Source: Pseudomonadota bacterium
Lineage (GTDB): Bacteria > Pseudomonadota > Alphaproteobacteria > Rhodobacterales > Rhodobacteraceae
DNA length: 44,671 nt
Assembly (NCBI GenBank): GCA_020161655.1
Contig: JAIUPC010000021.1
Location: 1-44,671 of the forward strand
Reading direction: 5' to 3'
How positions within the stretch are numbered: position 1 is the first letter of the stretch; each line of letters starts with the position of its first letter. The notes under the pieces were generated by a model. It did no database searches and had not been told where the DNA came from. It worked only from the letters and a program-made list of their open reading frames with translations. Both the position numbers and the translations under genes were made by a program. This document shows, piece after piece, positions 1 through 44,671 of the stretch.

Positions 1-1
1 C

Positions 2-85
2 CAAACCGCTGAAATCCAGATCCGCGTCGCGCTCATCAACGGCTTCAATGCACTCGGCACCGCCGAGATCGTCCGCGTGGCATGA
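2..85 (+). CDS. 3' end of an unidentified CDS cut by the window edge
   Basis: Frame 2 is open from the left edge and stops with TGA at 83-85, giving 27 residues ending in NALGTAEIVRVA. The piece looks amphipathic and codon-like, but it is too short for family assignment; an outer-membrane or efflux component is only a guess. The start of the truncated kinase frame overlaps it, which suggests the two were brought together by a rearrangement. Confidence 0.35.
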   Translation, partial: QTAEIQIRVALINGFNALGTAEIVRVA

Positions 86-860
86 ACTCAATGGGGCAAG
101 GGGCCATCACGCCTCAAGCGTGAGTTGCGCAACAACGCCTAATGGCGACAAGCTTGATCGCATGGCGCTGGCCCAAGAACAGTCGGTGGCGACCTTGAGG
201 CAGGTGTCGGCAGACATCGCGCACGATCTCAAGACACCGGTTCAACGCATTGCCGTGCTGATGGAGAGCTTGCGGGACCGCGTTGCCGAGGGTTCCCCTG
301 AAAGCGATCTTGTCGAGCAGGCAGTAAGCGAAGCCGATCGTGCCGTCGGCGTGTTCCAGTCGCTCTTGCAGATTGCGCAGATCGAGGGCGGAAGTCCGAA
401 GGGCCGCTTCCAGAAAGTCGACTTGTCCGCCGTGGTCGCGACCTTCGCCGATATTTATGGCCCAGCTGCCGAAGACAGTGGTCACATCCTGACTTTCGAT
501 CAGCAGGGAAGCGGTCCGATCTTCGTTCGCGGCGACAAGGACCTCCTGGGCCAGGTCGTTGCGAACCTGATCGAAAATGGCTTGCGTCACACGCCGGTCG
601 GCGCGACGATCCGGTTGTCTCTTGAGGACGACGGTCGACTTGTGACCTTTTCGGTTGCCGACAACGGCCCCGGCGTGCCCGAGGCGGAACGCGAGTTCGT
701 TCTTCGCAGGCTCTACCGTCTCGAGCGGAGCCGGACGTCACCGGGCAATGGCCTTGGCCTCGCGATGGTTGCCGCCATAGCCGACCTGCACGATGCAAGG
801 CTTGTGCTTTCCGACAATGCGCCGGGCCTGGTCGTGACCTTGACCTTCGACTCGTACTGA
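48..860 (+). CDS. Sensor histidine kinase core, 5'-truncated
   Basis: The C-terminal two thirds is a complete transmitter module: HisKA box ADIAHDLKTP (His about residue 59), N box NLIENGLRHTP (about 174-184), G1 box DNGPGVP (about 205-211) and G2 box GNGLGLAM (about 233-240). Members of this family carry a sensor region with two membrane helices and a HAMP linker before the His box; none is present here. The first roughly 34 residues are low-complexity and unlike any HAMP sequence, and recognisable sequence begins near LDRM (nt 150-165). I infer a 5' deletion with a breakpoint near nt 150, leaving a soluble, sensorless kinase fragment that is probably non-functional. If translated, ATG 162 is an alternative start. 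No response regulator lies inside the window; its partner, if any, was upstream. The metal context suggests a former CusS-like metal sensor, but nothing in the fragment proves it. Confidence 0.6.
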   Translation: MHSAPPRSSAWHELNGARGHHASSVSCATTPNGDKLDRMALAQEQSVATLRQVSADIAHDLKTPVQRIAVLMESLRDRVAEGSPESDLVEQAVSEADRAVGVFQSLLQIAQIEGGSPKGRFQKVDLSAVVATFADIYGPAAEDSGHILTFDQQGSGPIFVRGDKDLLGQVVANLIENGLRHTPVGATIRLSLEDDGRLVTFSVADNGPGVPEAEREFVLRRLYRLERSRTSPGNGLGLAMVAAIADLHDARLVLSDNAPGLVVTLTFDSY

Positions 861-1071
861 AGCCGATTGCCTTCGCAGCCGGTGTGAAGCTTCCCCTCGC
901 GCCTTCAGCGCCGCAGACCGTCGTTTTGTCGCGCGGGGATCCTTCCGGTTTTTTCGCGAACAGCCTGAATTCGCCCACGCGCGGGCGGCGGCTTGAAGCC
1001 CCGGATCGGCTGGCGTAGTTGTGGCCGTACTCTTGGCGGGACAAAGTAAAGACAAACGGGGCGGACAGAGG

Positions 1072-1425
1072 GTGAAAACGGTCGGAGATCATCAGCGCGC
1101 AGGAATTCTTGCCGCTATCTGGTCCATGGTGGTCATTGCCGCCCTGCTTATCGCTCCACTTGTTGTTGCTGTCACGCATGGTCCGGGCGCCCAGGCGCAG
1201 GCGCTGAATGCCGTCGCCGTCGATCTGGCACTTGGTCATTCACACGTTACGGATGGGGATGGCTCGTTACAGCATGATGCGGCCGACCACGAACATCAAA
1301 CCGCAGGATTGCTCCAAGATCCGGGGCATTCGGGATTAGATGTCGCAACTTCAGAAATGCATGTCGAGACCTGCCTTCGGGACGGCTGCCAGAGTGATGG
1401 CCCGCACAGACCGCCGCGCGCCTGA
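1072..1425 (+). CDS. Small His-rich membrane-anchored protein (DUF2946-like), function unknown
   Basis: The product has a short basic N-terminus, one strong hydrophobic segment (WSMVVIAALLIAPLVVAVTH) acting as signal or anchor, and a polar periplasmic part rich in His and Asp (GHSHVTDGDG, HDAADHEH) with two late cysteines. Small proteins of this layout are common beside copper, cobalt or nickel transport genes and are thought to bind metal outside the membrane. It lies 57 bases before the HupE-like gene on the same strand, so they may be cotranscribed. GTG 1072 puts the hydrophobic segment close to the N-terminus as expected of a signal; GTG 1021 would add 17 residues. Assignment to the DUF2946-like group is by layout only. 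Confidence 0.45.
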   Translation: MKTVGDHQRAGILAAIWSMVVIAALLIAPLVVAVTHGPGAQAQALNAVAVDLALGHSHVTDGDGSLQHDAADHEHQTAGLLQDPGHSGLDVATSEMHVETCLRDGCQSDGPHRPPRA

Positions 1426-1482
1426 GGTGGCCCCGCGGCCTTAGCGCCGATACCTCGGACACAACACCTGAAGGACAAATCC

Positions 1483-2211
1483 ATGCAATACCACCTGCGT
1501 ACCCGATGGGTGGCAGAGACGAACCCGTTGCGGGTGATGCTCTTGCTTGCCATCGCGGCCGGCCTTCTGCTTTGGGCCGGAACGGCCCATGCCCATGGCG
1601 TCACCCTTGGTGACAAAGGCTATATCCAGGAAGTGACGGGGGTGAAGATCATCCCCTTCCTCTACCTTGGCGCGAAGCACATGGTCACAGGCTATGATCA
1701 TCTGCTTTTCCTGTTTGGCGTAATCTTCTTCCTTTACGGGATGAAGCAGATCGGCACCTATGTAACCCTCTTCGCCATCGGCCATTCGACCACGATGCTG
1801 GCCGGAGTCTGGTTCAACTTCGGCATCAACAGCTACATCATCGACGCGATCATCGGCTTTTCGGTGGTGTACAAGGCGCTCGACAATCTCGGCGCCTTCC
1901 GTGTCTGGTTCGGCGTGCAACCGAACACCAAGGTGGCGACGCTGATCTTCGGCTTCCTGCACGGCTTCGGGCTGTCGTCGAAAATCCTCGATTACGGCAT
2001 TTCGCCGGATGGGCTTCTGCCCAACTTGCTCGCCTTCAACGTGGGCGTTGAAGTCGGTCAGCTTCTGGCGCTGGCAGCCATCCTGCTGGTGATGACCCGC
2101 TGGCGGGCCAGACCTTCCTTCGCACGGCAGGCCTATGTCGCAAATGTCCTGATGATGGCCGCGGGCTTCGCGCTGATGGGCTACCAGCTCGTCGGGCTGG
2201 CGGTCGCATGA
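1483..2211 (+). CDS. HupE/UreJ-family permease, probable nickel/cobalt transporter
   Basis: A 242-residue polytopic membrane protein with an N-terminal signal-like helix ending in AHAHG and about six further hydrophobic segments. The conserved membrane histidine motifs of this family are visible: GYDHLLFLFG, AIGHSTTML and GFLHGFGLS. HupE/UreJ proteins are secondary transporters associated with nickel or cobalt uptake for hydrogenase and urease; no such enzyme genes are in this window, so the substrate is inferred. The ATG follows GAAGGAC. Its stop overlaps the start of the next gene (ATGA at 2208-2211), so the two are translationally coupled. The nikABCDE operon lies about 1.6 kb downstream on the other strand, which supports a nickel role. 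Confidence 0.8.
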   Translation: MQYHLRTRWVAETNPLRVMLLLAIAAGLLLWAGTAHAHGVTLGDKGYIQEVTGVKIIPFLYLGAKHMVTGYDHLLFLFGVIFFLYGMKQIGTYVTLFAIGHSTTMLAGVWFNFGINSYIIDAIIGFSVVYKALDNLGAFRVWFGVQPNTKVATLIFGFLHGFGLSSKILDYGISPDGLLPNLLAFNVGVEVGQLLALAAILLVMTRWRARPSFARQAYVANVLMMAAGFALMGYQLVGLAVA

Positions 2212-3062
2212 AAAACGGAAACGTCGAGATGCAACAACAACGATTCGAGATACACAAGGCTCCTGTTCCCCCCTTGCGGGCAGAACCGCGTTTGGCCGGG
2301 GCACCCGGCGGCAGCGGCCCCGTCCAGGGGGTTGTGGCCACGTCTGGCGGCCTGATCCGCAGCACGTTGATGGCCGGGGCGGCGGCGTTGGCAATCCTGA
2401 CTTTCTTCTGGCTGCCGGCGGAATACGGGGTCGACCCCACCGGCGTTGGCGGGCTGATGGGCCTGACGGAGATGGGCGAGATCAAGCAACAGCTTGCGGG
2501 TGAGGCGGCGGCACAGGACGCGGCTGCGGCACCTTCGGACAACGCCGGTCCGGCTGTGATGCCAGGCGATGTGGCGTCACGACTTGAGCGGATTGACGCC
2601 CAGCTTGCACAGATCGCTGTCGTCATCGGGGCCGACGTCCTGACTGCCCCGCCAGCACCGGAGGCCGCAGCGCCAGCAGCCCCTGGCCCTGTGCTGACCG
2701 ATGTCGCCGAACCGACGGCACCGGCCCCGGATGCCGCCGCGCCGGCCTGGCGCGATGAGCTCGCCTTCACCCTTGCGCCGACCGAGGCCAAGGAAATCAA
2801 GCTGGTGATGGCAGCCGGCGACGTTGCCACCTTCGAATGGGTCTCGGAAGGCGGCGGCGTCAACTATACGCAGCATGGCGACGATGGCAGCGCCAATGAG
2901 GTCCGGTTCGAAGACGGACGCGCCGCCCCTGGCCAGGAAGGCACCATGACTGCCCCATTCGCGGGCAACCACGGCTGGTTCTGGCGCAATCGGGGCGAGG
3001 CTCCGGTGAAGGTCACGCTGCGGGTCGGCGGGGCATACGCGAAACTGGTTGAAGTCGAATAG
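2208..3062 (+). CDS. Membrane-anchored periplasmic protein coupled to the HupE-like permease
   Basis: This 284-residue protein has a cytoplasmic N-terminus of about 45 residues, one membrane helix (TLMAGAAALAILTFFWLPAE), a long Ala/Pro-rich linker (about 90-175) and a compact C-terminal domain with aromatic and His residues (GGGVNYTQHGDD, GNHGWFWRNRG), probably all beta and periplasmic. Its ATG overlaps the stop of the permease gene by 4 bases, implying matched synthesis and a partner role. I know of similar anchor proteins beside HupE-type permeases but no defined biochemical function; metal delivery to the permease is a guess. An alternative start at the ATG eight codons in is possible. Confidence 0.65.
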   Translation: MKNGNVEMQQQRFEIHKAPVPPLRAEPRLAGAPGGSGPVQGVVATSGGLIRSTLMAGAAALAILTFFWLPAEYGVDPTGVGGLMGLTEMGEIKQQLAGEAAAQDAAAAPSDNAGPAVMPGDVASRLERIDAQLAQIAVVIGADVLTAPPAPEAAAPAAPGPVLTDVAEPTAPAPDAAAPAWRDELAFTLAPTEAKEIKLVMAAGDVATFEWVSEGGGVNYTQHGDDGSANEVRFEDGRAAPGQEGTMTAPFAGNHGWFWRNRGEAPVKVTLRVGGAYAKLVEVE

Positions 3063-3074
3063 GCCTGCCAAGGG

Positions 3075-3101
3075 CCGGGGCTGCCAATGCGGCGGCCCCG
3101 G
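3075..3101. terminator. GC-rich hairpin between convergent genes
   Basis: CCGGGGC (3075-3081) pairs perfectly with GCCCCGG (3095-3101) around a 13-nt loop. It lies in the 40-bp gap between the convergent stops of the anchor gene and the GntR gene. There is no clear T run, so it may be a bidirectional transcription barrier rather than a classical intrinsic terminator. Confidence 0.4.
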
Positions 3102-3102
3102 A

Positions 3103-3840
3103 TCATCCGCCGGACGGAGTCGGCCCGAAGCGCGCGGTCAGATCGAACGCATCGCCGCGAAACACCTGCCGGGCGATTGTGAGGGTTTCCTCGCCGCGCC
3201 ATGTACGACGCTCGACAAGCAGGCACGGCGTTCCAGAACTGACCTTCAGGGCACGGGTCGCCATAGCGTCTGCCGCAATGGCTGCGATGCGGTGCTCGGC
3301 CTTGGTCCACGGTACATGGCCAAGAAGCCATGGCCCCGGCGGCTCACCATGAAAATCGGCGAAGGCGGCATCCGGGACAGCGTCAAGAAAGATGTGGCGG
3401 TCTTCGATCAGAACCGGACTGTCATCCGCCAGATGTACCGAGCGGACGAACCGGCTTTGCCCAAGATGATGCCCCTCGGCCCCCAGATGCACACAGCATG
3501 GCGGGCGCAACTCGTCAAGGAGCGGACGGTAACCATACACTGCCCCGCGCGCCTCGATATCGGCACGGATGTCGGGGATATTGAGAACCGCCGAATGCAC
3601 CCGTGGGCGGGCGACAACGGTTCCCGCGCGGCGGTTGCGGCTGATAAGGCCGGTGGCAGCCAGCGACGCCATGGCCTTGTTCACCGTCATCCGCGAACAG
3701 CCGTAGCGCGCCATCAACTCGGTCTCGGTCGGAAGGCGATCACCCGGCTTCCACTCGCCTGAGAGGATGCGCGCCTCGACCTCTGCGCGGATCCGGGCAT
3801 GCAGGGTTGCGGGGCGGACATCTGGGGCGTGATCATGCAT
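3103..3840 (-). CDS. GntR-family regulator, HutC subfamily, last gene of the nik operon
   Basis: The N-terminal winged helix-turn-helix (residues about 10-75) shows the GntR signature: LHARIRAEVEARILSGEW, PGDRLPTETELMARYGCSR and TVNKAMASLAATGLI. The rest (about 85-245) fits a UTRA ligand-binding domain (SVHLADDSPVLIEDRHIF; TRALKVSSGTPCLLVERRTW), which defines the HutC branch; these usually repress until a small ligand binds. ATG 3840 starts 2 bases after the stop of nikE, so the regulator is read as the sixth gene of the operon. That position suggests autoregulation of nickel uptake, possibly sensing histidine or a Ni-chelator complex, which is inference. An in-frame start 32 codons upstream would lie inside nikE and adds only non-conserved sequence. 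Confidence 0.8.
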   Translation of the reverse strand: MHDHAPDVRPATLHARIRAEVEARILSGEWKPGDRLPTETELMARYGCSRMTVNKAMASLAATGLISRNRRAGTVVARPRVHSAVLNIPDIRADIEARGAVYGYRPLLDELRPPCCVHLGAEGHHLGQSRFVRSVHLADDSPVLIEDRHIFLDAVPDAAFADFHGEPPGPWLLGHVPWTKAEHRIAAIAADAMATRALKVSSGTPCLLVERRTWRGEETLTIARQVFRGDAFDLTARFGPTPSGG

Positions 3841-3842
3841 GT

Positions 3843-4835
3843 TCAGATCATCGCATGATCCCGCGCGTCCGCAAGGTGGCAGGCGGCGGCGCCACCATGC
3901 TGCACTGTGCGCAGCGCGGGTTCCGTCTCGCGGCAACGCGGCTCCACCACCGGGCAGCGGGTTGAAAAACGGCAGCCCGGTGGTGGATTGCGCGGGCTTG
4001 GCGGATCGCCTTCCAGAAGGATGCGCGGCCGTGCCGCCTCGATCCGCGGATCGGGCGAGGGCACGGCAGACAAAAGCGCCTGGCTGTAGGGATGTGCCGG
4101 ATCATCGAACAACGGCTTTGCCGCCCCCTCTTCGGCGACCCGCCCGAGATACATCACGGTGACGGCAGAGCAGACCTCGCGAACGATGGCGAGATCATGC
4201 GCAACAATCACGATGGTCAGACCAAGTTGCGCCTGCAACCGGGCAAAAAGGTTGACGATCTGCGCGCGCACCGAGACATCCAGCGCCGACAGCGGCTCGT
4301 CGCAGATCAGCACCTGCGGCGAAAGTGCCAGAGCACGGGCGATCGACACCCGCTGCCGCTGGCCACCAGACAGCGACCGTGGCAGCCGGTCCAGCACGGT
4401 TGCGGGCAGTGCCACAAGGTCCAAGAGTTCCGCCACCCGCCCCCGCCGCGCCGCACGGTCGCCCTGACCATGGATTTGCAGCGGTTCTTCCAGTGTCTGC
4501 CCGACGGTCTGGCGGCGGCTCATCGACCCGAGCGGATCCTGAAAGATGAATTGCACGGCGCGGGCAAAGCCCTTGCGGTCGGCCCTTGCCCACTCGGCGC
4601 GGTCGCGGCCGAGGATGTTGACCTGCCCCGCAGTTGCCGACTGCAATCCGATCAGCGCACGCGCAAGGGTGGTCTTGCCGCAGCCGCTTTCCCCCACGAT
4701 GCCATGGAACGCCCCGCGTGCGACGGTCAGATCGACGCCATCAACGGCTCGGACAAGGCCTGCCGCAGTCTGGAAATGTACCTTGAGGCCGGTGGCCTGA
4801 ATTGCGGGACCGCCTCGACTTTCCCTGTCAGTCAT
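3843..4835 (-). CDS. nikE: Nickel/peptide ABC transporter ATP-binding protein
   Basis: One of two ATPases of the importer. Walker A is GESGCGKT (about 48-55), Q-loop IFQD (about 97-100), signature LSGGQ (155-159) and Walker B VLICDEP (about 175-181), followed by the switch histidine in VAHDLA. The C-terminus carries the oligopeptide/nickel ATPase extension with cysteines (CRFSTRCP), which can bind an Fe-S cluster in relatives. The 330-residue length is normal. Its ATG lies 8 bases inside the 3' end of nikD, so the ATPases are coupled and probably form a heterodimer. Nickel rather than peptide specificity is inferred from the binding protein at the head of the operon. Confidence 0.85.
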   Translation of the reverse strand: MTDRESRGGPAIQATGLKVHFQTAAGLVRAVDGVDLTVARGAFHGIVGESGCGKTTLARALIGLQSATAGQVNILGRDRAEWARADRKGFARAVQFIFQDPLGSMSRRQTVGQTLEEPLQIHGQGDRAARRGRVAELLDLVALPATVLDRLPRSLSGGQRQRVSIARALALSPQVLICDEPLSALDVSVRAQIVNLFARLQAQLGLTIVIVAHDLAIVREVCSAVTVMYLGRVAEEGAAKPLFDDPAHPYSQALLSAVPSPDPRIEAARPRILLEGDPPSPRNPPPGCRFSTRCPVVEPRCRETEPALRTVQHGGAAACHLADARDHAMI

Positions 4836-5835
4836 GGGTCACGATCCCTTCGGCAGCGATGACAACGGGGCAGGCAACGCGGTGCGGCACTGTTCCCTTG
4901 GCGACAGCCTGCAGTCGCGGGCGGCGGCTGCGGCAGGCGGGTATCGCCCGGTCGCAGCGGTCCACGAAGCGGCAGCCCGGTTCCAGCCGCGCCTGATTGG
5001 GCGGGATGCCGGGAATCTCCTTGGTGCCGGAGGCATTGTCCGACCTGAAATCGGGCACCGAGGCCAGAAGTCCCCGTGTGTAGGGATGCACCGGGGCGGT
5101 CAGCACGTCCACCGCACTGCCCTCCTCGGCCACCTGGCCGGCGTAAAGCACCGCGACCCGGTCGGCCAGCACCGAGACCGCCCCGATGTCATGGGTGATC
5201 AGGATGACGGCGATGCCGTCCTCTTTCTGGATCTGCCGGATCAGCGCCAGAATTTGCGCCTGCACCGTGGCGTCGAGCGCCGTGGTCGGCTCGTCTGCAA
5301 TCAACACGCGAGGCCGGGCGGCCAAAGCGAGGGCGATCATCGCGCGTTGAAGCATACCGCCGGAAAGCTCGTGCGGGTAGCGGCCGTAGCGGTCTTCCGG
5401 ATCGGGGATGCCCGAGCGGGCAAGGAGCGATACCGCCTCTTTCCGCGCCGCCTCCGCCGACAACCCGGCATAGCGCCGCGCCTGCTCCGCCAGTTGCGGG
5501 CCGATTTTCAGCATCGGGTTCAGCGCCGACATAGGGTCCTGGAATATCACGCCGAAGAACCCGCCGCGCAGGCGCGAAAGGTCGGAAGGCGACATCGCCA
5601 GAATGTCCTTCCCGTCCGCCCGCGCCGTCCCGCGCAGGTCCACCGCGACGCCTTCCGGCAAGAGACCCAGCGGGCCCAATGTCATCACCGTCTTGCCGGA
5701 CCCGCTTTCGCCAACGATCGCCAGCGTCTCGCCGGGAGCGACGTGAAACCCCGCCCCGTCCACCGCACGGACCGAGACGGTCGGAGTGTAAAGGTCGATC
5801 ACCAGCCCCTCGACCTCATAGATCGGCGCGGTCAT
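4828..5835 (-). CDS. nikD: Nickel/peptide ABC transporter ATP-binding protein
   Basis: The second ATPase of the importer. Walker A is GESGSGKT (42-49), Q-loop IFQDPMSALNPM (about 98-109), signature ELSGGMLQR (about 156-164) and Walker B VLIADEPTTALD (about 177-188). The C-terminal oligo/Ni ATPase domain has the cysteine pair CRFVDRC and a late CP motif. ATG 5835 overlaps the nikC stop as ATGA, indicating coupled translation. It powers nickel (or Ni-ligand complex) uptake through the NikBC channel at the cytoplasmic face. Confidence 0.85.
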   Translation of the reverse strand: MTAPIYEVEGLVIDLYTPTVSVRAVDGAGFHVAPGETLAIVGESGSGKTVMTLGPLGLLPEGVAVDLRGTARADGKDILAMSPSDLSRLRGGFFGVIFQDPMSALNPMLKIGPQLAEQARRYAGLSAEAARKEAVSLLARSGIPDPEDRYGRYPHELSGGMLQRAMIALALAARPRVLIADEPTTALDATVQAQILALIRQIQKEDGIAVILITHDIGAVSVLADRVAVLYAGQVAEEGSAVDVLTAPVHPYTRGLLASVPDFRSDNASGTKEIPGIPPNQARLEPGCRFVDRCDRAIPACRSRRPRLQAVAKGTVPHRVACPVVIAAEGIVTHD

Positions 5836-6725
5836 GCTTCCACCTCTTTTCGCGCGGACTCTTCAGCGGCACGCGCCACCTTCTTGCGGGTCAGGAACCG
5901 GCCGCGCACGGCGCGCGGCACCTTTTGAAGCGCAAAGGCCTCACCCAAAAGGTTGAAGCTGACGACAACGGCGGTCAGCGCCAGACCGGGAATGACCACC
6001 AGGGACGGATACTCCTCGATGTAGGACATGCCATCGACCAGCATCTGCCCCCATTCCGGGGTCGGCGGCGCCACCCCAAGGCCGAGGAACGACAGCGTGG
6101 CAATCGCCAGCACCAGCGCGCCCGCATCGGCGCTGGCATAGACCACGACAAGGCCCAGCACATGCGGCAGGATGTGGCGGGTGAAGATCCACAGATGCGA
6201 GGCCCCCATCACCCGGGCCGCCTCGATATAGGGCTGCTGCAATTCGGCGACCACGACAGCGCGGCTCATCCGGGCATAGTTTGCCCACCACGCCATTGTC
6301 AGCGCCACGATCATCTTCCAGTAGTCCGACATCCAGGTGAAGTTGTCGCCGGAGAACACCCCCATCAGCGCCAGCGCGATGATCAGCGACGGCAACGCCA
6401 GCACGATGTCGATGACTGAGATCATGACGAGTTCCGTCTTGCCGCCGACATAGCCCGCAAAAGACCCGATCACCACGCCGATCGCCAGCGCCGCCAGCAG
6501 CACAAAGGCCATGGCGACCAGCGAGGTGCGCGCGCCACCGACGATACGGCTGAACATGTCGCGCCCCAGATAGTCAGTGCCCAGCCAATGCGCGCCAGAG
6601 GGGCCGGTCAGCAATGCGCCATAGTCCTGCGCTCCGGGGTCGTGCGTCATGATAAGCGGCGCAAAGAGGCCGATCAGCACGAACAGGAGTGCGGGGGCAA
6701 GAATTGCCCAGGGCCAGTTTTTCAT
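5832..6725 (-). CDS. nikC: Nickel/peptide ABC transporter permease
   Basis: A 297-residue inner-membrane permease with six predicted helices. The typical N-terminal loop GTDYLGRDMFSRIVGGARTS precedes the core, and the EAA loop that contacts the ATPase is EAARVMGASHLWIFTRHILP. This is the DppC/OppC/NikC class. An acidic/basic tail (RKKVARAAEESARKEVEA) extends past the last helix. ATG 6725 follows the nikB stop by 10 bases and the stop overlaps nikD, so it is the third gene of the nik operon. Confidence 0.85.
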   Translation of the reverse strand: MKNWPWAILAPALLFVLIGLFAPLIMTHDPGAQDYGALLTGPSGAHWLGTDYLGRDMFSRIVGGARTSLVAMAFVLLAALAIGVVIGSFAGYVGGKTELVMISVIDIVLALPSLIIALALMGVFSGDNFTWMSDYWKMIVALTMAWWANYARMSRAVVVAELQQPYIEAARVMGASHLWIFTRHILPHVLGLVVVYASADAGALVLAIATLSFLGLGVAPPTPEWGQMLVDGMSYIEEYPSLVVIPGLALTAVVVSFNLLGEAFALQKVPRAVRGRFLTRKKVARAAEESARKEVEA

Positions 6726-6735
6726 GCTTTGCCCC

Positions 6736-7677
6736 TCATGCTTTTCTGGGCCTCCGAAGGCGCGGATCGGCCAGCATCGCCAGCAGGTCCACGAAAAGGT
6801 TGACGGATACGAAGAACACCACGAACAGCGTCAGGATCGCCTGCATTCCTATGAAGTCGCGAAACCGGATCGCCTCGATGAAGAACGATCCGACGCCTGC
6901 CAGCCCGAACACCCGTTCGACCACGATGGCGCCGATGATCATCAGCGTGAACTGCGCGCCGAAGGTTGTCATGTAGGGTATGGCGATGTTCGGCAGCGCC
7001 TCGCGCAGCAGCACCGCCCGGCGCGTCAGGCCCTTGGCAAAGCCGGTGGTCGCAAATGGCCGCGACATGGTGTCCTGCAGGTTCACCCGCACAACGCGGG
7101 CCAGCACCGAAGCCGGGAAGAGGGCAATGGTGAACCAGGGCATCAGCCATGAGGTGAAGCCAGAAACGCCGAAGGTCGGCACCCACCCCAGCCAGACCGA
7201 GAACACGATCACCAGCAAGGCGGCGACAAAGAAGTTCGGCGTCGAGGCTCCGACCAGCGCCATGCCGTGCAGCGCCCGGTCCACCACCCCGCCGTTCGAG
7301 GCTGCCCCCGCGATGCCCATCACAAGCGACAGGGTCAGCGCCAGCACTCCGCCGCCCGCCAGCAGGGTCAGCGTCATCGGGATGCGCGCGGAAAACTCCT
7401 CGGCCATCGGCTTGCCGGTGCGGATCGACACGCCGAAATCCCCGGTCAGTGCATCCCCCAGCCAGCGCACATAGCGCACTGGCAGGGGGTCGTTCAGGCC
7501 CAGATCGTCGGCGATCTTCTGGATCATCGCGCCGTCCGCGCCGGCGCCCGCCGCCCGCTCGGCGATCAGCGCCGCCACGTTGCCGGGGGCCGCGGTGACA
7601 AGCCAGAAGGTCAGCGCCGTTGCAGCCAGCATCAAAAGCAGGGCAAGCCCCGTCCGTCGCATGAACATGCGTTGCAT
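6736..7677 (-). CDS. nikB: Nickel/peptide ABC transporter permease
   Basis: A 313-residue permease of the DppB/OppB/NikB class: N-terminal helix LALLLMLAATALTFWLVTAAPGN, a periplasmic segment with LGLNDPLPVRYVRWLGDAL and GDFGVSIRTGKPM, and the EAA-type loop TTGFAKGLTRRAVLLREALP. It pairs with NikC to form the channel. It lies 24 bases after nikA; ATG 7677 has a GGGAGC-like ribosome site. The periplasmic segment is shared with dipeptide permeases, so substrate choice rests on NikA. Confidence 0.85.
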   Translation of the reverse strand: MQRMFMRRTGLALLLMLAATALTFWLVTAAPGNVAALIAERAAGAGADGAMIQKIADDLGLNDPLPVRYVRWLGDALTGDFGVSIRTGKPMAEEFSARIPMTLTLLAGGGVLALTLSLVMGIAGAASNGGVVDRALHGMALVGASTPNFFVAALLVIVFSVWLGWVPTFGVSGFTSWLMPWFTIALFPASVLARVVRVNLQDTMSRPFATTGFAKGLTRRAVLLREALPNIAIPYMTTFGAQFTLMIIGAIVVERVFGLAGVGSFFIEAIRFRDFIGMQAILTLFVVFFVSVNLFVDLLAMLADPRLRRPRKA

Positions 7678-7701
7678 TGCCCTGCTCCCTTCGTTTCAGG
7701 C

Positions 7702-9249
7702 TCAGCCCAGCGTGATGCCCTTGAACGGCAGGTCATAGTCTGTGACCGGCAGGCTGAACCCCGTCACCCGCGGATTGACCGCCCAGATTCGCTGCACCAC
7801 AACCAGCGGGCAGGCCGCCGTGTTGTCGCGCAGCCAGTCATAAACTGCCTGCATCGCGCCCTCACGCGCATCGCCGCCGGTTTCCAGCGCGGTCGCGACC
7901 AGCACGTCAAGATCCGGATGGATGTAGATCTTGCCATCCGGCCCGGTGTCCGACGCGGTGACGAAGGACGCCCCGAGCGAGCCATGTGGATCGTAGGGCG
8001 CGCCGTAGGTGGCGAAGAAGGTCAGGTCATAGTCGAACTTCGGGCGGCGGTCGTGCATCGTGGCATTGTCCACCGTCTCGATGTTCGCCTTGACGCCGAC
8101 TTCCGTCAGCATGCCCTGGATCATCTCGGCAATGCGGCGCGAACCGGGGAAGGATTCCTCGGACACCAGGAAGGCGATCTCGAGCGCCATGCCGTCCTTG
8201 GTCCAGCCTGCGGCATCGCCGGCCCATCCGCCCGCCGTCAGAGCGGCCTGAGCGGCGGCCACGTCGCGGGCGGGAACCGGGGTGCGGCTGCCGGCGGTCG
8301 GCACCGTCGCGGGGAAGATGTCGACCGTCGGGTCGGCATAGCCTTCGAACAGCACTGCGGCAACCGCCGCCCGGTCGATGCCAAGGAAGATCGCGTCGCG
8401 CACGGCCTTGTCCTGCATCATCGGCGACTTTGGCGAAAAACCGAGGATCGTCGTCGCGGTGCCGGGTTCGGCCACGATGGTCATGCCCTCGCCTTCCAGG
8501 GCCTTGGCGCGGCGGGGCGACAAGGGCGCAACCCAGTCGCCGCCGATCACGTCCAACTCGCCCGCCCGCAAAGCATTGGCGCGGGCCAGCTCATCCGGCA
8601 CCACTTTCAGCTCCATCCGCGCGAAGGCGGGCTTTTCGCCCCAATAGGCATCGTTGCGGGTCAGGACCGTCTCGGTCGAGGAATGGCTTTCCACGATCCA
8701 GGGTCCGGTGCCGATCGGCTGGCCCGCCGCCGCTTTCGGCGACAGGAACCGCACCGGCCGCACGATGGTCAGTTCCAGCAGCGCAGCCGGAACCTGACGC
8801 TTCAGCTTGACCGTGATCTTGTTGGGTGTGTCGATGACGATGCTGTCATAGGCATCGGCAATGCCGATCCAGGAGAAATCGGCGACGCCCATCCAGCGTT
8901 TCAGGTTCCATTCGGCCGCGGTCGCATCGAATGGCGTTCCGTCCGAGAAGGTCACGCCCTCGCGCAGGTCGAAGCTGATCGAGAGACCGTCATCGGCCAC
9001 CTTCCATGCCGTCGCCAGGCCCGGCTCCAGCGTACCTCCAGGGCCGTAGTGGATCAGCGCATCGAAGACAGCGGAATAGGAAGACAGCGTCGAGACGTTC
9101 TGGAGGAGGTCCAGATCCCCCGTCTCGCCTGCGATGGCCACGCGCAGCGTGTCGCCGTGTGCGTCCGCCAGAACTATGCTGGGTAGAGTGGAAAGGAAGG
9201 AAAATCCCGCCGTTCCGGCAAGGAAAGATCGACGATCAAGCTTGAACAT
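7702..9249 (-). CDS. nikA: Periplasmic nickel-binding protein of the ABC importer
   Basis: A 515-residue solute-binding protein of the SBP_bac_5 family with a Tat-like signal (LDRRSFLAG, cleavage expected near VLADA). Several stretches follow the E. coli NikA pattern as I remember it: PIGTGPWIV, NDAYWGEKPA, TYGAPYDPHGSLG and the final DLPFKGITLG. NikA binds Ni(II) as a chelate, often with histidine, and hands it to NikBC. It heads the operon nikABCDE-gntR; all six genes run on the minus strand with gaps of 24 bases or less. Upstream is an AT-rich stretch that contains the likely promoter. A peptide-binding role is the main alternative. Confidence 0.8.
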   Translation of the reverse strand: MFKLDRRSFLAGTAGFSFLSTLPSIVLADAHGDTLRVAIAGETGDLDLLQNVSTLSSYSAVFDALIHYGPGGTLEPGLATAWKVADDGLSISFDLREGVTFSDGTPFDATAAEWNLKRWMGVADFSWIGIADAYDSIVIDTPNKITVKLKRQVPAALLELTIVRPVRFLSPKAAAGQPIGTGPWIVESHSSTETVLTRNDAYWGEKPAFARMELKVVPDELARANALRAGELDVIGGDWVAPLSPRRAKALEGEGMTIVAEPGTATTILGFSPKSPMMQDKAVRDAIFLGIDRAAVAAVLFEGYADPTVDIFPATVPTAGSRTPVPARDVAAAQAALTAGGWAGDAAGWTKDGMALEIAFLVSEESFPGSRRIAEMIQGMLTEVGVKANIETVDNATMHDRRPKFDYDLTFFATYGAPYDPHGSLGASFVTASDTGPDGKIYIHPDLDVLVATALETGGDAREGAMQAVYDWLRDNTAACPLVVVQRIWAVNPRVTGFSLPVTDYDLPFKGITLG

Positions 9250-9290
9250 GGCTGGTCCCCTGTTGGTTGGTTTTGGCGAAGCTTAGCAGG

Positions 9291-9328
9291 GGAGTAATTA
9301 TTGTATAGATATTATTTTCACATACTCC
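9291..9328 (-). promoter_or_regulatory. AT-rich nikA promoter region with candidate operator
   Basis: An isolated AT-rich stretch in GC-rich DNA lies 42-79 bases before nikA. It is bounded by the perfect inverted repeat GGAGTA (9291-9296) and TACTCC (9323-9328). Inside, GTATAGAT (9303-9310) matches 7 of 8 positions of the GTNTANAC pattern described for HutC-type operators. The E. coli NikR box (GTATGA-N16-TCATAC) is not present. I infer a site for the HutC-type regulator encoded at the end of this operon. Confidence 0.4.
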
Positions 9329-9385
9329 GGCCTGAGCCGCGAAGGCCTGCTTTGGCATGGCGCAGAGTTCAGTCTTGCCGCCTCT

Positions 9386-9778
9386 TTGCTGGCGATCTTG
9401 TTGTCCGCGCTGCCTCTGGCGGGAGCGGCGCAGCCGGTGGCGGCGGAGCATGACCGGATCATGTCCATGGCTGGTCACGCGGCGGCGATGGCCAAGATGG
9501 ATGACAGTCAAAGCGACATGGCACAGGGGCTTCTGTGCCAACAGCACTGCCGGGTTGCAACGGCAACCCTGCCTTTGGCTGAGCGTCCGCCTGTACGGCA
9601 GGAACACGCCATCGGCATCCTTCCCGGACCCGCTCTGATGGCGGTATCACGTGCACTTCCGCCACCTGGTCCGCCACCCAAAGTTGCGATGATCCGACAA
9701 TTTGCACCGAAACCATGGCTTGGTCCGCTCGCTGATCCCTTTGTGCGACCTACAGGAGACATCTCATGTCGCTTTTGA
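9386..9778 (+). CDS. Small secreted metal-associated protein, 5' end doubtful
   Basis: The frame encodes a signal-like segment (LLAILLSALPLAGAAQPVAA), a Met/His stretch (MSMAGHAAAMAKM), the motif CQQHC and a Pro-rich tail. Similar short proteins precede copper oxidases in related bacteria; a periplasmic copper-binding role is plausible but unproven. No ATG or GTG exists between the in-frame TAG at 9284 and the signal-like segment; only CTG or TTG codons (9332, 9347, 9386) are available and none has a convincing ribosome site. Since the following oxidase is decayed, this gene may have lost its start too. The end overlaps the oxidase start by 13 bases. Confidence 0.4.
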   Translation: MLAILLSALPLAGAAQPVAAEHDRIMSMAGHAAAMAKMDDSQSDMAQGLLCQQHCRVATATLPLAERPPVRQEHAIGILPGPALMAVSRALPPPGPPPKVAMIRQFAPKPWLGPLADPFVRPTGDISCRF

Positions 9779-10975
9779 CCCGCCGCGGCTTTCTTGCCGC
9801 GGCCGCAGCTGCGGCTGCTTCATTGGCCATGCCCGCCCTTTTGCGGGCGCAATCCGCCCGGATGGCGCTTTCGGCCTCTACGCGCATGATCGATGTGCGT
9901 CGCAAGGCAGCAAATGTCTGGGTCCGCCTGGACGGCAAAGGCCGCTCTGGTCTGGTGCTTGATCCTGGGCAGGCCTCTGCGGTCGATCTGACCAATGCGC
10001 TGGACGCGCCGACCATCATCCAATGGCAAGGGCAGATTCCGCGCAAGGTGCGGGACGACGTGCGCAACCTCCCGATGCCGATGCTGCAACCGGGCGAAGC
10101 GCGCGCCCATGTCCCTGAGCATGAAATGCTGCTGCTTGCCGCGCCCCTGATCGTGCGGCGACCCGAGGATCAGGCGGCTGACCGGCGGGAGGCAACCCTC
10201 TTCCTGCACGGTTTCTCATTCAGCCCGCCTGCCGAAGTGCTGGCCGGTATCACCGGCGGGGCGTCGATGGCCGCGATGGACCACCGCCAGATGGGACATG
10301 GCCGGGATGGACATGCACAAAATGTCCATGGACGGCATGGCGATGGATCTGCACGACTAGGACTTTGACGCCTATCTTGCCAACGACCGCACTCTGGGCG
10401 ACCCCGACGTGGTGCAGGTGGACAAGGGCGGCCGTGTGCTGCTGCGCGTGATCAATGCGGCGGCGGCAACCTTGTTCTGGATCGACAGCGGCACCTTGGC
10501 GAGCCGTCTGGTCTCGGTTGACGGCGAACCGGTGCAGCCTCTGCCGGGCGATCGCTTCGGCGTGGCGATGGGGCAGCGCCTGGAAATCGAGCTTGATGTG
10601 CCGGGCGAAGGCGTTGCCTTTCCGATCCTTGCGTTGCGCGAAGGCGCGCGCGAGCGGACAGGTCTGGGCGACCCACGTTCCGGTCACCGCTAAAACCGGC
10701 GAGCGCGTCGCGATCATCTTCCACAACATGTCGATGATGGCGCATTCGATGCACCTGCACGGCCACGCCTTGCAGGTGGTGGGTGTCGGGATGGACCGGA
10801 TCGCCGGTGCGGTGCGCGACGCCGTTCATGTGCCGCCGATGTCGATGGCTACCGTCGCAGTGGTTGCCGGCGAAGCTGCGCGCTGGATGCTGCACTGCCA
10901 CCGCATGCCGCACCTCCCGACCGGCATGATGACCGCGTTGGCGGTCTCGGCCTGCATGACCAAGGGGGCCGGCGG
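9766..10975 (+). pseudogene. Multicopper oxidase pseudogene with several lesions
   Basis: The remnant begins with a Tat signal (LTRRGFLAAAAAAA, ALLRAQ) and is recognisable across three frames. Frame 1 (9766 to about 10300) ends after a single-base shift near 10300-10304. Frame 2 then carries MDMHKMSMDGMAMDLHD, an in-frame TAG at 10358-10360, and the middle domain (VVQVDKGGRVLLRVINAAAA). Frame 3 from about 10660 carries the C-terminal copper region (HSMHLHGHALQV, RWMLHCHRMPH). The first copper-ligand motif, HWHG in the family, reads QWQG (10021-10032), and the HWMHSH segment is missing at an in-frame junction near 10107. The second shift sits at CGGACAGGTCTGG (10655-10667), where about a hundred residues of the family sequence are absent. 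It cannot make an active oxidase. The exact 3' end is unclear because the third frame stays open. Confidence 0.85.
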
Positions 10976-11013
10976 TCAGCTGCTGGCTCCTACATCCGGA
11001 ACCGGAGCGCGTG

Positions 11014-11393
11014 ATGATTCATCGCCCTGGCCGCCGCGCCGCCTTGGCCGGCGTCTTTGCGACATCACCGCCGGCCCCGTCGTCGCTCGACTGCCATTCC
11101 GGCTGCGCAGGGATGCGCAACCCCTGCTGTCGCCTCCGACCATCGACGAAACTGGCGCCGATCGAAGCTGGCCGATTTCGCGGGCAAGGTCATCCTTTTC
11201 AACATCCGGGCGATAGGGTGCCCGGCCTGCCATGAAGAGATGCCCGCACGTGATCGCCTTGAGGGCAGGTTGAGCGGACCTGATTTCATGGTCCGCCGGC
11301 AAGCCTGCTCGTGGATCGCCAGAGGCAGGAGATCGCGCGCCTTCAGGGTCCCTGTGACTGGGACAGCGATAGGCCGGTCAGCAGATCCTTGAA
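11014..11393 (+). pseudogene. TlpA/ResA-type thioredoxin-like pseudogene
   Basis: Pieces of a periplasmic disulfide reductase are spread over two frames. A start-like MIHRPGRRAALAGVFA lies in frame 1 (11014). LADFAGKVILFNIRAIGCPACHEEMP lies in frame 2 (about 11171-11250), where the active-site CPAC has lost the preceding Trp typical of the family. SLLVDRQRQEIARLQGP and DWDSD follow in frame 1 (about 11302-11370). The central beta-alpha part between PDFMV and SLLVDR is deleted. It directly follows the oxidase pseudogene, so both were probably one operon that decayed together. Confidence 0.65.
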
Positions 11394-11430
11394 GCCCTCT
11401 CCTGACAATCCTCCGCAACCCAGGTCTGCC

Positions 11431-11907
11431 TCAGGCGGCCGGATAGCTGGTGAAGACCGCCATCGTCCCATCCCGCTGGATCAGAAGGACATCATAGGCA
11501 TCCCGATCATCCTCCGAGCCCATCCCCGGTGAGCCGTAGGGCATGTCGGGGACGGCAAGGCCCACCGCGTCGGGACGCTCGGCAAGCAGCCTGCGGATGT
11601 CAGCCGCAGGGACATGGCCCTCCAGCGCATAGTCGTCGACCGTGCCGGTGTGGCAGGAAAACGCCGTTTCGGGGATACCGCGGTCCAGCTTGTACTTGAT
11701 CAGCATTGTGCCCAAGGCGACCTCGTCCGTTACGGTGAAGCCCTCGTCGCGCAGGTAGGTGACCCAGGCCTCACAGCATTCACAGCCACGGCCTTTGACG
11801 ACGTGGATCGCGGGCTTTGCCTCGGCGCGGGCCGCCCGGACGGGCAAGGCAGCGATCGCTGCGGCCGCGAGGATCACCTCGCGGCGTCCGACAGCTGAAC
11901 TGCTCAT
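11431..11907 (-). CDS. DUF411 periplasmic metal-binding protein
   Basis: A 158-residue exported protein: signal VILAAAAIAALPVRAARA, then the DUF411 motif KGRGCECCEAWVTYL with three Cys (about 42, 44, 45), the motif FSCHTGTVDDYALEGHVP and the end motif GLAVPDMPYGSPGM. DUF411 proteins are found in copper and silver resistance clusters and are thought to bind soft metals in the periplasm. It is the last gene of the operon that starts with SCO at 14738; its ATG overlaps the M23 stop (ATGA at 11904-11907). Confidence 0.85.
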   Translation of the reverse strand: MSSSAVGRREVILAAAAIAALPVRAARAEAKPAIHVVKGRGCECCEAWVTYLRDEGFTVTDEVALGTMLIKYKLDRGIPETAFSCHTGTVDDYALEGHVPAADIRRLLAERPDAVGLAVPDMPYGSPGMGSEDDRDAYDVLLIQRDGTMAVFTSYPAA

Positions 11908-13070
11908 CCGCGATCCTCCGTATCTGGTTGCGCAAAGCCGGTTTCGCGGCGCCAGGTCGCCAGCGCAGTAAGGTCTTCCGCCGACGCGATCTCCTGTTCC
12001 GGCAGGGCCTCGCGATCCGTCGGATCGACAGGTCGACCATCGACGCGCACTTCGTAGTGCAGGTTCGGACCGCTGACGAGGCCAGTGGCCCCGACCGCGC
12101 CGATCCTGTCACCCGCCTTTGTGCGGCTTCCCTCTTGGACGCCCTCGGCAATCTTGGAAAGATGCGCATAGCGCGTCACGACCCCGCCGCCGTGGTCGAT
12201 GTCGACAGTCAGGCCATAGCCGCGGATCGTGCCGGCAAAGGCCACACGGCCTGCGCCGGTTGCCGTGACTTCGGTTCCGACAGGTGCGGCGTAGTCGATG
12301 CCCGTGTGCATCCGGACCCCGCCAAGCACCGGGTGGTTGCGGCGGCCGAACACCGAAGAAAGCCGCGCACCGAGGATCGGTGCGGCAGACCGTTGCACGG
12401 CCTCGCCGTCCTCGAAGACGATGACGGGGCCTGCGGCGTCGGACGCCACGAGTTCCAGGACACGATCCGCAAGCTCCAGCCGCGCATAGCCGAGGCGCGG
12501 TTCGCCCGCGACGCTGCCATCCGGTAGCTGGTCCTCCTGCCAGACCAGGGCAAAAGTCTCCCCGCCCTGAAGGTCACGGCGGAAATCGACCTGCCCCGCC
12601 AGAAGGGCGGTCAAGTCAACGGCGAAGCGCTCGGGCGCATTGTGTTCCATCAGGGCGTCGTAGAGCGGCCCGTTCAGGATCAGCGTTTCCTGCCGGTTCA
12701 CCGCGCGGACCGGCGGCTCGACACGCTCGGCCGTGGCGGTACCACCAAACGTCAGGGCGATCTCGACACCATCTTCCACGAAGAGCGAGAGCCGCAGGAG
12801 CCGTGCGGGATCGTCGCGGTCGACCACCCATTGCAGCCGATGCCCTGGCCGGAGGTCGGTCAGGTCATAGACCCCGGCCAATGCAAGCGCGGCCTCTGCA
12901 CGCAGGGCAGGCGCGATGCCTGCGCGGTTCAGAACGCTGTCCAGGCTGTCGCCGGGTCTGATCGTTGCCATGGGCTGTGACAGGGCGGGCGATCTGGGCG
13001 GGTCCGCGTGGACCAGCGACGGCGCGGCAAGCGCAATTGTCAGGGAAAGAAGCGTGGCGAGACGGATCAT
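11904..13070 (-). CDS. M23-family (LytM) peptidoglycan endopeptidase
   Basis: A secreted protein of 388 residues: signal MIRLATLLSLTIALAAPSLVHA, then a LysM/OapA-like region (TIRPGDSLDSVLNRAGI), then the C-terminal peptidase domain with the zinc motif MHTGIDYAAP, YAHLSKI and NLHYEVRVDG. M23 enzymes cleave peptide cross-links in peptidoglycan, or act as non-catalytic activators when zinc ligands are lost; here the HxxxD and HxH-type positions look present. It lies between sco and DUF411 in a copper operon, which is unusual. ATG 13070 is preferred because it starts the signal peptide; the longer frame back to 13220 overlaps sco. Confidence 0.85.
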   Translation of the reverse strand: MIRLATLLSLTIALAAPSLVHADPPRSPALSQPMATIRPGDSLDSVLNRAGIAPALRAEAALALAGVYDLTDLRPGHRLQWVVDRDDPARLLRLSLFVEDGVEIALTFGGTATAERVEPPVRAVNRQETLILNGPLYDALMEHNAPERFAVDLTALLAGQVDFRRDLQGGETFALVWQEDQLPDGSVAGEPRLGYARLELADRVLELVASDAAGPVIVFEDGEAVQRSAAPILGARLSSVFGRRNHPVLGGVRMHTGIDYAAPVGTEVTATGAGRVAFAGTIRGYGLTVDIDHGGGVVTRYAHLSKIAEGVQEGSRTKAGDRIGAVGATGLVSGPNLHYEVRVDGRPVDPTDREALPEQEIASAEDLTALATWRRETGFAQPDTEDRG

Positions 13071-13086
13071 CTGGCAGAATGACCTT

Positions 13087-13689
13087 TCAGTTGAGGGTTC
13101 GTCGGATCCTGGGAAGGGCGAAGCGCCGATCCTCATGAAAATCGATGATGCTGGCGAAGCGGCCGTCGGCGTAGAACAGGAACACGCCCGCGGTATGGTC
13201 CATCGTATAGTCGCCATCATCGCGCGGCACCTTTCGGTAGGTCACGCGGAAGTCTTCCGCTGCACGCGCGACCTGCGCTTCCGGCCCGGTAAGCCCGACG
13301 ATCCGCGGATCGAAGTTGCCGACGTAATCGGCCAGCACGTCGGGCGTGTCGCGTTCGGGATCGACCGAGATCAGCGCGACGGTCAGGCGGTCGGCCTCGG
13401 CGCCCAGTTCCTCAAGCCAGCCGGAAATGGCGCTGAGCGTGGTCGGGCAGACATCAGGGCACCAGGTGAAGCCGAAAAAAGCCATGACCGGGCGGCCAAG
13501 CCAGTCCGTGGGCCGAACGGTTTGTCCGCGATGATCGGTGAGCTGCCAGCCCATGTTGCTGACAGGCAAAGGCAGGACGGCATTGGCGGCAGGGCGGTTG
13601 CGCGTGCGCCAGGCCCCGAGGCCCAGCATGAAGGCCACGGCTCCGGCGGCGCCGCCGAGGCCGAGGATTACTGCCCGGCGTCCGCGCAA
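13087..13689 (-). CDS. SCO1/SenC family copper chaperone
   Basis: A membrane-anchored thioredoxin-fold protein of 200 residues: N-terminal anchor (VILGLGGAAGAVAFMLGLGAW), copper site FTWCPDVCPTT (Cys 77 and 81) and the third ligand His in DYTMDHTAG (about 165). SCO proteins deliver copper to the CuA centre of cytochrome oxidase or keep its cysteines reduced. ATG 13689 lies 22 bases inside the upstream pcuAC gene, so synthesis is coupled. A second SCO heads the operon; the two are clearly related but diverged. Confidence 0.9.
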   Translation of the reverse strand: MRGRRAVILGLGGAAGAVAFMLGLGAWRTRNRPAANAVLPLPVSNMGWQLTDHRGQTVRPTDWLGRPVMAFFGFTWCPDVCPTTLSAISGWLEELGAEADRLTVALISVDPERDTPDVLADYVGNFDPRIVGLTGPEAQVARAAEDFRVTYRKVPRDDGDYTMDHTAGVFLFYADGRFASIIDFHEDRRFALPRIRRTLN

Positions 13690-14141
13690 TCCGGCCCCTC
13701 CGAACGCAGGGGCAGCACGTCGACGTTGGCCGTGACCGCGCCCGCCTTCTCGAAGGTCAGCGTGACTGGAAAACGGTCTCCCTCTTTCAGTGCGGCGGTC
13801 AGGCCCATCAGCATCCCGTGATAGCCGCCCGGCGCAAGCTGCACCGTCTGTCCTGCGGGAACCGGCACCGACATGGCGTGCGGCATGGAGGCGATGCCAT
13901 CGGTGACCACGGTTTCATGCAGCATCGGCATCCCCGCCGCCGGGGTGGAAATGCCGACAAGGGCATCGTCCGAACTGCCGGAATTGGTGATCTCGACATA
14001 GAACACCGCCGGACGGTCGACCCCGATGGAGGCCTTCGACCAGGCATGTTGAATGGTCAGATCTCCGACTGTCACGGTTTCGCAGGCAAAGGCAGCGGGG
14101 GCGGAAAGGACAAGTGCGGTGGTCAGGATCAGGTGTTTCAT
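13668..14141 (-). CDS. PCu(A)C periplasmic copper chaperone
   Basis: A 157-residue exported protein: signal MKHLILTTALVLSAPAAFA, and the copper motif H-X10-M-X21-H-X-M exactly as in the family (His 75, Met 86, His 108, Met 110). PCu(A)C passes Cu(I) to SCO or directly to cytochrome oxidase subunits. The two-SCO neighbourhood supports this. It starts 3 bases after the first sco stop and overlaps the second sco. Confidence 0.92.
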   Translation of the reverse strand: MKHLILTTALVLSAPAAFACETVTVGDLTIQHAWSKASIGVDRPAVFYVEITNSGSSDDALVGISTPAAGMPMLHETVVTDGIASMPHAMSVPVPAGQTVQLAPGGYHGMLMGLTAALKEGDRFPVTLTFEKAGAVTANVDVLPLRSEGPDCADAGQ

Positions 14142-14144
14142 GGC

Positions 14145-14738
14145 TCAGAATCTCGATTTCAGATCGGAAAGGATGTCGGCGGCAGGCGTGCCATAGGCGA
14201 ACTGGCGCAGCCATGCACCGTCCGGACCGACAAGGAAAAGCCCCGAACTGTGCGACATTGTGTAGCCATCCGGGGATTTGCCATCATTTTCCCGCCCGTA
14301 GAAGATCTTGAAGCTCTCCGCTGCGGCGCGTGTTTCGGCTTCCGTCCCGGCAAGCCCGAGGATCGCCGGATGGAAAGCCTCGGTATAGGCGCTCATCCCC
14401 AGCCGACGGTCGCGTTCGGGGTCGACCGAGATGAAGATCGGTAGCACCTTGTCGGTCTCCGGTCCGAGGTTGTCCATGACCTGCGCTACCTCGGCCAACG
14501 TGGTCGGGCAGACATCCGGGCAATTGGTGAAGCCGAAGAAGACGAGCAGGAACTTGCCACGGAATTCGGCGTTGGTGCGGAGCTTGCCTTCGCTATCCGC
14601 CAGCGCGAAGGAAGGTTCGAAGGCGGATACTGTCTCTGTTGCCGCCTGGTTCCCTGCTGGCCAGCGCGCCCATGCAAATATGGCTGTCCCCAGGATGGCG
14701 GCGGTCCAGAGGATGATCTGCAAGGTGCGGAGGCGCAT
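14145..14738 (-). CDS. SCO1/SenC family copper chaperone, first gene of the copper operon
   Basis: A 197-residue protein with an N-terminal membrane anchor (IILWTAAILGTAIFAWARWP), copper site FTNCPDVCPTT (Cys 73 and 77) and the ligand His in YTMSHSSG (about 163). It is the head of an operon sco-pcuAC-sco-M23-DUF411 with gaps or overlaps of at most 23 bases. A MerR-type promoter lies 30 bases upstream. A role in copper delivery to a terminal oxidase or in copper tolerance is inferred; no oxidase genes are in the window. Confidence 0.9.
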   Translation of the reverse strand: MRLRTLQIILWTAAILGTAIFAWARWPAGNQAATETVSAFEPSFALADSEGKLRTNAEFRGKFLLVFFGFTNCPDVCPTTLAEVAQVMDNLGPETDKVLPIFISVDPERDRRLGMSAYTEAFHPAILGLAGTEAETRAAAESFKIFYGRENDGKSPDGYTMSHSSGLFLVGPDGAWLRQFAYGTPAADILSDLKSRF

Positions 14739-14767
14739 GATGGTTCCGGCTAGGTGTCTCTGACTGC

Positions 14768-14798
14768 GCTCTAAGACCTGTAGTGGCTAGAGGTTCAA
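14768..14798 (-). promoter_or_regulatory. MerR-type promoter of the sco operon
   Basis: On the minus strand TTGAAC (14798-14793) and TAGAGC (14773-14768) are separated by 19 bases, the long spacer typical of MerR-activated promoters. The spacer is filled by a dyad, ACCTGTAG (14776-14783) / CTAGAGGT (14787-14794) with 7 of 8 pairs matching around TGG. It closely resembles CadR/PbrR/ZntR-type operators and the site in front of the P-type ATPase operon at 25366-25396. Confidence 0.65.
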
Positions 14799-14842
14799 GC
14801 GGCATATCCGCGAGAACGTCGGCACAGGCGATGTTCCGCCGG

Positions 14843-15016
14843 TCAGCGAAGCCCGACAAACCGCCCTACTGCGATTCCGGGCAAGGTGGCTGAAAGCAGG
14901 AATGAAATCGCATAACCCTCGCAGTATTGCAGCCTGTCAAGGCGGTTGCCGCTGCGCTTGCGGGCGGATATGTGGCCCCGGACAAATCCGACGAAACCGA
15001 AGATGGGGCCGATCAT
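14843..15016 (-). CDS. Small membrane protein, function unknown
   Basis: A 57-residue frame with two hydrophobic segments (MIGPIFGFVGFVRG and the C-terminal AISFLLSATLPGIAVGRFVG) around a basic stretch ARKRSGNRLDRLQY. A strong ribosome site, GGAGAAGG, sits 4 bases before ATG 15016, which is the main reason to accept it. It reads in the same direction as the sco operon, and the MerR-type promoter lies between its stop and sco, so it is probably a separate unit. Short proteins with an ARRR-GNR-D-QY pattern occur in Rhodobacterales as far as I recall; no function is known to me. Confidence 0.5.
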   Translation of the reverse strand: MIGPIFGFVGFVRGHISARKRSGNRLDRLQYCEGYAISFLLSATLPGIAVGRFVGLR

Positions 15017-15284
15017 CCCGCCTTCTCCGACGGGTCTGGTTTCGGCGATGCGTCCCACGTCGGCCAGCCGAGACATTGTCAGCGCTGGCCGCCGCGCCGG
15101 ATGTGCCGGCGCACTTGGCCCTGTGCCGTCGAGACTTTCGCAGAGCGGGGTGCGCCGGAGGGCCGTATGGATGAAACTCACACAAACTTTACTGGACACC
15201 GGCGACGCTACTCTGCCGAGTCCCGCGCGACGGCGGCATAGTGAAAAGCGTTGCGCCATGACCAATTTGACGAGGGCCCGTATC

Positions 15285-15950
15285 ATGCTCACCAGACGCC
15301 ACTTCATTCTGACAACGACGACCTTGTTTTCAGCGGCGATTGCGGGACCGGTCGTTGCTGCCTCCCATTCGACGGATCAATGGGCCTCCTGGGATGCACA
15401 GGTGACACCGCCCGGATACGACCCTGCGACGACCAATCCCTGGGGTCTGCATCCGCGCCTGCTTCCGACACGTGTCGAAGCGCGGGCGGGGCTGGTGCCG
15501 GGCGATATCCATGTCGATGCCATCGCGCGTTATCTCTACCACGTTCAGGCTGATGGATCGGCCATGCGCTACGGTGTCGCAATAGGCCGTGGCGGCCTTT
15601 ACGAGCCCGGCGTCTACACCATCCGGCGCAAGGCGAAATGGCCGAGCTGGACGCCTACGCCGACCATGATCAAGCGCGAGCCGGAAATCTATGCGAAATA
15701 CGCCGACGGGATGGAGCCCGGACCTGCCAATGCGCTGGGCGCGCGTGCGCTATACCTCTACGCCGGCAACCGTGACACCTACTTGCGGATTCATGGCACG
15801 CCTCTCCCAAGGTCGATCGGCAGTCGCGCAAGCTCCGGCTGTGTGCGGATGGTGATGCCACATATCATTGACCTGTACGAACAGGTAGAGACCGGTAGGA
15901 CCGCGTATCTCTACCCTGCGGAAGAGGGCAACGTGGCCACGGCTGTTTGA
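15285..15950 (+). CDS. L,D-transpeptidase (YkuD domain)
   Basis: A 221-residue exported enzyme: signal with Tat-like LTRRHFILTTTTLFSAAIAG, then a catalytic YkuD domain. The catalytic motif is near the C-terminus: HGT at the start and SSGCVRM with the nucleophile Cys, spaced as in the family. L,D-transpeptidases make 3-3 peptidoglycan cross-links or attach lipoproteins to the wall in the periplasm. ATG 15285 has GAGGG eight bases upstream; ATG 15258 is an alternative. It is a single gene on the plus strand between two metal operons; the 240 bases before it hold no recognisable gene. Confidence 0.88.
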   Translation: MLTRRHFILTTTTLFSAAIAGPVVAASHSTDQWASWDAQVTPPGYDPATTNPWGLHPRLLPTRVEARAGLVPGDIHVDAIARYLYHVQADGSAMRYGVAIGRGGLYEPGVYTIRRKAKWPSWTPTPTMIKREPEIYAKYADGMEPGPANALGARALYLYAGNRDTYLRIHGTPLPRSIGSRASSGCVRMVMPHIIDLYEQVETGRTAYLYPAEEGNVATAV

Positions 15951-16062
15951 CGCCCTGCATCAATTTGCTACCGTCAGGCTGATCGGAGGGCTTGACGCCA
16001 AGCGCGGAATCGCCCCCACGGGATAGCCTCCGCGAGCCGCACGCGGCCCAAGCCCTGTTCCG

Positions 16063-16434
16063 TCACCCGGCTGCTGCCTTCCCTTTGACCGCCCTGCAGA
16101 TTGGCCGCCCCTCGGCCGTCCGCAGCGGCAACATCGTCGTTTCGACCGGGCCGACGTGGCGATACCAGTAGCAACCGTCTTCCGGCTTCAGGGTCACTTC
16201 CTGAAGGTTCTGATACGGCGCGGCGAGCAGGGCCACCTGTTCAGGCAACTCCTCGATGAACCCCGGCGATCCGTCTGCGGCCTGATTGGTCGGCGCGGTG
16301 CATGCCGCGACGGTCAGCGTGGCGATCAGGAAAAAAGCTGGCCTACCCAGCGTCTTGGCGACCGGCACAGCGGTGCCGTTCCGGTCCGGCGTGACCGTTG
16401 AGGCCTTGAGTGCTGGCGAAATGCTTGAAAGCAC
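16063..16434 (-). CDS. Putative lipoprotein, function unknown
   Basis: The product shows a lipoprotein signal with lipobox LTVAAC and a following short mature domain of about 75 residues containing DGCYWYRHVGPVETTMLPL and a late RPIC, so two or more cysteines may pair. Similar small lipoproteins exist in Rhodobacterales, but I know no function. It lies 69 bases after the ZIP gene on the same strand and could be cotranscribed. The start is uncertain: GTG 16434 gives a long N-terminus, GTG 16368 a more normal lipoprotein signal. Confidence 0.6.
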   Translation of the reverse strand: MLSSISPALKASTVTPDRNGTAVPVAKTLGRPAFFLIATLTVAACTAPTNQAADGSPGFIEELPEQVALLAAPYQNLQEVTLKPEDGCYWYRHVGPVETTMLPLRTAEGRPICRAVKGKAAAG

Positions 16435-16503
16435 GGATTCCCTCGTTCTCGTATTGTCGCATGTTTGATGCGGGCAACGCGACTTTGGCCAAGGCCGGCG
16501 CGA

Positions 16504-17685
16504 CTATACCTTGATCAGCGCCGCCGTGGCATACATGAACGCGATGCCGCCCAGAAAGCCACCCAGAACTTCCGGCGAAAGCAAAACCGCTGGCCCGTCG
16601 CGGTTCTGCCGCAACAGATAGGCACCGACCTCGACCATGACCTGCAGGATGGCACCCGCGCCCACGGCCAGCGCCAAGGCCGACCACTGTGGAGCGAAGG
16701 CAAGGCTGCCCGCCCAGATCCCCAGCACCGCCGGCCCACCGGCCAGCAGCGTCAGCGCGGCAAAGGTCCAGAGAGGCGGGCGGATGCGCAGGATCGGTGC
16801 GGCGATGCCGATGCCTTCGGTGACGTTGTGCAGCGCGAAGCCAAGGACGAGGAAGGTGCCAAGCCCGGCCGATCCAGCCGCAAAGGCGCCGCCGATCGCC
16901 AGTCCCTCGCCGAAGTTGTGCAGCCCTATGCCGAAGGCGATGTAGAAGGCCAGCGCCAGCCCCTCGGGCTGACCGCGCCAGCGACCAACCGCCATGAGCA
17001 GGAGGAAGCTGGCCAGCGCCGCCAGCCAGACCATCGCGGAACCCTGGAACAATGCAGCCGCCTCGGCGGAAAGCTCCATTGCCTCCGCCATCATGTCGAG
17101 AAGCAGGAAGGCCAGCATTCCCACGGTCAGCGCGAGGACCAGGTTCATGCCCTTGCGGCCAAAGCCGCGCATGGCAGGGTAGAACATCAGGCCAAGCGCC
17201 ACCGGCAAGAGGCCGACGATCGCGCCCACCAGCGCCTGGATGCGGAATTGCCCCGCCGTGGCCTCTGGTGTCGGCACAGCCACCGCAATCTCGTGCTCGA
17301 ACACGGTGCCGGTATTGGACAAGAGCGCCACGTTATGTGCCTCGCCCAGCACCCAAGGATAGGGGATGCGGAGCCAGACGGAGGCACCTCGCGCAATCGG
17401 CCCCGGCGGGTCCTGGGTGAATGTCCAGTAAGCGTCATCGACCGCAACCTGAGCGATGCGCATCGGCTCGGACCCGCCGGCGCGCACCAGCACCTTGATG
17501 CCGGTTTCGTCCAGCACGGTGCGCTCGACCGTCAGCGCCTCCACCGGCGGCGCGCCATTGTTGAAGCTGCGCAATGGATCCAGCGAGGCAATCCAGACAA
17601 AGGAACCAAGGATGGCCACCAGCGGCAGCAAGACCAGCAGGAACCGGATTGCGGCGGGCCGGGTCGGTGTCGATTGGTCGCTCAT
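16504..17685 (-). CDS. ZIP-family metal transporter with an extra N-terminal domain
   Basis: A 393-residue inner-membrane protein. Residues about 15-35 form a first helix, followed by a periplasmic beta-type domain of about 110 residues (VEALTVERTVL, GGSEPMRIAQVAVDD). The ZIP core follows, with metal motifs HNFGEGLAIGGAF and HNVTEGIGIAAP in the fourth and fifth core helices. ZIP proteins import Zn, Mn or Fe, and most lack such an N-terminal domain. Its ATG overlaps the stop of the multicopper oxidase gene (ATGA, 17682-17685), so oxidase and transporter are made together. With mntR directly opposite, manganese is the likely substrate; zinc or iron remain possible. Confidence 0.8.
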   Translation of the reverse strand: MSDQSTPTRPAAIRFLLVLLPLVAILGSFVWIASLDPLRSFNNGAPPVEALTVERTVLDETGIKVLVRAGGSEPMRIAQVAVDDAYWTFTQDPPGPIARGASVWLRIPYPWVLGEAHNVALLSNTGTVFEHEIAVAVPTPEATAGQFRIQALVGAIVGLLPVALGLMFYPAMRGFGRKGMNLVLALTVGMLAFLLLDMMAEAMELSAEAAALFQGSAMVWLAALASFLLLMAVGRWRGQPEGLALAFYIAFGIGLHNFGEGLAIGGAFAAGSAGLGTFLVLGFALHNVTEGIGIAAPILRIRPPLWTFAALTLLAGGPAVLGIWAGSLAFAPQWSALALAVGAGAILQVMVEVGAYLLRQNRDGPAVLLSPEVLGGFLGGIAFMYATAALIKV

Positions 17686-18827
17686 GCACCCGCCCCCCGC
17701 ACGTCGAACATGCCGACCCAGCCAAGCTCGGTGAATTCGGACTGATGGGCGTGAAACATGTACATGCCGTCCTCATGCTCGGCGAAGCTGAACTCAAGAA
17801 TGCCGCGCTGCGCCTGGCACTGCATGATCAGATCGACCGTGCGCAGCGTGGGCGTCAGCGTGGTGCCGGTGTCGAAGTAGTTGAAGAAATTGGCGTGCAG
17901 GTGGAACGAGTTGATCGGATCGAACTCGGTCACGTTCACCAGATAGATGCGCACCGGCCGCGACTTGTCGATGCGGATCGGGACGTTCATGTAGGCCTGG
18001 CCCACGGTGTTGCAGGCATAGACTTCATTGCCGCCGTCGAAATTGGTGTCGAAGGCGTTCATCACCATGGCGAATTCCTGCCACCCGGCATTCTCGGGCG
18101 TGCCGAGCCCGCGCGAGGCCGCGACGGCGGCAAGGGCCGGGTCGGTCTGGCGGGCTGGATCGGGGTCGATGACGAACAGCCCGTACATGCCCTTGTGCAT
18201 GTGCCGCTTCAGAGGCAGGGCGTGGCAATGGTAGAGATGGCAGCCGAAGGGCTTGGCGTCGAACTCGTAGATGAACTCTTCGCCCGGCCCGATCAGCCCG
18301 GCGCCGGGAACACCGTCCATCCGCGCCGAGTGGATGCCGTGAAAGTGCATCGAGTGCGGGTGCGACCCGTTGTTCCGGAAGATGATCCGCAACCGCTCGC
18401 CTTCCCTGGCACGGAGCGCGGGGCCGGGGACGCGCCCGTTGAAGGTCCAGGCCGGAAAGAAGATGCCGGGGGCGATCTCGATTTCCTGATCGATAGCCTC
18501 CACCTCGAAGATGCGTAAGGTACGACCGTCTGGCAGAAGCTCGGTCCGGCCGGTGTCCCAGTCCGTCAGCATCGCCGTCGGATCAAAGCCGTTCCTCGCG
18601 TGGTCGACCTCGCCGACGGTCGTCATGTTGCCATGCGCCATCCCTGACATGGGGGCCGCATAGGGATCGGTCGGCATGTTGGCCATATCGTGACCGGCCA
18701 TGGGATCTGGTGCCGTCTGCGACCGGGCGGTGCCGGCAGCGATGGCCGCGCCCCCGGCCGCGACCAGCCCGCCAACCAGCAGGGCCCTGCGCGAAGGGTC
18801 GACCGTTCCAATGTCGTCGGCAGGCAT
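17682..18827 (-). CDS. Two-domain multicopper oxidase, Tat-exported
   Basis: A 381-residue protein with a Tat signal ([10 protein letters not shown], then [11 protein letters not shown]). Copper motifs are intact: HPHSMHFHG (156-164), [18 protein letters not shown] (197-214) with the type-1 Cys-His pair, [10 protein letters not shown] and the C-terminal [18 protein letters not shown]. The N-terminal Met/His segment ([18 protein letters not shown]) may bind copper. The length and motif arrangement suggest a two-domain laccase-like or metallo-oxidase class. Coupling to a ZIP transporter and divergence from mntR suggest metal oxidation linked to uptake, for example Mn(II) or Fe(II). This is inference by analogy to ferroxidase-permease pairs. 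Confidence 0.85.
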
Positions 18828-18878
18828 GGTTCTGGCGTTCCTCGCTGGCGGGCGCCATTAAAGTCCCGGCGCAAAAAG

Positions 18879-18892
18879 TTAGACGAGGCTAA
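18879..18892. promoter_or_regulatory. Candidate MntR operator in the divergent promoter region
   Basis: The 117-bp gap between the oxidase and mntR starts holds an AT-rich patch with the inverted repeat TTAG (18879-18882) and CTAA (18889-18892), spaced by 6 bases and flanked by A/T runs. E. coli MntR boxes are also dyads in AT-rich DNA but differ in sequence. It is placed to control both directions. Confidence 0.3.
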
Positions 18893-18944
18893 TAATCATC
18901 CCTTGGCCTTTACCTGTCAATCGGGTTCGTGCGACACTGGGCAG

Positions 18945-19403
18945 ATGATGCACGACGATCTTCAGCCCCCTTTGCCCGTCGCAAGTGACGAGCGCCCTTC
19001 GGATCCCCGCGCGGAGGCGTTTCAGGGCGTGCGCGAAGCGCATCGCAACGAACTGGCAGAAGACTATGTCGAACTGATCGCGGAACTGATCCACGCGCGC
19101 GGCGAAGCGCGGCCCGTCGACATCGCGGCGAAGATGGGGGTCACGCCGCCCACTGTCGCCAAGACGCTGGACCGGTTGGCCCGGGACGGCCTCATCACGC
19201 GCGCGAAGTACCGCTCGGTCTTTCTGACCGACGAAGGTCGGGCGCTGGCTGAAGAATGCCAGCGCCGCCATGACATCGTCTTGCGGTTCCTGCTCCGCCT
19301 GGGGCTGGATGCCGAAACGGCCGAGCGCGACGCCGAAGGGATCGAGCATCACGCCAGCGAACGCACACTCGCCCTCTTCGCGGCCTTTGCTGACGGCCAG
19401 TGA
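18945..19403 (+). CDS. mntR: MntR-like manganese-responsive regulator (DtxR family)
   Basis: A 152-residue protein that follows the E. coli MntR layout closely: [20 protein letters not shown], then the winged helix ([21 protein letters not shown]), then the wing [13 protein letters not shown], and the dimerisation/metal part [13 protein letters not shown] with the ending [11 protein letters not shown]. Metal ligands in the family include Asp/Glu/His residues of these segments. MntR with bound Mn(II) represses uptake genes. It is divergent from the multicopper oxidase-ZIP operon, the probable target. ATG 18945 or 18948 both fit; longer frames run into the oxidase leader. Confidence 0.85.
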
Positions 19404-19447
19404 AACGGCCCCGCGCCGATCGCGCTCGGCGGGGCCGGTCCGTTTCA
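19401..19447. terminator. Bidirectional hairpin terminator containing both stop codons
   Basis: TGAAACGG (19401-19408) pairs with CCGTTTCA (19440-19447), and GGCCCCGC (19407-19414) with GCGGGGCC (19429-19436). The outer arms include the TGA of mntR and, on the other strand, the TGA of dsbA, and supply A/T runs on each side. It is well placed to end both converging transcripts. Confidence 0.75.
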
Positions 19448-20116
19448 GCTCTGGCCAAGCTCGCGGCGCACGGCGGCGTAAAGCGCCTTCTCGTCGGCTT
19501 CAAGCAACTGCTTGCCATTGACGAAGAAGGTCGGAGTGGCACGGACGCCTGCTGCCTTCACGTCGGCATTGTCCTGATTTATGATCGCGACAATGTCGGG
19601 CAGGGCGCTGTCGACCTTGGCCTTGGTCAGGTCCAGCCCGTTCTCGCCCGCGATCTGCCAGGCAAGGTCAAGGTCCGGAGCGCCGTCCTTGGCCCATTCC
19701 GGCTGCCGCTCGATCAGAGCGTTCAGGATCGGTTCGAACATGTTCTGGATGCGGGCGGTTTCCAGGATACGCACCGCCTCGTCCGAGCCCTGGTGGAACA
19801 TGGTGTAGCGCATCACGATGCGCAGTTCGGTCTGGAACGTGCCGCGCAGCCGCTTCAGGATCGGGTGGAAATAGCGGCAGGCCTCGCAGGAGGGATCAAA
19901 GAACTCGACCAGCGTGACCTTGGCATCGGCGGGGCCGAGCACCGGCGAATTCGGCCGCACCAGGATCGATGTGTCGAAGCCGGGGCCTTCGGCGTTGGCC
20001 TTGTCCTGCGCGGCGGCAAGTTCGGCGGCGCGTTGACGCGACACCAGGAGATAGCCGCCGCCAAGGGCGGCAGCCCCCACTGCGGCAGTGCCAAGGATCA
20101 GGGCGCGGCGGTTCAT
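19445..20116 (-). CDS. DsbA-family thiol:disulfide oxidoreductase
   Basis: A 223-residue protein with an N-terminal signal anchor (LILGTAAVGAAALGGGYLLV), active site FFDPSCEACRYFHP (Cys 77 and 80) and the cis-Pro segment GVRATPTFFVNG. The central alpha-helical insertion of DsbA/BdbD proteins is present. It introduces disulfides into periplasmic proteins, with reoxidation by the DsbB encoded directly upstream (ATGA overlap at 20113-20116). It is the last gene of the seven-gene metal operon and ends in the terminator stem. Confidence 0.85.
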   Translation of the reverse strand: MNRRALILGTAAVGAAALGGGYLLVSRQRAAELAAAQDKANAEGPGFDTSILVRPNSPVLGPADAKVTLVEFFDPSCEACRYFHPILKRLRGTFQTELRIVMRYTMFHQGSDEAVRILETARIQNMFEPILNALIERQPEWAKDGAPDLDLAWQIAGENGLDLTKAKVDSALPDIVAIINQDNADVKAAGVRATPTFFVNGKQLLEADEKALYAAVRRELGQS

Positions 20117-20550
20117 GAGCGATTTCCTTTCGTCAGGGACAGGCAGGCAACGATGCCCGCGAAAGCGGCAAGGGACAGGAAGGGGATCGGCATGCCAAGG
20201 ATCAGCATCCCGTCGCCGGTACAGGAGGGGCCGTCCTTGGTGCAGGGGGCGATCGTCTGCGGGATCAGCCCGGCATAGAGCCCGGAGTGCCAGGTCGCCA
20301 CCGCCAGGCCCGCCACCGCCAGCGGCAGCCCGTAGACGCGTGCCATGCCATCCGCCCGCCAGATCGACAGGCCGAGGATCAGCACCAGCGGAAACATGGC
20401 GATGCGCTGATACCAGCACAACACGCAAGGCATCTGGCCCAGAACCTCGCCGATGAAGAGCGCGCCAAGCGTCGCGGCCAGCGCAATCAGGAATGCGGCT
20501 GTCAGGGGCAGGTCGTCGCGAGACAGGCGCTGCGCGTCAGGGTTGGTCAA
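20113..20550 (-). CDS. DsbB-family disulfide bond formation protein
   Basis: A 145-residue membrane protein with four hydrophobic segments. The first redox pair is in MPCVLCWYQRIAMFP, the typical DsbB motif, and the second in CTKDGPSC of the second periplasmic loop. DsbB oxidises DsbA and passes electrons to quinone. It overlaps lspA by 14 bases upstream and dsbA by 4 downstream. The pair probably is a dedicated copy for proteins of this operon or under metal stress; that part is inference. Confidence 0.88.
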   Translation of the reverse strand: MTNPDAQRLSRDDLPLTAAFLIALAATLGALFIGEVLGQMPCVLCWYQRIAMFPLVLILGLSIWRADGMARVYGLPLAVAGLAVATWHSGLYAGLIPQTIAPCTKDGPSCTGDGMLILGMPIPFLSLAAFAGIVACLSLTKGNRS

Positions 20551-21055
20551 GAGCGGTCTCCTTGGGGTGGCGTGAAGGGAAGATGGCTGCGAAGAAACAC
20601 AGAGCGCCTACAGTGATCGCGACATCCGCGAGGTTGAACGTGGGCCAGTGCCAATCGCGCCAGTAGAGATCAAGAAAATCGGTGACGGCACCCTGCCGCA
20701 GCCGGTCGAGGATGTTGCCAAGCGCCCCGCCGACGACCAGCGCAAGGCCCGTCCGCTCAAGTGGATGCGCGGAACGGAAGGCCATGACGGCAAAGATCAG
20801 GGCCAGCGCCCCGGTCAGGGCTGCCATCAGGAACGGCCTGCCCGCCATGGCACCCGCAAACATGCCGAAGCTCGACCCCTCGTTGAAGCCGAGCGTCAGG
20901 TTGAAGCCGGGCAGGACCGGAATGATCCGGGGCGGCTGCATCACGACGGTGACCATCAGCCATTTCGTCGCCTGGTCGAGGGCGAGCGCCGCCGCCGCGA
21001 TCGTGGCAAGCGTCGTGGTGCCAGGGCGGCGCGGAAGGGTGGCAGTGTCAGTCAA
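20537..21055 (-). CDS. lspA: Prolipoprotein signal peptidase (LspA), metal-operon copy
   Basis: A 172-residue membrane aspartyl protease with four hydrophobic segments. Conserved parts are visible: DQATKWLM (about 27-34), FNLTLGFNEGSSFGMF, GGALGNILDRL with catalytic Asp about 117, and FNLADVAI with catalytic Asp about 144. It cleaves lipoprotein signal peptides. LspA homologues are known in lead and cadmium resistance clusters such as pbr of Cupriavidus (PbrC), so an accessory copy here fits. It overlaps the zf-TFIIB gene by 8 bases and dsbB by 14. Whether the housekeeping copy lies elsewhere cannot be seen here. Confidence 0.88.
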   Translation of the reverse strand: MTDTATLPRRPGTTTLATIAAAALALDQATKWLMVTVVMQPPRIIPVLPGFNLTLGFNEGSSFGMFAGAMAGRPFLMAALTGALALIFAVMAFRSAHPLERTGLALVVGGALGNILDRLRQGAVTDFLDLYWRDWHWPTFNLADVAITVGALCFFAAIFPSRHPKETALDQP

Positions 21056-21413
21056 AGAGGTCGCTCAACCAAGACCGCCGACCGTGCTTGCCATAGCCCC
21101 CGCCATGGCCGCCATGATGGCCACTCCCGTGGCCGCGCTCGCTCCAGCCCTGCGCCGGGGAGTAATCCTGTGGCGGCTGCCGGTCGGGATAGGGGGGCGG
21201 GCGCGGGTCGTTGCGCGGCATTTCGCGTTCGAGGCTGCGTTCGACGATCTTCTCGATCTCGCCCCGGTCCAGCCAGATGCCGCGGCATTTCGGGCAGTAG
21301 TCGATCTCGACGCCCTGCTTTTCGGCCATCACCAGTGCGACGCCGCAGACGGGGCAGAGCATCCCCCCGGCGGGTCCGCCGGGTTCGCGCATTGCAACAG
21401 GTCGGTCAGACAT
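21048..21413 (-). CDS. zf-TFIIB domain protein, function unknown
   Basis: A 121-residue soluble protein. The N-terminal zinc ribbon shows four cysteines at about 20, 23, 40 and 43 in MLCPVCGVAL and DYCPKCRGIWLDRGEIE, the zf-TFIIB pattern. The C-terminal half is Pro-rich, then His/Gly-rich (GHGSGHHGGHGGGYGKHG), likely metal-binding, and ends LSDLFD. The role is unknown; metal buffering or regulation in the zinc/cadmium operon is a guess. The next gene lspA starts inside it. Confidence 0.8.
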   Translation of the reverse strand: MSDRPVAMREPGGPAGGMLCPVCGVALVMAEKQGVEIDYCPKCRGIWLDRGEIEKIVERSLEREMPRNDPRPPPYPDRQPPQDYSPAQGWSERGHGSGHHGGHGGGYGKHGRRSWLSDLFD

Positions 21414-21422
21414 GGTTCATCC

Positions 21423-22349
21423 TCATGGTTTGGGGTCGTCGGCGCGGGCACCATGCGCAAGGATCACCGAGTTCGGTGGATCGACCTGAACGGTGACATG
21501 GTCGATGTCGTGGCGTTCATGCAAGCGTCTCACGACAAGTTCAGGCAGGGCCAGCGGGTCGGCGCCCGGCGCCGGCGTGACATGCACGGTTGCGACGGTG
21601 GAATTGTCGGTCAGCACCCAGGCATGGAAATGGCCGGCCGCCGCGATGCCGGGCAGGGTGGCAAGATCTGCCTCCGCCGCCCGGGCGTCCAGCCCCTGCG
21701 GCACAGCCTGCAACAGCACCCGCAGCGACTCCGACACCAGCGTCCAGGCCGAGCGGACCACCAGCACCGCCACCAGCACCGACAGCAGGGGGTCGAGGAT
21801 CAGCCAGCCGGTCAGCATGATGCCGACGGCGGCTGCAATAGCCCCGACCGACCCCAGGAGGTCGCCTAGAACGTGCAGGAACGCGCCCTTGAGGTTGGTG
21901 TCGCGCTTGTCGCCGCGCGACAAGTACCAGGCACCGAAGAGGTTGACCGACAGCCCTACCATGGCGATGGCCAGCATCGGCCCGGCCAGGATCTCGACCG
22001 GTTGGCCGATCCGCCCCACCGCCTCCCAGGTGATCCAGACGACGAGGATAAGGAGCGATGCGCCATTGGCCAGCGCCGCCAGCACCCGCACCCGGTGAAA
22101 GCCGTAGGTCCGCGTCGCGTCCGCCGCTCGCGCGGCGACCCGGTAGGCGATCAGCGCGAGGAGAAGCGCCGCCGCATCCGACACCATGTGGCCGCTGTCA
22201 GCGATCAACGCCAGCGAGCCCGAGAACCAGCCACCTGCCGCCTGCACTGCAGCATAGAGCGCTGTCGACCAGAACACCGCCCGGACCCGGCCGACATTGC
22301 CGGCATTCAGGTCGGCGCCGTGGTCGTGGCCGTCTGTCGCATTGCTCAT
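21423..22349 (-). CDS. CDF-family zinc/cadmium exporter
   Basis: A 308-residue cation diffusion facilitator with six membrane helices and a C-terminal cytoplasmic domain. The site-A ligands are present: ADSGHMVSD in helix 2 (His 54, Asp 58) and HVLGDLLGSVG in helix 5 (His 159, Asp 163), the H/D combination seen in zinc and cadmium exporters such as ZitB and CzcD. The N-terminus has a short GHDHGAD metal-binding stretch. It exports Zn(II) or Cd(II) by proton exchange. The start overlaps the ICMT-like stop by 4 bases. Confidence 0.9.
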   Translation of the reverse strand: MSNATDGHDHGADLNAGNVGRVRAVFWSTALYAAVQAAGGWFSGSLALIADSGHMVSDAAALLLALIAYRVAARAADATRTYGFHRVRVLAALANGASLLILVVWITWEAVGRIGQPVEILAGPMLAIAMVGLSVNLFGAWYLSRGDKRDTNLKGAFLHVLGDLLGSVGAIAAAVGIMLTGWLILDPLLSVLVAVLVVRSAWTLVSESLRVLLQAVPQGLDARAAEADLATLPGIAAAGHFHAWVLTDNSTVATVHVTPAPGADPLALPELVVRRLHERHDIDHVTVQVDPPNSVILAHGARADDPKP

Positions 22350-22975
22350 GCCGTCCCCCGCTTGCCGCCGGCTCCGATCCAGCGCGGCACCGCTGCGGCG
22401 TATCGGTCATAGGCGTCACCCAAGGCCTGCCGCAACGCAGCTTCCTCGGACCTGACCTGCAGGTGCGCCGACCACAGAAAGATCAGCGGTGCGAGCGCTG
22501 TCGGGACCGAGGGGATTGCCAGTGCAACACCAAGCAGCAGCAGCGCCTGGCCGACGAAGGTTGGGTTGCGGCTGAAGCGGTAAAGCCCGCCCGAGATCAG
22601 TTCGCCGGTGGCTCCGGCAGCAACGCCGACGCGCCAGGAGGCGCCCATCGACATCTGCGCGGCAAAGGCGACCATCGCGCCGGAACCGGCAAACAACACT
22701 CCGGTCAGACCCGGCACAGCGAATGATCCCTCGGTCCAAAGCGGGTCCGCCTTGTGCAGCAAGGGCCAGGCCAGCCAGAAGAGCGGCCCGAAGAAGGCAA
22801 GAACGAATGCGGCGCGAAAACCAACGGCCGCCCAGCGATCCCTGCCGGTGGCCCTGCCTAACAGCCAGACGGGCCGCCCGGCTGCCCGGGTTGCAATGGC
22901 GTTGCCCCAGAAGAACAGCGCGAGATAGCCGAAAAGCAGGACCAGAGCGGCCCAGCCGAAGCTTGCGAGCATCAC
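22346..22975 (-). CDS. Isoprenylcysteine carboxylmethyltransferase-family membrane protein
   Basis: A 209-residue protein with several membrane segments. The C-terminal half carries the ICMT/PEMT motif: MGASWRVGV, GLYRFSRNPTFVGQ and RSEEAALRQALGDAYDRYAAAVPRW. Bacterial members are SAM-dependent membrane methyltransferases of mostly unknown substrate and are often found beside metal exporters. GTG 22975 directly follows the ATPase stop and ATG 22972 is one codon in; either is possible. It is the second gene of the operon. The methyl acceptor here is unknown. Confidence 0.75.
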   Translation of the reverse strand: MMLASFGWAALVLLFGYLALFFWGNAIATRAAGRPVWLLGRATGRDRWAAVGFRAAFVLAFFGPLFWLAWPLLHKADPLWTEGSFAVPGLTGVLFAGSGAMVAFAAQMSMGASWRVGVAAGATGELISGGLYRFSRNPTFVGQALLLLGVALAIPSVPTALAPLIFLWSAHLQVRSEEAALRQALGDAYDRYAAAVPRWIGAGGKRGTA

Positions 22976-25321
22976 TCAGGTCTCACGTTCCGGTTTGAAC
23001 CGCAACAGTCGGAGCGCGTTCAGGGTGACCAGAACCGTCGCCCCGGTATCGGCCAGGATCGCGATCCAGAGGCCGGTCAGGCCCAGGACCGAGGTCACGA
23101 GGAACACCGCCTTCAGGCCAAGCGCGATGGTCACGTTCTGGCGGATGTTGGCCATCGCGGTACGGGCCAGCCGGATCTGGGCCGGAATGTCGGTGACCCG
23201 GTCGCGCAGGATCGCGGCATCCGCCGTCTCCAGCGCCACATCGGTGCCCGACCCCATGGCAACGCCGACGCTCGCCTGTTTCAGGGCGGGCGCGTCATTG
23301 ATGCCGTCGCCGATCATCATCACGCCGCCATGTTCGCTCATGTCCTTGATGGCCTTGAGCTTGTCTTCCGGCAACATGTCAGCCTGAAACTCCATGCCCA
23401 GCCCGCCCGCGATGGCGGCGGCCGTGCGGGGATTGTCGCCGGTGAGGATCACCGAGGTGACACCCAACTCCTTCAGCTGCCGCACCGCGTCCCCGGCATC
23501 CTTGCGCGGCTCGTCCCGCATGGCGATCAGGCCCAGCGGGGTCTTCTCGCGGAAGACTGCAACGGCGGTCTTGCCTTCTTCCTCGAAGACCGTCGCCTGG
23601 CGAAGGCCAAGCCCCTCAAGCCCGCCATTCTCCATGGCATAGCGCGGCGAGGCGACCCAGGCGGGCGCATCGCCGACCGTGGCAACCACGCCCTTGCCCA
23701 TCAGCGCCTTCGCATCCTTCGACGGCAGGGCCGTAATGCCTGAGTCCGCGGCCTTGTTCAGGATGGCCACGGCCAAGGGATGGCTCGACCCGGTTTCGAC
23801 ACCCGCCGCCACCGCCAGAAGCTCGGCCTCTGTGGTCGTGCCGAAAGGCACCACATCGGTCACCATCGGGCGCCCGTGGGTCAGCGTGCCGGTCTTGTCA
23901 AAGGCCACGCGGCTGACCCTGGCCGCCGCCTCGATGACCGCGCCGCCCTTCATCAGCATCCCGCGCCGCGCGCCCGTAGACAAAGCCGAGGCGATCGAGG
24001 CCGGGACCGAGATGACGAGGGCACAGGGGCAGCCAATCAGCAGCAGTGCAAGGCCGCGGTAAACCCAGGTGTCCCAGGGCTGGCCGAACGCCAGCGGCGG
24101 CACCAGCACCACCAGCGCTGCGACGGCGACGATGGCGGGCATGTACCAGCGGCTGAAGCGGTCGATGAAGCGCTCGGTCGGCGCGCGCGCCTCTTCCGCC
24201 TCCTCCACCAGACGGATGATGCGGGCGATGGTATTGTCTTCCGCCGCCTTTGTGACCTTAACCCGCAGCACGGCTTCGGTGTTGATGGACCCGGCAAAGA
24301 CTGCATCGCCCGGCCCCTTGGTGACGGGAACGCTTTCGCCGGTGACCGGGCTGTCATCGACGCCCGAGGTGCCCTCGGTGATCTCGCCATCAGCAGGAAC
24401 CCGGTCGCCGGGGCGGACCAGAACCATCTGGCCGACTTGCAACCCGGCGGCAGGTACCTCTTTCGTGGTGCCGTTGACCTCCAGCAGCGCGGTCTTCGGC
24501 ACCAGATTGGCGAGCGCCCGGATGCCGTCCCGCGCCTTGCCGGCTGCCACGCCTTCCAGCACCTCGCCCACCGCGAACAGGAAGACGACCAGCGCCGCCT
24601 CTTCCGCGGCGTTGATGAACAGCGCGCCGATGGCAGCAATCGTCATCAGGCTCTCGATGGTGAAGGGTTGGCCCAGGCGCAGCGCCGCAAAGGCGCGCTG
24701 CGCCACCGGAGCAACCCCGATCAGGCAGGCCGCGACAAAGGCCCATTTGCCGATCTCGGGCGCAAGATATTCGATGATCCAGGCCGCCCCCAGCAAGAGC
24801 GCGGTAAAGATCACCAGCTTGCCCTTGCCGGTCTGATACCAGCGCTTGCCACGGTCAGCGGGATCGTCATGCACATGGCCGGGGCTGCCGTGACCGGAAT
24901 CGTCCCTCTTGCCGGGGGCCGCAGCCGCGGCCTTCGGGCCATGATCATGCCCGGCATGGTCGTGACCCGAATGGTCATGACCCGAATGGTCGTGGCCCGC
25001 GTGGTCATGCCCGGCATGGTCGTCGTCCTGCGCGACTTCGGGCGCAGCACCCGGCAGCACGAACTCCTTCCTTGCATTGGCCGCACGCGGGGCGATGCCG
25101 TATCCCAGTGATTTCACGATCTTTTCGACCTTTTCGCGGCCGGTCTTCGTTTCGTCCAGCGTCAGGCGCAACCGTTCCGACATCAACCCGACCTCGACGC
25201 CGCTCACCCCCGGCAGGCGGCCCACGGCGTCCTTGATCTTGGAGGCGCAGGAGCCGCAATCCATGCCCGAGACGGTCCAGTCGCAAGCCGTTTCTTTTTT
25301 CGAACTGGTTCCCGTCATCAC
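22976..25321 (-). CDS. Zn/Cd/Pb-transporting P-type ATPase, ZntA/CadA type
   Basis: A 781-residue P1B-type ATPase. An N-terminal HMA domain has MDCGSCASKI (Cys about 22 and 25), followed by a His-rich stretch (about 101-127). The membrane motif is CPC (431 and 433), phosphorylation site DKTGTLT (Asp about 475), the SSHPLAVAI nucleotide motif, and the hinge GDGINDAPALKQA. Near the end, ILADTGATVLVTLNALRLL matches the Zn/Cd/Pb class, with its metal-binding Asp in the last helices, and not the Cu class. It expels Zn(II), Cd(II) or Pb(II) from the cytoplasm. It is the first gene of the seven-gene operon and divergent from merR at 25407. Confidence 0.92.
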   Translation of the reverse strand: MMTGTSSKKETACDWTVSGMDCGSCASKIKDAVGRLPGVSGVEVGLMSERLRLTLDETKTGREKVEKIVKSLGYGIAPRAANARKEFVLPGAAPEVAQDDDHAGHDHAGHDHSGHDHSGHDHAGHDHGPKAAAAAPGKRDDSGHGSPGHVHDDPADRGKRWYQTGKGKLVIFTALLLGAAWIIEYLAPEIGKWAFVAACLIGVAPVAQRAFAALRLGQPFTIESLMTIAAIGALFINAAEEAALVVFLFAVGEVLEGVAAGKARDGIRALANLVPKTALLEVNGTTKEVPAAGLQVGQMVLVRPGDRVPADGEITEGTSGVDDSPVTGESVPVTKGPGDAVFAGSINTEAVLRVKVTKAAEDNTIARIIRLVEEAEEARAPTERFIDRFSRWYMPAIVAVAALVVLVPPLAFGQPWDTWVYRGLALLLIGCPCALVISVPASIASALSTGARRGMLMKGGAVIEAAARVSRVAFDKTGTLTHGRPMVTDVVPFGTTTEAELLAVAAGVETGSSHPLAVAILNKAADSGITALPSKDAKALMGKGVVATVGDAPAWVASPRYAMENGGLEGLGLRQATVFEEEGKTAVAVFREKTPLGLIAMRDEPRKDAGDAVRQLKELGVTSVILTGDNPRTAAAIAGGLGMEFQADMLPEDKLKAIKDMSEHGGVMMIGDGINDAPALKQASVGVAMGSGTDVALETADAAILRDRVTDIPAQIRLARTAMANIRQNVTIALGLKAVFLVTSVLGLTGLWIAILADTGATVLVTLNALRLLRFKPERET
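24941..25021 (-). repeat. Tandem 15-bp repeats encoding a His-rich segment
   Basis: Five consecutive units of about 15 bases encode H(A/S)GHD, the His-rich linker of the ATPase (residues about 101-127). The repeats vary at few positions (A to S changes) and are likely to change in number by slippage. Such segments bind Zn or Cd and are common in this class. Confidence 0.8.
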
Positions 25322-25365
25322 TTTTCCTCGGCCACATCTGGCGCAGTTGCCTTCATCGAATCAGG

Positions 25366-25396
25366 AACCTAGTGTCTCTAGCAACTATAGGTTCAA
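25366..25396 (-). promoter_or_regulatory. MerR-type promoter of the P-type ATPase operon
   Basis: On the minus strand TTGAAC (25396-25391) and TAGGTT (25371-25366) are 19 bases apart. The spacer holds GTCTCTAG (25374-25381) and CTATAGGT (25385-25392) around CAA, a partly conserved dyad of the CadR/ZntR kind. It sits between the divergent ATPase and merR genes, 45 bases before the ATPase start. The -35 hexamer and half site CTANAGGTTCAA match the sco promoter at 14768-14798. Confidence 0.7.
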
Positions 25397-25406
25397 GAGG
25401 AATCGG

Positions 25407-25841
25407 ATGCTGACCATAGGGAAACTTGGGACCCAGGCCGGGGTGAAGGTGCCGACCATCCGCTACTACGAGCAGATCGGCATCTTGCCCGAGGCAGAAC
25501 GCAGCGCCGGGAACCAGAGGCTTTACAGCCACAAGGCGTTGGAACGGCTGGCCTTCATCCGCCATTCCCGCGATCTTGGCTTCACGTTGGAGGCGATCCG
25601 CGACCTGCTGAGCCTGTCAGACAAGCCTGACCAATCCTGCTCTGCCGCTGACGCCATTGCGAAGGCGCAACTGCGAGAGGTCGAGAGCCGCATCGCAAGA
25701 TTGAACGCTCTGAAGTCGGAACTGGAGCGCATGGTGATGCAATGCGCAGGCGGGCGCATCGCCGATTGCCGCGTCATCGAAGTGTTGGGCGACCATTCCC
25801 TTTGCGATTCGGATCACCGTCACGTTGAAGGCAACCAGTGA
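25407..25841 (+). CDS. MerR-family metal-responsive regulator, CadR/ZntR/PbrR type
   Basis: A 144-residue regulator: N-terminal MerR helix-turn-helix LTIGKLGTQAGVKVPTIRYY, then GILPEAERSAGNQRLYS, a long dimerisation helix from about 75, and metal ligands late in the protein. Cysteines occur in DQSCSAAD, MQCAGG, DCRVIEVL and the end HSLC. The pattern C..G...DC.VIE.L.DH..C fits a Zn/Cd/Pb sensor rather than CueR. ATG 25407 follows GAGGAATCGG. It probably activates the divergent ATPase operon by untwisting its 19-base spacer, and may also act at the sco promoter. Confidence 0.85.
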   Translation: MLTIGKLGTQAGVKVPTIRYYEQIGILPEAERSAGNQRLYSHKALERLAFIRHSRDLGFTLEAIRDLLSLSDKPDQSCSAADAIAKAQLREVESRIARLNALKSELERMVMQCAGGRIADCRVIEVLGDHSLCDSDHRHVEGNQ

Positions 25842-26193
25842 CCTCGTAGAGCGTCCCGTAAATCGCCGATCAGAATCCTGCAACTTCGCGGCGGCCGATG
25901 GGCAGTCTGGCTGTCACCACAGCAACCGGTTCAATGCGCAAGTTTGCAGCAAATCCCGCCTGCTGCGCCGCTGCCCGGGCCGAATAGGGAGAAACGACCG
26001 GGCTGGTGCTTTTGACAATTGCAGGGATCGCGGTCTACATCTTCTGAAGATGCGGGCCTGTCGCGGCCAGGGTCTGCAGTTGTGCGCCGGACGGCGGATG
26101 CAACAGCGGCACGGGCTACGAACCGCCCGCCAGTGAACAAGTCGACGCTCCGGTCTGACAGCCGGGGCGCTGCGACTGACGAAGGGACGCACG
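25842..26193 (+). other. 352-bp gap with the likely remnant of a small membrane protein
   Basis: From ATG 25898 a frame reads MGSLAVTTATGSMRKFAANP, ACCAAARAE, then TAG at 25985, and continues in the same frame with ETTGLVLLTIAGIAVYIF to TGA 26045-26047. The hydrophobic end and the CC pair suggest a broken small metal-transport protein of MerF/MerT kind, but the evidence is thin. The rest of the gap up to ynfA shows no recognisable gene. Confidence 0.3.
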
Positions 26194-26520
26194 GTGGCCA
26201 CGATCTTCATCTATGCAGGCGCGGCCTTTGCCGAGATCGCGGGTTGTTTCGCAGTCTGGGCCTGGATGCGGCAAGGCGCGAATGCCCTTTGGTTGTTGCC
26301 GGGCCTCGCCAGCCTTGGCGCCTTTGCCTGGCTGCTGACTTTTGCCCCGACCGATTATGCCGGCCGCGCCTATGCGGCCTATGGCGGTGTTTATGTTGCG
26401 GCGTCGCTGGTCTGGTTGTGGCTGGCCGAAGGCCGCAAGCCCGATATCTGGGATCTGACGGGTGCCGCCGTGGTTCTGCTCGGAGCGGCTGTCATCCTGT
26501 GGGCGCCCCGGGCGGGATGA
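26194..26520 (+). CDS. YnfA/UPF0060 family small membrane protein
   Basis: A 108-residue protein with four hydrophobic segments typical of Ynf[58 protein letters not shown] and [18 protein letters not shown]. The family resembles small drug/metal exporters of the SMR superfamily, but its substrate is unknown. GTG 26194 is used as start with weak GAAGGGAC upstream. It converges with the YqaA gene (4-bp gap). It may belong to the metal island as an accessory exporter. Confidence 0.85.
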
Positions 26521-26523
26521 CTG

Positions 26524-26952
26524 TCAGGTCAGTTGCAACGTGAGCCAGGCGAGCACGATGTAGCGACCCGCCTTGGCCAGCGTGACAACCAGCACCACGC
26601 GCCAGAACGGCTCGCGCATCAGGCCTGCAGCCAGCACCAGAGGATCACCGATGATCGGGAGCCAGGAGCCGAAGAGGGTCCACCAGCCCCTGCGAGCATA
26701 CCAGGCTTGCGCGCGCGCCATCTGATCGGGCGGGATCCGGAGCCAGCGCGGCGGCGGGCAGCCTTGCAGGAACCGACCAAGCCCCCAGTTGACCAGCGAC
26801 CCCAGCACATTGCCGGTTGTGGCGACCAGCAACAGAATCCACACGGGGTTCGTTTCGGCCAGGAGCATGCCGGCCAGTACCGCTTCGGATTGGGCGGGGA
26901 TGAGGGTAGCGGCGGCGAATGCCGCAACGAACAGCGCCGACAAGGTCCACAT
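26524..26952 (-). CDS. YqaA-family inner membrane protein
   Basis: A 142-residue membrane protein related to DedA/SNARE-associated proteins: N-terminal FVAAFAAATLIPAQSEAVLA, GNVLGSLVNWGLGRFLQG, then RRGWWTLFGSWLPIIGDPLV and a last helix. The YqaA family has no firmly known function; relatives affect membrane homeostasis. It starts 5 bases after the stop of the efflux gene and so is the third gene of the csoR-like-MFS-yqaA operon. Confidence 0.85.
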   Translation of the reverse strand: MWTLSALFVAAFAAATLIPAQSEAVLAGMLLAETNPVWILLLVATTGNVLGSLVNWGLGRFLQGCPPPRWLRIPPDQMARAQAWYARRGWWTLFGSWLPIIGDPLVLAAGLMREPFWRVVLVVTLAKAGRYIVLAWLTLQLT

Positions 26953-26957
26953 GCCCG

Positions 26958-28268
26958 TCAGGTGGCTGACGGCCAGCGTCGATGCAGGTCGTCGATCTGG
27001 TAGGGGTGGCGATGCCCCGGTGCCGCATGTTCCCTCAGATGAGGATGGTCGGGCGGCAGGTCGGCATGGTCATGCGCGAGGTCTTGCGGGTCATGCGACG
27101 GCCAGAGCACCATGACCGCCACAAGGGCCACTGCGCCGATCACCGAAAGGGTGACAGCGGCGGCGGGCAGGCCATAGGTCGAGCCGATCCACCCCGCCAG
27201 CGGATAGGTGACAAGCCAGGCGGCATGCGACAGCGCAAACTGCGCCGCGAATACGGCAGGGCGGTCCTCGGCCCGTGCCGAGCGGTTCAGGATGCGGCCG
27301 ATGGGGGTCTGTGTCAGCGAAAACCCGAAACCCACGAGCGCCCAGAGAGCCAGCAAAAAGCCAAGGTTGTCGGCAGCCGATGTTGCAGCGACGCCCGCCA
27401 CCATCAGCGCGGCCCCTGAAATCATCACCGGGCGGTCGGCAAAGCGGTCAAGGATGCGCGGCAAAAGGAAGGCCGCCAGCATGGACCCGGCGCCGAAGGC
27501 CGCAAATGCCAGAGCTACCTGCGGCTCGCCCAGTCCGAGCCTTGCCTGAACCAGGACGACCGTGTTGACATAGACCATCGCCCCCGCTGCGGCGACCGAC
27601 ATCTCCATCACCATCAGCCCACGCAGCCGGGGCGTCGCCAGATAGATCCGCGCGCCCTTGGTGACGCCGGCCCAGAAACCCTCCGGCTCGCCCACCGCGC
27701 GGACAGGCAGGGCGACCGTCGCCACGAGGATCGCAGAAGCGACAAAGCCGGCGACTGTGCCGGCGAAGAGGACGGGAAACGTCACAATGGTCAGCAAGGC
27801 TGCGGCCAGCATCGGGCTGGCAAGCTGCTCCAGATCCTCGGTCAGCCGCATGAGCGAGAGGGCTTTGGTATAGTCCTTCTCTTCCGACAAGACGTCGGGG
27901 ATGGTCGCCTGGAAGGCAGGGGTGAACCCGGCCGAGGCCGCCTGCAGGAAGAAGATCAGCACGTAGATCTGCCAGACCTCGGTCACGAAGGGCAGGAACA
28001 GAACGACCCCCGCGCGCACAAGGTCAAGCGCCACGAGGAAGGCCCGGCGCGGCAGGCGTTCGGCGACGACAGCCGCCACCGGGGCCAGCGTGACATAGGC
28101 CACCATCTTGATGGCGAGTGCCGTACCCAGCACCAGACCGGCATCCTCACCCGCAAGCTGCCAGGCCAGAAGGCCAAGCGCCACCGTGGCCAGCCCGGTG
28201 CCGATCAGGGCGATCAGCTGAGCCGCGAACAGGTGTCGGAAGGTCCGTTCGGCAAGAACGTTCAGCAT
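26958..28268 (-). CDS. NreB-like MFS exporter, probable nickel/cobalt efflux
   Basis: A 436-residue protein with about 12 membrane helices: NVLAERTFRHLFAAQLIALI at the N-terminus, GALAVRAVG-type loops, and a cytoplasmic/periplasmic His-rich C-terminus (HDPQDLAHDHADLPPDHPH, EHAAPGHRHP). This layout matches NreB, a nickel exporter with a His-rich tail. ATG 28268, 11 bases after the repressor stop with GAAGGAAG upstream, is preferred over the frame opening at 28343. Control by a CsoR/RcnR-type repressor fits Ni/Co efflux. Alternative: unrelated MFS drug exporter with His tail, less likely given the repressor. Confidence 0.8.
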   Translation of the reverse strand: MLNVLAERTFRHLFAAQLIALIGTGLATVALGLLAWQLAGEDAGLVLGTALAIKMVAYVTLAPVAAVVAERLPRRAFLVALDLVRAGVVLFLPFVTEVWQIYVLIFFLQAASAGFTPAFQATIPDVLSEEKDYTKALSLMRLTEDLEQLASPMLAAALLTIVTFPVLFAGTVAGFVASAILVATVALPVRAVGEPEGFWAGVTKGARIYLATPRLRGLMVMEMSVAAAGAMVYVNTVVLVQARLGLGEPQVALAFAAFGAGSMLAAFLLPRILDRFADRPVMISGAALMVAGVAATSAADNLGFLLALWALVGFGFSLTQTPIGRILNRSARAEDRPAVFAAQFALSHAAWLVTYPLAGWIGSTYGLPAAAVTLSVIGAVALVAVMVLWPSHDPQDLAHDHADLPPDHPHLREHAAPGHRHPYQIDDLHRRWPSAT

Positions 28269-28279
28269 GGATGCTTCCT

Positions 28280-28537
28280 TCAGAGGAGTTTCGTCATGGC
28301 CCTGATCTCGGCCAGATCGTCCGGGCCCGTATGGCCAAGGCAATGGTCGATGTGATCATGGATCAACCTGCGCTTTGCCTCACTCACTGCGCGCTCGACG
28401 GCCAGCAGCTGGGTGGCGATGTCCGGGCATGGCGCCCCGGCTTCGATCATGCCGATCACATGGCGCAGATGGCCATCAGCACGCTTCAGGCGCGTCACGA
28501 TGGCCGGATGGGTTGCATGCAGGTGCTCTTGTGTCAT
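28280..28537 (-). CDS. CsoR/RcnR/FrmR-family metal-sensing repressor
   Basis: An 85-residue all-alpha repressor. Typical features are seen: HPAIVTRLKRADGHLRHVIGMIE, a Cys in APCPDIATQL, and the helix LLAVERAVSEAKRRLIHDHIDHC. The ligand pattern (His at the N-terminus, Cys, then His-x3-Cys) fits a nickel/cobalt sensor of RcnR/InrS kind better than a formaldehyde sensor, though copper sensing (CsoR) cannot be excluded. When bound to metal it releases the operator and derepresses the MFS exporter downstream. ATG 28537. Confidence 0.85.
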   Translation of the reverse strand: MTQEHLHATHPAIVTRLKRADGHLRHVIGMIEAGAPCPDIATQLLAVERAVSEAKRRLIHDHIDHCLGHTGPDDLAEIRAMTKLL

Positions 28538-28547
28538 GAACTGAGCC

Positions 28548-28566
28548 TAACCCCCCTAGGGGGATA
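28548..28566 (-). promoter_or_regulatory. CsoR/RcnR-type operator
   Basis: CCCCCTAGGGGG (28552-28563) is a perfect 12-base palindrome flanked by AT-rich ends (TAA on the left, ATA on the right). C-run/G-run dyads with A/T flanks are the known operator type of RcnR/CsoR-family repressors. It lies 15-26 bases before the repressor start, so it overlaps the promoter/leader and supports autoregulation. Confidence 0.8.
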
Positions 28567-28570
28567 GAAC

Positions 28571-28913
28571 AACAGCGAAGTCGGCCCGTGCGGGGGGAGG
28601 CGATCTCTGGGCAGAAGTGTGGCCAAAGTGCCTGCGCCAAAGACAACAAACCTTCAACATCGCTGACAGGCCGTCTGCAGGTCGGGTCTCCAGATTGGCG
28701 TCATGTCAGCGACGGTCGCTGCTCAAGTCAAGGGATGGAGAAATGGAAACCAGACCCAAGTCGCGCTTTGCCGCCCTCTGCGGCCAATGGCTTCTTGCGG
28801 GCTACGACTGGTCGGAGCGGTTCACGACTGAATGAAATCCGCTTTTGCTCTTCGAACCGATGCAACGGTCTGTCAAATGCCAGAGAACTTCGGTGTGAAA
28901 GCGCACTACTTGA
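28571..28913. other. 343-bp gap at the junction of metal island and polysaccharide cluster
   Basis: No convincing gene. A perfect inverted repeat CAGCGAC-G-GTCGCTG lies at 28707-28721. Short open frames on both strands (for example around 28740-28919) have no RBS or clear family. It may contain the promoter of the next gene or be remnant DNA from insertion of one of the two clusters. Confidence 0.4.
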
Positions 28914-28934
28914 ATGCAATCACAGCATCGTGAT

Positions 28935-30005
28935 ATGCGGGGGAAACGGTGGAGATCCAGTCATTTGCCGGATCATGTGACTTTTTATGTGAACGGGCCC
29001 GCGAGGCTGCTCAAGGCATGCATCATTTCGGATGCCTTCTTTCCTGACACGCCGACGTCGCTCATCCTGCTCGATCAGTTCGGCTATGATTACAGTCGGC
29101 TGCTGCCGCATGTGAGACAGAAGTTCGAGCGCATCACCTTCTTTCGTGCCGCCGAACGGTCCTATTCGCATGTCGGCCAGTTTGTAGGAACTTACGTCCG
29201 CCGGTACCAGGAACTGGAGTCCCAGTTCGCGCCGAACGGGCATGTCGTCCTGTTCGGACTGCGGTCGCCGATCCAGAAATTCATCATCCGCTGCAACCGC
29301 AAGCTCGGCAACAGTATCGACATCTATGCCGAAAGCATCATGATCGACCGATACTTCGACAGCAGGTTCCGGCGCGACAATCCGGTCAAGAGATACCTGC
29401 GCCGATGGTTGTCAGAGGCCTTCGACTATCAGCATGAGTATGACCGCTTCTTCGTACACGTTCCCGAGCTTTACGCCGACGCGCCCCAGTCCACCAAGAT
29501 CCGCAAGATGCCGTCCTTGTTTCGATTGGCGAGCGCGCACAAGTACCTGGACCTGCTTCTGCGTGACGTCGATCTGGAGGGACTGGACAAGTTCGACACG
29601 GTTCTGATCGGACAGCCGCTGTCGAATTTCGACGGGTTCGTGTCTCCGCAGGCCGAGGAGGAGATTTTGCGCCGCATCATCGGCGATCGCCGGGTACTGG
29701 TATTGCCGCATCCGAACGAACGATTGGACCAGCACAACAAATACGCCGTTCTGCCGCAGGCGCGGGTCATGGCGAGGGGGTTGCCGAACGATCTGATCTG
29801 CCAACACCTGCGCCCGGCGAAGACGATCACCTACGCCTCGACCATGGGGATCGAATACGCGCTCTCGAACCCTGAGTCCGCAAACCTCTTCTACCCAGTG
29901 CTGCCGCCGAGCCTGGATCTGTTGAAACGCTACGAGCAACACGTCCCGAACATGGTTGTAGACGACAACTGTGTCATTCCCGGTGCCGGAGCGCAGCTTT
30001 CATAA
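28935..30005 (+). CDS. Polysialyltransferase-like glycosyltransferase
   Basis: A soluble 356-residue protein with features of the bacterial polysialyltransferase/GT52-like family: VTFYVNGPARLLKA near the N-terminus, VLFGLRSPIQKF, the motif VLVLPHPNERLD (HP motif for sugar nucleotide), the fold part RPAKTITYASTMGIEYAL and FYPVLPP near the C-terminus. Such enzymes transfer sialic acid or related sugars from CMP or UDP donors to a growing surface glycan. The start is uncertain: ATG 28914, ATG 28935 or GTG 28977 (which would begin directly at TFYVNGP). No sialic acid synthesis genes are in the window, so the sugar is unknown. It opens the plus-strand part of the polysaccharide cluster. Confidence 0.6.
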   Translation: MRGKRWRSSHLPDHVTFYVNGPARLLKACIISDAFFPDTPTSLILLDQFGYDYSRLLPHVRQKFERITFFRAAERSYSHVGQFVGTYVRRYQELESQFAPNGHVVLFGLRSPIQKFIIRCNRKLGNSIDIYAESIMIDRYFDSRFRRDNPVKRYLRRWLSEAFDYQHEYDRFFVHVPELYADAPQSTKIRKMPSLFRLASAHKYLDLLLRDVDLEGLDKFDTVLIGQPLSNFDGFVSPQAEEEILRRIIGDRRVLVLPHPNERLDQHNKYAVLPQARVMARGLPNDLICQHLRPAKTITYASTMGIEYALSNPESANLFYPVLPPSLDLLKRYEQHVPNMVVDDNCVIPGAGAQLS

Positions 30006-30110
30006 CTGGCTGGTCTGTTCAGTAATCCCAACGGCCGGCGGCGGGAAACGAAGTGTTGTCTAGGTTTATCTTGCTTTATCCGGCGTCAGCGTGAAGAAAA
30101 GAGCGGAGCT

Positions 30111-31178
30111 ATGGAGCGAGTTTCGCGCACCGTCACGGCAATTGGACCGGAGCATTTGGACAAGACTTCACCAAGACTGAACTGGGTCTGCCCACGCTGC
30201 CGTGGCGTGCTTGCGAAAGCGCCGGAAAGCTATCGCTGCGAAGCCTGCGCGGGCAACTATCCGATTGTTGCCGAGATGCCGGATTTCCGCATCGATCAGC
30301 CAGCATGGATCGACTTCGGACGCGACCGGGACCGGGCCTTTGCCATTGACGAGATCGTGCGGCGGGACGGACTCGAAGCAGCAATATTCGACGTCTTCAA
30401 GACCTCGCGCAGGTTCGCAGAGCAAAAGTGCCACTTCCGGACCAGACAGGTCCAGGCAGGAGCGGACAAGTACACTCTTCAACTCGACGGCTGGCTTGCC
30501 GATATCCAGGCCGATCCGGTGATTGAGGTCGGGATTGGCCCAGGCCAGCTTGCCGTTGCGCTGGCGCGGCGCGGCTACGTCCCCCACGGCATCGACGTGT
30601 CGATGGAGTGGCTGGCCGTCGCCAAACACTGGGTTCGCGAGCAGGGTGTGGAGCCGGTCTTCGCTGGCGCGATGGCCGAGGGGCTACCCTTGCCGGACGC
30701 ATCGGTCAGGTCCTATGTCTCGCTCGATGTGATCGAGCATGTCGGCGATCAGGGGCACTATCTCGCTGAAATGACCCGGATTCTGAAGCCGGGCGGCCAT
30801 TTCGCCCTTGTCACGCCAAACCGCTACAGTCTCTCGCCGGAGCCCCATGTCGGGGTCTGGGGCGTGGGCTACCTGCCGCGACCGCTTCAGGCGAAATGGG
30901 TGCGGATGCGGGCCGGTGTTTCCTACGATTTCAACCGATTGCTCAGCGTCTGGGAACTGCAGAAGCTGTTTCGCGAGAGCGGCGGGCTGGTACCGCAGAT
31001 CGACTTCCCGGAGATCGCCGAGGCTGAGATATCGCTCTTTGGGCCCGGCAAGGCCAAGCTTGCGCGGCTTTACAACCAGCTGTCGCGGACCGCTCTGTTC
31101 CGTCTGATTGCGCCGCTCGGTGGCGCCTATTACCGCGTCACCGGTCGCAAGCCCGTCGAATTGGCGGCTGCCGAATGA
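30111..31178 (+). CDS. Zinc-ribbon class I SAM methyltransferase
   Basis: The N-terminal 50 residues form a zinc ribbon (VCPRCRGVL, YRCEACAGNYPIV). The SAM fold follows with motif I VIEVGIGPGQLA (about 138-149), an acidic end GIDVSMEWL, LDVIEHVGD and LKPGGHFALVTPN. The later segment VGVWGVGYLPRPLQAKWV also appears in a second methyltransferase of this cluster (34523-35542). Such enzymes methylate sugars, lipids or quinones; in a polysaccharide cluster a sugar or polyisoprenyl target is likely. ATG 30111 follows GGAG. The stop overlaps the flippase start by 4 bases. Confidence 0.8.
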   Translation: MERVSRTVTAIGPEHLDKTSPRLNWVCPRCRGVLAKAPESYRCEACAGNYPIVAEMPDFRIDQPAWIDFGRDRDRAFAIDEIVRRDGLEAAIFDVFKTSRRFAEQKCHFRTRQVQAGADKYTLQLDGWLADIQADPVIEVGIGPGQLAVALARRGYVPHGIDVSMEWLAVAKHWVREQGVEPVFAGAMAEGLPLPDASVRSYVSLDVIEHVGDQGHYLAEMTRILKPGGHFALVTPNRYSLSPEPHVGVWGVGYLPRPLQAKWVRMRAGVSYDFNRLLSVWELQKLFRESGGLVPQIDFPEIAEAEISLFGPGKAKLARLYNQLSRTALFRLIAPLGGAYYRVTGRKPVELAAAE

Positions 31179-32581
31179 TCTTCGTCGGGGGCATCCAGGT
31201 TCTGATCCTTCTGATCGCGCTCGTCAGGGGCAAGGCTTTGGCCATCATGCTTGGTCCCGAGGGCGTTGGTGTGATCGGCACGGTCGACCAGTTCATCATC
31301 ACCGTCGCGCAGGTCTGCGCGCTTGGCCTACCCTTTGCGGCAATGAAGTCCATGTCTGCCGCGCATTCCCAGGGCGAGGAGGCCTTTCGCAGGACTTTCG
31401 CTGTCTTCGCGCGAATTCTCCTTTCGATCTCCCTTGTGGTCGCTGTTGTGGCGTCAAGTTCGGAACTCCTGGCCCACACCGTCTTCAGTGGCCTGAGCGA
31501 ATACCGTGACGTGCTTGTGCTGGCGCTCTTCGCTGTGCCATCGATGATCCTGACGATCCTGATCGCGCAAACCTTCGCATCCGCTCAGATGCCGAAGGCC
31601 GCTTCCGTCTACAACCTCATCTTCGCCCTGGTGCTCGCCGTTGCAGCACTCGTCGGTGCAGCGTTGGGCGGGGTTTGGGGGTTCTATTTCGGAACGGTGC
31701 TGGCCGGCGTCGCCGTGCTCGTCGTCGCCTTCCTGTGGTTGCGCCGGAAAATGGGGCTCGGCCCTCTCGACAGAGCGACACCTGTCTGGCGCGAGATGAG
31801 CGGCAAAAGGCTTGTCGTGGATACAGCGGTTTCGGCCTACGCCAACCTCGTTTCCGCCTCTGCCCTGCTGCTTCTGGTCCGTTACGTCGTCCTCCGGTCG
31901 GAAGGCGAGGCGGAGGTCGGCTTGCTTCAATCCGCACTTGGAGTGGCGCTCAGCGCAGGTTCGATTCTGGCGACGCTTTCGGCGCTTTACCTCGCTCCTT
32001 CGCTGAATCGCAAAGCGCTGCCGGACGAAAAGTTCCGCAGCGCTGCATCCTTCGCCAATACCGCAGCCTTCTACGTTGTGCTTGGCGGCGTCCCGGTCGC
32101 ACTATTCCCCGGACTCGTGTTGACGATCCTCTATACCGGCGCCTTCACCGGCGCCGCACTGATGCTGATCCTGTGTCTTATCTGGCAGGGACTGTCGCTG
32201 GTGATGACAACCTATTCGCACCTGCTCGTCGGCATCGACAGGCCGCTGACAGTGACGGTGACGACCCTTGTGTCCGTTGCGATCGGAATCGCGGCGGTCT
32301 TTTTTCTTGTGGAGCATTGGGGGGCCGTCGCGGCACCCTTGGCGCTTATCCTCACGGTCGTGGTCCGGGCTGGTCTGATCGCCGCCCTTCTCGTTGCGCA
32401 GAATGCCATGCCGATGCCCTGGGGTGTGCTTGCGCGCTACGTGTTTGTCACTGCGGCGATTGCTGGTGCGGCCTATCTCTTCGACATGTCGGTCACAGTC
32501 CCGGATGCGGCCGGCTTCGCCCTTCGCGGGCTCTACGCGCTTGCCGTGACCGGGCTGATGTGGGCCTGGAACCGCGCTTAG
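31175..32581 (+). CDS. Wzx-type polysaccharide flippase (MATE/MVF superfamily)
   Basis: A 468-residue inner-membrane protein with about 12-14 hydrophobic segments. The first part shows GKALAIMLGPEGVGVIGTVDQ, typical of O-antigen translocases, followed by repeated long helices up to the final YALAVTGLMWAWNRA. It would move undecaprenyl-linked repeat units across the membrane. ATG 31175 overlaps the methyltransferase stop (ATGA). Its TAG stop overlaps the stop of the converging GT2 gene (32578-32581), leaving no room for a terminator between them. Confidence 0.85.
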   Translation: MIFVGGIQVLILLIALVRGKALAIMLGPEGVGVIGTVDQFIITVAQVCALGLPFAAMKSMSAAHSQGEEAFRRTFAVFARILLSISLVVAVVASSSELLAHTVFSGLSEYRDVLVLALFAVPSMILTILIAQTFASAQMPKAASVYNLIFALVLAVAALVGAALGGVWGFYFGTVLAGVAVLVVAFLWLRRKMGLGPLDRATPVWREMSGKRLVVDTAVSAYANLVSASALLLLVRYVVLRSEGEAEVGLLQSALGVALSAGSILATLSALYLAPSLNRKALPDEKFRSAASFANTAAFYVVLGGVPVALFPGLVLTILYTGAFTGAALMLILCLIWQGLSLVMTTYSHLLVGIDRPLTVTVTTLVSVAIGIAAVFFLVEHWGAVAAPLALILTVVVRAGLIAALLVAQNAMPMPWGVLARYVFVTAAIAGAAYLFDMSVTVPDAAGFALRGLYALAVTGLMWAWNRA

Positions 32582-33483
32582 AAGAGCGCGTCGCAGGCCC
32601 GCCCCGGTCCGGCCCAGGACCCGACCGCCTCGCCCGCCGACCAGGCGAGGCACAACGCCGCGAGCGCGCCGAGAGTGCCGAGACCGGGCCAGCCGTCGCG
32701 GCAGGCAGAACGCATGTGCCGGGCGATCAGCAGGGCAGGAACCGCAGGCGCGCCCAGCCGGTAGCGCCACCTCTGCGCCCTAGCGGCGAGCGCCGCACGG
32801 GTGCCACCGAAACATCGGGCATAGCGGTAGCGACTGGCCAGCAGCGCGCCAAGCCGGTAGCGGGTGTGCATCCGGACCTGCATTTCGGGCACCATCACCA
32901 AGGCGGTTCCATTCTCCTGCAGCCGCTTCTGGCAGAAGGGCTTGTTCAGCCCTTCGGCGGCGAGAATGTCGCCGCAGAACTTCCTGAGACTGCCTGCGGG
33001 CAGGATCATGTTGTTGCCGGAAAGGTCGCGCGTGGCGCCCTGCGCGATCACCTCCGGCCGGAAAGCGGCGTATTCGAAGATCTGGGCTGCCCGGTCTGCT
33101 GCCGAGCCGGAAGCGGATGTCACCGAACCGCTCAGCGCCGCGCCGGGGTATCTGCCAAGCGCCGCAAGCGCCGCGCCGATCCAGCCCGGCAGAGGCACGG
33201 CCTTCGGCTCAAGAAAGGCGAGCGCCCGGCCACGCGCGACGGCGGCGCCCTCCGCCTTCAGCCGGGGCATGTTCAGGCCGGGCCGCAAGAGCGTTGCAAC
33301 TCCGGTCCGGCCGGGCACCGTGGCCGCGCCAGGCCGGCCATCGACGAGAAGCACCTCGACCTCCGCGATCTGCGGTTCCGCTGCCAGGGCCGCCAGCACC
33401 GCATCCGGCGTTTCGGCCGGGTGGCGCACGATCAGGATGATGCTCAGCCACGGACCGGCCGCGGTGTCGGCGCGCGTGCCCAT
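32578..33483 (-). CDS. GT2-like glycosyltransferase (paralog 1)
   Basis: A 301-residue protein: GT-A-like start LSIILIVRHPAETPDAVLAA, middle FLEPKAVPLPGWIGAAL at the place where other paralogs have an acidic pair, LSGNNMILPAGSL, and then a basic segment RYRYARCFGGTRAAL. It ends in two hydrophobic parts with CLAWSAGEAVGSWAGPGRA. The position expected to hold the metal-binding acidic pair reads EP, so catalysis may differ. ATG 33483 overlaps the oxidoreductase stop by one base (TGATG). It is the last gene of the minus-strand operon and converges with the flippase. Confidence 0.7.
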   Translation of the reverse strand: MGTRADTAAGPWLSIILIVRHPAETPDAVLAALAAEPQIAEVEVLLVDGRPGAATVPGRTGVATLLRPGLNMPRLKAEGAAVARGRALAFLEPKAVPLPGWIGAALAALGRYPGAALSGSVTSASGSAADRAAQIFEYAAFRPEVIAQGATRDLSGNNMILPAGSLRKFCGDILAAEGLNKPFCQKRLQENGTALVMVPEMQVRMHTRYRLGALLASRYRYARCFGGTRAALAARAQRWRYRLGAPAVPALLIARHMRSACRDGWPGLGTLGALAALCLAWSAGEAVGSWAGPGRACDALF

Positions 33484-34526
33484 CAGGGCGCATTCTCCAG
33501 CGTCACGCGGCTGCCGGTCTCGGCGGAGCGGTAGACCGCTTGAGCGATCTCGATCGACCGGAACCCGTCGACCGCGCTGGCGATCGGCCCGGCTGGCGCA
33601 CGGCCTTGGGTCAGGGCGATGAAATCGGCCATCTCCTCCATCAGGGTTTGTACTGCCGTCGACTGCCAGCCCCGGAACTTCTCGGCGAAGATCGTCGGCA
33701 GATAGAAGTTCCGCCGTTTGCGACGTGCACCGCCGGGGCGATCCATCGTAACTTCCATGAAATGCATCGGCGCGTAATAGGCCCGCGCCATGCCCCGCGT
33801 TCCATAGGCCTCGACGTAGAAGTGGTAGCCTTTCCACTCCGTCCAGCTGGCCGCGACGCTGCCGATGGTTCCGTCCATCCCGCCGAGCAGGGCCATGCCG
33901 TTGTCCTCGACCCGGTCGAGCTGCCAGGTCTTGTCCTGGGTCCGCCCGCAGACATCCTTCACCGGGCCCATCAGATGGTGCACGAGGTCGATCATGTGGA
34001 TGCCGTTGTCGAGCAGCGCGCCCCCGCCCATCACATCCTTGGCGTACATCCATTCCGCCTTGAACTCGGAGAGGCCGGTATGGCCGGTATAGCCGCGCAC
34101 GTGCGACAACTCGCCCAGACGGCCGGAGGCGATGCTGGCGCGCAGTTCCTTGATTGCCGGGAAATAGCGGTGATTGAAACCGACGGTGAGGATGCGGCCC
34201 CCCTCCCGCGCCGCCGCGATCATCCGGCGGCAGGCCTCAAGCGTCGGCGCCATCGGCTTTTCGACGATGACATGCTTGCCGGCCCGGATTGCCGCGACGG
34301 CGATGTCCTCATGCGTATTGGGCGGGGTGCTTACGACCACCGTGTCGACCGTCTGATCGGCCAGTGCCTCGTCGAGAGAGGCATAGGCCCTGCCCCGCCC
34401 GGCCAGGGCGGCGGCACGATCAGGCGCCAGGTCGAACACACCGGCAAGTGCCGAGCCATCCAGCCTGTCGATGGCCGCCTTGCGCAATTGGGCGATTGCC
34501 CCCGCACCGATGATCGCAAATCTCAC
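33483..34526 (-). CDS. Gfo/Idh/MocA-family oxidoreductase (first of three)
   Basis: A 347-residue NAD(P)-dependent enzyme: Rossmann start FAIIGAGAIAQ, STPPNTHEDIA and the conserved VIVEKPMAPT. The C-terminal domain has FNHRYFPAIKEL and LLDNGIHMIDLVHHLMG with the typical catalytic Asp/His. These enzymes oxidise or reduce sugar ring positions, often in NDP-sugar pathways. GTG 34526 overlaps the methyltransferase stop by 4 bases (GTGA). It lies directly before GT2 paralog 1, and a comparable Gfo-GT2 pair recurs at 37622-39420. Confidence 0.85.
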   Translation of the reverse strand: MRFAIIGAGAIAQLRKAAIDRLDGSALAGVFDLAPDRAAALAGRGRAYASLDEALADQTVDTVVVSTPPNTHEDIAVAAIRAGKHVIVEKPMAPTLEACRRMIAAAREGGRILTVGFNHRYFPAIKELRASIASGRLGELSHVRGYTGHTGLSEFKAEWMYAKDVMGGGALLDNGIHMIDLVHHLMGPVKDVCGRTQDKTWQLDRVEDNGMALLGGMDGTIGSVAASWTEWKGYHFYVEAYGTRGMARAYYAPMHFMEVTMDRPGGARRKRRNFYLPTIFAEKFRGWQSTAVQTLMEEMADFIALTQGRAPAGPIASAVDGFRSIEIAQAVYRSAETGSRVTLENAP

Positions 34527-35542
34527 TGACCTGTCCTTTCACTTCCAAGGCTTCCGGCGGGACGTTGCGCCGATATCTCGAACACCGGCCCAAGCCGCAA
34601 CAACCCGGCGCGCGCGATCGGAACCTCGCGCAAGAGCCGGTAGATGCCGATCAACGCCCGCTTCGCCCCGCCCGTCGCCGCCGCCGCCCGTTCCGCCGGA
34701 ACCGACATCGGCGCGGTCCTGACCGCAGTGAAACCGGCGGTTCGCAGTGCGCGCGCGATGCTGCCCGGTGTCTGCATCGACAGAAAGCGCAGCGTGTCGA
34801 TGCCGCGCCGTGCCGTCACGTAGCGCCGGCGCAGGGCATTCGGGAGAAAGCCGACACCCCAGAGCCCAGCGGGCGGGTATACCGCAAGCGTGTTGCGGTT
34901 GGCTCCGGTAGCGTAGAGCGCCCCGCCGGGTTCAAGCAGCCGGTAGAGGGCGTCCGCCGTCTGCGGAAGATCGGGCACATGCTCGAAAAGATCAGTCACC
35001 GCGATCCGGTCGAAGCTCGCCTCGGGGAAGGGCGGTCGCGCGATGTCGGCACAGACGAGATCCGCGTGCAGGCCCTCCTCTTCCAGCCGCTTCGCGGCGA
35101 TGACCAGCCAGCGCAAGGCAATATCGGTGCCGGTGACCGGCAGTCCCGCCCGCGCCGCCGCAACGACAAGCCCGCCTGCGCCGCAACCGGCATCCAGAAC
35201 CCGCCGCGCCGGGGCAAGCTGCCGCAGCGCCTCGCGGCCGCGCGCCTCTCCGGCGACGACGTAATCTGCATACCTGCGGGCCATGGCGGGCGAAACGTCG
35301 TCGGTGACGCGGTAGTATTCCGCCAGCGTCTCGGCAAAGCTGTGGTTTCGCGCGAATTCATGCAGCCGCGCGGCCTTCTCGCGCTCGTCCTCCAGGCTGA
35401 GGTACCGGTCAGGGGCAAGGCGGAAATCCGGGATGCCGCAGAGGATCGGGTAGTCCGCGCCGCAGCCTGAGCAGCGATAGCCGTGCGTGTCCCGCAGAGC
35501 CGAAGCGCGGCAGCGCGGGCAGAGATAGGCGCCCGCCGTCAT
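34523..35542 (-). CDS. Zinc-ribbon class I SAM methyltransferase (second)
   Basis: A 339-residue protein with zinc ribbon YLCPRCRAS and YRCSGCGADYP, then SAM motif VLDAGCGAGGLV, TDLFEHVPDLPQ and LLEPGGALYATG. The segment PPAGLWGVGFLPNALRRRYV is close to VGVWGVGYLPRPLQAKWV of the protein at 30111, so they look like diverged paralogs. ATG 35542 overlaps the GT2 stop (ATGA). Role: methylation of a sugar or lipid-linked intermediate, inferred. Confidence 0.8.
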   Translation of the reverse strand: MTAGAYLCPRCRASALRDTHGYRCSGCGADYPILCGIPDFRLAPDRYLSLEDEREKAARLHEFARNHSFAETLAEYYRVTDDVSPAMARRYADYVVAGEARGREALRQLAPARRVLDAGCGAGGLVVAAARAGLPVTGTDIALRWLVIAAKRLEEEGLHADLVCADIARPPFPEASFDRIAVTDLFEHVPDLPQTADALYRLLEPGGALYATGANRNTLAVYPPAGLWGVGFLPNALRRRYVTARRGIDTLRFLSMQTPGSIARALRTAGFTAVRTAPMSVPAERAAAATGGAKRALIGIYRLLREVPIARAGLLRLGPVFEISAQRPAGSLGSERTGQ

Positions 35543-36441
35543 GTGCTGCCTCCGGTTTGACCTGCAAGCGCGTCGGCATAGCCTGCAATCTCGCCCAGGC
35601 ACCAGTTTGCCAGGAAAAGGTAGAACAGCCCCAACGAACCGCGGCTTTCCTTCCGCAGTTCCGGCCGCGACAGGATCTTGCGCGTCTGCTTCAGCGCGAA
35701 GATCGGGAAGGCGGCAGGCGAGGCGGCGAGCATGGCCGCCCGCGTGAGAGCGGGGCGCCCCTCGCTCCGGTGCCGTCCGAAGACGCGCCCGTGGCGGCGG
35801 CGCTGGCGCATGAAGGCGCGGGCGGAGTAGCGGTTCCGGTGCAGGACCTCAAGGCCGGGGACCAGTTCAAGGGTCAGCCCGGTGGCGCGGAAGCGGCGGT
35901 GATAGTTCGGTTCCCAGAAGCCGTCCGCCAGCAGGTCCGCGCAGTCGAGGACGGCCGCGCGCCGGTAGATCGCATTGTCGGCCGAGAGGTCGTCCACCGC
36001 GCGCCTTTCGGCGATGGGCCCGGCATCGGCGTAGCGCAAAAGCTGGATCGCGCGCGTCACGCGGTCGCTGCTCTCGTCGGCGAGGATGGCTCCGCCGAAG
36101 GCGGCGGCCCGGGCGTCCGCGACGGCAATGAGCGACAGCGCCCGCGCAAGCCAGCCGGGCTGCGGCGGGCAATGTGCCGTAAGCGTCGCAACCCATTCGC
36201 CCCGCGCTGCGACAAATCCGTCGCGCCAGAGTTCGGGGATCAGCGCTTCGGCCCGGCCCCTGATGACGTGCAGATCGGGCCGTGCGGGCAACGAAGCCGG
36301 CAGGGGGTCGTCGGCGGCAATGCAGAGAAGGATCTCCAGCCGCCCGGCTGGGTCGGCGGGCAGGGCGTCGAGGATGTCCGGAAGATTCGCTTGCGCTCCC
36401 TGCACGGCGATGGCCAGGCTGAGGATCGGGGCACGGTCCAT
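35539..36441 (-). CDS. GT2-like glycosyltransferase (paralog 2)
   Basis: A 300-residue member of the local GT2 family: LSLAIAVQGAQANLPDILDA at the start, TLTAHCPPQPGWLARAL where the acidic pair should be, LSADNAIYRRAAVL, the basic motif RRRHGRVFGRHR and a hydrophobic tail ending LANWCLGEIAGYADALAGQ. The acidic pair has become Thr-Ala, so activity may be altered or lost. ATG 36441 is joined to the GT4 stop by TGATG. It sits between GT4 and the methyltransferase. Confidence 0.7.
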   Translation of the reverse strand: MDRAPILSLAIAVQGAQANLPDILDALPADPAGRLEILLCIAADDPLPASLPARPDLHVIRGRAEALIPELWRDGFVAARGEWVATLTAHCPPQPGWLARALSLIAVADARAAAFGGAILADESSDRVTRAIQLLRYADAGPIAERRAVDDLSADNAIYRRAAVLDCADLLADGFWEPNYHRRFRATGLTLELVPGLEVLHRNRYSARAFMRQRRRHGRVFGRHRSEGRPALTRAAMLAASPAAFPIFALKQTRKILSRPELRKESRGSLGLFYLFLANWCLGEIAGYADALAGQTGGST

Positions 36442-37622
36442 CAGGCTGCCCTCGCCACGGCCTCGAGCGTCGCGCGGGTCATTTCCGCCGCCTGATCCCA
36501 GGTGTTCCGTGCGGTCTCCGGGATGGCCCGGGCGCGCAGTCCGTCGGCAAGCTGGCGGTCGATGACCAGCCGTGCGATCGCGTCGGCGATGCTCTCGACG
36601 GAATAGGGGTCGAAGCCCAGCCCGGCCGCGCCGGCCACCTCCATCACCGCGCCGCCCGCCGCGCCGAGAACCGGCGCGCCGCAGGACATCGCCTCGAGCG
36701 CCGGTAGTCCGAACCCCTCCGAGAGCGAAGGCAACACCAGCGCCTGCGCCTCGGTGTAGAGGGCCGCGAGATCCGCGTCGGAGAGATAGCCGGGAAAACG
36801 CACCCGTGCGGCCAGGCGGGGTGAGGCGTCGCGCAGGCGGCAAAGCTCCTCATAGATCGAATGGAAACCGCCGCCTTTCGGATCGCCCGACATCACCAGC
36901 ACGAGATCCGAGGTTTCCGCCCGCGCCAGCACTTTGTCGAAGGCTTCGAACAGCCGCACGAGGTTCTTGTGCGGGGCGAAGCCGCCGACGTAGATCAGGA
37001 AACGTGCCGAGGGATCGAGCCCGGCCGCCCGCCGTGCCGCCGCCCGTCGCACCGGGTCCCCGACCGGGGCAAAGACCGGTGACGCGCCTTCGCAGATCAC
37101 GTCGATCCGGCTTCCGTCGATGCCAAGATACTCTTCCATTTCCGCCTTTGCAGACTGCGAAACGGTGAGCAGGCGATTTGCCGACCACTGCGCGAGCCGG
37201 CACTTCAGCGTCCATGCCAGGCGCGGTTTCCAGTTGGGAAAGACGAGTTCGGGAAAATGCTCGGCAATGGCGTCGTGAAATGTGACGACATTGGCGAGGC
37301 CGCGAGGCGGTGGGAACCACGAATAGACCGCCGGATAGAAGAGGACATCGGCCCGCGCCGCGGCCGCGGCGCGTCGGAAGGCCAGAACGTCGCGAATGCC
37401 GCGGCGGCCATCCGCAGTGGCGGCCTCCACGACCCGCGTGGTCGTCGCCACCCTGAGGACAGAGGTTCGCGGGCCTAGCGTGTCGGTTGCGATCCCTTCA
37501 TCGCTGAGAAGAATGTAGTCGTTGTCGGCGTCCGACCGGCTCATCGCGCCGAGAAGTTCCCGGGTGAAGCGACCGAAGCCACGATTGTTGCCCCAACACG
37601 AGGCGTCCACCGCGATCCGCAT
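36441..37622 (-). CDS. GT4-type (GT-B) glycosyltransferase
   Basis: A 393-residue enzyme: N-terminal domain IAVDASCWGNNRGFGRFTRE with VVTFHDAIAEHFP; C-terminal domain with FLIYVGGFAPHKNL, RVRFPGYLSDADLAALY and the donor-binding E-x7-E motif EGFGLPALEAMSCGAPV. GT4 enzymes retain the anomeric configuration and often use UDP- or GDP-sugars (mannose, glucose, rhamnose). It is the only GT-B enzyme of the minus-strand operon. ATG 37622 overlaps the next stop by one base (TGATG), at the expected domain start. Confidence 0.88.
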   Translation of the reverse strand: MRIAVDASCWGNNRGFGRFTRELLGAMSRSDADNDYILLSDEGIATDTLGPRTSVLRVATTTRVVEAATADGRRGIRDVLAFRRAAAAARADVLFYPAVYSWFPPPRGLANVVTFHDAIAEHFPELVFPNWKPRLAWTLKCRLAQWSANRLLTVSQSAKAEMEEYLGIDGSRIDVICEGASPVFAPVGDPVRRAAARRAAGLDPSARFLIYVGGFAPHKNLVRLFEAFDKVLARAETSDLVLVMSGDPKGGGFHSIYEELCRLRDASPRLAARVRFPGYLSDADLAALYTEAQALVLPSLSEGFGLPALEAMSCGAPVLGAAGGAVMEVAGAAGLGFDPYSVESIADAIARLVIDRQLADGLRARAIPETARNTWDQAAEMTRATLEAVARAA

Positions 37623-38437
37623 CACTTCCAGCTCCCTGCACTCTGTCCCGGTCCGAGGATCAGCCCGGTCAATTCCCCCGCGCTCCAGGCCGAGGCCATG
37701 ATGACGATCCAGGGCAGTTCCGGCAACCACCCGCGCGGCGGGCTGGCGGCGATGGCGGCGCTGGCGGCCCGCGCGGACAGGACAGGCATGGCCACCAGCG
37801 CCCTGAGCACGCAGCCGACCCGGCTGCCTTCGCGTCCCGCGCCGAAGATGCGACCGTGACCGTAGCGGGTTGCGAGGCGCGCGCCCTGACGGTCCGGGCG
37901 GGCATAGACCGAACCGAGCGCCGGCTCCTTCACCACTTTCAGGCCTGCGTCCTGAAAGCCGTGGGCAAGCTTGTGTTCGATGATCCCCTCTCCCGGCGCG
38001 AGTGCCGCCAGGACGGCGGCACGCCGCAGCGCCATCACGTTGCCGGGCGCGGTCGGCTCTTTTCGCCGCCCGTCGAAGCGACCATATTCCAGCCGCCCGA
38101 GCGCCCGGAACCGCGCCGGCAGGGCGGGGTCGATGGCGACCGGCCCCCAGGCCATCGCCACCTCGTCGCGCGCGAAGGCCTGCCGCAGCCCGTCCAGCCA
38201 GGTGGAGTTCGGCAGGGACGTATCCTCGACCATCAGGACGATATCAGCCTCCGCCTCGCGGAGCGCGCGGAGCCGGCGTTCGGGCAGCGTTTCGTTCTGC
38301 CCGGCCCGGCGCATCGCGCGAAGCGGCACCGCGGCTTCCGCCGCCGGTCCAGCCATTGCCGCCGCCAGCGCGTCGCAGGCGGCGGCGCCGGTCAGTTCCA
38401 GTACCACAACCGCATAGGGACTGCGCTGCCCCGTCAT
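37622..38437 (-). CDS. GT2-like glycosyltransferase (paralog 3)
   Basis: A 271-residue protein: YAVVVLELTGAAACDAL at the start, VLMVEDTSLPNSTWLDGL with the acidic pair Glu-Asp, TAPGNVMALRRAAVL, the basic motif ATRYGHGRIFGAGR and the hydrophobic tail ASAWSAGELTGLILGPGQS. It lies directly after a Gfo oxidoreductase with a 4-base overlap (ATGA at 38434-38437). The acidic pair suggests an active enzyme. Confidence 0.72.
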   Translation of the reverse strand: MTGQRSPYAVVVLELTGAAACDALAAAMAGPAAEAAVPLRAMRRAGQNETLPERRLRALREAEADIVLMVEDTSLPNSTWLDGLRQAFARDEVAMAWGPVAIDPALPARFRALGRLEYGRFDGRRKEPTAPGNVMALRRAAVLAALAPGEGIIEHKLAHGFQDAGLKVVKEPALGSVYARPDRQGARLATRYGHGRIFGAGREGSRVGCVLRALVAMPVLSARAASAAIAASPPRGWLPELPWIVIMASAWSAGELTGLILGPGQSAGSWK

Positions 38438-39420
38438 TGGCGCACCGTGCGTTCGAGGAAAAGGTCCCGCAGGGCGGCGACCTCGACTGCCTCTTCCGCC
38501 GTGATCGGGCATCCGGCGGCGCCTTGCGCGGCGGCATAGACCCGCGCGGTCAGCTCACGCAAGCCGGGATAGGCCGGTTCGCGGCGAAGCGTCCGGCCCG
38601 CGAGGTTGCCGCTCGCCGCGCCGAGCAGGCCGAAGGCATCAGCGAAAGGCCGCAGCGCCTTGGTGGCCCGGCTGGCCGTGCCATCGCGAAACCGCGCGAA
38701 GCCATGGAACAGGTCGGCGGTCCAGGTCCCTTTGCTGCCTCTGACCACCAGCGACGCCTCCGTCGGCCGCGCCGAGAAACTGAGGGCGATCCGCAGGCTG
38801 GCATCGCCGATGGGGGCGCTGAGCTGCCAGCCGCCCGGACCCATCGGTTCGATCTTCCAGTCTAATGTCGCAAGCCGTACTCCGGGCCAGAACCGTTGTG
38901 CGATTGAGACCGGATGGGGCAGGATGTCCGCTGCCAGCGCCGGCAGTCTCTCCGGGTCCGCGCCCTCGGCGCCTGCCGAAAAGAACGTCATCTCCACCTG
39001 AACCGGTGGCCCGCTCCGTGGAAGGCCCGCGAGGATCCTCTCGACCGCGCGCTGGAAGGCATATTGATGCACCGGGCAAAGCACCACCTTCGCCGCCGCC
39101 GCCATGTCGCAGAGTTCGCGCGTTTCCGCCGCGGTCAGGGCGAGGGGCTTTTCGACGAAGACATGGACGCCGGACGCGAGCGCAAGTTCGATCGCTTCGC
39201 GGTGCATCCCGGTGGGGCCGCAGACATGCAGAATGTCCGGTCGAACCGCCCGCAGCAGTTCCGGCAAGGAGGCAAATGCCGTTTCCGCCGATCCGGCAAG
39301 GCGCGCTGCGCGCCCCGGTTCGGGATCGGCGACGCCCACGACAGAGGCGCCGATCCGGCGGGCGGCATGGGCGTGCCACCGGCCCATGAGACCCGCGCCG
39401 ACCACAGCAACTCGTGGCAT
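38434..39420 (-). CDS. Gfo/Idh/MocA-family oxidoreductase (second), first gene of the operon
   Basis: A 328-residue protein: Rossmann motif VAVVGAGLMGRWHAHAA, DILHVCGPTGMHREAIELAL and VFVEKPLALT, then VHQYAFQRAVERIL in the C-terminal domain. It is more diverged from the other two oxidoreductases in its second domain. ATG 39420 opens the seven-gene minus-strand operon; the 193-bp divergent gap to the GT2 at 39614 should carry promoters for both. A weaker reading start upstream (39675) would overlap the next gene and has no conserved sequence. Confidence 0.85.
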   Translation of the reverse strand: MPRVAVVGAGLMGRWHAHAARRIGASVVGVADPEPGRAARLAGSAETAFASLPELLRAVRPDILHVCGPTGMHREAIELALASGVHVFVEKPLALTAAETRELCDMAAAAKVVLCPVHQYAFQRAVERILAGLPRSGPPVQVEMTFFSAGAEGADPERLPALAADILPHPVSIAQRFWPGVRLATLDWKIEPMGPGGWQLSAPIGDASLRIALSFSARPTEASLVVRGSKGTWTADLFHGFARFRDGTASRATKALRPFADAFGLLGAASGNLAGRTLRREPAYPGLRELTARVYAAAQGAAGCPITAEEAVEVAALRDLFLERTVRQ

Positions 39421-39613
39421 GGCACCGGCAACGATCCGATCATCCTGCCCGGTCGCGCTCACGCCCCGCGGTTCCCCAATTTCGGAGCGGGGCAAGACCC
39501 GGCGGTGCCGCGGGATCGAGGCCGGTCCACCGTGCAAGTTGGATGCAGCACGTCTCTTGCCAATTCCCGTTTCATGACCAATGCTTTCGCCCGAACCAAC
39601 CCAAGGGGTCCGC

Positions 39614-40531
39614 GTGAATTTCTCAGCAGACAGCGCCGCATCCGCTGAGCTATCCGTCATAATTCCATCGGTCAACAGCTATGACGACCTCGATGGCTGC
39701 CTGAAGGCGCTGGAAACCGGGCAGGATGCGCGGCTTGAAATCATCGTCGCCGACCGCCTCGGCGAACAGGTCCGCCACTTCATCCGCCGGGAACACCCCG
39801 GCGTCACGGTGATCGCTGTGGCGCCGGACACCAGCATCCCCCGGATGCGCGCCATCGCCATCGGGAAGGCCTCGGCCCCCGCCGTCGCGGTGATCGAGGA
39901 CCATGTGATCGTGCCGAAAGGATGGGCGCGGGCGATGCTCGACGCCCTGGCGACGGCGGGCGAGGCGGTCGGCGGCACGGTCGACAACGCCGCGACCGGC
40001 ACCTGGGTCGACTGGTCCGCCTTCCTTTGCGAATACAGTTCCACCCTGCCGCCTCTGCCAGAGGGACCTGCCGATTGGTTGCCGGGCAACAACGTGATCT
40101 ACAGGGCCGAGACGTTGCGCCGGCTTGCCCCCGTCCTCGACGAGGACAAGTGGGAGAACCGGCTGCACGACGCGATCCGCGGCGCCGGCGGAACGCTGAC
40201 CCGGCGGCCCGAAATCGTCGTCGGCCACAAGATGCACTACAGCTTCGGCCTCTACATGTCGCAGCGCTACCTCTACTCGCGCAGCTATGCCGGGGCGAAG
40301 TCCGGGAACATGCCGTTGTCGCGGCGGCTGCCAATCGGCCTTGCCGCCCTCGTGTTGCTGCCGCCGATGATGTTTCTGCGCACGATCCGCAACGTGCGCA
40401 CCAAAGGCCGCTACCAGCGCGAACTGCTGCGGGCGCTGCCGCTCCTCGTTCCCTTCTGCCTTGCATGGGGCGCGGGCGAGGCGTTCGGCTACCTTTTCGG
40501 TCCCGGCAAGGCGCTGAGCCGGGTGCGCTGA
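39614..40531 (+). CDS. GT2-like glycosyltransferase (paralog 4), divergent
   Basis: A 305-residue protein with a clear GT-A start LSVIIPSVNSYDDLDGCLKA, DTSIPRMRAIAIGKA, VAVIEDHVIVPKGWARAM with the acidic pair Glu-Asp, and ADWLPGNNVIYRAETLRR. The basic motif QRYLYSRSYAGAK and the tail CLAWGAGEAFGYLFGPGKA follow. It seems the best-preserved of the four paralogs. GTG 39614 has AAGGGG six bases upstream and is preferred; ATG 39581 adds 11 residues. It converges with the methyltransferase at 40543 (11-bp gap). Confidence 0.8.
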   Translation: MNFSADSAASAELSVIIPSVNSYDDLDGCLKALETGQDARLEIIVADRLGEQVRHFIRREHPGVTVIAVAPDTSIPRMRAIAIGKASAPAVAVIEDHVIVPKGWARAMLDALATAGEAVGGTVDNAATGTWVDWSAFLCEYSSTLPPLPEGPADWLPGNNVIYRAETLRRLAPVLDEDKWENRLHDAIRGAGGTLTRRPEIVVGHKMHYSFGLYMSQRYLYSRSYAGAKSGNMPLSRRLPIGLAALVLLPPMMFLRTIRNVRTKGRYQRELLRALPLLVPFCLAWGAGEAFGYLFGPGKALSRVR

Positions 40532-40542
40532 GCCGAGGGCGC

Positions 40543-41466
40543 TCAAGGCTTCCGCGCTGTCACGATTCCGGCGCCGATCCGGTAGACCAGGCGACCGCCC
40601 TGGCGAAGAACCTTGCCGCAATCTTCCCAATAGGCAGCCTTGAGCCGGCCAAGCTCTTCCGGCGTTGCCCGCGCCATGAACTTGCGGGACCAGGTCGACA
40701 GGGTCGTCTCGAGTGTCCAGAATTCCTCGACCGTGGGGATCACGAACTGCCGGCCCGTCCAGTCGCTCGCCAGATCGGTGAAGCCCGCCGCGCCGATCAT
40801 TCGCTTCAGCCGCGACACCGGATTGCGGACTTCGGAGGCCCAGGTCGCGATCATCTCCTCGTCGGTGGTGTGCAGATGCTCCCGCACATGGTTGACAAGA
40901 TTGCCAGCGGCGCTCCGCTCCAGACCGCGGCGTCGCGCCAGAAGCGCAGTGGCGTGCGACGCGGCCCGCGCGGCACCGGCGGCCGACAGCAGCGGCGGAC
41001 CGCTGCCGATCGCGACGGCAATAACTCCGCCGGGAGCAAGCATGCGAAACGCCTCGACGGCCGCGCTGTCGGGATCGGGAAAGTGGCTGTAGGCGTAAAG
41101 CGACACATAGGCGTCTGCGGACCCTGCGGGTAGCCCCGTCGCCGAGGCATCGCCCTTCACAAAGCTGACCCGGCTGTCCAGCCCGGCGGACCGCGCCCGC
41201 TCCCGCGCTGTCTTCAGCATTCCATCGGACAGGTCTATCCCGACCACCTTCGTCTCTGGCCCCGCGGCCGCGGCGGCGCGTGCGACAATTCCGGTGCCAC
41301 AGCCCATGTCGTAGATCAGCTTTCGCTTGGCAGGCGCCACGGCGCGGGCAAGGGCCTCGGCCACCGGGAGGGTGTAGCGGTCGGCAAGATCGTCGAATGC
41401 TCCGGCTACATCATCGTAGCTTTCGGCGTCGCGCTGCTTGTAGTCGGCATCGGGCATGGTCTTCAT
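40543..41466 (-). CDS. Class I SAM methyltransferase (UbiE-like fold)
   Basis: A 307-residue protein without a zinc ribbon: AGAFDDLADRYTLPVAEAL, SAM motif IYDMGCGTGIVARA, VVGIDLSDGMLKTA, FVKGDASATGLPAG and APGGVIAVAIGSG. The C-terminal part (about 180-300) is longer than usual, with WTGRQFVIPTVEEFW. It may methylate a sugar or a lipid carrier, but a quinone-type substrate is possible. It is coupled to the Gfo oxidoreductase upstream (ATGA, 41463-41466). Confidence 0.8.
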   Translation of the reverse strand: MKTMPDADYKQRDAESYDDVAGAFDDLADRYTLPVAEALARAVAPAKRKLIYDMGCGTGIVARAAAAAGPETKVVGIDLSDGMLKTARERARSAGLDSRVSFVKGDASATGLPAGSADAYVSLYAYSHFPDPDSAAVEAFRMLAPGGVIAVAIGSGPPLLSAAGAARAASHATALLARRRGLERSAAGNLVNHVREHLHTTDEEMIATWASEVRNPVSRLKRMIGAAGFTDLASDWTGRQFVIPTVEEFWTLETTLSTWSRKFMARATPEELGRLKAAYWEDCGKVLRQGGRLVYRIGAGIVTARKP

Positions 41467-42551
41467 CCTTGCATTGCTTTGTCGCGAGGCGGCAGGACAT
41501 CCAGTGGAAGACGCACGCCGCCTGCGTCGCTCGAGTCGTAGGCGGCCAGCATCAGCGCCAGGGTGTTGATGTTGTCGGCTGCGTCGCAGGGCGGGGTTCC
41601 GCCTGTCCGCAGCGCCGCGACCATCCTGCCGAGGAGCTTTGCCGTGGAATGCGGAAAGAGGTCGCCGGGATCCGTCGCCAGCTTGCGCCGCCGGTTGCCT
41701 TTCAGCAGATGGGCCGAGGCGCTGGGTGCAAGATCAAGCTGCACAAACGGCTTGCGCGCGCCGCCCCGGATTCCGAAGGCAAGCTGGGCCTGCCCGCCAA
41801 GCCGTGTCTCGACGCAGGCCTGCGTTCCGTCAAGGCGGATGTCGAGATAGCGATGCGGTCCGCGCGACAGCCGATCGAGCGTGATGTGGGCCACGCGGTC
41901 GCCCGAAAACTCGAGCTGTATCAGGTTCAGGTAGTCCGGCCCGCCCGGACGGTCCGGCTTTGGCATCCGGGCCGATATCGCCCATGGCTCTTCGCCGAAG
42001 AAATAGCGGCAAAGGTCGAGCGCATGGGTTCCGAACTCAAAACAGGTGCGTCGTTTGCTCGCGCCACGCCAGCCCTCTTCGGTCGCTTCGGTCACGAAGA
42101 ATGTCTGGTTGATCGAGATGAAGAGCAGGTCGCCGAAATCCGTCGAGCCGATCGCGTTCCGCGCCGCCTCGTGCACATTCATGAAGCGGAACTCGTTGTT
42201 GACGACCACGTGTCGGCCGGCCGCCCTCGCCCTCGCAATCACGGTCCGGCCCTCGTCCATCGTCAGGACAAAGGGCTTCTCGCAGAAGACATGCGCGCCG
42301 CGCTCCAGCGCATCGAGGGTAAGTGCATAGTGGCTGTCGGGCGGCGTCACGATGGCGATGATGTCGGGCCTCGTGGCCGACCAGAGTTCGGCGGTGCTGC
42401 GGAACACCGGAAACGGAAACGCCGCCGGATCGGCGACGGGGTCGACCCCGCCGACGATGTCCAGGCTGCCGACCTTGCGGATGGCCGGCAGATGGATGTT
42501 GTGCGCCGCCGCGCCCAGTCCGATCACCGCGATTTTCAGCCTTGCCGTCAT
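41463..42551 (-). CDS. Gfo/Idh/MocA-family oxidoreductase (third)
   Basis: A 362-residue protein: Rossmann start IAVIGLGAAAHNIHLPAI, IVTPPDSHYALTLDAL and VFCEKPFVLT, then the C-terminal domain with NNEFRFMNVHEAARNAIG and FEFGTHALDLCRYFFG carrying the usual His/Asp pair. A sugar dehydrogenase/reductase role is inferred from the cluster. ATG 42551 starts the protein; the longer frame from 42608 overlaps the upstream PepSY gene and lacks similarity. It follows the PepSY gene by 10 bases and may be cotranscribed with it. Confidence 0.87.
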   Translation of the reverse strand: MTARLKIAVIGLGAAAHNIHLPAIRKVGSLDIVGGVDPVADPAAFPFPVFRSTAELWSATRPDIIAIVTPPDSHYALTLDALERGAHVFCEKPFVLTMDEGRTVIARARAAGRHVVVNNEFRFMNVHEAARNAIGSTDFGDLLFISINQTFFVTEATEEGWRGASKRRTCFEFGTHALDLCRYFFGEEPWAISARMPKPDRPGGPDYLNLIQLEFSGDRVAHITLDRLSRGPHRYLDIRLDGTQACVETRLGGQAQLAFGIRGGARKPFVQLDLAPSASAHLLKGNRRRKLATDPGDLFPHSTAKLLGRMVAALRTGGTPPCDAADNINTLALMLAAYDSSDAGGVRLPLDVLPPRDKAMQG

Positions 42552-42561
42552 GTCCACTGCC

Positions 42562-43746
42562 TCAGAGCCTTCCCGCCGCCAGGACCAGCGCCAGAACCGC
42601 AGCGCCAATGCCGATCCAGTTGCCGATCCCGGAACCCTTGAAATAATGGCCCCAGCCGGAGCGCGCCGGCCGTCCGCGAACCTTGAATTCCTTGGTCAGC
42701 CGCTCGGCGCAGATCATTGCGCCCAGAATGCCAAGCGCCGCAAGGCCAAGGCCGAAGGCGAGCCAGAGCAGCCGTGTGGGCAGGCCAAGAGCCGTACCAT
42801 AATGCAGCACCCGCACCGCTTCGAACAGCCGCAGCCTGCCGCCCATCGCGGCAGCGGGATGGGTCATCATCAGGGTCATGTTGGCGGTGTCGGAATAGCC
42901 GACGCTGGCGGTCGGGCGCACAAGGACTGTGTCGTCGGCGCCGCGCACGGCAACCGGCTTGCCGGGGCCGTTGGGAAAGGTCACTTCGCTGACGACGATG
43001 CCGGGCAGCGCGCTTCGGGTCTGTTCGACGATGCGGTCGAGGCTCTTGCCGTCGAATCCGTCAGGCAGTGGCGTAGACCCTGCCGCCTCTACCTTGGGGG
43101 CCATCATCATAGGCGGGCCGAGCCCGACCATCTCGCTCAGGAAGACTGCCGAGGTCGCTATGGTGATTATCAGAAACGGCAGCGACCACACCGCCGTCAG
43201 GCGGTGAAGATCGCTCAGCATGGCGCGCCTGCTGCCTGAGAAGCGGGGTTTCCGGAAGTAGCCGGTCCAGAACCGGCGGTAGAGCAGCACCCCGGCGATC
43301 ACGGTGGCGCCGAGGGGCAGGCTCAATGCTGAAACTGCGATCATGACGGTCGTGCGCTCGGTCGAAAGCGAACGGTGCAGTTCCCGCAGCACCTGACGGA
43401 CGGTCACGGCGGCGCCCGTGCCGGTGACGGAGCCGGAGTACGGGTCCACCCAGACGAATACCGCGCTGCGATCGGGTTTCACGAGACGCAGGCGGTCGGC
43501 GTAACCCGCTCCGGGGAAACGTATAAGCACGTCGGGCCGCGCCTCGGGCATGGCGGCTGTCGCGGCATCGAAGCTGCGGCCGAGCGGCCCTTTGCCGGCC
43601 TTTCCCGGCTCGACCCGCATTGCAGGCGTCGTGAGCCAGTCGATTTCGTCCGCGAAGACCGACAGGGACCCCGTGATCGCGAGAAAGATGATCGCCACGG
43701 AAAAGAACAGGCCGAGGAAACTGTGGATCCGTCGCGCCGACATCAT
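42562..43746 (-). CDS. PepSY-associated TM protein (PepSY_TM family)
   Basis: A 394-residue membrane protein: helix 1 IHSFLGLFFSVAIIFLAITG, a periplasmic PepSY-type part with GSVTGTGAAVTVRQVL, ELHRSLSTERTTVMIAVSAL, DLHRLTAVWSLPFLIITIAT, VLHYGTALGLPTRLLWLAFG and a last C-terminal helix. The His residues near helix starts (HxxxL, H in LHR) are typical of these heme-like or reductase-type proteins. Homologues are often associated with siderophore or iron uptake (PiuB-like). No TonB receptor is visible in the window, so the connection to the polysaccharide genes may be accidental. Confidence 0.8.
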   Translation of the reverse strand: MMSARRIHSFLGLFFSVAIIFLAITGSLSVFADEIDWLTTPAMRVEPGKAGKGPLGRSFDAATAAMPEARPDVLIRFPGAGYADRLRLVKPDRSAVFVWVDPYSGSVTGTGAAVTVRQVLRELHRSLSTERTTVMIAVSALSLPLGATVIAGVLLYRRFWTGYFRKPRFSGSRRAMLSDLHRLTAVWSLPFLIITIATSAVFLSEMVGLGPPMMMAPKVEAAGSTPLPDGFDGKSLDRIVEQTRSALPGIVVSEVTFPNGPGKPVAVRGADDTVLVRPTASVGYSDTANMTLMMTHPAAAMGGRLRLFEAVRVLHYGTALGLPTRLLWLAFGLGLAALGILGAMICAERLTKEFKVRGRPARSGWGHYFKGSGIGNWIGIGAAVLALVLAAGRL

Positions 43747-43821
43747 GATTGACCGCCCGCGCCGCGGGAACGCCGTCGCGCGCTGACTGCAGGAAGCTCC
43801 GCCCGGATTCCGGTCTGATGT

Positions 43822-44671
43822 TCACGTCGCATGGAGTGTTCCCTGCCGCCGCGCGGACCGCATGGCCCAGAGGACCGAGGCGCCGAACATGGCGGCGACC
43901 GGCCAGAGCCAGGCCACGCGGCTGCCGTAGCGGTGCGCCGGTTGCGACAGCCCGCCGCAGATGGCGGCGTTGGCAAGAATGCCGAGCAGCACGAAGCCGA
44001 TGAAAATGGCGACGGGGCGCGGCAGCCGCCGGCTGGCGAGAAGCCCCACGGCAATCGCCGCCGAAACAGCGTAGAGAACCATTTGCACGGCGTCGGCGAA
44101 GGGCAGCCAGCCGGTCCAGGCGGTCAGGCGGCCATGGCCCGACCCGGTGAAGGCAAAGCCCGGCAGGCCTTGCGTCCGCTCCACGACCTGGTCGGTCTGA
44201 AGCGTCATGCCGACGCTGTTGAAAGCAAGCTGGCGGAACACGTTGCGCAGGAAGGCGCCGGCGCTTTCGAAAGGCCGGTCGCTGACGACGCGGAGGAAGA
44301 AGGCGAACTGCCCCTGCGCCACCGCGATCTGCTGATCCGGCGGCAGCAGATACCACGACCCGATGCGGGGGTTCCGCGCGAAGGAGATGTTCGAGGCGCT
44401 CAGGCGGGCCGGATCGTCCGAGAGGAGCAGTTTCTCATAAAGCGGGCAGATCGGCTCCGCTGTGTCGGGGCAGTTGTCGGCAAGATAGTTATAGCCGGGC
44501 CCGTCCTGTATCAGGCGGGCAACGAGGAAAGGCCGGTAGATCACCTCGGCACCACGGGATTCGCGCGCGGTGACCCTGAGAAGGCCCTGTTCGGCGACCC
44601 CGGCCCCGACCACCACCAATATCGCGAGCGGTGCGACCCAGCGCCGCTCCCCTCCCTGGAAGACCGCGAAG
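43822..44671 (-). CDS. Unidentified polytopic membrane protein, 5' end beyond the window
   Basis: The frame is open to the right edge. Its start here contains a hydrophobic part WVAPLAILVVVGAGVAEQG, then a polar periplasmic region of about 120 residues with CPDTAEPICPLYEKLL and RNPRIGSWYLLPPDQQIA, then at least four hydrophobic segments (AVQMVLYAVSAAIAVGLLAS, VAIFIGFVLLGILANAAICG, VAWLWPVAAMFGASVLWAM). The pattern helix-long periplasmic domain-helices is seen in uncharacterised polysaccharide or cell-envelope proteins; a glycosyltransferase or polymerase role is possible but not shown. A start at TTG 44619 would truncate it, so it most likely starts outside the window. The 75-bp gap to the PepSY gene holds no feature I can name. 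Confidence 0.6.
   Translation of the reverse strand, partial: FAVFQGGERRWVAPLAILVVVGAGVAEQGLLRVTARESRGAEVIYRPFLVARLIQDGPGYNYLADNCPDTAEPICPLYEKLLLSDDPARLSASNISFARNPRIGSWYLLPPDQQIAVAQGQFAFFLRVVSDRPFESAGAFLRNVFRQLAFNSVGMTLQTDQVVERTQGLPGFAFTGSGHGRLTAWTGWLPFADAVQMVLYAVSAAIAVGLLASRRLPRPVAIFIGFVLLGILANAAICGGLSQPAHRYGSRVAWLWPVAAMFGASVLWAMRSARRQGTLHAT

Follow-up and report, generated by a model that had tools for sequence, protein, structure and literature searches.

The 44,671-nucleotide stretch analysed here, which we call the window, encodes four family 2 glycosyltransferases (GT2), A, B, C and D, that share a conserved C-terminal segment, the tail. Further genes are interspersed among the four (32578-40531) and lie on either side of them; in the following list the methyltransferase, flippase, oxidoreductase and GT4 assignments are from Pfam.

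28914-30005 (+): weakly GT52-like protein (16.2 bits, cut-off 26.1)
30111-31178 (+): methyltransferase MT1
31175-32581 (+): Wzx-like flippase (Polysacc_synt, PF01943)
32578-33483 (-): GT A, tailed GT2 of type A
33483-34526 (-): Gfo/Idh/MocA oxidoreductase Gfo1
34523-35542 (-): methyltransferase MT2
35539-36441 (-): GT B, tailed GT2 of type B
36441-37622 (-): GT4 glycosyltransferase
37622-38437 (-): GT C, tailed GT2 of type C
38434-39675 (-): Gfo/Idh/MocA oxidoreductase Gfo2, ORF as listed
39581-40531 (+): GT D, tailed GT2 of type D, from its ATG start
40543-41466 (-): methyltransferase MT3
41463-42608 (-): Gfo/Idh/MocA oxidoreductase Gfo3

GT D may start at the ATG at 39581 or at an in-frame GTG eleven codons downstream (39614), the latter being the start used in the first-pass annotation. 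The Pfam match of Gfo2 begins at residue 88, so its real start is probably well within the listed ORF. Of the 19 window proteins compared with Pfam, none proved to be a Wzy polymerase or an initiating transferase.

It had been proposed that the four glycosyltransferases resemble one another outside their N-terminal GT-A part, and an all-against-all BLAST comparison with a fixed search space bore this out. A matched D (31% over 308 residues, E-value 2e-22) and B (31% over 231 residues, 4e-16), and B matched D (28% over 293 residues, 4e-15), so that A, B and D are homologous along most of their length at ~28 to 31%. C matched D over 145 residues of the C-terminal half, tail included (28%, 8e-7), matched A with E-values of 9e-5 to 0.01, mainly in the C-terminal half of C, and matched B weakly (0.006 to 0.09). 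These ranges show that the similarity extends past the GT-A part and, for C, lies mostly outside it. The proteins belong to GT2 with a GT-A fold; however, only D scored above the curated PF00535 cut-off of 23.3 (28.4), B fell 0.1 bit short of it, A had no Pfam match at an E-value of 0.1, and C matched PF13641 only, below the cut-off. PF00535 was matched by 74 of 101 aligned members of the tailed family at an E-value of 0.01 or better.

A conserved C-terminal helix

The motif W-x-x-G-E-x-x-G sits in a C-terminal helix common to all four proteins:

32620-32643 (-): tail motif of A, WSAGEAVG
35581-35604 (-): tail motif of B, WCLGEIAG
37664-37687 (-): tail motif of C, WSAGELTG
40466-40489 (+): tail motif of D, WGAGEAFG

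We collected 118 full-length members from 55 loci, the source being 60 loci with the window, four of them repeats of other contigs (L072, L075, L077 and L087); also left out were two strong hits truncated by the start of their contig (L088, L092), one truncated by a contig end (L116) and 27 weaker GT2 hits, which stop short of the tail. The motif was exact in 114 of the 118, a count that is favoured by the choice of members (a profile including the tail, and a rule that the match reach it) and that includes close relatives, so the 118 are not independent cases. Among strong domain hits, 120 of 121 reached the tail, the exception (L116) being cut by its contig end. The Glu and the last Gly were present in all 118 members and the first Gly and the Trp in 116 each, making these residues better kept than an acid at the catalytic-base position (107/118) or the first acid of the DxD motif (98/118); four of the six most conserved columns lie in the tail, the other two being W115 and G132 of the core. 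The tail of B, described in the first-pass annotation as a looser match, holds the motif in full (NWCLGEIAGY), as do all 11 members of type B.

That annotation had also suggested that the tail may mark a GT2 subfamily, and this was supported. A tail-only profile (63 positions) searched against 397 genomes of the phylum, with no more than fifteen candidates scored per genome and counts that are therefore lower bounds, gave at least 10 strong places in at least three genomes, all in the tailed family, and a gap from 1.4e-14 to 2.6e-4 separated strong from weak places. In the source genome exactly five hits were obtained at E-values up to 10; the fifth tailed glycosyltransferase lies on a different contig, adjoining a Gfo/Idh relative. 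As no strong scores fell outside the family in either search, we set aside the idea that the tail is a general GT2 feature. The weak places (12 of at least 22; E-values 2.6e-4 to 0.0097) were taken as chance; five of them resemble NRAMP-type transporters with AAWGLGEVAGY-like helices, and the remainder short or other frames. Five tail stretches compared with Pfam and NCBIfam had no match even at an E-value of 10, which speaks against a domain known to those collections. None of the four typed forms of the motif was found in the literature text searched, and the family was not described in literature judged by titles and abstract openings, most subscription papers lying outside that search.

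Relation to known GT2 enzymes

Structure alignments were run from a subset of the members found (101 rows for D, 82 rows for A). The predicted fold of D has three helices after the GT-A core, and its core and following helices align with hyaluronan synthase, BcsA and chitin synthase over almost the entire length of D; over the tail these matches are ranges, so that any residue-by-residue equivalence there is putative. A PDB sequence search with D as sole query gave only chance matches (E-value near 1). The first of the three helices carries a basic motif:

32806-32835 (-): QxxRW-like helix of A, SRYRYARCFG
35776-35805 (-): QxxRW-like helix of B, QRRRHGRVFG
37841-37870 (-): QxxRW-like helix of C, TRYGHGRIFG
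40262-40291 (+): QxxRW-like helix of D, QRYLYSRSYA

R-x-x-x-[GSA]-R was found in 100 of the 118 members, with Q (57/118) or E (17/118) as the preceding residue. This motif does not appear to be novel; our best interpretation is that it corresponds to the QxxRW helix known from GT2 membrane synthases. It occupies the same place (QRYLY in D, QRIRW in BcsA), and in D QRYLYSRS lies 36 residues past E192, just as QRIRWARG lies 36 residues past the Asp of the TED motif in E. coli BcsA. A profile comparison with this single BcsA gave no usable alignment (E-value 0.03, GT-A part only), so the equivalence is drawn from the spacing, the residues and the ranges of the fold matches. The tailed proteins differ from the membrane synthases in their size (~300 residues), in having only three helices after the core, in the lack of an N-terminal stretch among the four most hydrophobic windows of D, and in the absence from A, B, C and D of the FxVTxK gating motif, found at 617 in E. 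coli BcsA; from these differences the tailed enzymes are probably non-processive.

Other relatives are more partial. The mycofactocin glycosyltransferase MftF (TIGR03965) was the commonest NCBIfam match (65 of 101 members at 1e-3 or better) and the best for A, B and D, with that of A extending to residue 278; however, the scores (A 29.8, B 33.2, D 34.5 bits) are far from the cut-off of 280, C was not listed, and the five isolated tails match neither this model nor any other in NCBIfam. The polypeptide GalNAc-transferases (GT27) matched the family profile over about the first 115 positions, and their metal motif is DxH, which the ExH of D resembles, but their C-terminal part differs and the tailed proteins occur in a bacterial glycan setting. 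The archaeal mannosyltransferase PcManGT (PDB 6yv7), which has a C-terminal membrane hairpin, matched the fold of D over residues 21-307 at only 15% identity.

The last of these raises the possibility, which we hold to be less probable than a specific helix though still a serious one, that the tail is the C-terminal membrane hairpin usual in PcManGT and other small GT2 enzymes, its letters conserved by common ancestry and of no special role. The span of the PcManGT alignment, the QxxRW-like helix shared with BcsA and the reach of the MftF match in A all accord with this, and the MftF match implies that the helices ahead of the tail motif may not be family-specific. Nevertheless, the tail profile found nothing strong outside the tailed family in the 397 genomes, the 101-member profile matched solved chains only in its first 162 positions (bar one chance match at an E-value of 0.78), and a motif that hardly varies among records carrying the names of several phyla points to a specific role.

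From the modelled fold it is plausible that the tailed glycosyltransferases associate with the membrane. The three C-terminal helices are hydrophobic, mostly under the classical transmembrane threshold: the highest-scoring window of 19 residues covering the W..GE helix gave 1.26 to 1.50 in A-D, and only 66 of 118 members reached 1.6 or more anywhere in the last 75 residues. With such modest hydropathy the tail helices may lie on the membrane instead of crossing it, or pack on protein.

Altered catalytic positions

We add here an observation absent from the first-pass annotation, namely that catalytic residues are altered in A and B:

33202-33210 (-): DxD position of A, EPK
36172-36180 (-): DxD position of B, TAH, first acid absent
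38219-38227 (-): DxD position of C, EDT
39896-39904 (+): DxD position of D, EDH
32941-32943 (-): catalytic-base position of A, Lys
35911-35913 (-): catalytic-base position of B, Glu
37976-37978 (-): catalytic-base position of C, Glu
40154-40156 (+): catalytic-base position of D, Glu

The DxD and base residues of GT2 are present in altered form in C and D, whereas A departs from them at the base and B at the first acid. All 11 members of type A and the related type A' have Lys at the base position, and none of the 107 others does (102 Glu, 5 Asp); it recurs in a further A' (genome G497) and in a partial A (genome G008). At the metal ligand, type A has Lys, Ser, Arg or Gly. All 11 B and all 8 of a related type B' (19/19 jointly), as well as one A', lack the first DxD acid, whereas at the third DxD position 10 of the 11 B carry His. 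The sequence in C is E-x-T in 12 of 12. When rows of each type were compared with near-duplicates omitted (9 of A/A', 8 of B, 9 of C and 11 of D), E137, Y138, G156 and N158 of the pocket and the base Lys were invariant in A/A', and B kept its base Glu and 40 invariant columns.

Judging by these residues, D (ExH) and C (ExT) probably work as ordinary transferases whose metal site is non-standard, and the changes in A and B suggest either altered chemistry or a supporting role. For A both the Lys at the base and the substitutions at the metal ligand point to one of these two; the invariant pocket residues make us lean to altered chemistry.

A recurring set and its proposed function

A quick maximum-likelihood tree of the 118 members gave starred clades B (11), C (12), A (3) and A' (8). 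A and A' were separate in the free quick tree; a tree joining them scored 21.7 lnL higher (p-AU 0.82), the group having been defined after the shared Lys was noticed and the Lys column being included in the tree. In G008 B, C and D are intact, with dN/dS of 0.23, 0.20 and 0.16, and the partial A is cut by the contig start. Judged from the tree and from gene content, the four proteins represent distinct types of old origin that are repeatedly found together.

Among 22 genomes of the window's genus, two had five tailed glycosyltransferases, four had two, eleven had one and five had none; D with one other was seen in three. When 13 window genes were compared by tblastn with genome G198, which lies outside the class, 11 had a match in one cluster (Gfo3 56%, Gfo1 54%, MT1 50%, GT4 45%, MT2 40%, Gfo2 39%, D 37%, B 36%, MT3 36%, Wzx 34% and C 30%), A and the GT52-like gene having none at 1e-5; the fourth tailed glycosyltransferase of this cluster is type A' by the tree. 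In a survey of 81 genomes of the genus of G198, free of selection by D peptides and giving lower bounds since no more than 77 candidates were scored per genome, tailed glycosyltransferases were found in at least four, each with a single A', B, C and D, and the other 77 genomes had none at 1e-5 among the candidates scored. Among those four, the C of G497 is divergent and the B of G459 lies on a separate contig. Also in this genus, L166 and L167 carry genes identical to loci with Marinobacter titles.

A scan with D-type peptide patterns identified 45 named loci, mostly metagenome-assembled, with titles of Pseudomonadota, Gemmatimonadota, Acidobacteria, Actinomycetota, Planctomycetes and Deltaproteobacteria groups, assignments that can be wrong for metagenome contigs; having been found through D-type peptides, these loci show A, B and C only beside D, which inflates co-occurrence. 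Complete sets were present in the window, Aliiroseovarius (L073), Marinicaulis (L107), Thiotrichaceae (L105), Phenylobacterium (L109, L110) and Sphingomonadales (L111). L115 has B, C and D, with A not found in the stretch examined, L106 has A' and D only, and L102 is without B in its stretch. A more distant relative is present on a cyanobacterial plasmid, and a 47% relative of the GT52-like protein lies near the set in L109.

We compared gene order in 12 loci (the window, G198, L073, L101, L102, L105, L106, L107, L109, L110, L111 and L115), some of whose stretches end at contig ends: Gfo2, C and GT4 were consecutive in seven (the window, L073, L107, L109, L110, L111 and L115), and MT2 adjoined Gfo1 in ten (exceptions L102 and L115). 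In both Alpha- and Gammaproteobacteria the recurring companions of A, B, C and D are genes for Gfo/Idh proteins, methyltransferases, a GT4 and a flippase. D types are also seen beside different tailed types or, apparently, by themselves, so the set is one of the arrangements within a broader subfamily.

The data support a GT2 subfamily that has its own specific C-terminal helix and a recurring four-type set, which most likely serves one glycan. Stepwise addition of sugars, as put forward in the first-pass annotation, would fit such a set. More fully, and with a probability of roughly 0.6, A-D would be membrane-associated members that add successive sugars to a lipid-linked glycan, A having altered chemistry or being a non-catalytic partner. 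Each would comprise a GT-A catalytic domain and three C-terminal helices, the first presenting the QxxRW-like motif on the acceptor side and the next two, of which the last is the W..GE..G tail, anchoring the enzyme at the inner membrane. A-D and the GT4 would act stepwise on a lipid-linked acceptor, each with a different sugar; the Gfo/Idh and methyltransferase partners may modify sugars, and the flippase may export the glycan. D and C would perform ordinary transfer with their ExH and ExT metal sites, B would work without the first DxD acid while retaining His (10/11) and the base Glu, and A may use an altered, perhaps metal-independent, chemistry or support the other glycosyltransferases non-catalytically.

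We think it rather unlikely that A and B are pseudo-glycosyltransferases whose tails, with those of C and D, hold all four together as a single membrane complex, leaving only C, D and the GT4 to transfer sugar. The Lys of A, the missing acid of B, a tail nonetheless exact in all 22 members of A, A' and B, and the all-or-none presence of the four types in the 81-genome survey would all agree with this; however, the invariant pocket of A/A' and the base Glu and invariant columns of B look like a working, altered pocket, and the complex is only a proposal. Similarly doubtful is a four-subunit assembly joined by the W..GE..G helix, in which A, with an invariant Lys in place of the catalytic acid, would be a non-catalytic organiser or use a metal-independent mechanism unusual for GT2, while B lacks its first DxD acid. 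That the four genes are recent tandem duplicates of the source strain, serving dosage only, is highly improbable: they are paralogous and close together, yet every type clusters with its equivalents from other genera (and, in the case of B, C and D, from another class) and not with its window neighbours.

Functional subdivision within the very large GT2 family is poor, and the near-perfectly conserved tail provides an annotation handle for one branch of it. Under our preferred reading, the four-type set, in which two of the active sites are altered, is a natural test case for the division of work among glycosyltransferases on one glycan, and type A tests whether a GT2 enzyme can function with lysine in the base position.

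Window genes outside the glycan cluster

Five genes of the window that lie outside the glycan cluster span positions 7702-28343, and a sixth comes after the cluster:

7702, peptide-type solute-binding protein
17682, multicopper oxidase
22976, heavy-metal P-type ATPase
25077, MerR-type regulator
26958, MFS transporter
42562-43746, - strand, PepSY_TM protein

A tail-like helix in transporter-like proteins

Among the loci weakly matched by the tail-only profile, the proteins at L122, L125, L128, L130 and L131, which we take to resemble NRAMP transporters, carry a helix resembling AAWGLGEVAGY that is similar to the glycosyltransferase tail; this likeness is probably convergent.

Tailed glycosyltransferases beyond the window

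At least one tailed glycosyltransferase, of any type, was identified in 17 of the 22 genomes of the window's genus. Two single tailed genes, the second from outside that genus, are:

L029 (contig C8 of the window's own genome), 2641-3582, fifth tailed glycosyltransferase, with E-D-R at the DxD position
L117 (Gloeothece plasmid), 10001-10876, cyanobacterial tailed glycosyltransferase

The L029 gene is adjoined by a Gfo/Idh relative and by a GMC-type oxidoreductase (the latter assigned by eye), with a GT4 relative nearby. Six loci whose record titles name Gemmatimonadota (L089, L090, L094, L095, L104 and L113) each hold three consecutive tailed glycosyltransferases, in the order B'-like (the group related to type B), EDH/EDN type, D; in L089 a single open frame spans two of the three, a possible fusion. 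The Gloeothece protein retains, together with the tail, a classical D-A-D site and an E-D catalytic-base region, and is perhaps closer to the ancestral state.
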